64,000 nt of DNA from Megaustenia siamemsis. Its lineage: Eukaryota > Mollusca > Gastropoda > Stylommatophora > Ariophantidae. The stretch covers positions 55,496,833 to 55,560,832 of the forward strand of contig JAVIAB010000159.1 of the NCBI GenBank assembly GCA_032433765.1, written 5' to 3'. The position numbers and the translations under genes were made by a program. Below are positions 1 to 64,000 of the stretch, one piece after another. The notes under the pieces were generated by a model that had not been told where the DNA came from, ran no database searches, and saw only the letters and a list, made by a program, of their open reading frames with translations. How positions within the stretch are numbered: position 1 is the stretch's first letter; every line of letters begins with the position of its first letter.

Positions 1-1490
1 AAATAAATCTACTTAATTTTTTTAATTCATCCTGGCACTGATAGCAGCATAATTCCCATATAATTTGTACATCCCTGTAAACTTCCTTTCTAATGGTAGT
101 TGATCATATAACCTTCGTCCGTCTCCCAAATGTTATCTAATAGAGTATGTAACATCATGGTAGAGGTGTTAATATTCCGAAGGAATTTCATCTGACCCTA
201 TGGCTTTACCATTTTTTAAAAAATAACTTCTGCTGGTAGTATATCTTGAGGATTATTTGAGCCGGGTCTGTTCCAAAAGTTCTTCAAAGTGCTATTTCCA
301 TCTCTCTAGGTGTTCCCTTATAGTACTAGGCAGATTTCCTGTCTCATCTCTAATAAAAGCAGCGATCTGTTTGGATTTTCCACATAATTTTCTGTGTACT
401 GTTGTACAGTGCTTTATAATTCCTTTTATTTGCTGCTTCCTCTGCCTCTTTAGCTAGATCATCTATATATTTCCTCTGGCCTCTTTTACTCTCTCCAGAA
501 TGATTCTGCGTAATATATTTCTTTGGCACTGATAACGGCTACCATGGAGCGCCCTTCTGCTTTGTCAGTGTATGTGATGGTGCAGGTTGTCATAGGCTGA
601 CGTGTTCATCTTTTGATGTTACTCGTCCATGTTAGTCGTGGTCTGCCTCTGCCTCTTTTACTTTGTATTTTCCCCTCCAAGATTACTTTTAGTAGGCTGT
701 TGTGTCTTTTAACATGGCCCAAAAAACCGCATTTGTCGTGTATGAATTGTGCTTAGTAGTTTTCTTTTCATTGTTAGTTGTTTTAAGACTTCATCGTTTG
801 TTTTCTTTTCCTTCCATCCAATTCTACCTATTCTTCTATATATCCACATTTCAAAGGCTTCAATTCTCTGTTTGGTTTTATTGTCTAATGTCCATGTTTC
901 TGCACCATATAGGAATATTGAGAAGACAACATTTTGCTATTCTTAGTTTTAGCCCTGATCTTATTTGCTTTGATGTTAGTATATTTTTCATGGCATTATC
1001 GTTATTTTCACCATTCATATTCTTTTGCTTATTTCAGTTTTACATTTTCCATTACTGGTTATAGTATGACCAAGGTAGTTGTAGTTCTGATCAATCTCCA
1101 GGTCTATTCCTTCAATTCTGATATCCACTTCCTGGTTTTGAATATTTCTTTGTTTATTTCATAGTTTTTTTTCTTTTGATATTCATATCTAATCCATATT
1201 TATTTTTTTCTGCTTGTCATGTGTAATTCATTAAGTAATGTTGTAGATCTTTATGATTTTCGGGTACTAACACAGTATCATCAGCATATTTTAGGTTGAT
1301 GATCATCTTTCCATTAATGTTTAGGTATGGCATTTATGTGATGTTTTAAAGATTTTCTCGGTGTTTATATTGTACAAGCATGGTGATAGGATGCATCCCT
1401 GTTTTACTCCTCTTTTTATAACATAGGTATCGAGTTCTCTTTGTTATATTTTATTATCGCTGTTTGCCCGCAGTATAAATTATTTATCTC
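1..1490 (-). mobile_element. Degenerate RTE-type LINE, reverse-transcriptase 3' half
   Basis: On the minus strand, interrupted frames carry reverse-transcriptase signatures. A stretch reading GVKQGCILSPCLYN lies around 1,370-1,420 and a KYADDTVLV catalytic box around 1,270-1,295. The later 'NYLGHTITSNG' block lies near 1,050-1,080, and a C-terminal block with FLGHVKRHNSLLK and GRGRPRLTW near 600-730. Stops and frameshifts separate these blocks, so no intact protein remains. The block order and wording match the RTE-type element at 15,160-16,509, and a related C-terminal piece lies at 40,680-40,860. The element continues off the left edge. Clade assignment is by motif recognition only. Confidence 0.7.
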
Positions 1491-1562
1491 AGTCATCCTT
1501 TAAAACTGGGAACTATTGATATGGTGATACGAGGGATCAACAACAAGATATTTTTCTGACAC

Positions 1563-1671
1563 CGTAATCTCTGATAAACTCACAGACAGCGTAATCTCTG
1601 ATAAACTCACAGACAGCGTAATCTCTGATAAACTCACAGACAGCGTAATCTCTGATAAACTCACCGACAGC
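1563..1671. repeat. 27-bp tandem repeat, about 4 copies
   Basis: Four near-identical units beginning cgtaatctctgataaactca follow one another. Because the unit is a multiple of three, it keeps a frame open on the minus strand (repeated EFIRDYAVC), which creates an artificial ORF extending to about 1,944. Confidence 0.85.
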
Positions 1672-1729
1672 ATTACGAGTGACGTCGATAATTTTTTTTT
1701 TTTCGCTGTTGTTGAAAAGTTGAGATTGT

Positions 1730-2465
1730 TTAACAGCTGTTGAACGGACTCTTTTCAATATTGGATATTCAGATGAGGCCAAAATCAAAGCAGAATCCAT
1801 AATTACCGAGCTAGTCGAAACACTGGGATGTGCTGTTGGTGACACATGTGAAAAAGATGATGGTGTTGTTGTCGATACACCATGAGGGCTGAGTGAACAT
1901 GTTGTCGAAATGACAGATGCTGTTGTCGTTAATTGTTCTTTCAACAGAGATCTCTTTTGGTAATGATCATGTGAAGGATCGTAATGTTATGACAGACAGA
2001 GGTAGTTGAAACATGGAATCTTTGCATCAACCTACGACTTGGTAAAATCTTGTAGCTGGTGGTTCTGGTGTAAGTAATATAAAATTTATGTTGAGAGAGG
2101 TGTCACTGAAAATGTTACTAGTGATGTGCCTGGTGTCTGCATGGAACTGTTCCTGTACACCATTGGAACTGTCTGTGTTATGTGTGAGATATATCATCTG
2201 ACCCTCAGTTTGGTTGTATCCTAGATGTGTTGAAGTGAAGAGATTTCCATCTTGCAGATACACCTGCAAATGATCGCCTTTTCCAGCAAAGTGTCACAGG
2301 TGACTTCCAACCGCTGAGAGTTATTTTCACGATGCATAGTTTAAGAGCTGTTGAACTGTTCTCTTCTCAATATTGCATATTCAGATGAGTCCAGAATCAA
2401 GGCTGAATCCATAATGACTGAGCTACTCGAAACACTGAGATATGCTGTTGTGACACATGTGAACA
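1730..2465 (-). repeat. Direct duplication with possible remnants of a secreted or membrane protein exon
   Basis: The stretch at about 1,735-1,855 recurs in diverged form at about 2,340-2,460; both translate on the minus strand to a conserved SSVIMDSALIL core. Between them, 2,027-2,300 on the minus strand is open and reads like an extracellular segment (HLQVYLQDGNLFTSTHLGYN and similar, with N-glycosylation sites). I do not recognise the family. It could be an exon fragment of an immunoglobulin-like or MEGF-like surface protein, or chance. Confidence 0.35.
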
Positions 2466-2469
2466 AAGT

Positions 2470-4650
2470 TTATTAACCTGATAAGAATAATGTATAACCA
2501 AAAAAAAAACAGACACTCTTTTCTTTATAAAAACCAACATTTTAAATTTATATTTTAATATATATGTTTTGCAAACATTTTAATAGAAAAATATCCGCCA
2601 TGTGAGAATATCCATGTTGTAGTTTTTCTACGATGTAGTTGGAGGCATCGGTTGCAAACTGTTATATCGCGAGTCTAGCGCTCACGTCAGAATCGTAAAT
2701 GGAGGATCGTAGGTTTCTCGCGAGGTTAAAAATTTTTAAAAAATTTTTAAAAATTTTTAAAATAAAAAAAAAAACGCGTTGTGTATGACTGGTAGTTTGT
2801 CAATTGCAGCATGGACTTGTTGGGTATCAGGTTTATCGCACGTTTGATAGTTTTAGAAGTTGCGATTTTTTTTCGTTTTACTTATTACATCTCGAATTAT
2901 GGCGCTCGTTTCCTTCTCGATTTTTTTTAAAAGAGACGCTATTTATCCTGATTTTGACGTTAGCGGTTGAAGAATAGGCTGTATAACTAAAGCTATGGTT
3001 GCTATTCTTCTCGCAAATCTGTGCCTGTCACAGGCAACCTACATCCACGTTGAGCGTCTATACTCTGTAAGATCATCCAAATGATGGACTGTCACCAACT
3101 CTTCGGAAAACGTCACCTAAAGTAATTTGAAATTTTAAAATGTTAAAGTATCTTAACAATATACTAAACAAAAAAAATGCGCTGGAGAGAGAATGAGATA
3201 AGACATGCTAACCTTGCGGTCGGTAATTATTGTAAAATACTCAGCTCACTAATATACATAGCGCTCTTCCCAATTAGCGTATTGGTTTGAGTTATTCTAG
3301 ATAGTTAGTTTATATATTTTTTTCCTCTCTCTTTTGGAGAGGTAGCGTAAAGGAACACGATGGCTGGTAATTGATACAATTGTCCTAGATGTGAGCGAGT
3401 ATTCTCCAGGCTCAGCTATCTAAATAGAGGTTTTGAGAGTGTTCACGGGACCTGTTAATACTTTACAGATATGGAACCTATCTAGCAGTGTTAACACTGT
3501 GGTTGACTTACCCCAACTGACCACCGCTATCCGTGTATGCAGGAATGCTATTGTTTTTAAGGTTAAATCTGAGCGCGGGAAAAAAAAAGCAATCGATTGA
3601 CTCACGGGAGAGCAGAATTGTTCCATGTCGTACTCACGAAAGCGTGGGAGAATATTTACTGTTCGTTTATGTCGTCACCGAGATTTGCCATTACATATAT
3701 GTATATACACCTGATTATGGTCCGTATCTATCTTAAATACGGTCCCTTTTAAGTCCACGTAGATATAACTATTACTTTATTACTATTATATGTATATATG
3801 CTCACCATATATATGAAATAACTAACGTATCACTACTCCCTAATATGGTAGTTTCACTTTCGGAGTGGGCGTGGTCTATAGCCGGACAACATCGCTCCTA
3901 TTGGAAGTTGATAATGGCGCGAAAAACTGACGTCCATTACATGACTCATTAACCAATTATCCCTCAACTACCATCACCTTTATGATCTTACTCACCCCAC
4001 AATACTTCTATGTCCTATACATATATACGTATATATATCATTGCATCACTCTCCCGGAGGTTCCACCACTTTCCGCCACGGGAAAGTGGTGGTATCCTAC
4101 TATATATCTCGTGTACTTATAGGAGTAAATCTTTCCTCCTACCTCCTTCCTCTTTGTTCATCTAAAAAATTCAAATTCAAAACACCGCCTCTCACTACTC
4201 GTGATATCCATACTGTGTATTCATGATTGCGTATTGAAAGTTATCTTTTAGCCACTTTTCGCCCACTGGTCCAGACGAAGTCTGAGACTGAACTGATTTT
4301 GAATGTAATAATATTACAAGTATTATTTGTCTTCTCTTACTTCGTCCAGCTGTGTTTATAAAGTAGCGCTCACTTCATTTGCACCATCATCGACAATAAT
4401 AGCTAGTTGTTGGCTTTGGGATTGACTTGTTGAACACAAATAAAGAAGAACAATCAGCACTCATTTCAGGATGGCTGAAACCAATATATGTTGTCAGGGA
4501 TCGTAATTAATCAGTATAACAGAAGCACTGTTTTATCGAAATTTAAACATCCCATTGTCATGATTTCTCTGTTTTTTCCTTACGTATACTTCATCTATTT
4601 GTTAATTCTGTTTAACTAGTTTATTTTATTGTATGCAACAATGCAATATT
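2470..4650. other. Non-coding stretch without a recognisable gene
   Basis: Only short structures are visible: an A/T-rich run of repeated aaattttta at 2,725-2,765, several (TA)n-like patches near 3,690-3,840 and 4,010-4,040, and a 12-bp perfect hairpin at 4,063-4,092. No open frame shows protein-like composition. Confidence 0.6.
4063..4092. repeat. Perfect 12-bp inverted repeat (hairpin)
   Basis: The arm ccaccactttcc at 4,063-4,074 is followed by a 6-base loop and its exact reverse complement at 4,081-4,092. It could form a cruciform or an RNA stem-loop; no poly-U run follows it and no function can be assigned. Confidence 0.8.
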
Positions 4651-4904
4651 GCATTTCTACATCATATTATTGACATGTCTAACGCAATTCCATTCAATAA
4701 CTATAAATGCTTTTCCTATTGCCTTTGTCGCTTTGAAGAAAAACTCAATTTATTGTAGCTGGGGAAATGGAAAGGTGAGGGGGGGGGGGGTGAGGAGGGG
4801 GAAGGCGGCGGTCAAATATCCAATTGTCTGATATGTGTATTAGACTTCTAGAAAAATTAAAAGACTTTGTGTTCCAATTATAATATGAGTCGAACACTCA
4901 GCTG

Positions 4905-6000
4905 TACACATTTGTAAGCGTTTCTTGTAATCTTATCTTTTAAGACCATATTTGATTGCTTTACCTTGAGTTATACATACCAACAACACCTTAATCAATT
5001 ATCGGCCGCCTTTGTTTCTTCTTTTTAATACATACTCTGACACAACATTTGTTGTTCATCTATTCAATTTCTCTCCTTTCTTTCATTATCTATATCATAT
5101 TCTATTTATTCTATTCTAATCTTCTTGTCCATTTTGGTCACTACCATATATTGGACCGTTCCCCGTCGAACGGCCCTCCCTACTCTATCTATTTGCTGTT
5201 GCCGGTTCCGTTACTGCTCTCTACTGATCCGCCTTCTGACTGAAGCTATCTTCTTTCTTGGCTTCCAACTGTCGTACTGTCGCTATTGGAGAGCATAACA
5301 GATGGTCAGGTCGTTGTGACACCTATGGTACCATTCTTAATATGTAATCTGTCGTATTAAGGCCACCTGCCTGCTGGCCTCTCAATGCCGAATTTCTAAC
5401 TGCTGCTATTACTAACTGTTCAGACGTTCCTAGCTTGTTCCACCTTTTAACTCAAGCTATCTCCGTGGGCTTTCATTTCATGCCTTTGTCACTCGCTTAT
5501 GTTGGACCGTTCCCCATCGAACGGCCCTCCCTACTCTATCTAATTGCTGTTGCTAACCAAATTAAGTTGGACCGTTCCACATTGAACGGCCCTCCCTACT
5601 CTATCTATTTGCTGCTGCCTGTTCCGTTGCTTCTGTTAGTCCAGCTCTCTAATTGTCTGCCACTGTTGGCATTTGTTGTATGCTCATCTGCTGGTTGGAC
5701 CTCTCTGCTTGTTCCTCCTTTTAACTCAAGCTGTCTTCTTGTGCTTCCATCCCAGCTGTTTCATGGCTCTCAATTGTCCAGCTGTTCTCTGAGGCTGTTG
5801 ATCTCCAACTGAACTATATTGGCTTCCTTTTCCAACCGTCCAGTCCAACTACGTCATCCTAATTTCCTACGTCATCCTCTTTTCCAGTTCATCTTTCTTT
5901 TTCTGCGCATTGTATTGCACCGATTTTGCCTCTAACTCATTTAGTGCGCAATTCTCTTTTACAAGGCCAACCAAGATATCTGTACTTCATTTGTCTCCAC
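4905..6000. repeat. Left-arm-specific segment with three copies of a ~50-bp hairpin-containing repeat
   Basis: The right arm runs straight through the corresponding position, so this segment is extra in the left arm, inside the 83-bp minisatellite. It contains three copies, starting near 5,152, 5,501 and 5,567, of a module that opens ttggaccgttcc and continues cggccctccctactctatct. Each copy has a small internal inverted repeat (ccgttc...gaacgg). The open frames here are pyrimidine-rich and not protein-like. Confidence 0.55.
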
Positions 6001-6350
6001 TCGCTCTAAGACTTTGTTTTCCAATTATAATATGAGTCGCACACTCAGGCCAACCAAGCTATCCGTCCTACCTTTTTCTCCACTCGCTCTAAGACTTTGT
6101 GTCCCAATTATAATATGAGTCAAACATTCAGGTCAACCAAGCTATCTGTCCTACATTTTTCTCCACTCGTTCTAAGACTTTGTGTTCCGATTATAATATG
6201 AGTCGCACACTCAGGCCAACCATGCTATCCGTCCTTCATTTTTCTCCACTCGCTCTAAGACTTTGTGTTCCAATTATAATATGAGTCGAACACTCATGCC
6301 GACCAAGCTATCTGTCCTTCATTTTTCTCCACTTGCTCTAAGATTCTGAA
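6000..6350. repeat. ~83-bp minisatellite, left arm, about 4 copies
   Basis: Each unit contains aagactttgtgttccaatta, then atatgagtcgcacactcaggccaacc, and ends in a tctccactcgctc stretch. The same unit is present in inverted orientation at 62,405-62,725, so the array predates the duplication. A single unit also lies at 4,855-4,905. Confidence 0.85.
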
Positions 6351-6574
6351 TTTGTGCATACAATAAATGCGGTTGTAGTGGGGTCCCCATCTTCGTAACT
6401 TTGACATACGAGTACAGTTTTTTCCTAAATTGAAAAGCTGTATTGTCTAATTAATACTGTCGGTACATTTTATTTAGTGCTCACATCTTTAGGGATTCTT
6501 TTGTAACATGTAATTACAATTAGACCTGATGTTCGTCCCTTTCTTCTCTTAATTTGTTAACGAAAGCAGTATAT

Positions 6575-7590
6575 TAGGTATACCTTTCCTTTAATTAAGG
6601 AGGTCTCGGAGGGCCTTTAGGTTTCGCTACACGTAAGGGGCGTATGGTTATGGAAGGTGTGAAATGTGGTAGAATGGTGGAGGGCAAAACAAAACTGACA
6701 AATGACAATATTTTGTTGGATTTTAAGTGGAAATTAAAGATTCCAATGGGATTTTAGAGGCAGATTGGTATATAATGTGTGATGAGCTGTGGAAAAGTGA
6801 GAGAGTGGATTTAAAAGGAGGGGGGGGGGGATGGGAAATTACTGATCAATATAATGGTTAACATAGGAAGCGTATATTAATGTGCCGGTCAAAACAAATC
6901 TGACCAATACATAGTTTATTGTATTGCATTTTATGAAATAATAATGTTTTTTTTTTTACGGCGGTTTGATATGTGCGAGGTGGGGGAAATGTTGTAAAAT
7001 GTGGATTTAATAGTAGTGGGCAACCCACAATTGACCAATGAGAAAAGATGGTAGTGTGAATGGACCGTATTGTAGTGGGTAGCAGGATTGCGTGAAGATG
7101 TGCAAGCTGCAAAATTTTAAATAGAACAGCACGAAATCGATAGACAGCCGCAAAAGAAAAATTGCCAAATATTATTTTCCTCTGATTGAGTAAGATATAT
7201 AAACATACAACAAGTGGTCGGAGCTTTCTAGCAGGACAAGATGTGTTACGCTAGATTTGTCTACCTCAAATATTTATGTAGGGAAATAATAAAACAGCAG
7301 ACTGCTGTAAAAGCATATATCATTTTTATTTTTGCTTCAGTATGTAATATATTCATATAATATATATGAAAGGTGGTCGAAGTTATTTTAGTGGTGTCTG
7401 AGATTTTCAAGATATATATACCTGCCGAAAAAAGTGATACAGGAAAATGTAATTGCTAGACAAAAGCCATAAAGCAAAATACTATGTTCTTTTCCTTATA
7501 TAGGATATATATATATATAAATTATCAAAAATATTCAGCGATATCTGTTCAAGTCAAATAATAGTAGTGGTTATTATCAAACCGCCCTTA
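6575..7590. other. Left-arm-specific non-coding segment
   Basis: The right arm passes directly from the counterpart of about 6,560 to that of about 7,620, so this ~1 kb is an insertion on the left or a deletion on the right. It contains poly-G and poly-T runs and two diverged blocks (about 6,640-6,860 and 6,960-7,120) with a shared 'ctgaccaatgaga'-like motif. An inverted relative of that motif lies at about 7,640-7,700. No gene is visible. Confidence 0.45.
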
Positions 7591-7937
7591 AATACATTAA
7601 AATTCAATAACAAACCAATGCATTCATTCTCTTATTGGTCAGTTACCCGCAACTCCCAAGCTATAACATCCACCTCTTCCCTTTCCAACATCGCAGCACC
7701 ACAGACATAACAGTCTGCATTAAAATATCCATTATAATCCACTAAAATTGAGAACAAAATATTTGTATTTGTCAGGTTTAAAAACAATTAATCTATTGTT
7801 TACCACACTTCCCTATCCAATCATGATCATGTACCATACCAAAAATCCCCTAAAGTTACGTTCACATGTCTTCATGAGACCCCCTACTCCTCCCCCTCAA
7901 AAAAAAGAAGCGCCTCGTGTTAAAATAGCACCTTCTA

Positions 7938-7941
7938 AATA

Positions 7942-7974
<33 letters not shown>

Positions 7975-8203
7975 ACTACTACTACTACTACTACTTCTAC
8001 ACTACTACTACTACTACTACTACTACTTCCACACTACTACTACTACTACTACAAAAACAACAACAACTACTACTACTACTACTACTACTACACTACTACT
8101 ACTACTACAACTACTACTACTACTGCTGCTGCTACTACTACTCTACTACACTACTACAACTACTACTACTACTACACTACTACTACTACTACTACTGCTA
8201 CTG

Positions 8204-8242
<39 letters not shown>
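7938..8242. repeat. Expanded (ACT)n microsatellite
   Basis: About 300 bp of imperfect (ACT/TAC)n with interruptions. The matching place in the right arm (61,818-61,859) has only about 42 bp of (TAG)n, so the array expanded on the left or contracted on the right. The open frame across it encodes only Thr/Leu/Tyr runs and is an artefact. Confidence 0.95.
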
Positions 8243-8299
8243 ATACCACTAACGGATATGCTTAAAACATGTCTGAACCTCAAGACTGTTGTTTAATTG

Positions 8300-10585
8300 A
8301 ATACAATTTGATGGACGATAAAAACCATAGCATTTGGTTATGGAAGACCATGACATCAATGAAACGAATTAAAACCCATAATTACTCAACCGACCAGTGC
8401 CAGTGGAATTTTACGAAATAATATCTCATTTTCCAAACAAAGAAAGTTAGCTGTAGTCCCCATCACAGCTGTCTCAGTACACGCCAAAATACATAAGGCG
8501 AAATGGCATAGATTGGGAACATCAACAATCTGTTCCCGTCATACGATATCGTCATTCATAGTACGCAATCGGAATATCGAAACACGATTACAACTGATGA
8601 AACGCACCGCTCACGGTGTGCATAGAAAACTTAACTAAGTAGCTCCGGCAGCGAGCTAGACTTGGATCATGAGGAAACTGCAGCAAGGAACACTTTTCAG
8701 ACACAGCCTTTAACATTTCCTGCCGCATGTCCGCGATATTGACCGGAATTTCACGTCCTCCTGAAAATGTTGGTCGTCATATATTTTTGTTTATGTATAT
8801 CGTTTAATAATGTTAGGATATCGTTTATTTCGCCAAATCCGAACATATGAAACACAGTTACACGTCGGATTGTCCTCATCAAACAATAGATCGTAAACTC
8901 CAAGATCTCCCTGTTAATATGAATTTGTGAAATGATCAACCAATTCACAAGTCTACTTTCGTTTTAAGGTATCACTGTTGAATCCACACAGCATCCCTCC
9001 TGATTAACATGAAAACCCAGGAGTCAAACCGGGGCTGGAATGCCAGGAACAAGCCTCTTACATTTCGCCCTACATTATAAGCGGAAGGCCCTTTCAGTGG
9101 TGTACGATCAGACATCATGATGACGTAGCCCACACAACAATGGATGCTATCACAAACGCCCGATTACTCCAGTGAATGCAGCAGACAACGCAGGAAACAC
9201 TGTAACGATGGTTCAAAATCCCTAAAGTGAAACTTTCGATTGACTCGGCAAAGCATTTCATTTGAATGATTTTTAACTTGTAAATAATTCACATCAAACG
9301 ACGGTCATTGAACACATCACTCAATACGTTGATGTAAACCGCATATTAACTCAGAGACGGGGGAAGGTCATATTCACACCATTTGACCTGCCAAAGAGGA
9401 ATATTGTCATGTGCAAGACTCAGCAACATCGGCGCAAATCCAATAAATATAACATCACAAGCCCAATAGTCCTGGTTGTCCCTTTGTTTCAGCATGTAGT
9501 TTTCCCACGAAACATAAATCCAACTCATTGACAGAATTTTCCAACCCATAATGACATCTCTTCCCACCTATGTCAAGGACACCAACCATGCCCTCACTAT
9601 CTCTTCTTCACTTTCCCTTACCCCAGAGCGTCCGTACCGACATGTCGTCCTCGACGTTTCCTCTCTGTATATACCAATATCCCTTATTCTGATGGCCTAA
9701 TAGCTGTTCACTTCTTTCTCGACCAAAGAATACATCCATCTGTGAATACCTCTACTCTCTTCCGCCTCACTGAACTTATTTTCAACCTTAATATTTCAAT
9801 TTTCATAATCCAATGGTCATTTCTATGATCATGTCAGTGGTTTAGCAATGGAAATCATAGATGGGTCCTAATAATGCTTGCCTCTTCATGTGTCACCATG
9901 AACATCAAACAGTGGACCTGTACAGTGGCTCATTTCCCTTAAATACATCCGGTACACGGCGATTTTAAACTGATTGACTTGCCTGTCAATGACATCTCTA
10001 GGTTTATCGACTACATTGGCAACTTTCATAAAACCATCAAAACTATTTCATATATCTCTACTTCGTCCGTCACCTTTCTTTATCAGATCGTCTCCCTTGG
10101 CACCTCCAGCCGCCACACTTCCGTCTTCTATAAACCCACAGACGCCCACTGATTTCTTCTCTAAACCTCGTCTCATATATCTCACTGCAGAGATTATATT
10201 TCATATTCTCAATGGAGGCGAAGGCGCGCCCCACCCAGCACCAGAGCTGGAAGTCGTCAGTGAGTCATAACTGATGGCTTGCGCCAGGATCGGTGAACCA
10301 GAACCATCCAGACCCTGCTACACCTCTCCGCGGTGCCTCCAGAAACAGACTAACCTGTCTAGTCTGGCCAAGCGAGCAGGGATCGAAGAGGGAAGACAAA
10401 CCCGGTACTCAAAAATGTCGGCTGAAGTCGGATGTGTTTGGCCGAAAGGCGCAGATATCACAGTGTTATACTGCAAACTTCAACACAACGTAACTACGTC
10501 CACTTAACGTCCTTTTAAGGGCGGATGACGAGGAGGAAGTCTACGGTTCGTATCCGCTAGAATACCTCAAATCATCGGGCGACCG

Positions 10586-10639
<54 letters not shown>

Positions 10640-11440
10640 ATTCTCAATTATTACGACTTCGCCTTATCTGTCAGGATGATCACGATTTTCTCCAACAGGC
10701 CCAGCTGATATTAAGTTTCTTTAGGCGTCGTCTTTATCATTACTCGGTTCTTCAATCTGCCTTCCAACGAGTTCTGAACATTTTCCGACCGATGGCACTC
10801 ACGCATCCAACTTTCTCCAAAAGAACGATATTTACCCTCACCTACCACCCTCAAAATTTGGCTGCTGTGATGATCCTTAACCGGTTCCGCGCCATTCTCA
10901 AACTCGCATCCGTTTATCCGCCTACTTTTTAGTGATCTTCCTTTAGTCGCCTTCAAATGGGACAGGAGTGTGAGAGATATTCTTGTCACGAGCCGTCTCC
11001 ACCGTTTGCATAACTTTTGACCATGTGCTTTGCACCGATTCGGTCTTGTTCCCTAATAGGCGATTCGACATCAAGGAGGGGTTTATTTGTGCTTCACGGA
11101 GTATCATCTACGCCTTAATGTGTAAGCATTGCCAGATGACATATGCAGGCGAGTCGGGAGAGACGATTGAGTCCCATATTTCGTGAGCATCTTTGTGATG
11201 TTGAGCAAAAGACTTGCAACCCAATGTCTACCCATTCAACTCCCCTGGTAATAGTGGCAAACCTGACATGCAAGTTACTTGCATTGTCTTATGTCACTTC
11301 AGTAATCGTAGCCGGTTCGTCCTTGATAATCATCTCATTGTCCAGTTGGGTTCACTGTCCCCCAAAGGCATGAGCATATCGCTATCATACACATAGGACA
11401 CCTACCACACATTTCTTACCCCAATGCGCTACAAAACCTA
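8300..11440 (+). mobile_element. Penelope-like element, left arm (inactive)
   Basis: A degenerate retroelement reads on the plus strand. Its reverse-transcriptase region includes DVSSLY followed, in another frame, by TNIPYSDG at about 9,650-9,690. Further on is a FYKPTDAH-like motif near 10,130-10,150. The C-terminal part (about 10,960-11,370) has the Penelope GIY-YIG endonuclease pattern: a stretch ending IIYALMCKHCQMTYAGESGE, then the REHL...STH and SPGNSGKPDMQV blocks in other frames. A 2-bp insertion at about 9,668-9,673 separates DVSSLY from TNIP, and the same lesion is in the right-arm copy. The part at 8,310-8,930 is a 5' region also dispersed elsewhere in the window. A retroposon interrupts the element at 10,214. 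Confidence 0.8.
10214..10636 (+). mobile_element. Short retroposon with (CAT)n tail inserted in the Penelope-like element
   Basis: The 12-bp sequence catattctcaat occurs at 10,202-10,213 and again at 10,637-10,648, flanking a 423-bp insert that ends in about 50 bp of (CAT)n. The right-arm Penelope copy (around 59,925) has the target once and no insert. The body resembles, by eye, the 3' segment at 18,875-19,205 (shared cores such as ggctgaa.tcggatg and ggcgcaga...cacagtg). It is therefore a mobile family, here called R: either a SINE or a LINE 3' end. No protein is encoded. Confidence 0.8.
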
Positions 11441-11459
11441 TAGTAGCCTCCGTCAGTCA

Positions 11460-12601
11460 TAGTTGACTATGAATTTTCTAGCGCCCCTAGAAATGTTATT
11501 TTTACCTTTCTTTTTTTTTTCGTCGTGTATTCTCTTTCTCCATGAATCTGTCTGCTTCTTCTTTGAGATGAACCTTTAGAGTGTGTTTCCAGAGATTGCG
11601 GTCTGCAGCTATGTCTTCCCATGCTGCACGGTTTATGTTCAGAGTCTTCATGTTGCCCTTTTCAGAAATATGTTCTCCAAACTTAGATTTTAAGGGAGAC
11701 AAATATGATTATATTGGGAACGAGGGCCTTTGTATACTGTCATTCATGATTTTAATTCGCCCTTGTCTAAAGCTTTCTGGATTTCAGAGCAAAAATTGTT
11801 CCAGTATTCATTTGCGCACTTTCCCTCATTGCGTTGTAGATTGGCTAATGAATTTTACTAATCCACTCCTTGTATGCAGCCGAAGTATCATTGAAAGTTC
11901 GGACGTATGGAGTTTATATGGTTATGTACAGCAAGAGGTACTCCATGGAGACGTGGCTTATCAGGACTTAGGCCTTTCCAGAAACAAAGTATAATTTTCT
12001 CCCGTTACAGAATCATTGTCTGAGTCTTGTGTCTTGCAGAGCTGCAAAATCGACCGCTAGCCATCTTAGCTTTTTTTTTTTTTCCAAGAGGGCTGATGTT
12101 CTAATTTGCCCTTCTTTCTGTGTGTTAACTTTAACAAGTGCAGGACACATGGGCCTTTCGTTCCATGTGCCAAGTTTACACAGTGGTGCTTTCTTCCTCA
12201 TTTCACTATTCCCAGTCCATCTGGGCACAGAATATAGAAACAGTCCTTTACCCAGTCACATATACCCTCTTTCGACTTGGCTTCAAGAATCTCCAAAAGA
12301 GGGACAAAGTCCATACGTTCGGAATTGAAAGAAGATACATGGGATGCCAGAAAGAAGGATATCGCCGTTTAATAATTTAAGGGACCTCCCTGCGGATTTT
12401 TAATGTGGGTGTATTCTCATAATCTTCGACGCTACTATAATTTAATCCATAGTGGAGGGTTTTGAGATCGAAGTTTCTCTTCTTCTAGGCGGGTTACAAT
12501 CCAAGGTTTTCGAGTCTAAGCGGAGCGATATCTAAAGTTACCCCTTTTTCAGGCACAGGTGCCGGACGTCCGAGAAAACACTTTACCTGTCAATGTTACG
12601 C
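11460..12601 (-). mobile_element. LINE remnant with endonuclease and C-terminal parts, left arm
   Basis: On the minus strand, 12,310-12,000 encodes the start of an APE-type endonuclease: LGTWNERPMCPALVKVN, then LAVDFAALQDTRL. About 11,980-11,760 gives the endonuclease/RT linker (ANEYWNNFCSEIQKALDKGE). About 11,690-11,510 gives the C-terminal segment NINRAAWEDIAADRNLWK. The whole reverse-transcriptase core is missing. The right-arm copy (52,704-57,535) has the RT core but not the C-terminal part, so the ancestor had both. The 5' end of the LINE continues beyond two nested insertions as 15,103-15,149 and 16,510-16,549. I cannot place the clade. Confidence 0.75.
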
Positions 12602-13077
12602 TATAGCTCGTTTCAAAACATTTGCCTAACTTCAAAACGCTATTACTCTCTAACCGTTTGTTAAATACTTTTGAAATTTTCCAAATGTTATTAGAATGCA
12701 AAAGACCCTTTAAATGTATATTTAACAAATATCTTGCAGCTGCAGTTTTCTTAAAGCGGCGATATTTCTTTGATGTTTGTCAAAATTGTAAATTGTGAAG
12801 CCCTAAAGAATAGAAATTACCGTAGTTGCTGGTCTACGATTAATTTTCACTAGGTAAAGGCGTGGCCGTAATGGGGAAATAACTGGATAAAACAAAACAC
12901 CAGGAGAATTATTGTCTGCTCAATTCGAGGACGGACGATAATAATATCAAGGTATACCTGTATGCCCAATTTTCATAGTTGTGTGGTCCTGAAAAGGACC
13001 GTTTGTTGAAATAATTTAAGGTAATATAGGGGCCAAGATTGTGGTGGCTATATACTTTCATTCTGAATCAGACGAGT

Positions 13078-14492
13078 CTAAAAGATTAATAACTGGTTGG
13101 GGTTGAACATTCCACAAACCATCATTTTTCCAATATTCCTCTTCCTGTTTTAAGACGTGGTCTTCACATTTAGCCCAATAATCTATGTCTATATTTAATA
13201 AAGGGTGTCCGGTTAGCGCAATCGATAGGCGGTTGGCTTACCACGGCAACAGCCGGGGTTCGTACCCTGGCGAGGACACCTGGGTTTTACTAATTCCCTA
13301 AAAATTAGTAGGAGCCGCGATAGCTCAGTGGTTAGTGAACTGGACTACTACGGACAAGGGGTAGGGTTCGATCCCAACCGACGGCTCCGGGTTCACCCAG
13401 CCTTAAATGGGTACCGGATTTTTTCTGGGAAAGTAAAAGCAGCACGGGCGTAATACCGACCACATTACCCCAAAAATCATGTGCTGAAGGTCTGTAAAAT
13501 ATAGGGTCACTAACACCATATTTCCCTATACGCCACTTGGCGTGACGGGGGGTACTTTACTTTTTTTTTTTATATTTAATAAAGCGAGATTAGCAAGAGT
13601 CTTTAAATCGCATATTTTGAATGTTGTATTTTCATCTGCCACTTGTCCTTTTAATTTTGCCCAGATTAGTTCTACTGGATTTAAATGAGCATGGTAAGGT
13701 GGCAGCCTCAAACGTATATGACCGTGCTCTTGGATAATCTTATCTATTTGAAAAATCTTTGTCCTCTGTTTTTGCTTTACTAGAGATAGTAATTCAGGCT
13801 TTAAGTACATGTTATTAAATTGTATGTGCTCCTTTGTGAGCCATATCTTAATATCATCTTTTGTACTGGATGACGTCGGGACTTTATCTTCAAGTGCAAC
13901 AATGTTGTGGTACGCTGCATTGTCCATTATTAGGCAAGATGGTCGATCTAGTGCTGGAAGAACAGAATTTTCAATCCAATGTCTAAATATGTGACCATTC
14001 ATCTCAGAGTGATAATGCCGATTGTCTATGGATTTTGAAAGAAAAATGAGCTCTGCATTCTGTATTAGTCCATGTTGTCGACTACCTGCATGAGCAATTA
14101 TCAAGCGCTGTCCTTTGCTGCTAGGTATTAATCTCTTAATCTTTCCATCTGATGACTGCCATTCCCTTTGGTTAGTGTGGTGAGCATTGATCCATGTTTC
14201 ATCCAAGTACACAATATTATAACCTTGCTTGCGCACCTCTTTTACTTCACGTAAGTACTTGCTTCTCATGACTACTATATGTGGCTTCTCACAGATGATG
14301 TTTCGTCCATTGGAATACTTTCTGAATGTAAAGCCTGCAGCTTTCACATTCCTCCATAATGTAGACTGATATTTCAATACTGTTGTTCTTTTTCAGCGAT
14401 ACTTTTAATTTTCTTATTATAACAGTTTCATTCATACCCAACATTTTGCGAATTTCACTTCTACTAGGTTCACTGTCGAAATTATCCAACAT
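13078..14492 (-). pseudogene. DDE transposase of Tc1/mariner type, frameshifted and SINE-interrupted
   Basis: The transposase would cut and paste its own element. The main frame (14,377-13,585) shows the DDE_3 catalytic signatures: first Asp in YLDETWINAHH, second Asp in LIMDNAAYHN, and Glu in HLNPVELIWAKLK. I count 83 residues between the second Asp and the Glu. An N-terminal piece in another frame (14,492-14,380) has the helix-turn-helix-like SRSEIRKMLGMNETVI, so a frameshift lies near 14,385. The C-terminus runs into a SINE at 13,570. Beyond the SINE (13,189-13,078) the same reading continues as IDYWAKCEDHVLKQEEEYW and ends in an acidic LLDSSDSE before a stop. The gene is inactive as it stands. 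Confidence 0.85.
13204..13570 (+). mobile_element. Dimeric tRNA-derived SINE, full copy
   Basis: A 14-bp target duplication, tatatttaataaag, flanks the element at 13,190-13,203 and 13,571-13,584. Two tRNA-like modules follow each other. The first (about 13,206-13,281) has an A-box-like ttagcgcaatcgatagg and B-box-like ggttcgtaccc. The second (about 13,311-13,388) has tagctcagtggttag and gggttcgatccc, within a near-complete cloverleaf-like frame ggagcc...ggctcc. A ~180-bp non-tRNA body containing agccttaaatgggtacc ends in tactttac plus poly-T. A second copy with both heads is at 42,044-42,381, and one with only the second head is at 43,780-44,030. Transcription by RNA polymerase III is inferred from the boxes. 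Confidence 0.88.
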
Positions 14493-15159
14493 TTTTGCTC
14501 TTCCTTATGATTTTGCATATTTGGAACATTGACGGTCACGTGCTTCAATCCAGCGATTAAATGACCGTTCAGATAAATCCAAAATGTGTCTTGTCCTATT
14601 CTCAGGGTTTTCTAAAGAATGAAATAATCTTCCTCGTTTAGCCTCTTTGCAAAAAATAGTCATACATTTTTATTGCGATGTTTTGTAAACTGCAGAATTT
14701 CATTTTAAGACTCATGATAAATGTTATTGTTCCACGTTACGCCGCTGAATTAACGGAAATGGAACACACAATGTCTCGTGTTTACTACAAGTGTCTAATT
14801 GTGTCAGAAAACTCACGTGGAAAGCGTGCAAAATCGTAAATTTGAGCGTGTATGGATTTGTAATCGATGTTTTTAACTTAAATACTGTAAACACTAAGTT
14901 TTGACTACATCAATGGGTCGTTATAAATTTATATAAATCAAATAAGCAATAATAATAACCAAATGTTTGTTTTTAATGAAATTAATTCCCTGTTGGGTTC
15001 TAATCATTATAACTATACATGCAAATTTTGAAAAAAATTACAAAAAGCGTTTTAAAAGATATTGATTTTTAAAGTTGGGCACGACTTATGAAACAAGCTA
15101 TAGAAGTCAGCCCAAGGGACAGTACCATATACTTGAAAAAAAGAGCACTAAAATAGTGC

Positions 15160-16509
15160 TATAAAATCTATCTTTGTAGCCATACCGAAGAAGTCAGGCG
15201 CCACTGATTGTGAAGACCATCGCACTATTAGTCTCATATAATATAGAGCCATATGACTAAAATATTACTAAGAATAATCATGAGACATGTAAGGAACAAA
15301 ATAAAACCAGAAATAAGTGAGGAACAATGTGGATTTGTGGAAGGAAAGGGCACCAATAATGCAATAAACATCTTAAGGACATTGATAGAAAGATCTATAG
15401 AGGTAAATAAAGATCTATATATGTGCTTTATAGACTACACAAAAACATTTGACAAAGTAAAGCATGTGGAAATAATAAATATGCTAAAGAAATTAAACAT
15501 TGATGGCAAGGATCTGCGAATCAGAAAAAAACATGTACTGGCAACAAACAGCAGCTATACGAATTAACAACCAAACAGGACAATTCCAATATATAAAACA
15601 AGGAGTCAGACAAGGCTGTGTTCTGTCACCGGATTTGTTTTCACTTTACAGCGAATATATTATGAGATCAATAGTAGACAAAAAAGGAATTGAAGTCAAC
15701 GGTCACAACATAAATAATTTGCGATATGCAGATGACACAGTCTTAATAGCAGAGACAGAGAACGATCTACAAGAAATGATAGACATAATAGTAGAAGAAA
15801 GCAACAAGAAAGGTCTCAGTCTGAATAGTAAGAAAACAGAAGTAATGGTTAAATCGAAGAAACAATCATTACCATCATGCAGCATAAAAATAAACGAGAC
15901 AAATCTGAAACAAGTACAACGTTTCAAATAATTGGGAACAATAATTACATCAGATGGAAGATGCACCACAGAAATAAAATGCAGAATAGCTCAGGCCAAA
16001 ATAGCATTTCAGAAAATGAAAAATATATTATGCAACAAATCTATGTCAATAAAAATGAGAAAGAGAGTTCATCGGTGCTATATAGAACCAATTCTGACCT
16101 ATGCAAGCGAATCATGGACAGTGGACAAACAAATGAAAAGACGATTAGAGGCCACAGAGATGGGATTTCTCAGAAGAAAGTTGAAAGTTCCCTGGACAGA
16201 TAGAAAGACCAATGAGGAAGTTCTCAAAGAGGCCAACAGAAAAAGGGAGCTCTTAAAAAACATCAGAAAGAAACAATCAACATTTTTCGGGCATATCATG
16301 AGAAGAAGAAAGTTGGAATACTTGGTTACAACTGGAAAAATAAAAAGAAAGAGAGATCGCATACGACAAAGAGAGAAAATACTGGATAGCTTGGTGTCAT
16401 GGCATGGAAAACAATCAACAACAGAACTAATACGATGCACTGTAGATAGAAGATTGTGGAGGGACATGATCGCCTACGCCAACCGGCAGGGTACATGATG
16501 ATGATGACG
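15160..16509 (+). mobile_element. 5'-truncated RTE-type LINE
   Basis: The 10-bp sequence aaaatagtgc at 15,150-15,159 and 16,510-16,519 flanks the insert. The insert ends in the (ATG)n-like atgatgatgatgacg tail common in RTE elements. It encodes most of a reverse transcriptase in broken frames. 15,253-15,540 has EEQCGFVEGKGTNNAI and FIDYTKTFDKV. 15,575-15,930 has GVRQGCVLSPDLF and the catalytic LRYADDTVLIAE. 15,932-16,498 has the C-terminal FFGHIMRRRKLEYL. A frameshift near 15,530 and a stop at 15,929-15,931 inactivate it. The right arm (about 52,740) has an uninterrupted sequence with a single caatagtgc, the empty site. Confidence 0.87.
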
Positions 16510-16799
16510 AAAATAGTGCAGAATCCGTTTAATTAATTAAATATCCATAGAATGAATATGGCTACCTGCGTCCAAACCATGTAAACAATGTTGACTTTCC
16601 TTGTCTCCAACGATGTATCTCATTCCAATAGAGAATTCCATGCTATCTGTTATCACAGCGAGTTGGCGGATTTTTATAAATGTAATGATGGGTTGATAAT
16701 AAATGTTTGTACACAGCTCGTCAACCATCGCTGTAGATCAAGTCTTTATTCGCTGGCTCCGCTCGCGACCTTGGAAGCTAATGACCTTACTTTTGCAGC

Positions 16800-18243
16800 C
16801 GGTTGGTTTGGGGCAAATTGTACGTTACAATGCCACTGCTATAAGGAAGCAGTTTGTGACAAATCTACAGGGACATGCCCAAACAATGACAGTTGTCAGC
16901 ACGAATATTTCGGACCCCAGTGTCAGTACTTGGATTTTGTTTACAAATATGCCCAAAAATCTGAACCTACTTTCCTGCTTGATAACAACGACACCTCAAG
17001 TAATCCGGACACAGTTTCTACATCAGTTGAGGCAACTCTCAATCAATCTTTGCCGCACTCCTGGTTTAGGATTTATGTAAATGACTTAACAGTTAAGGAC
17101 AGTTTCATGGTAAATCTGAATGGTTCTGCCTCATGTAACAATGTATCAAGGTTTGTAGTTAGTCCGCACGAGATTGATGCCTTTTGCTCTGGGGCTGGTC
17201 TGATCAACAAGTTACGGATTGAAGGGGCGATAGTTGCAAATATCTGCTCCATCTACATTGGCGGGGTTCGGAATGTGGCTCTCAAACAGATCACAAACCA
17301 TATAGACACATTTGATGCTTGTTATGCAGGAGACGGATGTGGACTAGAGGCCGCAGTTAATGGCAAAACAAAGACCATTCTCTATGACAATGACTGCACA
17401 CACACACAATGGAGAAGTGGAACCAATTCTGTTTACTGGTATCTGAACTTTGCCACGCCCCAGAAGACTCACACCATTCGAATCTATCATCGAGCTAGCA
17501 ATATGATTCGGGTAAAGAATGCCACTCTAAGGGCTTTCTCTGACAGTGGCGGCGTAGTGTTCCAGTATAATGATATATCATACCCTAATATTTCTGTGAA
17601 CACTATTGTAGTCAACACACAAATGCCAATGGCACACATTAAGATTGAATTCTCACTGACCATTTCGCAGGCCGACAGTGCACTGACGGTATGTGAGGCG
17701 CAAACATATACAGACACCTATTGTCTGGACGAGCATTCTTGGTCGTTTTGTGCAATGTCTAGTGGGTGTAGTAAAGGCTGCAACGCCATCATCGGTATGT
17801 GTCACGGCAACTGTTCACAAGGGATCTATGGACACGACTGTTCCGGGTCTTGTCTTAGTGTCTGTCCTTTATTTGAGGAAAAATCCGGAAAATGCATACA
17901 ATGTAAATATCTTGGCTATATCTGTAATAACACTTGTCCCGATGGTAATTTTGGGATACAGTGTGAACAGACGTGTTCTTATGGCTGTGGCATCATATGT
18001 GACCCGGAAAGTGCAGACTGTACGTGCAAGGAAACGTATTACGAGTCAGATTGCACTCTTAAATGTCCGGACAACTGTTTCAACGACACCTGTGAATAGA
18101 CAATCGGGAACTGTACATGCAAGAGAACGTTCTATGGGCCAGACCGCACTCTCAAATCTCCGGACAACTGTTTGAACGAAACCTGTGATTCCCACGTTCA
18201 GAAGAGTCTGCCGAATACAACAAGCCCAAGCATATGGACACTT
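16800..18243 (+). pseudogene. MEGF-like / fucolectin-domain protein exon (in-frame stop)
   Basis: The coding part begins after a good acceptor (ttacttttgcag, ending at 16,799) at GWFGANCTLQCHC, an EGF/laminin-type opening found in molluscan MEGF10-like surface proteins. A non-EGF region follows, then a fucolectin/galactose-binding-like domain from about 17,270 (NVALKQ, AVNG, CTHT, YWYLNF, HTIRIYHRAS). Cys-rich EGF-like repeats fill 17,720-18,100. A TAG at 18,097-18,099 interrupts the frame, which continues with one more EGF-like stretch (NCTCKRTFYG) to a stop at 18,244. The right-arm copy lacks that TAG and reads on into a hydrophobic IWIPFAIAALLPL, possibly the remains of a membrane segment. 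Scavenger or engulfment receptor function is known for the family; for this exon it is inference. Confidence 0.7.
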
Positions 18244-18870
18244 TAATGTGTTTCTGTGCTAGACATGGTTCATTTCTTGGTGTTTTTCCGTGAAGCGATG
18301 GCTCATATCTTGATGTGTTTCTGTGCTCGCCATGGCTCATATCTTGGCTTGTGTGTGCTGGCCATGGCTCATATCTTGGTGTGTGTCATGTTAGTCATAT
18401 CTCATATCTTGGTGCGTCCGTGTTAAGCATGTCTCATATCTTTATGTGTGTCTGTGTTTAGTCATATCTCATATCTTAGTATGTAGCAGTGTTAGTCATA
18501 TGTCATATCTTTGTGTGTGCATATCTGGGTTAGTGATATCTCATATCCTTGTATGCATTTCTGTGTTTGTCACATCTCATATCCTTGTGTGTGCATGGCT
18601 ATGTTAGTCCCATATCATTTCTTTGTGTGTGCATATCTATGTTAATCATATCTCTTATCTTTGTGTGCATGTCTATGTTAGGCATGTGTCATATCTTTGT
18701 GTGTGCATGTCTATGTCAGTTATATCTCATAGCTTTATGTGCATGTTTATGTTAGTCATGTGTCATATATCTTGATGTGTGTCAGTGTTAGTCATGCCTC
18801 GTATCACTGTATGCATGTCTGTGTTAGTCACATCTCACATCTTTGTGTGTGCATGTCTGTGTTAGTCACC
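18240..18870. repeat. Minisatellite of ~35-45-bp units, left unit
   Basis: Diverged units built around gttagtcatatctcatatct followed by ttgtgtgtgcatgtctgt repeat about 16-18 times. The inverted counterpart is at 53,930-54,720. Both arrays sit between the MEGF exon and the R-like segment, so the array belongs to the mobile unit. Open frames across it on either strand are repeat artefacts. Confidence 0.85.
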
Positions 18871-18874
18871 TCTA

Positions 18875-19204
18875 GTGACTCGGGCACATGATGCTCGTAA
18901 ACCTGGGAGGGCCGACCATCTAAGGGTAGAATCCTCCTACAGAAAAGACAACCTGCTGCCTTGCAGGACGATTGGGGACAATCAAAGGCTAGGGAAAGCA
19001 AACCCAAATATAAAATGCTGGCTGAAATCGGATGCACTGGGCCACTGGCGCAGAACACAGTGCAACGTATTAACGGGTGTTCATTCAGAGTGGATCTGGC
19101 GAACTCTACTTGAGATGTTCTGTCTGTTGGGGCGATCAACACACTTAGCCTAACAGCTGACTTCATGTTGGAGTCTGGAATAATACTCTGATTGAGTCCT
19201 AATC

Positions 19205-19257
<53 letters not shown>
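18875..19257 (+). mobile_element. Retroposon-R-like 3' segment with (GA)n tail
   Basis: This ~330-bp segment recurs inverted at 53,567-53,900 at the same position in the right-hand MEGF unit. It shares several cores with the free retroposon at 10,214-10,636. It ends in about 50 bp of (GA)n (19,207-19,257), directly followed by the target duplication. It is the likely 3' end recognised by the retroposition machinery. No protein is encoded. Confidence 0.65.
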
Positions 19258-19262
<5 letters not shown>

Positions 19263-19265
19263 TAT

Positions 19266-21578
19266 TCTGCATAGGACGTTCGCGATAGCATTTTACATCA
19301 TTTTTTTTTATAATAAGTACATTATAGAGAAATTATTAGTTTGTTCTAAACATTGGTCAAATCCACAGCTTAGCTTATTTAAATAAATCAAAGGGGAAAC
19401 AATTACCACTTTTGGTCTATGAAAAGTGAACAATAAGATTATTTTGTATGACTATTGGAAACATTGATGGAAGAAGAGTTACAATGTCTTTGGAAGAATG
19501 TACATATCTATTTATATATAAGCAGTTAAAAACAATGGCTTGGTAGTAAGTCAAGAGCATAAATAATAAATCTAACAATAAAAGAATAAATACATGATCA
19601 CCTGTACCAGCAGACACTAACACTGAAGATAATAATGATGCTGTTTATCTTGATGATGAGACAAGTACAAGTTGTCTCTCATGATGATATATGTAGAAGT
19701 AATCTCCCATGATGAGACAAGTAGAAGGTATTTCCCATGATAAGATAAGTAGAAGATATCTACAATATTAAATTTGCAATTGTTGCTTTCAAGAACCTGA
19801 TGATATAGCACGTGAACACTTCACGATGTAGCTGCGACTGATTCCCAGTAGAAACCGGACTAAATGGGTCATATAACGACATCATTATTCGTAATAGCAA
19901 TGGGTTGGGACATGCCAAATTTTTTTGCAAGAAAGAATAAAACGTCAGACGGACAAAGTATGAAGACTTAGAAAGTCTCGACTGTGCTCATGTTTTCGTA
20001 TTTTTCAGCTCAACATGCAGAGATTTTAAAAATCGGTACCAGGATACTAGAGAAATAGGCATCCAGATCAACACAGAAAACCACGTACTATCAAACATAA
20101 CAAATAATATAGAACTCCTTAAAGAGCTTCTACAAAATAGCTAACACTTCAACTATATATTGGACACGATGACTGGAGATGGAAACTATTCAACTTGTGG
20201 GACAGCACTACACAAATGTGGATTTGAGTTCTGGAAATCGGCTCAAATTATAGAAAGAATCTATTGCATTAAAGAAACTCGTAAACATAAATTGAAGAAA
20301 ACTTACTATAATAATTGTATATGAGAGCAGACCAAATGAATAAGCAATAAAATCTAGATACAGTAAGATGAACCAACTAAATGTATTTGAGAGGATAGTG
20401 TCATAAAGCACAAAACAGAACATATTTTACATAGAACAACACATTGTTAATCAAATATATAATTGTGAGTTTAGTTTAATCGACAGATCATCTTTCTTGC
20501 ACATTTGACAACCCCTCAGATCCCCTCATTAACACTTTCGCACTATTAAGTACGTCTACCCCACACTAGCGAAAGCACGAACGATGTGTTAAACTCATAT
20601 GTACTAACACAGCAGTATTTCAAACACATTGACCCCAACCTCCACACTTGCCACTTACGACATGAGTAGCAGGAACGGTGGCTTTCTTCTAATCTCCCCT
20701 GATTGCGGTCAGGACTCTGGTAAACAAATTGATGAAATCTCGAATTATAAAAAAAAAAAAGAATAAACAAAGTCCAACGATAGGGGCAATGCCTCTGATT
20801 TCATTGGTAGCTGAATTTCGGAAACTCCAAAGACTCTATTTCCTTTTTAATTGAATATATAACAGTCATTCCATACAACATGTCACTACACACATGAATT
20901 AATACTTCGGCTTTGTGTCTTCTTATGCAGTACATTATGTGGTTACATATTAACAAAAAGCAGTCCTACTTTTAAATGTCACATCTTGTCGGTGTTGCTC
21001 TTTTCTCATTGTCCTGTCTCATCACAAACGAAACACAAAACTCTGGTGATATTAGCCCCTGCTATGTCCGGTCCCAGCAGCTGAGTTCATCCAAGCCCTT
21101 CCAGTACCGAGACCACTACTCATGTCATCCACTCATGTCATCCACTCATGTCATCCACTCATGTCTGAGACTTGCGATCAAAGAATCACAGTTTCAAGCT
21201 TGAACGGAAAACACATCCAATGATAAAAGCGATAAAGTCCATGGTGGAGACTTCTACTCATGTCATCATCACTTAAACGAAACACAAAACTCTGGTGACA
21301 TTAGCCCCTGTTACAAGCGATACATAGAATGATATGGACAATCACGTTTTCACAACGAGAGCAAGATATCCACATGTACAGTTGTTTACAATAGTTTTTT
21401 AAATCTGCGATAACAGCACACTCAAAACATCATACTCACATCTTATCCTATGAGTCCCAATTGCATCAATGATCGCTTCTTTATGTGAATGCTCTTTTAT
21501 AACATTTTATAACATTAAGAAATCGTTACATTTTGTTATTATTTCTTATGGCTAGAGTGTTGCAAATTGTTATCTTTG

Positions 21579-21616
<38 letters not shown>

Positions 21617-21647
21617 TACCACTAGTATACACATATGCATGACTGTG
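19266..21647. other. Non-genic left-arm stretch
   Basis: The stretch is collinear, reversed, with about 49,030-52,693. It includes short repeats of a tctcccatgatgagacaagtagaag type at 19,670-19,760, a 16-bp repeat (catgtcatccactcat) at 21,118-21,168 also present at 49,390-49,465, and a (CA)n run at 21,578-21,616. No reading frame in the two arms is conserved as protein. Confidence 0.6.
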
Positions 21648-21679
21648 ATGATTAGTGTTATTGTTATTGTTATTGGCTA

Positions 21680-22180
21680 TGGAAGGCCTCGGTCTCACAG
21701 CAAACGAATTAAAATCCATAATTGCTCAACCGCCCGTGCCAGTGGAATCATCCGAATTACTAACTCATCTCCCAAACAAAGAAAGGTAACTGTAGTCCCC
21801 ATCGTAGCAGTCTCAGCACACGCCAAAAGACACAAGGCGAAACCGCGCAGAAAGTGAACACAGCCAACTGTTCCCCGTCACACGATATCATCATTCATCG
21901 TAAACAAGCGGGATATCGAAGCAGGATCAAAACGGATGAGACACACAGCTCACGGTGTGCACAGAGCACTTAACTCAGTAGCTCCTGCAACAAGCCGGAT
22001 TTGGAATTTGAGGAAACTGCAAGAAGGAACACTTTTCAGACATAGCCTTCAATGGTTCCTGCCGCCTATCCACCATATACCATGGTAGTTTACGTCCTCC
22101 CGAAAATGATGATCGTCGTAGCACTTTATGATGTTAGGCCATAATTGATGACTCCAATTCCAAACATATAGACACACAGT
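21680..22180 (+). mobile_element. Penelope-like element 5' fragment
   Basis: This matches 8,310-8,870 in the left-arm Penelope-like element, with shared blocks such as gaaggcctcgg, agtgccagtggaat-like, caaggcgaaa, and the gatgttaggccat...gactccaattcc end. Related copies lie at 57,985-58,250 (+), 35,140-36,405 (- sense) and 61,740-61,120 (- sense). Confidence 0.7.
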
Positions 22181-22184
22181 GGTG

Positions 22185-22760
22185 GTAAGTTATCATTTCC
22201 AATCCAACAGAAGCCACATGACCTGTAGTTAGTAAAAACACAATTGATGATGTTCTCCGCTCCCTTCTTGTAGCTGCCGTCACACGATTCTGATGTCTCA
22301 TTAACTTGGACATCATTCAAGAACAATGTCAGATGAACATTCCATAGATATGGCTTTTCTGATGAAGTGCTTGGTGCAACAGTTGTATCAATCATAGTGG
22401 AGGCTCCTGGTATGTGTTCTTTAATATCACAGACGGCACATGATGTTGTTATATTCAGAATTTCTTTCAGGGGTGTAAATACGTGGCACACACATGGAGA
22501 GTGGCTTGTGGTCACAGTAACCCCATTAAAGGCAATTCTAGGGTAGCATGGCATAGCTGTTTCAGAACAGCACAATCCTGTGATGTTTTCTGTGTTCGCT
22601 ATAAAACTGCTGCTGCTACCCAATCCTGACCAATTATAGGTGTGGACATTATTCACTTGCAATGACAAAACTGTTTTGTTTACATCATAAACCTCTGGAA
22701 GCGAATCATTTATGGGACTAATAGTACAATTTATTCTTCCATCGGGGATATCTTCATTGA
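22185..22760 (-). CDS. Unknown secreted or membrane protein exon
   Basis: A single open frame (maximal extent 22,126-22,806) has protein-like composition: about 13 cysteines and seven N-X-S/T sites (for example NWSGLG, ENITGLCC, ILNITTSC, VNETSESC). On the minus strand a poly-T tract and the AG ending tcaatgaag, just before DIPDGRINCTI, look like a splice acceptor near 22,760. The frame ends by running into the Penelope 5' repeat after CWIGNDNLPPLC. I do not recognise the family; an immunoglobulin-like or other extracellular module is possible. It lies in an insert absent from the right arm and is opposite in strand to the neighbouring receptor exon. Confidence 0.45.
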
Positions 22761-23212
22761 GTCCCAAAAAAAAAAAATCTTTGGTATGCTTTTGAGTTAA
22801 ACACAAAATGAGCCCACTTCATAGATTCAAAATGATCCTTGCCAATGACATCCGTTTGCACAAGTTAGGTCCTTAGCTACCAATGTCACAAACTAAGACA
22901 TCAAATTAACGACTTTATCTACAGCGAAGGTTAACGAACTGTGAACAAACATTTATGTTCAAACCCCTGAATACATTTTCAAAAACTTGCCAACTCGCTG
23001 CAATAACATTTATCGTGGTATTCAAAGTAAACATTGCTTAGTCCATAACTCGAATATAAATCAAATGATTAGTGTATACCTCCATAAATCACAAACACAT
23101 ACACACAGATGGTCATACAAAACTATACCAGTCTTCGTGTATGCCTCAACGGGTAAAATACCCACACAGACGGATACACACAGCTATACAATGCTTCGTG
23201 TACATCTCAATG

Positions 23213-23645
23213 TACAACACAAGCAAGACACGTTTGTTGTATACGTCATTGAAGACAATGTGCAACACAAGCAAGACACGTTTGTTGTATACGTCATTGA
23301 AGACAATGTACAACACAAGCAAGACACGTTTGTTGTATACGTCATTGAAGACAATGTACAACACAAGCAAGACACGTTTGTTGTATACGTCATTGAAGAC
23401 AATGTACAACACAAGCAAGACACGTTTATGGTATACTTCATTGAAGACAATGTACAACACAAGCACGACACGTTTATTGTATACTTCATTGAAGACAATG
23501 TACAACACAAGCAAGACACGTTTATGGTATACTTCATTGAAGACAATGTACAACACAAGCAAGACACGTTTATTGTATACTTCATTGAAGACAATGTACA
23601 ACACAAGCAAGACACGTTTATTGTATACTTCATTGAAGACAATGC
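23213..23645. repeat. 48-bp tandem repeat, 9 copies
   Basis: The unit (caatgtacaacacaagcaag, then acacgtttgttgtatacgtc, then attgaaga) repeats nine times. The first five copies carry mainly gttgtatacgtc and later ones attgtatacttc, showing subgroup structure. The right arm at about 48,880-48,920 has only one remnant unit. Because 48 is a multiple of three, long frames open in several directions; they are artefacts. Confidence 0.93.
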
Positions 23646-23923
23646 TCAAAGAGCGTGATGATCAAGTCAGAGAATCTGTTAAGGGTCATCGATAATAATA
23701 AACACAACAATGTAAGAAGTTGAGAAAGCTGATTTAAAGAGTTTCTCTCCTAGGGCAATTGTTAGAAAATAGCTGCTTAAGGTTAACATGAAAGGAAGAT
23801 GAATATCATTACATATATTGTTTGTATTTTGGCGATAATAAACTCATTCATTAGAATGCACATTTAAAAATAAAATATGCTCAAAATATATTCCTATTTA
23901 TAATTGTTTTTTTTTATCTTTGC

Positions 23924-26900
23924 AGTGATTTGTAAAAGAAAGTCTCCAAACTTCCCATTAGAGGGGTGTGCGTCAGAGAAGATAGATGTGTTATGTTTGT
24001 ATGATAAGTACATCTATGACAGCCTCAAAAATTTGTGCCTTACATTTATGGAACATCTGCAAAGCTTCCCTCACAACACGTCAACTCCTCGTGTTTTATT
24101 GGCTGAAGTTTACGACGAGTATTCTGTGGACAATTCCTACGTTAACATCAGCTCATGGCATTTCGACGTACCCCTTAATAAGACACCGTATGGATACAAT
24201 AACACGGAAGATAAAACTCAAAGTTATACAAGTATCAACATAATCATTGAACACAAAGTACAATTTGTTACTCGTTTGTTTTCTGAGATGGGAGGAGTTA
24301 GAAGAAACGCGATTCACATGGCGGTAATGTTTATTGATGGATACGACTTGACTTATGAAGAAAGGGGGAATGTAGCACATGTTTTAGAGCAACAAGAAAC
24401 GAATATAAAAATATTCATTATGGTGATGGATGTAAAGAATGAGAGAAAAATTATCTATCTTAGGGACACGGTTATTATAAGTTATAACACAGCATTTTCT
24501 TTCGATTACACATTAATTATGCCAATATGTAATCTGTGTATACAACAATGGTGGCAGTTTGAGCATACACATGGTTCATATTCAATCTCATGTTACATAA
24601 TAACACCGTCTTATGGAGAGTTTTTAACATCGAAGGATATTTGTGAGCATAATGATACGGCCAGTATTGTTGGAATTGACAGTAGAAACGAGATGATGTT
24701 TTTACAAAATAAGATCTTCTCATATTTAGATGGTCTGAGTAATCTAAGAGAAAATATTTATCCAGCTCAATGTTATATTAACCTCTTTAAAGATCATACC
24801 GTTATTTCCATGGGATTTGCTTGGAGGTTGCCTGAAATAATGGGAGAACGGCCAAGTGTCATTAATCACTGGCTGCCTGGTAAACCTTCTGGTGAGTTTT
24901 GGAATGTTCTTGCCATGTGGCAGTTTGACCGGGCACAAAACATAAATCATGCTTCTAACGATTCTCGATATCAAGATGCTTTTCTTGATGGATGGGTTGA
25001 CGTTGGTCCCCTTGTGTACAGCACATTCACTTTGTGTGAGATTTCGTTTCCTCGTAGAATTGACGAGGACACCATCCATGCAGACATAAAACCAGCCACT
25101 GACGACAGTTTTATCAAAGCTCTAAAAGGTGGAGGTTTTGTTAAATACAAATCTAATATTGTGTCTGTATCATTCAACTTTGAAAATGTTGATTTTCTCA
25201 AATTTCTTGAACAAACAGACTACAAGTTATTTCCCCTCTTTGACTGTGGGCTAGGCGCAGATAAAACTCGATACATTTCCTATTCTATGGTCTGTGACAG
25301 CTTCAATGATTGTAACAACAATCGCGATGAAGGTTTGTGCTGGAAGCCCGCCACTGAGACAAGGGATTTATACAACAATGAATGTCACGGGATCTATTGT
25401 TGTACCGGTTATTGCTTGTCGTGGCGGTGGGTTAATGATGGACAAGAGGATTGTTCTGTTTGTGATAGACTCTCTGGGAAAGAGTTTAACGATGAAAGTG
25501 TGATCCTTCACAAATATCTGAAAAGAAACGAGACTTGTGCCTTTATTTGTAATGATGATAAATGTGTTCACTTCTCCCAGCTAAACGATGGTCTCGTTGA
25601 CTGTACTGGATGGGAGGGACCATTGGACGAGACTATAGGGAAACTGGAATCCACGGACACTTGTCACAACCAACATGGTCATAGAATATGGGCTCCCAGA
25701 TGTGTCTATGTCAGAGGCAGATACGACATTGTTATTGGCTGTAGAGACATGTCCCATCTAGAGAACTGTACGGACTTTGAATGTCCAGTTGGATATTTTA
25801 AATGCACAGACGAATACTGTATACCTCAACATTATGTCCTTGATGGGACATTAGATTGTCAGGAGGATGAACAAATTGATAAAATTGTTCCATGTACCGG
25901 AAATTTTGCCTGCTGGGATAGTAAAGTGTGCCTCCATCCTGACCTAGTTTGTAACGGACATCCTGACTGTCCACATAGAGACGATGAAATGGATTGCGCT
26001 TTGAAATGTGTCGAAGGTTTCTGCTGCTTGTCAGGGACAGTTACTGTATCCAGTTACAACAAATCAATTCCCCTGGACAAGTTCCCTTCGTTTGATTCAG
26101 AAACCAGATATATGGACATGTCCGGTGTGAGCTTGTTTGGTACAAATTTTGACGACGCTGAAATGCCCAAGAAGACCGTGGTCATTAAATGGTCTAACTG
26201 TCAAATAGGTTTCTTAGACCATGATTTTTTCTATAAATTATATTTTCTTCAAGAGGTAGACTTCAGCTACAACCACATTCAGATAATTGACGGCAGAAAC
26301 AATTTATTTCCAGAATCTATGCACAGTCTCCGTCTGTTGAACCTGTCATATAATAAAGAACTTGTCTCCGTGAAATATCTGAAATTTGCTGCTCTAGAAA
26401 CACTGGACCTCTCCCACACAAGCCTGACCCATCTCGATGCATCTTTCCTTGAAGAGTTTCCAATCTTGAAAACTTTAGATATCAGTTATACATTTATAAT
26501 CAATTTCCACGAAAATATATTTCCATCTAACCTGAACTTACAAACGCTAGATTTACGTGGACTACCAGTGGACAATTTCTATACAGATTTTTTCAACGGT
26601 CTCTCTATCAGTCAACATCTGTACACTGACAATTTTGAGCTATGTTGTCCACAGATTACGGGAGACGAGATCCCATACTACACGTGTCACGGTCCTGTCG
26701 AAGCCATTTCCTCTTGTTTTGACCTGATAGGACTCAAGGTTCAGCGTGTTCTTCTCTGGGTGGTCACACTACTTGCCACTCTGGGTAGCATGTTGATCAT
26801 TGTCTACGGTGTAATCTGGAATAGGTCATCACTGCTATCCCATTATGAGCTGGTTGTAACAAGTTTAGGTATATCAGACTTTATTGCTGGGGTCTATTTG

Positions 26901-27623
26901 TTCATTATTGTTGTTGCAGATTACTACTATCGTGACGATTATGTTTTATATGACAAGACCTGGAGAGAAAGTATTGCCTGTAGACTTGCTGGCTTTTTAG
27001 CTACTCTGTCTAGTGAGTCTTCAATATTCTTTATCTTTCTGAAAACTCTGGACATATTCTTTAAAATAAAGTTCCCATTTTGTCAAATCAAGTTTTCAGA
27101 ATCTGGTACAATTATCGCCATGTTGTTTTCTTGGATTGTCGCCTTTCTTCTAGCAATGACACCGATTGTGTTCAAGTATGAAATACATTCTTCTAACGCG
27201 ATGTGTATTGGGTTACCCTTGACAACTGAACGTCTCAGTGGCTGGGAGTTTTCATTTAGCGTGTTTATTGTGCTTAACCTATTCCTATCTTTGACCATCT
27301 CCTACAGTTTACGAGTCACCTCCCTTGCCATATCTGACAACAGAATTGGTCGAGCAGAGTCAAATGCTTGTCCCACAATGGACGAACATGTCATAGTTGT
27401 CAAACAACTGTCCCTGGTAGCTCTGTCCAACTTGTTGTGTTGGTTTCCTATAGGATTCATGGGTCTATTATCTTTTGGTAGACACGAGATCAACAACGAT
27501 GTTTACGCCTGGACATCGGTTATTGTCCACCCAATAAAGTCTGCAGCAAACCCATTTCTCTGTATGATCCCTGTCCTTAAGGACAAGTGGGAAAGGTTTA
27601 GATATGGAAGGTCAAGGTTCTAG
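23924..27623 (+). CDS. GRL101-like LDLa/LRR G-protein-coupled receptor, large 3' exon
   Basis: A cell-surface receptor of the LDLa-LRR-7TM class. The exon starts after the acceptor tttttatctttgcag (ending 23,924; same site in the right arm), so a signal-peptide exon must lie upstream. Residue numbers count from 23,904. A von-Willebrand-A-like block (RRNAIHMAVMFIDG) lies near 135-180. A C-type-lectin-like block (NHWLPGKPSGEFW ... DGWVDV ... TLCEI) lies near 320-380. About five Cys-rich LDLa-like modules span 447-699, and leucine-rich repeats 783-890 (LRLLNLSYN, LETLDLSH, LKTLDISY). A 7TM domain spans about 945-1,225 with WFPIGF in TM6 and NPFLCM in TM7, then a very short tail. The TM3 end reads TLDIFFKIKFP instead of a canonical DRY. 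The frame is intact to TAG. Ligand unknown. Confidence 0.85.
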
Positions 27624-28245
27624 TATTTATATAACTGGTGTTAATTCAGCAGTTTTCATTTTTGTCTAAACCGATAAAGTTAACCAGTAATTAACGTGAA
27701 TTGTGTGTTTTTTGTTTAACAATAAATGTCGCTGGAATACAATATGGACTGTGTGAAGCTATTTATAGACATATAATATGTTGACCAAGACTTTTCTCCT
27801 AAAACATACACATTATATGCGATAATTTAGGCATCCCATCAGACACAAATGAAGTATCTTTATAACGAATTTATTTATAGCTTGTATCAGGCTTTTATCC
27901 AGTCATATTTGTTTACAATCATTGTTTATTTCCCTCTTTTCCTCGCTGACAAAACGGGCCTATTGCTACCAAACACACAACAAATTTATGTGATCATGTT
28001 CTTTTCTATCGATTCAGTTTGCTCACGGTTTCACCTTTTGTTTTGACAGGGAATGTTGGAATATAATTTCAAGAATTTATATAAAAAGTGTTAGACATTT
28101 CTTACGTGTTCCCACGTGTTAGATCACTAGCTGTTGCATGCCCTGTTTCACGGTCTAACTTTAACTATTTAGCTGGTTACATTTTAAAATACTTATCTGA
28201 TTTTGCTCTTCTCTTTGAATAGAACAATGTACATACATTTTATAT
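27624..28245. other. Receptor 3' flank
   Basis: AT-rich sequence after the receptor stop. An aataaa at 27,720-27,725 is a plausible polyadenylation signal about 100 bp past the stop. No other gene is visible. Confidence 0.45.
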
Positions 28246-28249
28246 ATAT

Positions 28250-28880
28250 ATTCCGCTAGAATCTATTTAAAGCCAAGAGATGAATTTAAATACCTTGGAA
28301 GTCTTGTGACAAGCGACAATTCACCAACTACCGAAATAGAATCAAGATGCAACAAAGCGTGTCAAATCATTGGACAGCTACAATCACTATTGTCCAACAA
28401 AGCAAAGAAATAACTCTAGAGGCAAAAAAGGGCACTCGACAACACAAGCTTAATCCCAACATTGTGATATCAATGCTAATCATGACCCATGCAAGAACAA
28501 TAAGAAAAAATAACCTATAAGTGATGAGATGTGTTAGATGATAAAAGGAATGATAAAAGGAATCACATATTAGAAACTGAGGAAAATTCTAGGAATAACC
28601 TTATCCATAGAACCTGTAAAGAAACAACAGATAAAATAGTATGGCCACGTAACAAGTCAGACATATCAAGTACAACACAACGAGTCTTCAATAAACTGTG
28701 CGAGAACACTAGATCCAAGAGCCGATCGTGAACAGGATGGATTGACAGAATATTAGAAACACTATGAAACATAACAACAGCATAAGAGAACAAAAGAGCA
28801 AAAGACCGCAAGTTAGATATCCCCTCGACGCTGAAATGCAAATGTTGAAGGAAAAAAAGATGATGAAGCTCTGTTTCTCG
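28250..28880 (+). mobile_element. LINE reverse-transcriptase C-terminal fragment
   Basis: Broken plus-strand frames read DEFKYLGSLVTSDN near 28,285-28,325, then ESRCNKACQIIGQLQS. Later come a KIVWPRNKSD stretch and an ENTRSKSRS...WIDRILETL stretch, the usual tail of non-LTR reverse-transcriptase proteins. A relative of the final part lies at 36,560-36,854 on the minus strand (GRPRKRWVDGILEALGN). Multiple stops make it inactive. Confidence 0.65.
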
Positions 28881-28884
28881 ACAC

Positions 28885-30193
28885 AAAAGTTTATATACAT
28901 ATTTGGTGATACCATGATTAGACTGTGTCAAGCTATATTAAGTTAAATATTATGTCTCAATTGACCGTTATACATTGGTAAAGAAATAATGGAAGCGTGA
29001 TTAACCTGTGTTGATATGTTGATGGTTTAGTTGATCTTCAAGCTTAAGTAACAACCTCACTGTATGATTATGTTTATGTGACCGATTTATGTGATGTTCA
29101 TTTTATGTTACATTTAAATGCATATTGTGTGCTGCCTTTTATAAATAATAATGATAACATTGAACTAATGTCTCCGATATAGCTAGATTGTAGAAACATT
29201 CCTGTCTTTACGTTAACTAAACTTGTTTTTTTTTTCGTAACTGTATTTATCTGCTTGTGTGTTTTAAATAAAGCAGACGCATTTCAATAATTGTGTCTGT
29301 TCACCCTAGCCCTGTCACTGTTAGTTTAAATATATTATCGGTTTAACTCAATACTCCTCTACAAATATTAATAACGAACTACATGATAGAACAGTGAATT
29401 CATCGTGTGAACAAAACACTGAGCTCCCCGATTGCCGAGGATAAATACGAAAAGTACACAATGTTATCTCCAAACGTTGTCAGTTATTGGATGCATTGGT
29501 TATAGTAATTTGTCTGACATTTCATGTTTCGTGTGGACAGCATATCTTCAAGTCGTCCTACGTGGGGAAATGTTTTTTTTTTTATTTTGTGAGACCCCAT
29601 TACCAACATAGCTATGTTTGTGTTGTAACGTTATTCTTTCTGAACCCGAAACGTCGTTGACGTCTGTGTAGCCTATGCATTGCGTTTAGGTTTGAATGTA
29701 CCATTTGTTCATATTTTTATTTTCATTTCTTTCTTGGAAAAAAAACATGCATGACATGTTTTTACAGGATGGACACAGCTCTTGGCCGCATTTCTCACAA
29801 ATAATCAGTAGAATGACAACCTGTATGGTATCGCTTAGGCCCAGATAAACTGTGTGGAACTTGACCACTGACTATAAGTAGATAATCATTGTTGTGTCCA
29901 TACTTAACTCTACAAAAGATGTTAATGAATCCTACATCGACTAATGAAAATACAACATATTGTATAGAGCTGCATATACAGATCTCTTGACTATAATGGA
30001 GCTGTTGTTCTTCTGGAGATAAACACATATACGGTAAGACAAATAGTGAACACAATGTATACAAGCAAAGCACATCGGTAACACTGGAAATATGTTCAGT
30101 ACAATTCTTGGAAACGGCTGGACGTATATATTGGACACTCAACTGTGGGATTGGAAAATGAAATTTATAAAGCAAAAGACGCTCCATACATGC

Positions 30194-30195
<2 letters not shown>
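28885..30195. other. Non-coding stretch
   Basis: AT-rich sequence with poly-T runs and no frame of protein-like composition on either strand. Short minus-strand frames at 29,795-30,187 have no recognisable motif. Confidence 0.5.
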
Positions 30196-30197
<2 letters not shown>

Positions 30198-30267
<70 letters not shown>

Positions 30268-30268
30268 C
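30198..30268. repeat. (AT)n then (GT)n microsatellite
   Basis: About 48 bp of (AT)n is followed by about 22 bp of (GT)n. A hAT transposon has inserted at its right edge. Confidence 0.95.
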
Positions 30269-30272
30269 GTAA

Positions 30273-32866
30273 TAGGGTTGCCAGATTTTTTTTTAAAAAA
30301 GGAGTACTTTTACGCGGAATTTTTTTTTCTTCAATTTTAATTACATATTTACGAACAAATGATTTTGTATATTGTTACCGGTAGTGACAATGAATTCGCC
30401 TTTACATTCAAACAAATTTATGAAAAATTATATACAGAAACTAGAAATAAAACAATGCTCATATTCTGCAAAGACAATTTTCTTATTTAAATTTAAAAAA
30501 CTCTCACCTAGTGTTTCTAGATGCATTTTAATTGTATTTGCTTGAGGATTTGCCAGCTTTCAATAATCTTGCATCAGTTTTGACAAATTAAAAAAAATCT
30601 GCAGATGAATTGTCAAAATTAACCATGACTTTGAGCTCTGCTTCAATCAGTTCTTGGCTACACCTATTTCTTGTGTCATTCCATTTGTTTTTCATTAAGG
30701 AGAATATCCTCTCAACAAAGGTATTTGATCCTCGTATGCTAAATAAAAATCCAACAATCTTTGAAATGTTTAGCACTTTATGTTCTGGCACAACAGAAAA
30801 AAAATGTAACCAGTTTGTGATATCACTGTTATCTTTGTTAATACTTTCACATAGAACACTCTGAAAGTCACAGAACTCTTCATACATGGCATCAACACAT
30901 ATGTGATCTTTCAATTTCAGAATACACACTGCAGTTTCCAAATCTTCAAAATGAATTTCTTTATCCAAAGCAAAAGCTGCCAATGATGAATATGGATTAT
31001 TGGCAGTCACATCAAACCTTTTGTCAAGATACTGAAGCATATCATTGTAAAATTTGTTAAAATCACTTGATTTTTTTTTTTTTGCAGTGTTACAGACAAT
31101 TCATTAATACGTTCATTTGCATTGCTGCCATAAAAACTGTCTTTTATTCTTTTTTTTAAAGCTTTTCGTTCAAAGTGTACATTTGTTTGAATGTCCCCAA
31201 GACACTCAATTCACAACTTTCTAGTGTTTTGTTAACAGCATCCAACACGTTTTCAACATTGTTTACAAAGTGAAAATAAATCTCTGGCAAAATGGCTTGC
31301 TCAGGGTCATCAATAAGAAAAACAGATTTCAATTATTTTGGGCAGTCATCAATACTCTGGAAGTAACTTTTGATTGCACCCCAATTTAGGAGAAGCCTAT
31401 TTACAGCTGGAGTCAAAGACAGCCACCTCGTTGGAACATGTCTCAATATTTCAGACCATTCTAATTCCACAAAATTAAAAAAATGATTTCAGTTCCTCTC
31501 TTCTTTTTGCTGAAACTGAGAAATGATTGTAAATTTTGAGGACTATGCTCTCTACAGCAATATCCAATTTGTCTGTAGCATACTTGATTGCATTATGAAG
31601 TATGTGATTTGTATAATTGGCCTTCAATATATTTTCATTCTTTTTCAAAAGTAATTGAAATACAGAATGTCTAATTCCAAAATTGACACTTGCATTGTCT
31701 GCACTATATGATGAAATGTGATTTATATCAAGATTATGTCTTTCTAAACTCTGCAGCACTAGCTGACTAACTCCACAAGCAGTTTCATCAGCATTTTCAA
31801 TAAAATCCAGAATTTTATTCTGCGCTCCTTTCACTGAGTCAAAGTAGCGAAGGCAAACTGGAAACATCTTCCTGTTTCCCTTATTCGAGGAATCTGTTGC
31901 CAATGAAAAAAAATCTCACACCTTGTTCCGAACACTTTAAAATATCTAAAAAATCGTGGACACTTCTGGGTGCTAAAACATTCTTGACAAGCATTTCAGC
32001 TTTAGTGCGCCCACATGATACTTTTGAAGCAGTCACATAATCTTTAAAAATGTGTGTCACAAGCTTATTTCCACAGTCCAAGCTAGAATAACTTTGATTA
32101 TGTTTGACTGCATGATAAACCAAAGCCAGTTCACTCGCGACAACATTATCGTGTTCTGATGTATTGTTTACATTTACAAAATAATGTGAAAGTTTGTTTA
32201 CACTAACATCATCAGATTTTTCTTTTAGTTTATGCGTTTTAGATTCTGAATGTTGTTTTAAGTCACTTTGTCCACCATGAGAAATACTAAAATCTTTTCT
32301 GCATAACACACAGAAAGCTCGATGTTCGTTAGGTCCTGGTTTAACCCATTAAAACGATTCTTCCCACACTTTACGGTAACTTTGATTGTGTTGTAGTTGT
32401 AATTTTAATTTCTTCTTTGGAGGAGACTTCTTTAAATCCATATCACTCATTATAAAATAATGTTAACAAACTTTAAAATAAACTTACTAATAATATGTAG
32501 ATGCGAGGATTGAATTGCATGGAGCGGTGAAACTGTGTTTACACATCGACGATCGGAAATAAATTGATTCTTGTCGTGGGCTAGGACGGAAATTAAATCG
32601 TTTCAATATTTTAGCGCGGAACTACAATTTGCGCAATTAAAAGTATGATCCAGAAACAATTATACAAAACAAACCGCCGAATGGTTTAATTAAAATTATT
32701 TACTACGAATTTATATATTATTTAATCGATATTAAAAAAAATATTTACGTGAGCGTTAAAATACGGTGTTTTAGCTTTAGACTCCGGGCAAAGATAAAAC
32801 GGAGTCATCGAATTACGTGAAAAAAACGGAGGAATTTCGTAAAAAACGGGGTATCTGGCAACCCTA
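30273..32866 (-). mobile_element. hAT DNA transposon (inactive) with termini and target duplication
   Basis: Terminal inverted repeats TAGGGTTGCCAGAT face each other at 30,273-30,286 and 32,866-32,853. Immediately outside are 8-bp near-duplicates, gtgcgtaa at 30,265-30,272 and gtgcgtat at 32,867-32,874. These fit the hAT pattern of T at position 2 and A at position 7. The interior encodes a BED-finger/hAT transposase on the minus strand. The 2.6-kb length is typical of a complete autonomous-type copy. Confidence 0.9.
30588..32452 (-). pseudogene. hAT-family transposase, multiple frameshifts
   Basis: The frame starts with an ATG at about 32,450 (MSDMDLKKSPPKKKLKL). A stop follows near 32,350. 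Next comes a BED-type zinc finger (CVLCRKDF...QHSESKTH) near 32,310-32,230. The central part has SADNASVNFGIRHSVF, the region of a hAT catalytic Asp. A homopolymer frameshift at about 31,905-31,912 separates the first two blocks, and several more stops lie between 31,475 and 31,040. The C-terminal dimerisation domain is clear at 30,700-30,600 (FVERIFSLMKNKWNDTRNR). It cannot make a full protein. Confidence 0.85.
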
Positions 32867-32874
32867 GTGCGTAT

Positions 32875-34135
32875 CACTATTATATATACTAAGATTAACA
32901 ATATAGTACAACATGCGAATTGTAGATGGCAAAATGGAAGCTAACTAAGTAGACATTCTTCGTTTGGTCATTATACCGTCTATTAGTTTCAGTTTCAATA
33001 TTATGGAATTTATGTTAGGGTCATCACACTTTAACATGTTCAACAATCAAAGATGGATAAGGCAGATCAAACTCAGAAAAGTTGAGTAGAATGGAAGGTT
33101 TTCAAAGAAGTTTAATTACATTCATGTCTGGGCTGAGAGAAATGTAGAACTGATAGAAGAGACAAACATTCTGAACAGATGCACGGATTGGTTAAAGCCA
33201 ATACTAAACTAGCACCATTAACTAGTTGGATGCTGATGAATATTTTGAGGAAAAAATATGTTCATTGAGGATGCGATTTGTTTCAATCAAATACTTAGGA
33301 TATAATAACTAAGAGAAAAAGCCGCAACAAAACAACCTTTGTAAAGTAAACACGCGATTTCACTGTCAGATCTATATCACGATGACAATGTGTGATGCTA
33401 TCTATCAGTGAATTCCAAGATGTTCTTTCCACAGTTCAACAAGCTTTCATATCTGCATAAGTGTCGCCGTATCCCACCGTTATCTTTTTGACGTGTTGTC
33501 TGTCTCGTTACATCCATTCGACTGTCGCCCGACTTATGTTCAATGCATGCTGCTGAACCTGACCTTCAGCCTCACCATCGGACCCACTGCTTAATGTTGC
33601 TCTCTACCCTACGACTGGCTTGTCTATAGGATTACCTTTCTTTGTAGTAATTCGCGCTGTGTTCTACCCACCGGTTATGCAGCCCTACAACCTGGAACCA
33701 GCTATGAGAGTTGTCGTTCCTTCATCGCCAGGCGGTTATGAGTACTACACTGCCTCACGTGAATTAACATGACAAGGTGTTCATAACATATCTCTATGTA
33801 AAGTTCTTTCGAACCGAAGACGGCACATAGGGCAGAACTACAATCTCAAAAACAGAAACCTTGCGTGCCAAAGTGGCACATATTGCAGATATCATTTTTC
33901 CATAACAATGCTTTTTACAATGACAGCTTGTCAAGCTATCGATCAACCTCCTTAGTCGCATCTTACGACATGCCTGGAAGGTCACAGTGTTACTATTATT
34001 TACTTCCCACACAATGAGGTCCCGGTAACAGACGGGAGTCATAAAATATGCTTACGTCTTTATTTCAATTGACGTCACCTCTCCTCGATTACTCGAGATG
34101 ACATACTGACTCAGACTTCACACCGTCAGAACACA
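32875..34135. other. Non-coding stretch
   Basis: No recognisable coding sequence. A GC-richer block at about 33,430-33,770 and a block at 33,800-34,050 ending in cttagtcgcatcttacgacatgc look like pieces of dispersed repeats, but I could not match them elsewhere in the window. Confidence 0.45.
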
Positions 34136-34137
34136 TT

Positions 34138-34205
34138 CTTTCATATGTTCGGATTTGGAGTCAATATGATGTCCTAGCATCATCAAGCGCTTACATAAAA
34201 AAAAA
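34138..34205 (-). repeat. Short Penelope 5' repeat fragment
   Basis: The sequence around catatgttcggatttggagt and gtcctagcatcatcaagcgc matches the 35,890-35,945 segment of the longer copy nearby. Only about 70 bp is shared before the sequence diverges. Confidence 0.6.
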
Positions 34206-34209
34206 ATTG

Positions 34210-35135
34210 ACGATCTTTATTAACGAACTTTATTTCCATTCTTCGTCTTTCACCACTCCGCCCCATGCAGTCTCTTCAAATCCCGTTAATCCCTTAGTCC
34301 ACCTGACTGATTTAGAGTTATCTGTCCCATTCCTTCAGCGTGACTTTTCCATGTTTTTCTTCCAACCATACACTCCCCTATCCCCCTCCCCCCGTCTTCA
34401 CCCTTTTCTATTACCCCCTATTACATAAGTAGCAAATTCAATGATCTTCATTTAATTAGTTGATGACGCATCTCCATCAACAAAAGAGATAGTTCAGTGG
34501 GTGCTTTATCATGAAGTATGCTTTTATTTATTAAAGTTGAACATCTGTACAAATGAGCACCTAGTTTTTCGATCACATATTTTACAACCGCATAACGATC
34601 GCGAGTGTCAAAGCTACAGGCGCTGGGGTGTGATCACATAGAACAGGGGCTGAGAAAATGCACCACTTTCTGTAACTGAAAATCATCCTACGCGTCAATT
34701 TTCTTAGGACGTAACGGTTCACACTTAACGTATGTTGATATGTCTATAACGTTACATACTCTCAGCCCAGCCAAAAGCCACACAGTGACGGAGAATACAT
34801 AGTGCAACCGCAGGTTTGATTACAATTCTTTGAGCTAGCATATAGACGTTAAAATTATAAAATTCACATATGCTTCATCACATACACACATAACACCATC
34901 GTAGCATGTAGAACGTTGCAATCACCACACCTCGTCTGAAAGAATCTATGTCTCTAGCCAATCTGCCATTTCTTCTGTTGTCATGTTCAGTTTTTCTTTT
35001 AGATCTTGAAACTACCGTTGTCTCTTATACGACGCCCAGGAACCATGCCTCCCATTATTGTTCACTTCAGCTGCTCTGTCTGTGTCACGGTCATATCAAT
35101 TTATTTTCCTCTGTAGAACGGTGTTTCATATGTTA
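34210..35135. other. Non-coding, pyrimidine-rich stretch
   Basis: Includes a CT-rich patch at 34,370-34,425. No gene or family match is visible. Confidence 0.45.
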
Positions 35136-35139
35136 GGAA

Positions 35140-36405
35140 TCAGAGACAAAAACTATGTTCTAATATCATCAAACGCTGTAAATTAAAAACAAGTATGACG
35201 ATCAACATTTTCAAGAGAACGTGAACTTCCGATCAATATGGTGGATATGAAGCGGGAACAAATGGTTGTTTTCACTTTGTGTGCGGTTTCGCCTTATGAT
35301 TTTTGGCAGGTGCTGAGACTGATTTGATGGGGACAACAGCTACCTTTCTGTGTTTGGGAGATGAGATTCGGATGATTACGCTGGCACGGACGGTTGAGTA
35401 AGTGTGGATTTTAATTCGTGTTCAGTGATACCGGGGCCTTCCATAACCATATAACCAAATAAATCCGTCTGTGTGAGCTTTTTGCTCGTTTAAGTATAAA
35501 CGAACCTCGGCATAGTTTTGCATGTCTGTTTGTATGTTTTTTTGTGATTTAATGAAGTAGACATTGAGTTTTATTAATTTGATTCTTGTGTTGATGGCAG
35601 ACGCTCTCGTTGCTTATCCAGTTCACCTATATATTGTATGTCCACTTCAGTCGTTGTCTACTTTTGCCTCGCTTGTCCTGTACATTTGCTTTCAGAAATC
35701 TGTACGGCCGTACACTAATAGTGAGGGGCGGAATGGACTTTTGTTTATGACTTTGCAGCACCGGGGGGAGTCCCGACGGTTCATGTTAGTCAGGAGGGAT
35801 TCATAATTTCACACATTCACATTGCAGGGAAATCTTACAGTCTGTTGTTTGATGTGAGATGGGGATAGTCCGATGACTAACTTTATTTTATATGTTCGGA
35901 TTTGGAGTCAGGGTGATGTCCTAGCATCATCAAGCGCTATACATTTTAAAAAAATGACGAACATCATTTTTGGCGGACGTGAACTTCCGATCAATATGGT
36001 GGATAGGAGGCAGCAATCATTAGAGGCTATATCTGAAAAGTGTTCCTTGTTGCAGTTTCCTCATGTTCCAAGTTTGGCTTGTTGCAGAAGCTACTGAGTT
36101 AATTGTTCTGTGCACACCATGAGCCTGCACGTTTCATCTGTTTTGATCGTGTTTCGATGTTACTATTGTTTACGATGATTGATGATATCGTATGATGGAG
36201 AACAGATGGCTGTGTTCAATTTATGTGCAGTTTCGCCTAATATCTTTTGGCCTGTGCTGAGACTGCTATGACGGGGACTACAGCTACCTTTCTTTGTTTG
36301 GAAGATTAGATAGTAATTCGAATGTTTCAACTGGCACAGGTGATTGAGCAATTATGGATTTTAATTCGTTTGCAGAGATACAGGGGCCTTCCATAAACAT
36401 AATCA
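35140..36405 (-). mobile_element. Two antisense copies of the Penelope 5' region
   Basis: The blocks 35,140-35,460 (partial) and 35,805-36,405 (nearly complete, ~600 bp) match each other and 61,120-61,740. Shared landmarks are tatgttcggatttgg, aaaagtgttccttgttgcag, agtttcgcctaat, and the terminal ggggccttccataa at 35,434 and 36,386. The second copy retains no frame. The stretch 35,465-35,804 between them shows nothing recognisable. Confidence 0.7.
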
Positions 36406-36559
36406 GTACGATACACTGAAGCTACTGTGTTTGTTATATGACAGAATCATAGTACAATTTTTTGTTGAAATTACGATCGTCTTTCACTTTCAAATGTTTC
36501 AAAACAGTTTTATTTCTATTCGTGTTGTACATTTCTTCATATGTTTCTGTAATTATATA

Positions 36560-37180
36560 TTTTAAGCGTTTCCCCCTACTTTCTTACAAAGTATCAATTG
36601 TTCTGACCCATCCCAGAACATGTCCACGATCCTTCTTCTTTCCTTCCTCATCTGCCTTTCAGCGTCGAGGGGAGATATAATTTGCGGTCTTTTGCTCTTC
36701 TGTTCGCCTCTGCTGCCGTTATGTTTCCTAGTGCTTCTAATATTCCATCGACCCATCTTTTTCGTGGTCGACCCTTGGCTCTGGTGTTCTCACAACGTTT
36801 TATTGATGCATCGTTGTGTTGTGTTTTGTTCTTTCTGATTCGTGGCCATACCATTTTATCTGTTGTTTCCTTATATATTCTATGGCGGTGGCTATTCCTA
36901 TCTTTTTTCTCAGTTCTTCATTCCTGATCCTTATCTCTCAGACTGTTTCCTCTCATTCGTCTAACACATTTCATCTCTGTAGAGGTCATTTTCTTATTCT
37001 TCATGCATCTAGGGTCCAGGTATGGCATTGGTCCACGATTTATGTCAATTATTACGGGATTGTCAGCCAATCGTAGGTTGACATTTATATTTCCATTGTT
37101 GCTAAAGCTCGGTCTCTCAGTGATTGTGTTCTCCGTTATCCACATCCATACCAACATGTTGGCAGTTTCAGTTCTCAAAT
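36560..37180 (-). mobile_element. LINE reverse-transcriptase C-terminal fragment
   Basis: Minus-strand frames show KGRPRKRWVDGILEALGN, then TAAEANRRAKDRKLY at 36,780-36,650, the usual C-terminal end of a LINE protein. More N-terminal remnants (MKCVRRMRGNSLRDKDQE) lie near 36,970-36,920. The family is related to the fragment at 28,250-28,880. Confidence 0.65.
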
Positions 37181-37659
37181 AACCGATTTATGGATTGAGT
37201 GTAGTACTCTAAATTTGTTGGATCAAACTTAGATCATCCAATCATAGGCTGAGGACATTGTAAGATAGTCCCTGTGATGTAATCTACACGGAGCTAAAAT
37301 GGGAGTGATGGGTAATGTTTGAAAAAAAAGACCAGAATTAGATGTAAAATGTATTGGTTAGAAATAAAAAGACATTTATGGATGAAAACAAAAAAAAAGT
37401 TGAAGACGTAAATGGTAATTTAAAAAGAATATAAAAGAATATATGACACGCATGGAACTAGCACGGCTATACTAAAACTTGATTGCATAAATCATGTACA
37501 TGTACAATTTTTGAGAAGACATATATGTGTATATATAACATCTATGAATAACCTGTAGCCTTAGTGAACTTATATAGATATATGAATATGTGGTTGTGTG
37601 TTTTGTGTTTGTGTGAAAATTAAATGAAACTATACTGACCAAACAAAAACGATGCTATG

Positions 37660-37925
37660 TTGGAAGAGTTATAATGAGCTAGATCTATTGCTCACTCATC
37701 TCTCATCCACGTCCAACAACAACATGACAGAGTCATAATGAGCCAGATCTCTTGCCCATTCATCTCTCATCCACATCCAACAACAACATGACAGAGTTAT
37801 ACTGTTCCAGATCTCTAGATCACTCATCTCTCATCCACATCCAACAACAACATGACATAGTTATAAAGAGCCATATCTCTTGCTCACTCATCTCTCATCC
37901 ACATCCAACAACAACATAGCAGAAG
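37660..37925. repeat. ~62-bp tandem repeat, about 4 copies
   Basis: Units contain agagttataatgagc-like starts, then agatctcttgctcactcatc and catccaacaacaacatgaca. The array stands alone in the spacer. The flanks 37,185-37,660 and 37,930-38,480 hold no recognisable gene. Confidence 0.85.
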
Positions 37926-38484
37926 TCACAGATATAAACACGTTTCTTACAATCGTTCAGAAACATCTACACAATTGACTTCCGTGACAGAAAACATTGA
38001 GGCACACACATTAAATACCAGGAGATATGGGAATTCTAGGAAATAAAACTATCCAGCAATTATTAAAGTTGTGTAGCTCAAGCCCACAAGATGAACATTC
38101 TGTAACATATAAAGTCAATACAAATCTAGTGTTAAACCAGTGACAAACCAATGATAATCTTTATCTCCAACGAAAGGAAGACACAACATTTTTGTAAACA
38201 GAAAACATGCCGTAACAGAGCCAGATAACAAATGTACATCAAGTTAGCAATTAGAGAAAGTGACTTGTGCCTCTCTACAATCTCCAGACAATAGAAACAT
38301 AAGCTACACAACTGTACCGCTACAATTTTGAGTAACACAATTTCGGGCAAACACGGAATCCTTCATAGGGACAGACCCTTCATATCAATGGCCGAAGAGG
38401 AAGCGACTGTTGAATCATAAGTCAACTGTACATACATGTGTTTAGCTACTGCAAGAAAAGAAATCTAGAAGAAATGGATGGAAG

Positions 38485-38486
<2 letters not shown>

Positions 38487-38537
<51 letters not shown>
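38487..38537. repeat. (AT)n microsatellite
   Basis: About 40 bp of alternating AT with interruptions, immediately before a degenerate RTE LINE. Confidence 0.9.
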
Positions 38538-38540
<3 letters not shown>

Positions 38541-38579
38541 AAATTTAGTTTTTTTAGGAAAAATTCATCACAAGGATAA

Positions 38580-40480
38580 TTCCTAACTGAGTCCTTTATT
38601 GTGCACTGAGGTGATGTCATTTTTCTGTTTTGTTGCCATTACTTCTGTCTTTTTGCTATTAAGGCTGAGTCCTTTATTTTTGCATTCATTCATTATATTG
38701 TCTAACATTTATTGTAACTTATTTTCATTCATAGTGTTTGAGACTGTATCATCATCACTCCTTAGATTACTTATATTATGACACCCGATTGTTATTCCAT
38801 ACATGTCCCTATTGGATCTTAATGTATTGGTCTTCATCTCGTATAGTCTCTGTTTGTTGCTAGTTCATGTTCTTTATTATTCCTAGATCTTTAATGTCTA
38901 CATTTATGTCTTCTAACAATTTTGAATATTTCTTGGTGCTTTACTTTATTACATGCTTTGTATAATCTATAAGACATAGGTATATATCTGTTTTCACCGA
39001 TATGACTCTACTAAAGCCCTTATGTTATATATGACATTGCTCGTTCCTTTTCCTCAAAAATAAACCCCACTGTTCATTACTAATTTATGGACTGGTTTTG
39101 TTTCGCACTCTTCGCACAATGATTATTAGTAATATCTTAGTCATGTGACCCATAATTTTTATTGCGCAATGGTCATCGCATTCAATCTCATCAGATTTCT
39201 TTGGTAGAGCTATGAATATTGATTTGAGCATGTAGTCTAGTATATATCCACTGTTGGTAGATATTCTTCAATATTTGTGTTATTATTTCAATTCTAAAAT
39301 CATCTATGGCTTCATCTCTTATTTTGTCATATTAATAACGTTTCCTGTTTTCAAATTGCGCAAGGAGTCGTTAAATTCTTCTTTGAGTATTTATGGTCCT
39401 TCTCCATTATGCTTAATATTTACTTCTATTCGTTGATTATAATAAAGAACAGTAATGTATTCTGTCCATTTTTCTCTTATGAATTTTTGTTCAAACAAAA
39501 GTTCTTTTTCCTTTGATCGTAAACGTCTAGCTTTTGATAGCGTTTTTCTTCCTTTTATTTTTTCAGTTTGTTTGTATATATAGTTACGACACCTCCTTTT
39601 TTGCGTTTCAATCTCTTTACATCACTGGTTTAGCCATGCTACTTTTGCTTCATTGCATTTCACTACAATTTCTCTTACAATTTAATCTCTTATACTCATA
39701 TTGTTGTATCATTATTGCTTCTTCTGGTATCCATTAGCCGTTAAATGTCACATGTTACCCATTTCCTTCTTGAGTTTCTCCTCATTAGTTGTCTGAACTC
39801 TTTTAATGTTTGTTGCATTGATTCTTTTAGCATTTCCCACGGTTCATCAATGCTCTGTATCTTCTCTATTGCATTGTACCCTTCGTGAATTGTGATGTTA
39901 TAATTGACTTGCCACTTCTTGTCTGATTTGAGTAAATCTAAATTTAACTTGAAATTAACTGAGGGTTTTAATTGTACTCAAATCTTTCCCACAACTGGTA
40001 CATAATCACTATTGCCAGCTGCCCCTGGTCTAGTTTTCACACATGCCATATTATTTCTCAATCTGTTGTTTATCATTGTGTAATCACTTTAATTACGTGT
40101 GTATTCTCCTGGACTCAATATAAAGTCCACATACGTCTTAGATATTGTTTAAACCAGGTGTTTCTTATCACAATGGTGTGAGATCATGCCCAGTCAATAC
40201 GTTTGTCACCTCTTTTATTTCTCTCGCATAAACCATAATAACCAAATACTTCATTAACTCTTTCATTTCCAATATTTGCATTGAGATCCCCCAGAACTAT
40301 GATGTTTTTATGTGGGTTGCATTGACTACGTGCTGTATTAAGCTCATTGTAAAAATTATCAAATGTTTCCTATAGACTGTCTGCTGTTGGTGCATAAACT
40401 TGAATGATATTTATATTTATTGGCGTTTAATTCAATTTCACTAAAGACTCGAATATTGGCCAAAAGCCTTTCACTATTCG
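38580..40480 (-). mobile_element. Degenerate RTE-type LINE, endonuclease to reverse transcriptase
   Basis: On the minus strand an endonuclease-type block NIIVLGDLNANIGN lies near 40,300-40,250. A reverse-transcriptase block with MNECKNKGLSLNSKKTEVM lies near 38,690-38,610. Intervening sequence is full of stops. The KGLSLNSKKTEVM motif is the same as in the element at 15,160-16,509, so this is an older copy of the same family. Confidence 0.65.
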
Positions 40481-40484
40481 TGCC

Positions 40485-40486
40485 CT

Positions 40487-40513
<27 letters not shown>
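40485..40513. repeat. (TA)n microsatellite
   Basis: About 28 bp of alternating TA bordering the degenerate LINE. Confidence 0.9.
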
Positions 40514-40518
<5 letters not shown>

Positions 40519-40659
40519 ACGTTACTAATGTCACTCAGTTATGAATCAACCCATTTGAATGCCAGTCTCTGTATTTTTTCACAGTGTTGATAATTACGAG
40601 TTTTATAAAACGGTTTTGTTTTTTAATAAATACAGTTATTACAATTCATCATCGTCAAT

Positions 40660-40860
40660 GAATGCCGTCTCCGCATCGAAGGCTGACTACCATCAAGCGC
40701 TATTCCACTCTGTATCTTGCTTTGATGGTGCAGATTGTCATAGTCTGACATGTCCATGTTTAGATATTACTTGTCCATATTAGTCTTGGTCTTCCTCTGT
40801 CTCTTTTACCTTGTATTTTTCCTTCCAATATTACTTTCAGCAGGTTAATTACAATTATTA
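40660..40860 (-). mobile_element. RTE LINE 3' fragment
   Basis: The stretch tgatggtgcagattgtcata, through tcttggtcttcctctgtctc, matches the 570-700 region of the left-edge LINE. No frame is preserved. The following 40,865-41,650 shows no recognisable feature. Confidence 0.6.
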
Positions 40861-41654
40861 TTACCAAATTTATGTATTACTCAATTTGAAACTTCCCGTA
40901 TATGAAAATAGTTTTTATTTTAGATTATAACCAAAACTAGAATCTTTATCGCGTTTTAAAAACATTTTCAAATCAAATACTCTCCCCAACATTTCAAGAA
41001 AACCCAGACAATTTGTGCCAAGTAAAGTCCCGTATTATGTCTCTGCTGTGCAACATCTAATCAGCACATTCCCCTGTTGAATAGAATAAGTCTTTGAGCT
41101 GCAATCATGCGTACAAAAACATGAGGAGTCGCGATGTTTTTTTTTTTAACTTGCAGGGCATTTTTTCTGGCATTTATGATTACGCGATAACTTTCATGAA
41201 GTATGTTTGTCATCGTTCATTAATGTTTGTCTGAAGACAGTTGATTATGTATCTCCACAAACTTGTCTCAACACTTGTTTATTATTTTTTCTCTTTACTT
41301 CATATCATGCGATTATGTTAGATAATATTTCTTATTGTTTGCTTTATACTCAATTTCACATTTCCAAATTTCTGATTCAGAAATAACCAACAATGTAATA
41401 TTCTACCGCGACAACAGCAGCCGTAGCTCACTGTCTATTGGACATCCTCTGTGGGATGAAAGAAGAGACTGATGGCCTGACATAGCTTTACCAAGCCAGC
41501 ATGAGACAGGACATCAATAAGAGAGCTATTTGTATCATGAAACACTTAAAGTATGTATGTATGGTGTTTATCCTGACACATCTCTTGCTCTATTATGTAG
41601 TTGAAATGGTATCTGCTTTTGACAAAATACATTTATTGCTTTATATATTACAAA

Positions 41655-42470
41655 TATGTTACGTCTATTGATCAGCCACCACTGAAGATCATCGCACTAC
41701 TAATCTCCTGAGCCATATGACAAAAATATGTATCACTAACAATTATCATGAGATTTGATAGGAACAAAATAAAACAGAAACAAGTTAAGAATTTGTGGAT
41801 TTGTGGAAGGAAAGGGTACCAATAGTGCAATAATTGTCCTGAAAACATTACTGGAAAAAGCTATGTAAGTAAATAAATACCTATATATGTGCTTTATAAA
41901 CAACACAAAAGCCTGTGACAAAGTAAATCATGTAGAAATAATAAATATTCACGAGACATTGAACAATTATGTCAGCGACTTGATAACCATTAAAAAATGT
42001 ATTGGAAACCAGCAACAACCATAATAATTAGAAATCAAAGAGTAAAGTAAAGTAAAGTACCCCCCGTCACGCCAAGTGGCGTATAGGGAAATATGGTGTT
42101 AGTGACCCTATATTTTACAGACCTTCATCACATGACTTTTGGGGTAATGTGGTCGGTATTACGCCCGTGCTGCTTTTATTTTCCCAGAAAAAATCTGGTA
42201 CCCATTTAAGGCTGGGTGAACCCGGAGCCGTCGGTTGGGATCGAACCCTACCCCTTGTCCGTAGTAGTCCAGTTCACTAACCACTGAGCTATCGCGGCTC
42301 CCACTAATTTTTAGGGAATTAGTAAAACCCAGGTGTCCTCGCCAGGGTACGAACCCCGGCTGTTGCCGTGGTAAGCCAACCGAAATCAAAGAGTGCAGTT
42401 TCTATATATCAAACAAGGAGTTAGACAAGGCTGTGTTTTGTCGCCGGATTGGTTCTCGCTTGTAGTGAAT
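41655..42470 (+). mobile_element. RTE LINE fragment interrupted by a SINE
   Basis: The plus-strand sequence from about 41,670 (gaagatcatcgcactactaa) through gtggatttgtggaaggaaag parallels 15,200-15,620. After a SINE (42,044-42,381) it resumes with aaacaaggagttagacaagg to about 42,470. Numerous stops are present. It is more decayed than the 15,160 copy. Confidence 0.8.
42044..42381 (-). mobile_element. Dimeric tRNA-derived SINE, second copy
   Basis: A 13-bp target duplication, gaaatcaaagagt, flanks it at 42,031-42,043 and 42,382-42,394, inside the RTE fragment. Read on the minus strand it starts within the first tRNA-like module (gttggcttaccac), includes the joined second module and body, and ends in (ACTTT)n-like repeats. 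Sequence agreement with 13,204-13,570 is high. Confidence 0.9.
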
Positions 42471-42471
42471 C

Positions 42472-43775
42472 GGGTGTTGTGGACGAACCACTCGCTGTGT
42501 GTGTTACGTCATTGTGCTGGTCTCTCGTATATCCCTAACCCAACCGTACACTCGTAATGAAGGACGAAATTATTCTGTTCGTTAATTTGCAGTTCTGGTA
42601 CGGTTCTCGGATTTTCAGATTAGTCATGGGGGATGTTGCCTAGATGTATAACAATTAGGAGGAGATTGGGGTAGACTGGTGAACTAGTTTATCGAAGCGA
42701 GTGCTAACACATACTTCTTTGTTCTATTATTCCCTATTATCGCCTCGGAAGTTCCCCATATAATAATATTTATGTATTATTATGTGTACCCTGAACTAGT
42801 TTATCGTTTCACACTCTGGGTCTTGTTGATGGTAATGGTCGATGATGGTAATCCAGGGTCTAACACTAATCGAATGTTTGGATGAAGATTTGTTTCTTGA
42901 GAGTTTTAAGAAAATATAAGTAAACAAAAGGACATAAATAGAGCAGGAACACATTTTGAGAGGAAAAAAAACATTGAATATTTGTTCCAAAACATATAAA
43001 GAAGGTATAGGAAGGTGATGACATGAGCTGGACAGATTAGGCCAAAACTATAATTAAATGGTATAGCAAAGTAAACGATCTGGTGGGGAAAACATATGAG
43101 AGAAATATGATACATATGGAAGGAGGTAGAAGGATAAGATAAGGAGGAAGGGAATAGAAACGCTTTGTTTTAGACCAGTAGGAAAAACTATAGTAAAAGC
43201 TGAGATAAAAACAATGGTGTAAATAGCCAGATATATTTATTATTTGTACAAAAACGAACTAGAAAAGTGTTTTTCTCTGTCCACTTGGTGTTATAAGTGT
43301 TGATCTAGACAAGTGCCCACATGAAGCTTAATAGCTTGTTATAGATCCATGCCTAACAAGAGGTTAAAATGTTGGTGATAAAATGAAACCAAATAACTTT
43401 GCTGGTTTCAGTCTCTTTGTTCCTTTCTTTATTTCAGAAGCCACCAGTCAAGGTCATCAGAAACTGATGGGGCAACATCTGATGTGTCTTTGTGTCCATC
43501 TGGTATCCTATTTGAGGAAAAAAGTGATTGATGTTTTAGCTCAGTTTGTCAGGTAAGAATGGCTGACATGAGATCAGGCCTCACAAAAAACATGTCTTAT
43601 ACCATTTTGTTGGCACAAGAGCATGTATATCTGGTTCTGAGAAATATTTCCTCGTAAGTTATGTTTGCATTTACTAATGGTAATCTTTTCATTAAAATAG
43701 GTTCCAGTCTTGAGAAACAAATGAGAAAAAATATTGAAATTATGTCACCAAAATTAAAAAAAAAACAATTTAAAA
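42472..43775. other. Non-coding stretch, possible LTR-like block at its left end
   Basis: A block from tgttgtggac (42,476) to gtctaaca (about 42,873) has inverted-looking termini but no target duplication that I can see, so it is not called. The rest is AT-rich without recognisable features. Confidence 0.35.
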
Positions 43776-43779
43776 AATG

Positions 43780-44030
43780 CGAACCGCAATAGCTCAGTAT
43801 GTAGTGAACTGGACTACAAAGGACAAGAGGTAGGGTTCGATCCCAATCGACAGCGATCCGTTCATTCAGCCTTAAATGGGTACCTGATTCTTTTCTGGGA
43901 AAGTAAAACAGCACGGGCGTAATACCGACCACATTATCCCAAAGATCAGGTGCCGAGGGTCTGTAAAGTTTATGGCCAGTAACACCATATTCCCCATACG
44001 CCACCTGGCGTGAAGGTAGTACTTTACTTC
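43780..44030 (+). mobile_element. tRNA-derived SINE, monomer-head copy
   Basis: The second tRNA-like module (caatagctcagtatgtagtg ... gggttcgatccc) is followed by the same body (cagccttaaatgggtacc, then agcacgggcgtaataccgac) and the tactttact end. The first tRNA-like head is absent. It is more diverged than the other two copies. Confidence 0.85.
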
Positions 44031-44399
44031 CCTACTATGTCACACAAATGAGAACATTTGAGAAATAAATAGAATTAGAAAGATAAATCCACAACTAGGA
44101 CAAATGTTTGCATCTAATTGATGATATGCAGAAAATAAAAACATGTGTAAGAGAGGCAGGAGATAATGACTAAATTTAGGAACATTTGGCAAAGTCAGAA
44201 TCACAAATATAATATTGTAAATTACATAGAAGATGCGGAACTTGTATAATTAACACTGAGAACATAGGCATGGAAGTTGAATAATTAATGTTTGACAGGA
44301 AGACGTGGACGACACGTATTGTAGATCCACACGAGGCTGAAATATGTTTATAGACTTCAGCCTCAAAGAAAATAAACTATTGTTTTCTAGACTTGAGAC

Positions 44400-44990
44400 T
44401 CACATCATCATGTGCCATACCGGTTGGTGTAAGCGATCATGTCCTTCCACAATCTTCTTTCCACAAGTACATCGTATCAGTTCTCTTGTTGACTGTTTTC
44501 CATGACATGACACCAAGCTATGTAGTATCGTCTCTCTTTGTAGTCCACGATCTTTCTTTTTCCATGTATTTTGCCAGTTGTAACCAAGTATTCCAACTTT
44601 CCTTTTCTCATGATGTGTCAGATTGTTGATTATTTCTTTCTGTTGTTTCTTAAGAGCTCCATTTATGTGTTGGCCTTTATGAGAATTTCCTCCTTGGTTT
44701 TTTTAGCTTTCCAGGGAATTTTCAACATTCTTCTAAGATATCCCACCTCCGTGACATCTAATCGTCTTTTCATTTCTTTGTTTACTACCCATGATTGTCT
44801 TCAATAGTTCAGATTTTGTTCTATACATTACCGATGAACTCTCTTACTTTTATTGACATACTTTTATTACAAAATATGTTTTATATTTTCTGAACTGCTC
44901 TTTTGGCCCGAGTTATTCTGCTTTTTATTTCTGCTGTGCATCTTCCATCAGATGTTATTATTGTGCCCATGAATTTTGAGCGTCATCGGA
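44400..44990 (-). mobile_element. RTE LINE 3' fragment
   Basis: The reverse complement matches the C-terminal third of the RTE element at 15,950-16,490, including the region encoding the HIMRR...YLVTT-like block. Frames are broken. The preceding 44,035-44,395 shows nothing recognisable. Confidence 0.75.
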
Positions 44991-45074
44991 AACTTAAAAG
45001 TTGTGTCTGGCCTTGAACCTCACACGAAGCTGAAAATTAGATGATGAAAACGCCATGATCTTTACAAATGTGCT

Positions 45075-45935
45075 CTCCTTTCAACCAAGCCACAAATAGC
45101 CATCCAACTTTCTCACAAGCCACAAATAATCATCCAACTTTTCTCTCCTTTCTCAAAAGCCACAAAAACCATCCAACATTCTCACAAGCCACAAATAACC
45201 ATCCAACTTTCTCACAAGCAACAAATAACCATCCAACTTTATCACAAGCCACAAATAACCGTCCAACTTTTCTCTCATTTCTCATAAGCCACAAAAAACA
45301 ATCCAACTTGCTCACAAACCACAAATAACCATCCAACTTTTCTCTCCTTTCTCACCAGCCACAAATAACCATCCAACTTTCTTACAAGCCACAAATAACC
45401 ATCCAACTTTCTCACAAGCCACAAATAACCATCCAACTTTCTCACAAGCCACAAATAACCATCCAACTTTCTTACAAGCCACAAATAACCATCCAACTTT
45501 CTCACAAGCCACAAATAACCATCCAACTTTCTCACAAGCCACAAATAACTATCCAAATTTCTCACAAGTCACAAATAACCATCCAACTTTCTCACAAGCC
45601 ACAAATAACCATCCAACTTTCTCACAAGCCACAAATAACCATCCAACTTTCTCACAAGCCACAAATAACCATCCAACTTTTTCACAAGCCACAAATAACC
45701 ATCCAACTTTCTCACAAGCCACAAATACCACCATCCAATTTTCTCACAGGCCACAAATAACCATCCAACTTTCTCACAAGCCACAAATAACCATCCAGCT
45801 TTCTCACAAGCCACAAATAACCATCCAACTTTCTCACAGGCCACAAATAACCATCCAACTTTCTCACAAGTCACAAATAACCATCCAACTTTCTCACAAG
45901 TCACAAATAGCCACCCAACGTTTGCACAAACAACA
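45075..45935. repeat. 30-bp minisatellite, about 28 copies
   Basis: The unit ccacaaataaccatccaact, then ttctcacaag, is repeated with few substitutions, more diverged and with indels at the left (45,075-45,350) than at the right. Because the unit is 30 bp, minus-strand frames read a repeating WLFVACEKVG. Frame breaks, the lack of a start or splice context, and drift at the edges argue against a protein. The following 45,940-46,565 shows nothing recognisable. Confidence 0.93.
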
Positions 45936-46568
45936 AAGTTTATATCTCACCATTTGTTTGTCTTCTGCGTAAACCTTTGGAACGGACTCTTAATAATTAA
46001 AAAAAACATTGGGCACCTCAGTGCTTTCAACATCTCCATAGAGCTTGTATAGGTCTTGTATTGATTATAGTTTCAAAAGCTTTCTCTATTCATCAAAATT
46101 GAGCATCTCTGTAGAAAATGTTTGGCAGCCATTTTGTCTGTATCACTGTTACTTTCATCAACTGCTGATATACTTGGGGTGTTGAATAGATGTTTGTTCA
46201 AATTGTTATGTCTTGTTTAAAGTATTAATATTGTTACTTGTTCATTTTCTCTGAGCTGGCAGTCAGTAATCATAATTGTTGTTAACCCTGGTGTTTTGTG
46301 TGTCCATTTGTTCATGCATTTGCTCCTGAGAATTCTCTCTATACTTTTGTCAGGCTTGTGTAGTTTACAAATTCCTTTTGCCAACTTGTCAGTCTCAATA
46401 AATGCAGGAATATTTCCAAAAACTGAGTTAAGGTAAATTATCATGAACATGATAACAAGTTACCCATACCGCGCTTTAAACTTGGTTTTTCTCATTCAAG
46501 TAAATTGAAGCCACAATTTCAGGGTCTCAGCCTTAAAATTGTTTGTATACTTTGTATGTATACATCAT

Positions 46569-48604
46569 ACTGTTGAGGAATACAGTATTCGTCTGGACAT
46601 TTAAAATATCCAACTGGACATTCAAAGTCCGTACAGTTCTCTAGATGGGACATATCTCTACAGCCAATAATAATGTCGTATCTGTCTCTGACATAGACAC
46701 ATCTTGGAGCCCATATTCTATGACCATGTTGGTTGTGACAAGTGTCCGCTGTTTCCAGTTTCCCTATCGTCTCATCATCAAGGTGTCCCTCCCACATCCA
46801 GTACAGTCAACGTGTCCATCGTTTAGCTGGGAGAAGTGAACACATTTATCATCATTACAAATAAAGGCACAAGTCTCATCCAAGGGTCCCTCCCACCCAG
46901 CACAGTCAACAGTGTCCATCGTTTAGCTGGGAGAAGTGAACACATTTATCATCATTACAAATAAAGGCACAAGTCTCGTTTCTCAGTCAGATATTTGTGA
47001 AGTGATCACAAGTCTCGTTTCTCTTCAGATACGTGAAGGACACTTCATGTCCCAGACAGTCTATCACAAACAGAACAATCCGCCTGTCCATCATTAACCC
47101 ACCGCCACGGCAAGCAATAACCGTTACAACAATAGATCCCGTGACATTTATTGTTGTATAAATCCCTTGTCTCAGTGACGGGCTTCCAGCACAAACCTTC
47201 ATCTCGATTGTTGTTACAATCATTGACGCTGTCACAGACCATAGAATAGGAAATGTATCGAGTTTTATCTGCGCCTAGCCCACAGTCAAAGAGGGGAAAT
47301 AACTTGTAGCCTGCTTGATCAAGAAATTTGAGAAAATCAACATTTTCAAAGCTGAACGAGACAGACACAATATTAGATTTGTATTGAACAAAACCTCCAC
47401 CTTTTAGAGCTTTGATAAAACTGTCGTCAGTGGCTGGTTTTATGTCTGCATGGATGGTGTCTTCATCAATTCTTCGAGGAAACGAAATCTCACACAACGT
47501 GAATGTGCTGTAATCATCGATAAAAACGTCAACCCATCCATCAACAAAATCATCTTGGTATCGGGAATCGTTAGTAGTATTATTTCTGTTTTGTCTCCGG
47601 TCAAACTGCCACATGACATGATCATTCCAAAACTCACCAGAAGGTTTACCAGGCAACCAGTGATTAATGACACTTGACCGTTCTTCCATTATTTCAGGCA
47701 ATTTCCAAGCAAATCCCATGGAAATAACGGTACGGTCTTTAATGAGGTTAAGATAACATCGAGCCGGATAAATATTTTCTCTTAGATTTCTCAGACCATC
47801 TAAATATGAGAAGATCTTATTTTGTAAAAACATCAACTCGTTTCTACTGTCAATTCCAACAATACTGGCCCTATCATTATGCTCACAAATATCCTTCGAT
47901 GTTAAAAAGTGGCCATAAGACGGTGTGATTATGTAACATGAGATTGAATATGAACCATGTGTATGCTCAAACTGCCACCATTGTTGTATACACAGATTGC
48001 ATATTGGCATAATTAATGTGTAAACGAAAGAAAATGCCGTGTCATAACCTATAATAATCGTGTCTCTTAGATGGACAATTTTTCTCTCATTCTTTACATC
48101 TATCACCACAGTGAATATTTTTATATTCGTTTCTTGTTGCTCTAAAACATGTGCTACATTCCTCCTTTCTTCATAAGTCAAGTCGTATCCATCAATAAAC
48201 ATTACCGCCATGTGAATCGCGTTTCTTCTAACTTCTCCCATCTCAGAAAACAAGCGACTAACAAATTGTACTTTGTGCTCAATGATCACGTTGATACTTT
48301 TATAACTTTGAGTTGTATCTTCTGCTTCATTGTATCCATACGGTGTCTTATTAAGGGGTACGTCGAAATGCCATGAGCTGATGTTTACGTAGGAATTGTC
48401 CACAGAATACTCGTCGTAAACTTCAGCCAATAAAACACGAGGAGTTGATGTGTTGTAAGGGAAGCTTAACAGATGTTCCATAAATGTAAGGCACACATAT
48501 TTGACGCTGTCATAGATGTACTTATCATACAGACATAACACGTCTATCTTTTCTGATGCACACCCCTCTAATGGGAAGTTTGGAGACTTTCTTTTACAAA
48601 TCAC
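46569..48604 (-). pseudogene. GRL101-like receptor exon copy, truncated and rearranged
   Basis: Homologous to 23,924-25,833 of the left receptor exon, with the same splice acceptor (tctttgcag, reverse complement at 48,605-48,613). The frame is open for about 519 residues to 47,045 and covers the vWA-like, C-type-lectin-like and first LDLa-like regions. It then breaks: an ~40-bp stutter at 46,970-47,030 and an ~99-bp tandem duplication at 46,804-47,000, which is roughly one LDLa-like module with a 1-bp offset. Homology ends after EYCIPQQYDV at about 46,569, so LRRs and the 7TM domain are missing. If expressed it could give at most a receptor-ectodomain fragment. Confidence 0.85.
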
Positions 48605-48613
48605 TGCAAAGAT

Positions 48614-50965
48614 AAAAAAAAAAAAATTATAAATTTTTAAACAGGAATATATTTGACATATATTTTATTTGTAAATGTGCATTTTTTTGAATGAGTTTAT
48701 TATCGCCAAAATACAAACAAAATATCTATTGATATTGATCTTCCTTTCATGTTAACCTTAAGCAGGTATTTCCTAACAATTGCCTTAGAAGAGATAATCT
48801 TTAAATCAGCTATCTCAACTTCTTAAATTATTGTGTTTATTATTATCGATGACCCTTAACAGATTCTCTGACTTGATCCTTTGAGCATTGTCTTCAATGA
48901 AGTATACAATAAACGTGTGAGTGTTTTGCCCCTTGAGGCATACACATTGTCTGGTATAATTTTCTATGGCCATATGTTTGTATGTGTTTGTGATTTATGG
49001 AAGTAGACACTAATCACCATAATCATTCCTAGGTGTACATTAGTGGTGTATATGTGTGTATATGTGTGCAAAGATAACAATTTGCAACACTCTAGCTATA
49101 AGAAATTATAACAAAATGTAACGATTTATTAATGTTATAAAATGCTATAAAAGAGCAATCACATAAAGAAGCGATCATTGATGCAATTCGGACGCATTGG
49201 GTAAGATGTGAGCATGATGTTTTGAGTGTGTTGTTATAGCAGATTTAAAACTATTGTAAACAACTGTACATGAGGATATCTTGCTCTTTTTGGGAAAACG
49301 TGATTGTCCATATCATTCCATGTATCGCTTGTATCATTGGATGTGTTTTCCGTTCAAGTTTGAAGCGGACTTTCTTTGATCGCAAGTCTCAGACATGAGT
49401 GGATGACATGAGTGGATAACATGAGTGGATGACATGAGTGGATGACATAAGTGGATGACATGAGTAGAAGTCTTCACCATGAACGTGCTTGGATGAACTC
49501 AGCTGCTGGGACCGGGCATAAAGGATGTAATATCACCAGAGTTTTGTGTTTCGTTCGTGATGACGACAATGAGAAAAGAGCAACATCGATATGATGGGAT
49601 ATTTAAAAGTGGGACTACATTTTGTTAATATGTAACCACATAGTGTACTGCATAAGACGACATAAAGTCGAAGTGTTATATTCATGTGTGTTACAAGGAA
49701 TGACAGTATTTTATTCAGTTAAGAAGGAAATAGAGTATTTGGAGTTTCCGTTATTCGGCTACCAATGAAATCAGATGCATTGCCACTATCGTTGACCTTT
49801 GTTGATTCTTTTATTTTTTTTCCTTAATTCGAGATTTCGTCAATTTGTTTACCAGAGTCCTGACCACAATCAGGGGAGATAAGAAGAAAGCGACTGTTAC
49901 TTGCTATACACATACTAAGTGGCAATTGCGGAGGTTAGGGTCAATATGTTTGCGGTACTGCTGTGTTAGTGCATATGAGTTTAACCCATCATTCCTGCTT
50001 TCGCTAGTGTGTGGTAGACGTACTTCATAGTGCGAAAGTGTTAATGAGGGGATCTTAGCACTGAGGGATTGCCAAGTGTGTAAGGAAGATGATCTGTCGA
50101 TTAAACTAAACTCAAAATTATAGATTTGATTGATAATGTATTGTTCTATGTAAAATATGTCCAGTGTTATGCTTTATGATACTATCCTCCCAAATACATG
50201 TAGCTGGTTCATCTTATTGTATCTAAATTGTATTGCATATTCATTTGGTCTGCTCTCATATATAATTATTTTAGTAAGTTTCCTGAAATGTATGTTTACG
50301 AGTTTTTTTTTTTTAATGCAATAGATTCTTTCTAGAATTTTAACAGATTTCCAGACCTCAAATCCACATTTGTGCAGTGCTATCCAACAAGTTGAATAGT
50401 TTCCATCTCCAGTCCTCGTGCTCAATATATAGTTGAAGTGTTAACTATTTTTTAGGAGCTTTCTAAGTTGTATTTATATTATTTTTTATGTTTGATAATA
50501 CGTGGTTTTCAGTGTTGATCTGGATGCCTATTTCTCTAGTAGGTACCGATTTTTAAAAACACTGCATGTTGAGCGAAAAAGAACGAAAACATGAGCAAAG
50601 TCGAGACTTTCTATGGCTTCATACTTTGTCCGTCTGACGTTTTATTCTTTCTTGCAAAAAAACTTGTGCATGTCCCAATCCATTGCTATTACGAATAATG
50701 CTGTCGTTATATGACCCATTCAGTCCGGTTTCTACTGGGAATCAGTCGCAGCTACATCGTGAAGTGTTCACTTGCTATATCATAAGATTCTTAAAAGCAA
50801 CAATTGCAAATTTAATATGGGATATAACTTCTACTTGCCTCATACGGGAGATAACTTGTACTTGTCTCATCATGAGAGATAACTTCTACATATCTCATCA
50901 TGGGAGATAACATCTACATATCTCAACATGCGAGCTAACTTCTACATATCTCATCATGGGAGATA
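48614..50965. other. Non-genic right-arm stretch
   Basis: Collinear, reversed, with 19,770-23,920 minus the left-only insert. Contains a 16-bp repeat (atgagtggatgacatg) at 49,390-49,465 with about five units against three on the left, and a remnant single unit of the 48-bp repeat near 48,880-48,920. The last 150 bp is a short tandem array of the tctcatcatgggagataact type. No conserved frame. Confidence 0.6.
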
Positions 50966-52143
50966 TGTAATAGACTTGAGTTAATGAGGGCAGGAAACTG
51001 AGTTGTTACCGCTTTTCAAATAGAGTGTAAGTTCAGGTAGGGTTAGGATACCCAGAGGTGAGGAAGGAGGTAAGGTAGAATGATGACACATGGGATGAGA
51101 CATGGACGACACGATGAGAGTTTAGGTTAGGAAATTTTCCATGCAGCAGAAGTGGAAATTGGAAGAAATTCTCCACGATTTCCATGCGGGCTCACAACAA
51201 CAGGTTTTTGTTGTGAGTGACCATAGATAGACGCATGACTAGCGCATGCATCGACCTTATGACTTTATTGTCAGATAAATAGCTACCAGGATGAATTAGG
51301 TCATGGGAGGATGGTTCACAAATAAGTTGTTTTGACAAAAGTTAGACTAGGGTCGGGGAACGGTCAAGTAGCTGCACATGAAAACTGCAGGTGACCAGAG
51401 AGAGTCGCAGGTGGTCAAGTTTGCGACGATCTTATTGGTCACTGGTTTTCAGACGTAGAGAGTGATTGGAGTATATAAACTCCTACACAACGATTAATAG
51501 GCAGTTCAAGCAGAAGTAGAAGCAGTTAGGCAGCTCAGGAAGAATATTAGATTATGAAGTTCTGTCAGGATGAAGTACGTCAGAACAGTTAGTTCAGAAC
51601 AGTTAGAATAGTCAGAACAGTTAGAATAGTCAGAACAGTTAGAAAAAATAAGATTAGAATTGAAGCCAGTAGTTAAGAAGTTAGAATCTCCAAGTGTAGT
51701 TCAAGTCAGTTTAGAAGTTATTCTTAATAGATAGTTGATCGAGAATATTATGACATTAGTTGTGAAGTGATTGTGTTTCAAGTATTTCATGAATTGAGCT
51801 TCAATAATCTTACATGTCGTAAGTAGACAAGTTGAATGATGTCTGATGAATAAGTTGTATGCCATCTATGCACTAGAGATAATCTCATAGTCATCGGCAA
51901 ATTGCCTCCGAGATATCTTGAATTAAGTAACATTAATTTCAATAGTGCATTCACCACATACGATCATTGTCAAGACAGAAGACAGCAATAAACCGATTAT
52001 TATTGTTTATTAAAACAAAGACTCTGTCACGAATTACCTGTTGTAAAATTAATGTGATGTGATGTGCTGAGACGTTTAACACGTTACATAAATTACAAGT
52101 TATAATATAAAGACCATTAAAACTATATAACACATAACCTACA
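50966..52143 (-). mobile_element. Probable solo LTR, right arm only
   Basis: The segment splits an array of tctcatcatgggagataact units that is continuous on the left (19,670-19,760). It begins TGTA and ends TACA, the short inverted termini of LTRs. It has a TATA-like gtatataaactcc at about 51,471 and an aataaa near 51,988, about 510 bp downstream. No coding sequence is present. The orientation given assumes neither strand strongly (the TATA and AATAAA both read on plus, so plus is also likely). The target duplication is not certain (atat on both sides is possible). Boundaries may be off by a few bases. Confidence 0.5.
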
Positions 52144-52265
52144 TATATCATCATGGGAGATAACTCGTACTTGTCTCATCATGAGAGAAAACTTCTACAT
52201 ATCTCATCATGAGAGATAACTTCTACATATCTCATCATGGGAGATAACTTCTACTTGTCCCATCA
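52144..52265. repeat. ~30-bp tandem repeats, distal half of split array
   Basis: Units of catcatgagagataacttct type continue the array interrupted by the probable LTR. The proximal half is at 50,815-50,965. Confidence 0.75.
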
Positions 52266-52380
52266 TCAAAACAAACAACATCATTATCATCTTCAATGTT
52301 AGTGTCTGCTGGTACAGGTGATCATGTATTTATACTTTTATTTTGACATTGTCAAAATACCAAGCCATTGTCTTTAACTG

Positions 52381-52386
<6 letters not shown>

Positions 52387-52441
<55 letters not shown>
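52387..52441. repeat. (AT)n microsatellite
   Basis: About 55 bp of perfect alternating AT. The left arm has only tatatata at the matching place (near 19,512), so this grew after duplication. The flanks 52,266-52,386 and 52,442-52,693 are plain arm sequence. Confidence 0.95.
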
Positions 52442-52442
<1 letters not shown>

Positions 52443-53527
52443 TTCCAAAGTCATTGTAACTCTTCTTCCATCACTGTTTCCAATAGTCACACAAAATAAT
52501 CTTATTGTTCACTATTCATAGACCAACAGTGGTAATTGTTTCCCCTTTGATTTATTTAAATAATCTAAGCTGTGGCTTTGACCAACGTTTAGAACAAACT
52601 AATAATTTCTCTATAATGCCCTTAGTATTCTCTTGATGTTTGTGTTTAAATACGCTGTAAAATTATATCGCGATGTGTAACGTCCTATGCCGAATATTCA
52701 TTCTATGGATGTTTAATTCATTAAACGGATTCTGCACTATTGTTGTGATCTTTTTTTCAATTATAGGGTACTGTCTAGCGTAACATTGACAGGCAAAGTG
52801 TTTCATCGGACGTCCGGGCACATGTGCCTGACTGAAGGGGTAACTTTAGATATCGCTCCGGGTAGACGGGACTCGTAAACCTTGGCTGGCAACCCGCCTA
52901 GAAGAAGAGAAACTACGATCTCAAAACCCTCCATTATGGACTAGATTCTAGTTAGAATCGAAGGTTATGGGAATATATACAAATTAAAAATCGGTAGGGT
53001 GGGCCCTTAAATTATTAGACGGCGCTATCCTTCCTTCTGGCATCCCCTGTATCTTCTTTCAACTCGAAAGTATGGACTTTGTCCCTCTTTCGGAGATTCT
53101 TGAAGCGAAGTCGAAAGAGGGAACGTGTGACTGGGTAAAGCACTGTCTCCATATCATGTGCCCAGACCGAGTAGGCAAAGTGAAATGAGGAAGAAAGCAC
53201 CACTGTGTAAAATTGGCACATTGAACGTAAGGACCATGTGTCCTGCACTTGTTAAAGTTAACACACAGAAAGAAGGGCAAATAGAAAAAAAGCAGCCCTC
53301 ATAAACAAAAAAAGAATTAAGAAGGCTAGCGGTCGATATTGCAGCACTGCAAGACATAAGACTCTCAGTGATTCTGTAACGGGAGAAAAGTATAATTTTT
53401 TTCTGGCAAGGCCTAAGTCTTGATAAGCTACGTCCCCATAGAGTAGGCCTCGCTGTACATAACAAACATATAAACTCCCTAAACACACCAAAAGGCGTGT
53501 CCGAACATCCAATGATACTTCGGCTGC

Positions 53528-53566
<39 letters not shown>

Positions 53567-53569
<3 letters not shown>

Positions 53570-53900
53570 ATCAGGACTCAATCAGAGTAGGATTCCAGAC
53601 TCTCACATGAAGTCAGCTGTCAGGTTAAATGTGTTGATCGCCCCCACAGACAGAACATCACAATTAAAGTCTGCCAGATCCACTTTGATTGAACATCCGT
53701 TAAAACGTTGCACTGTCTTTTGCGCCAGTGTCCCAGTGCACCCGATTTCAGCGAGCATTTTATTCAGGTTTGCTTTCCTTATCCTTTGATTGTCCCCAAT
53801 CCTCCTGCAAGGAAACAGATTGTTTTTTTCTGTAGGGGGATTCTTCCCTTAGATGGTCGGCCCTCCCAGGTTTACGAGCACCATCTGTCCGAGTCACTAG
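53567..53900 (-). mobile_element. Retroposon-R-like 3' segment of the right unit
   Basis: Reverse complement of 18,875-19,205. It contains the same blocks (cactgggccactggcgcaga-like core, ggagggccgaccatctaagg) and abuts the (CT)n tract. Confidence 0.7.
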
Positions 53901-53929
53901 AGGTGACTAACACAGACATGAACACAGCG

Positions 53930-54720
53930 AAACGAGGCATGACTAACACTGACACTCATCTAGATATGAGATATGACTTACATAGATATGCACACACAAA
54001 GATGTGACACATGACTAACATAAACATGCACACAAAGATATGACACATGCCTAACATAGACATGATCACAATATATGAGATATGACTAACATAGCCATGC
54101 ACACACAAGGATATGAGATGTGACAAACACAGACATGTACACACAAAGATATGAGATATGCCTAACATAAACATGAACACAAAGATATGAGATAGAATTA
54201 ACTCAGACATGCACACACAAAGATATGATACATGACACACAGATACACCCTAAGATATGAGATATGACAAAACACAGACACACATAAATATATGAGACAT
54301 GATTAACACGGACACACCAAGATATGAGATATGATTAACATGACACACACCAAGATGTGAGCCATGGCTAGCACACACACACACACACAAGCTAATATAT
54401 GAGCCATGGCTAGCACAGAAACACACTAAGATATGAGCCATGAATACACGGAAACACACCAAGATATGAACCATGTCTAACACAGAAACACATTAAGATA
54501 TGAACCATGGCCAGCACGCATATACACTAAGATATGAACCATGGCCTGCACAGACACACACTAAGATATGAATTAAGGCCAGCCCGGACACACGCTAAGA
54601 TATGATCCATGGCCAGCACATACACCCAGTAATATATCAGCCATGGCTATTGCAGACACCCACTAAAATATGAGCTACGACTAGCACGGATATAGACTGA
54701 GAATTGAGCCATGACTCAGA
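53930..54720. repeat. Minisatellite of ~35-45-bp units, right unit
   Basis: Inverted counterpart of 18,240-18,870, here with more units (aagatatgagatatgactaa, then cacagacatgcacacac). Copy number differs between the two units. Confidence 0.85.
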
Positions 54721-55801
54721 GGTAGAAGAGCAGCGATCGCGAAAGGTATCCAAATTCTTGGGTTTGTTGTAGTCGGCAGACTCGTCTTAACGTGGGAATC
54801 ATCGACATACGAGACGCAGGCCCCGATTAACTGTACACAGATTCCGTTCAAACAGTTGTCCGGAGATTTGAGAGTGCAGTCTGACCCGTAGAACGTTCCC
54901 TTGAATGTACAGATCCCGGTTGACTTTTCACAGGTGTCGTTGAAACAATTTTCCGGACATTTGAGAGTGCAGTCTGACCCGTAGTACGTTTCCTTGCACG
55001 TACAGCCTGCACTTTCCGGTTCACATATGATGCAACAGCCATCAGAACCCGTCTGTCCTCACTGTAGTCCAAAATTACCATCGGGACAAGTGTCATTACA
55101 TGTATAGCATGGTTGTTTACATTGTAGGCATTGTCCTGATTTTTTCTCACATAAAGGACAGACACTGGGACAAGACCTGGAGCAGTCGTGTCCATAGATC
55201 CCATGTGGACAGTTGCCGTGACACGTACCGATGATGACATTGAGCCTTTGCTACACCCACTACACACTTCACAAAACGACCCATAATGCCCCGTCCAGAC
55301 AATAGGTGTCTGTAAATGTTTGCACCTCACACATCATCAGTGCACTGTCGGCGTGCGAAATGGTCGGTGAGAACGCAATCTTAATGTGTGCCATTGGCAT
55401 TTGTGTGGTGACTACAATAGTGTTCACAGAAACATTAGGGTATGATATACCATTATACTGGAACACTACGCCGCAACTGTCAGAGAAAGCCTTTAGAGTG
55501 GCATTCTTTACCCGAATCATAGTTCTTGCTCTATGATAGATTCGAATGGTGTGGATCTTCTGTGCCGTGGCAAAGTTCAGATACCAGTAAACATAATTGG
55601 TTCCACTTCTCAATTGCGTGTGTGTGCAGACATTGTCATATAAATTGTTCTCTGCTTTGCCATTAACTGCTGCCTCTGGTCCACATCCGTCTCCTGTATA
55701 ACAAGCATTAAATGTGTCGGTCTGGTTTGTGTTCTGTTTGAGAGCCACATTCCGACCCCCGTCAATGTAGAAGGAGCAGATATTTGCAACGCCCTTTCCC
55801 C
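54705..55801 (-). pseudogene. MEGF/fucolectin exon copy, truncated
   Basis: Starts within the fucolectin-like region (VANICSFYIDGGRNVALKQ) and covers CTHT, YWYLNF and HTIRIYHRAR, then EGF-like repeats. Compared with the left exon, a 1-bp insertion near 55,288 and a 1-bp loss near 55,240 shift and restore the frame; a TGA lies in the left-exon frame between them. Further indels follow. The counterpart of the left TAG is a sense codon here, and the frame runs into IWIPFAIAALLPL. Missing its N-terminal half, it cannot encode a complete receptor. Confidence 0.75.
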
Positions 55802-57539
55802 CGGCTGCATACAAAGTGTGGATTAGTAAACATTATTACCCAATCTACAACGCAAAGCTCGAAGATGCGCAAATGAATACTGGCACAATTTATGCTCTTA
55901 AATCCAGAAAGCTTTAGACAATGGCGAATTAAAATCATGAATGACAGTATAAAAAGGCCCTCGTTCCAAAACCAATCCCATTTGTCTCCCTTAAAATCTA
56001 AGTTAGAGAACTTATTTCGGAGGACAACAACTGTAAACAAGAGTATAACATTACTGAAACCTATACCATGATGACAGACCTCTAGCCCAGTCAATACCTA
56101 AATATCCTACAATGAGTGAGCTGGACGCTGACCCTACTATGATCGACGCCATAAATGCCTTCTCAAGCGGCAAAGTTGCAGGAAACGACACAATTCCCAC
56201 GGATATACCAAATGGAAACTTAATCGTATTACTACCACATCTATGCACATTTTTAATCAAATGCTGGAGAAATACCCATGATTTGATCAATGCTAAGATC
56301 ATAACACTATTCAAAAGCAAAGGAGATAGGGGTGATTGCAATAACTACACATACATCTCTCACCCTAGTACAGTAGGAAAAGCTTATCCAATAGTCCTAA
56401 AACGCCTTCATAGACTTCCAGAGCGTATTGTCCTCGAGTCTCAATGCAGCCTCAGAACAGGGAGATCAACTATAGAAATGATTTTGCTACTTAGACAACT
56501 GCAAGAAAAATGCCTACAACAAAATATGCAGCTCTATATTGACTCTGTGGACATCACAATGGCCTTTGACTCTGTAAATAGAGCTGGGGTCTACAGGGTC
56601 TTGGAAATTATAGACTGCCCATCTATTTTACCTAAGCTAATTATGTCCTTTCATGAAAAAATGGATGCTAAAATCCACTTTCATGGGAGTTCAGCAGAGT
56701 TTTAAAGTTTGCAGCGGAGTGAAACAAGGATGTGTCCTCGCTCACACTCAGGTCAAGATCTTTTTTTCGCTGTCCTTCTGAATTCCGCCTGCGGAAACAG
56801 CTCGGTAGATATGTATATTCGCACAAGATCAGATTGCTCACTGTTCAACTTAACACGGATGAGAGCAAAAACAAAAACAAATATTGTCCTACATAAAGAA
56901 CGTGTATTTGCTGACGATGCATGCGTAGTCGCTAATAGTGAAGCCTACCTATAATCATTGATAAACAACCTAGGCAAAGCCTGCAACTGGTTTTCACGGT
57001 CTATTACTGTTCATAAAACAATACTTCTAAAGGAAGGATACATCACACCTTTTTTAATCACTTTAAAAGATTGCCTACTTGAGTCAGTTCAGAAATTCGC
57101 GTATCTTGGATCCAGAATCACGTCAACCATTTCTCTACATGATCAAGAAAACAGTTGAAGCGGAACCTACGACTTTCGGCACATTTTCGGCAAAATGGAA
57201 TCAGCACTAAAGACTAAACTCTTAAGATATCAGATCTATGTGATTCACACACTGTTATATGGATCTAAAACCTAGACAAACATACTCAAATAATTAAAAA
57301 AGACTAAATATCTTCAACCTGAGATGCCTCTGCAGATTAATGCACATCAAATGGCCGGACAAACTAATCAATTTGAAAGTCCTGCACCGCGGTAAGACCC
57401 TAACAACCATGTCAGTGCTGACAAGCCGAAGGTTAAGATGGCTGGGGGACGTCCAGCGAATGGAAGAAAGCCGCACTCCTAAGCAAATATTATATGGTGA
57501 ACTAATACACAGAACTTCATGAACTATGACAATTTTTAA

Positions 57540-57785
57540 AAAAAAAAGAAGACAAAATTGGTATGGCAACAGCTTTACGTAGGCGAGTAATAAAACAAAG
57601 GTCGACGTTTCGGCCAAGTTGGACTTCAGCTGGAACAACAAATGTAGTTGTTGTTGCGTTCACCAGCTTTCAACTCTGACGAAGTCCCTAGAGACTAGGG
57701 ATTGAATTGTGCGTGTTAATCCATTTTTCCCTAGCAGCCGTGTGCACAGGGGTCCCTCGCTGCACAGGCAGATAACTCCGACTTT
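57540..57785. other. Unassigned repeat-like sequence
   Basis: Contains gtcgacgtttcggccaagtt and a small hairpin (tccctagagactaggga at 57,686-57,702). It is absent from the left arm at this place. The style suggests a retroelement end, but the family is not recognised. Confidence 0.3.
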
Positions 57786-57789
57786 GGAG

Positions 57790-57985
57790 GTACTCATGTT
57801 TTTTTTTTTTTTTTTTTCCCGTCGATGAGTAACTGACGTTTCGAGCTGTGCCTCGCTGCTGAGACCAGGGGTGGTTGCCACAGAGAAAAATAATAAATAA
57901 TAATCCAAACCGGTGTAGCCGAGATTTGAACCCACAACCTCTTTGTCCCGAAGCCGGCGTCTTGCTTCGAGACCAACCAGTCCCC
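57790..57985 (-). mobile_element. Possible tRNA-derived SINE of a second type
   Basis: On the minus strand a tRNA-like head has a B-box-like gggttcaaatctc (reverse complement at 57,921-57,933) and an A-box-like tggttggtctcgaagc. It is followed by aaccacccctggtctcagca and a poly-A tail (plus-strand T run at 57,799-57,818). It borders a Penelope 5' fragment directly. I could not find a clean target duplication. It is unrelated to the dimeric SINE. Confidence 0.5.
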
Positions 57986-58560
57986 CACGGACTTGGAATT
58001 TGAGGAAAGTGCAACAAGGAACACTTTTCATGCATAGCCTGCAATGGTTACTATCGCCTATTCACCATATACCGGAAGTTCACGTTCTCCTGAAAATGAT
58101 GATCGTCATATTTTAAAAAATGTATAGCGCTTGATGATGTTAGGCCATCGTTGTTGACTCCAATTCCGAACATACAGACACACAGTTAGTCGTCAGATTA
58201 TCCCGTCGCACATCAAACAACAGATCGTAAGATTAGCGTACGGCCGGTTTAGGCATTTACGATGAGCCATTACGATGACGCAACACACATAATAATGACG
58301 CACGCACAGCAATGACGCGCCCTTGAGAATCCGGATTACTCTAGTAAATGCAGCCTGCGATGAACAAAACACGTTGCAAATTCCCTAAAGAGATAAAACT
58401 GCAGCTGACGAACTTGCGTGAAGCAAATCCAACAACGGTTATGAACAGCACCAATGTGACGTAAAGCGCAGAACAAGCCTAGACGGTGGAAGGTCGCATT
58501 CGCAACACTTGATTTGTCGAAAATGGAATATTGCCGGCGCACGACACCGCTTTATCGGCT
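57985..58560 (+). mobile_element. Penelope-like element 5' fragment
   Basis: Matches 8,650-9,420 of the left-arm element: the aaggaacacttttca block, gatgatcgtcata, gatgttaggccatcg, then the downstream ctctagtaaatgcagc block. It is independent of the adjacent right-arm element, which is on the other strand. The stretch 58,565-59,105 has a (TA)n at 58,731-58,751 and nothing else recognisable. Confidence 0.65.
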
Positions 58561-59109
58561 CAGATGTAATAAGTAGATCATCATTTTGACTTATGGAGTG
58601 CAATGGAGAACATAACTAATTTTCATTAGAATTAGAAATTACTCAGACACCGAATGCACTTTCTGCAGCGATCGAGAGAATGTGGACTAGAAACACAATC
58701 TTGGAAACGGTTGTCCGAACAACAAATAACAATATATATATATATATATACTGATTTACACACAAATGGCGATAATATGATATATGCTAAAGAAAGAAAA
58801 TACAAATTGCACTTCCCTTCAGTCTAGAGCGGGGTCAGCTTCTGACTGAACTAAAATAAGTGGACGGGCTGACCAAACTATATATTTCACAGATCAGGCT
58901 GAAAAGTCAAAAGGAAGGGTGCTAAAAATATGGGGAGGTTGGTAGATGATACGTATAAACTGAGAATATCTAAATGTGGGTGTGCACGCAGAAGAGGTGT
59001 GCAAAAAATCATGTTAGTATAACCATGAATGCGTATTACCACAAAGCACACACAATAAAATCTAAGGTGTCAAAATGTGCCAATACATATGCAGACAAAT
59101 ATACATATA

Positions 59110-61740
59110 TGTATAGGTTCGGTAGCGCATGGGGGTAATAAATGTGTGGTAGGTGTCCTATGTGTATGAGAGCGATGTGCTCATTCCTTGGGGGGACAGC
59201 GAACTCAACAGGACAGTGAGATGATTATCAAGGACGAACAGGATGCGATAACTGGGGTGAGACGAGACAATGCAAGTAACTTGCACGTCAGGTTTGTCAC
59301 TATGACCAGGGGAGTTGAATGGGTAGACACTAGGCTGCAAGTCTTTTGCTCAACATCACTAAGATGCTCACAAAATCTGTCACTCAAGCGTCCCCCGACT
59401 CGCCTGCATACGTCATCTTACAATGCTTACAAATTATGGCGTAGATGATATTCAGTGACACACAAGTAAACCCCTCATTGATGTCGAATCGCCTATTACG
59501 GAACAAGATTGAATTGGTGCGACACACATGATCACTAGTTATGCAAACGGTGGAGACGGCTCGTGACAAGAATATCTCTCACACTCCTGTCCCACTTGAA
59601 GGCGATTAAAGGAAAGATCACTAAAAAGTAGGCGGATAATGGGATGCGAGTTTGAGAATGACGCGGAACCGGTTACGGATCATCACAGCAGCCAAATTGT
59701 GAGGGTGGTAGGTGAAGGTAAATATGGTTCTATCGGAGGAACGGCGGTTGGATGCATGAGTGCTACCGGACAGGAAATGTTGAGAACTCGTTGGAAGGCA
59801 GATTGAAGAACAGTCATGTTAAAGACGACGGCTAAAGAAACTTAACATCAGGTGGGCCTGTTGAAGAAAATCTTGATCATCCTGGCAGATACGACGAAAT
59901 CGTAATAATTGAGAATATGGAATGGAATCTCTGCAGTTAGAAGATAACAGTGGGCGTCTGTGGGTTTATAGAAGACGGAAGTGTGGAGGCTTGAGGTACC
60001 AAGGGAGACAATCAGATCAAGAAAAGTGACGGACGAAGTAGAGATATATGAGTTTTGATGGTTTTATGAAAGTTGCCAATGAAGTCGATGAACCTGGAGA
60101 TGTCATCTTCAGGCGAGTCAGTCAGTCTGTACCGGATGTATTTAAGACAAAGGAGCCACGGTACGAGTCAAATATTAGATGTTCAAAGTGACCTATGAAA
60201 AGGCAAGCGTTATTAAGACCCATCTATGGTTCCCATAACTACACCACTGACTTGGTCATAGAAATGACCATTGAATTAAAAACAATATTAAGCTTGAAAA
60301 CAAGTTCAGTGAGGCGGATGAGAGTACAGGTATCCACAGATGGATGTATTCTTTGGTCGAGAAAGAAGTGAAGAGCTATTAGGCCATCAGAATAAGGGAT
60401 ATTGGTATATACAGAGAGCAAACGTCGAGGACGACATGTCTGTACGAAGGCTCTGGGGTAAGGGAAAGTGAAGAGAAGATAGTGAGGGCATGGTTGGTGT
60501 CCTTGACATAGGTGGGAAGATATGTCATCATGGGTTGGAAAATGCTGTCAAGAGAGTCGGATTTATGTTTCGTGCGAAAACTGCGTGCTGAAACAATGGG
60601 ACGACCAGGATTATTGTGCTTCTGATGTTTTATTTATCGGATTTGCGCCGGTGCTGCTGAGTCTTGCTAATATTCCTCATTTGGCAGGTCAAATGAAGGG
60701 AATATGACCTTCCCCCATCTTGGAGTTGATTTGCGGTTTACGTCAACGCAATGAGTGATGTGTTCAATGACCGTCGTTTGATGCCAATTATTTGCAAATC
60801 ATTAAAATGAACTGATTTGCCGAGTCAACCGAACGTTTGACTTTAGAGATTTCGCACCATCGTTACGGTGTTTCCTGCGTTGTTGGCTGCATTCACTGGA
60901 GTAATCGGACGTTTGTTATCGTATCCACTGTTGTGTGATCTGCTTCATCAATAATGTCTGATTGTATATCCCTGAAAGGGCCTTCCGCTTATAATGTAGG
61001 GCGAAATGTAAGAGATTTGTTCCTGGCTTTCCAGGCCCGGTGTGACTCATGAATGTTCATGTTAATCAGGAGGGATGATGTCTGGATTCAACAGGGCCAC
61101 CTTAAAACGAAGGTAGAGTTGTGAATTGGTTGATCATTTCACAAATTCATATTACATGGGAGATCTGGGAGTTTACGATCTAGTGTTTGATGAGGACAAT
61201 CCGACGAGTAACTGTATTTCATATGTTCGGATTTGGCGACATAAACGAAGTCCTAACATTATTAAACGATATACATAAACAAAAATATATGACGACCAAC
61301 ATTTTCAGGAGGACGTGAATTTCCGGTCAATATCGCGGACATGCGGCAGGAACTGTTAAAGGCTGTTTCTGAAAAGTGTTCCTTGCTGAAGTTTCCTCTT
61401 GATCCAAGTCCGGCTTGCTGCCGGAGCTACTGCGTTAAGTTTTCTATGCACACTGTGAGCGGTGCGTTTCATCAGTTGTAATCGTGTTTCGATTTTCCGA
61501 TTGCGTACTATTAAAGACGATATCTTATGACGGGGAATAGATTGTTGTGTCCCCAATATGTGTCGTTTCGCCTTATGTCTTTTGGCGTGTACTGAAACTG
61601 CTGTGATGTGGACTGCAGCTAGCTTTCTTTGTTTAAAAGATGAGACATTATTTCGTAAGATTCCACTGGCACGTGTTGGTTTAGTAATTATGGGTTTTAA
61701 CTCGTTTCAGTGATATCATGGTCTTCCATAACCAAATGTT
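59110..61740 (-). mobile_element. Penelope-like element, right arm (inactive)
   Basis: Minus-strand counterpart of 8,300-11,440. The RT motif VYTNIPYSDGLIALHFFLDQ lies at about 60,415-60,360. The same 2-bp TA insertion (near 60,406-60,411) breaks it from the preceding DV.SLY. The GIY-YIG endonuclease part is at 59,569-59,160 (INEGFTCVSLNIIYAIICKH, MTYAGESG, then HSDKPDVQVTC in another frame). The copy lacks the (CAT)n retroposon that interrupts the left one. Confidence 0.8.
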
Positions 61741-61744
61741 ATGG

Positions 61745-61817
61745 TTTTTTGTGTCCACCAAATATTAGTCCATAAAACAACAACCTTGAGATTCAGACAG
61801 GTTAGAAGCATATCCGT

Positions 61818-61858
<41 letters not shown>

Positions 61859-62400
61859 TATTTATAACGTATACATAAGTCGTAGCTTTAGGGGATGATT
61901 GGTATTATATCATCATGATCATGATTGGATGGGAAGGTGGGGTAAACAGTTTGATTAATTGTTTTTAAACCTGACAAATACAAATATTGTGTTTACAATT
62001 TTAGTGAATTTTATTGGCTATTTTAAATGCAGACTGTTGTGTCTGTGGTGTGGAGATGTGGGAAAGGGAAGAGGTGGATGTTATAGCTTGGGGGTGGAGG
62101 GTAACTGACCAATAAGAGTAATCGTGCCCTCTTAGACCCCCCTAATTCAAGGAACGGTATACATAATATACTGCTTCAGGTTAACAAATTAAGAGAAGAA
62201 AAAGACGAACATAAAAGTCCAATTGTAATTACATGTTATAAAAGAAACCGTAAAGATGTTAGGCACATAATATAATGTACCGACAGTATTACTTAGACTA
62301 TGCAACTTTTCATTTTAGGAATAAAACTGTACTCGTATGTCAAAGTGACGAAGATGTGGCCTCACTACAACCGCATTTATTGTATGCACAAAGTCAGATT
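61745..62400. other. Right-arm non-coding stretch with (TAG)n
   Basis: Reverse complement of 6,350-6,560 and 7,620-8,290. (TAG)n of about 42 bp lies at 61,818-61,859. No gene is visible. Confidence 0.6.
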
Positions 62401-62404
62401 CTTA

Positions 62405-62725
62405 GAGCGGGGGGGGGGGGGTGATGAAGGACAGATAGCTTGGTTGGCCTGAGTGTGCGACTCATATTATAATTGGAGCACAAAGTCTTAGAGCGAGTGG
62501 GGGGGAAATGAAGGACAGATAGCTTGGTTGGCCTGAGTGTGCGACTCATATTATAATTGGAGCACAAAGTCTTAGAGCGAGTGGGGGGAAATGAAGGACA
62601 GATAGCTTGGTTGGCCTGAGTGTGCGACTCATATTATAATTGAAGCACAAAGTCTTAGAGCGAGTGGGGGGAAATGAAGAGCAGCTAGCTTGGTTGGCCT
62701 GAGTGTGCGACTCAATTTTAATTGG
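62405..62725. repeat. ~83-bp minisatellite, right arm, about 4 copies
   Basis: Inverted counterpart of 6,000-6,350. Units contain ttggttggcctgagtgtgcg and actcatattataattggagc, separated by poly-G-containing stretches (ggggggg). Confidence 0.85.
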
Positions 62726-62949
62726 AGCACTATGCCTTTTAATTTTTTCTAGAAGTCTATTACACATATCAGACTAGCGGATATTCAATCGCCTCCTCCC
62801 AACCCCACCCCCTTTTTTTCCCTTCCCCCAACAATAATTTGAGTTTTTCTTCAAAGCGACAAAGGCAATATGAAAAGCATTTATAGTTATTGAACGAAAG
62901 GGTGTTAGAGATGGCAATAATATGATATATTATAATACTATGATATGAT

Positions 62950-64000
62950 TCCGGTGACATGGTCACTACGTGTTGTCGTTTTTATATTTCGGCTCTTGCT
63001 GAGATATTTAAATGATTTACGCGACAGTCTAGTTGTGAATTTATGTGTTGCTATTCCCCACTTGGTGTAATGTTTTACTTCTGACTGGAGGATGGACTGC
63101 GAACTTTATCGATATTTAAGTGGATTTATTCTTTCTGTGTGTCGTGTGTTCGCGGTTCGATAGGCAAGCACATGGTTCGACAACAATGGCGCCGGCCGGG
63201 TGTGTTCAACCCGTATGTGAAAAGTCTACGACGGTGGATGGGGCGGAAGAATTATTTGAAATAATCAACGGCCCAAAATGCGAAAACAGCAAAGTGTGTG
63301 GTACACATGAGGCATTTTCAGAACACGAAAGGCGAAAATGGCAGACCACCGTGAAAGAGATTGGAGCCTCATCACGTAACAATCCAAAGAAAGCCATGGA
63401 GAGAAATTCTAACTACCGTATTAAGAACGAATTAAAAATAGCTACATGGAATGTTAGGACCTTATACCAACAAGGAAAAGTAGAAAATCTTATGGTAGAA
63501 GCAGAACGACTAATCATAGATATCTTAGGAATCTCGGAAACAAGATGGAAGGAAAGTGGATACATACAAGACTATAAATATACATTTATATATTCAGAAA
63601 ACACAAAAGAACATCAAAGAGAATTAGGCATTCTAATAAAACGAGAACTACAAAAATATATAAATACTCAATTGACATATAATGATAGGAATATACTAAT
63701 AAAAATGAAGGCAAAACCATTCGACATAGCAATTTTACAGACATACGCACCTACTCAAGACTATACAGACGAACAAATAGAGGCATACTATGAAGATCTA
63801 AACACAGTTATGAAGCAAGTGAAATCATCAGATATCTTGATGATAATGGGTGAAATGAACGCTAAAGTAGGAACAAGTAAATATATGACCATAATAGGAA
63901 ATCATGGTCTAGGACCATAGTTGAATGCAGTGACTTCAGAACAATAAGCCTAATGAGCCAGGTAACAACAATTTTACTAAAAGTTATACAGGGAAGGATT
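62950..64000 (+). mobile_element. RTE-type LINE 5' part with internal deletion
   Basis: A 266-residue frame (63,120-63,920) encodes an APE-type endonuclease: KIATWNVRTLYQQGK, ILGISETRWKESG, LQTYAPTQ and MIMGEMNAKVG. Immediately after the frame ends, another frame reads CSDFRTISLMSQVTTILLKV (63,925-63,990), the beginning of the reverse-transcriptase domain. In intact elements these regions are separated by several hundred bases, so an internal deletion joins them at about 63,905. The element continues off the right edge. Confidence 0.8.

Follow-up and report, generated by a model that had tools for sequence, protein, structure and literature searches.

The window, i.e. the whole stretch of 64,000 nt of Megaustenia siamemsis DNA that was analysed (contig JAVIAB010000159.1, positions 55,496,833 to 55,560,832), is organised as a large inverted duplication with arms at approximately 4.7–25.8 kb (4658–25836) and 46.6–62.9 kb (46566–62929), the aligned pieces of which are mostly 79–93% identical. 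Where one arm has an insertion, the other can thus serve as an internal empty-site reference. The left arm carries, among others, a unit at 16560–19255 designated here F1; a second F1 copy is found in the right arm, and a copy of another family (F2) lies further downstream in the left arm. The following features were recognised:

16549–16559, + strand: left target-site duplication (TSD) of the left F1 insertion, AGAATGAATAT
16560–16798, + strand: F1 5′ module, with the AG at the exon boundary as its end
16799–18240, + strand: MEGF/fucolectin-like exon
18248–18868, + strand: VNTR (minisatellite) with units of 32–38 nt
18868–19208, + strand: R segment of approximately 341 nt, the final 56 nt of which (19153–19208) match a LINE 3′ end
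19208–19255, + strand: (GA)n tail, present also at the 3′ end of LINE copies
19255–19265, + strand: right TSD of the left F1 insertion
52694–52703, − strand: right-arm counterpart of the left F1 insertion, empty, with the TSD once and the flanks joined
53532–55801, − strand: second F1 copy, inverted, 5′-truncated within the exon and continuing with VNTR, R and tail
53521–53531 and 55802–55812: TSD of the right-arm F1 copy, GTATGCAGCCG
11872–11882, + strand: left-arm counterpart of the right F1 copy, empty, with a single GTATGCAGCCG
21659–23064, − strand: F2 copy with the shared 5′ module (truncated), a different frame and a different 3′ end
22126–22818: open F2 frame in the window copy
21648–21658 and 23065–23075: TSD of the window F2 copy, ACACTAATCAT
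49007–49017, − strand: right-arm counterpart of the F2 insertion, empty, one base off the TSD

The TSD of the left F1 unit is GAATGAATAT (10 nt), or 11 nt if the A common to the tail is counted. A first-pass annotation, made from the window alone, had described this unit as lying between duplications and missing from the right arm, with its MEGF-like frame, minisatellite, R-like segment and (GA)n tail all in one orientation; each of these observations was confirmed, the duplication being present on both sides of the unit and only once in the right arm. The left copy is devoid of approximately 28–31 nt of the complete F1 5′ end (TGACGTCATGGGACGCACCAAGATGGAC...), and its module and exon together form an open frame at 16585–18099 (504 aa), up to the TAG at 18097. 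The insertion is adjoined at 15932–16498 by the end of a frame that we take to be of LINE type and that closes in a TGATGATGATG tail; the Pfam scan of this frame end revealed no RT match. Altogether three empty sites are present in the window, two for F1 insertions and one for the F2 insertion. Since each arm holds an F1 insertion with its own TSD where the other arm is empty, a precise deletion would be needed twice, and the two-way empty sites thus speak against such a deletion.

The genome (2.59 Gb, 155 contigs) was searched with the unit. The first look yielded 11,823 candidates, VNTR and R matches among them, 40 of which were scored; these 40 places (the window copy included) are spread over 22 contigs in 57 matching pieces, the other scored copies being 82–96% identical. 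The analysed set of 40 copies (L001–L041, with L008 removed as a duplicate of L009) was grouped by eye into subfamily A (27 copies, on average 2.3% from their majority), subfamily B (eight copies plus L022 and L034, which are more diverged and carry D-type modules) and the copies L019, L028 and L037. The order of parts in F1 is 5′ module, exon, VNTR, R segment and (GA)n, the VNTR ranging from 269 to 1625 nt across 35 copies. Furthermore, F1 copies have a fixed 3′ end with a simple (GA)n tail and variable 5′ truncation.

The 3′ end was left unresolved by the script in five of the 40 copies. Among the remaining 35, an exact repeat of at least 8 nt between the 5′ flank and the flank following the tail was found in 20, compared with 25 of 1,190 mispaired flank combinations (2.1%), and no TSD of 8 nt was seen in the other 15. 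The duplications differ from copy to copy and are mostly 9–13 nt long. At least five of the 20 (L005, L009, L018, L029 and L041) have flanks with local repeats and carry less weight, because such flanks inflate TSD matches in a manner not covered by the mispaired control. In the 13 copies whose complete 5′ end could be recognised, the 200 nt upstream showed no mutual similarity at E 1e-3; these copies therefore do not share one flank, in agreement with the mobility proposed previously. The complete 5′ end reads TGACGTCATGGGACGC..., with the start at approximately TTGACGTCATGGGACGCACCAAGATGG. The element starts at TGACGTCATGGG or a one-base variant of it within approximately 6 nt of the TSD in nine or more copies (L003, L004, L005, L010, L014, L017, L019, L024 and L025; for L019 and L024, the TSD was assigned by eye), which indicates a defined start and not random truncation. 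The start contains TGACGTCA and CCAAGATGG, which we take to be CRE-like and YY1-like motifs, respectively.

Over its final 56 nt, R has 84% identity (E 3e-13) with a LINE 3′ end in L020 and 86% with one in L027, both of which carry a GA-rich tail; a third, more distant LINE end (76.5% over 81 nt) lies on the opposite strand of L020. The match is restricted to the final ~56–70 nt of R. In the LINE frames upstream of the shared end, Pfam detected RVT_1 in L020 (E 3.8e-24) and RNase_H in both L020 (E 2.7e-11) and L027 (E 6.7e-6). From the RNase H and the C-terminal cysteines, the LINE presumably is of the I/Nimbus-like type. Twelve of the 68 proteins related to it name an organism, all of them molluscs (Littorina, Elysia, Nucella, Ostrea and Mytilus). 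There is good support for retroposition of F1 by way of a LINE-type 3′ end, and the sequences suggest that mobilisation occurs in trans by the matching LINE, which is known here from fragments and would itself be an autonomous element. Two other origins were considered for R and rejected. Against a free SINE, VNTR sequence lay upstream in all 10 fetched R matches (10 of the 40 scored, from 4,143 in the first look), and in four of these the 800 nt retrieved extend into the exon. Against a relic derived from the 5′ end of the RTE-type LINE at 52760–53200, R has only chance-level words in common with it.

With regard to the exon, the 434 codons from the exon boundary align co-linearly with a 700-aa fucolectin-type protein of Lymnaea stagnalis (24% identity, E 4.3e-17), the sole match to the exon among 689 candidates. 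The Lymnaea protein bears PF22633, and a direct Pfam scan of the exon gave only a sub-threshold F5_F8_type_C match (E 0.069). When searched against the genome under study, the Lymnaea protein matched nine places on contig C41 with open frames of 494–1365 aa (32–35% identity) and one shorter one, others with long stop-free frames on C47, C51, C125, C107 and C90, and also many F1 copies (28–30% identity). MEGF/fucolectin genes with long open frames cluster at C41:46.1–61.8 Mb and C51:60.72–60.78 Mb. The parent gene of the F1 exon was not found in the direct genome search, which was swamped by F1 copies, and neither was a source of the 5′ module in this genome analysis.

The 5′ module is not confined to F1. 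It recurs at 22849–23023 and in L040 ahead of sequence unlike F1, i.e. in the family F2, whose 5′ end is the same as that of F1 (CATGGGACGCACCAAAATGG). The F2 frame encodes a cysteine-rich protein of 308–309 aa with no homologue among 365 candidates from the protein database; the F2 3′ end differs from that of F1 and has a tail like (CCAATAA)n. Three fetched F2 copies and L040 are 98.4–99.4% alike, with the frame intact in three of the four, and all 40 scored F2 modules (the best 40 of 1,529 candidates) are 99–100% identical to the query, pointing to a recent spread of F2. The modules of F1 and F2 are 73–83% alike, while their exon proteins exhibit no similarity. In the 20 columns before the exon boundary, the F1 D-type module matches that of F2 in 19 columns for L019 and in 15 for L034; after the boundary 7–13 of 20 columns match, with a few matching bases carrying on. 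An F2 3′ segment without most of the F2 frame stands behind other sequence at 8334–8781, 35889–36395 and 61288–61735, so that 3′ ends, too, are exchanged, and the segment belongs to further elements.

Exact matches to the 5′-end 20-mer CATGGGACGCACCAARATGG were found at 2,634 places in the genome; the F2 35-nt 5′ end had 1,245, the F1 A/B 25-mer 89 and the D-type 25-mer 256 exact matches, with the control at 0 in every case. Approximately 1,044 of the 2,634 fit none of the F1 A/B, D-type and F2 extensions exactly and may be mutated members or further families. At C124:57.92–58.12 Mb, six exact F1-type 5′ ends follow one another on one strand with a spacing of 34–44 kb, representing either a tandem segmental array or genes with an F1-type front end, and at C8:40045886–40046198 three exact F1-type 5′ ends lie 144 nt apart, the 5′ end itself being in a tandem repeat. 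Taken as a whole, the 5′ module (start TGACGTCATGGGACGCACCAARATGG, ~230–270 nt, ending at the exon boundary) can tentatively be considered, at slightly less than even odds, as a mobile, reusable front end that was combined repeatedly with various host exons and LINE-type 3′ ends, giving rise to a modular superfamily of exon-carrying retroposons with F1, the very young F2 and, in view of the unassigned 5′ ends, probably more.

For 16 host-like matches on C41, C47 and C51, chosen by judgement, the surroundings were checked for exact F1 A/B and D-type 5′ ends; none of the 16 had such an end within 366 kb, which argues, as far as exact matches of these two types go, against the module being the own promoter of those genes. 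This bears on two alternative origins of the module. According to the first, F1 and F2 derive from two paralogous host genes with a common promoter and intron that were retroposed separately, no module having passed between elements. Both frames are indeed cysteine-rich and of the extracellular type, and a few matching bases are seen past the boundary (GCAGACGGTTG vs GCAAACGGATG). Between paralogues, however, coding exons should diverge less than an intron does, whereas here the proteins are dissimilar and the module is alike; together with the host-like genes checked having no exact 5′ end nearby, this makes the paralogue origin rather unlikely.

The second alternative corresponds to the interpretation offered by the first-pass annotation, namely a single retroposition of an unspliced host read-through transcript, with 16560–16798 as a retained end of a host intron. 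In its favour, the exon begins where an exon boundary is plausible (read by us as phase 1), and the Lymnaea protein shows a signal-peptide-like start immediately ahead of the matching point. In subfamily A, moreover, the stretch before the exon contains a branch-point-like CTAAT and has TTGTGCAG as its end. In the window copy and the A majority, though not in B, the supposed intron part is open in the frame of the exon. The AG at the boundary, however, is AA in F2, and F2 has the same upstream stretch before a different frame, with homology dropping near the exon boundary; a retained host intron is hard to reconcile with a module reused in this way, and the 16 host-like matches, likewise, had no exact 5′ end within the distance checked. 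The unspliced read-through source is thus unlikely and was not upheld. Splicing of a module exon onto the host exon, or template switching, explains the break near the boundary better than a retained intron does. Nor is the window insertion the capture event itself, as had been assumed, because the composite was already fixed in a dispersed family.

Substitutions in the exon were compared with a neutral expectation obtained from trinucleotide-context shuffles. In subfamily A, 281 private changes were nonsynonymous against 280.8 expected, and 91 shared ones against 82.0; in B the values were 211 against 202.4 and 37 against 35.5, i.e. without a deficit. The A-to-B differences included 36 nonsynonymous ones against 34.6 expected (dN/dS 0.80), and pN/pS on differences from the group majority was 0.77 and 0.80. 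The exon drifts as expected without selection and, with its substitutions at the neutral expectation, looks like a passenger. Stops were fewer than expected among the private changes of A (13 vs 18.7), among its shared changes (3 vs 6.6) and among the private changes of B (7 vs 11.2), and not among B shared ones (1 vs 0.4), no set being significant alone. In the 5′ frame (unit positions 29–235), the shared A changes lean synonymous (14 nonsynonymous vs 18.6 and 12 synonymous vs 7.5 expected), with P ~0.02 as one of many tests; the A-to-B differences show no such lean there (10 vs 11.5 expected). Subfamily B has a stop in the 5′ frame, which is open in the left window copy and in the A majority. 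The stop deficit and the synonymous lean leave room for a weak or past constraint on the frame.

These values also bear on the idea that the frame was kept since its protein is useful to the element, in which case F1 and F2 would be protein-coding retroposons. Apart from the slight stop deficit and the synonymous lean in the 5′ frame of A, it could draw on the B copies, which keep frames of ~434 codons with 0–3 stops, and on F2, with its frame intact in most of the young copies and two young pairs having pN/pS of 0.45 and 0.21. Nonsynonymous changes in F1, however, equal or exceed the neutral expectation and its pN/pS is 0.77–0.80, while the 24 distinct frame changes among the four young F2 copies comprise 16 nonsynonymous ones against 17.3 expected and the older window F2 copy has a pN/pS of 0.75, so that a protein useful to the element seems improbable. 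That the repeats are a dispersed gene family or segmental duplications and not retroposons is extremely unlikely: many copies do keep most of the frame open, and long-frame MEGF/fucolectin genes exist in the genome, some of them clustered, but the idea is contradicted by TSDs that differ between copies, by the tails and the empty sites, by flanks unrelated to one another, by the 5′ truncation and by the substitution pattern.

Retroposition of a unit with a host-type exon, as claimed at first, is corroborated by the copy-specific TSDs, the empty sites in both arms, the tails, the 5′ truncation and the LINE with the same 3′ end. F1 is, with a probability of about 85%, a non-autonomous composite retroposon mobilised by a LINE and consisting of a 5′ module, a host MEGF/fucolectin-type exon, a VNTR and a LINE-ending 3′ segment. 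Its RNA would start at approximately TGACGTCATGGGACGC..., consistent with a putative promoter role of the 5′ module, and would be taken up via the shared 3′ end by the LINE reverse transcriptase. Target-primed reverse transcription would then insert F1, leaving target duplications, frequent 5′ truncation and the (GA)n tail. Splicing or template switching presumably joined the exon to the element a single time, in an ancestor, and it would have been copied as a passenger since then.

SINEs that share the 3′ end with a partner LINE are a known kind of retroposon. F1 resembles them in having its last 56 nt and tail in common with a LINE, and differs from them in being much longer, with an exon and a VNTR, and, as judged from the window, in having no tRNA-like head. 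ARAGORN found no tRNA-like pol III head at 16000–23700 and Rfam no match at 16000–20000 with E ≤ 1, and a tRNA-derived SINE was rejected on these grounds. A processed retrogene or pseudogene was likewise rejected in view of the (GA)n tail, the VNTR, the LINE-type 3′ end and the 2,634 exact shared 5′ ends.

The closest known systems are the hominoid VNTR composites SVA, LAVA, PVA and FVA, of which PVA, according to PMC4432496, has its VNTR fused to PTGR2 exon 4 and a portion of intron 4. F1 is like these elements in being non-autonomous, modular and LINE-mobilised, with a central VNTR and TSDs, and like PVA in its host exon; it is unlike them in having the host exon 5′ of the VNTR, the 3′ end of an RNase H-bearing LINE, a (GA)n tail and a mollusc as its host (PMC4432496). 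No CT hexamers were seen by eye in the F1 5′ end, and F1 works like SVA but is no SVA member, being by eye without the CT-hexamer/Alu-like head and differing in tail and LINE. VNTR composite retroposons are called specific to hominoid primates (PMC4432496, PMC7353768), and among the literature matches listed none described a host-exon-bearing composite retroposon from a non-primate. According to PMC6139936, SVA_F1 carries the first exon of MAST2 and the chimpanzee pt_SVA_D6 that of STK40. There too a host exon became part of an amplifying retroposon family with an exon boundary at the junction; the captured first exon replaces the 5′ end in those elements, whereas in F1 a protein-coding exon of ~1.4 kb follows a 5′ module common to another family (PMC6139936). 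The LINE-1–mRNA chimeras formed by 5′ transduction, given in PMC13174262 as single insertions (17 in the human reference), similarly have host exons joined to retroelement RNA, a TSD and a tail; they join an autonomous LINE, in contrast to F1 and F2 as non-autonomous many-copy families (PMC13174262).

The best reading of F1 is a composite design convergent with SVA/PVA whose 5′ module serves for more than one kind of cargo. An independent origin of this design, involving a different type of LINE and a different tail, would show that it can evolve more than once, and the thousands of copies together with a young family would provide a system for dating and testing exon capture by retroposition.
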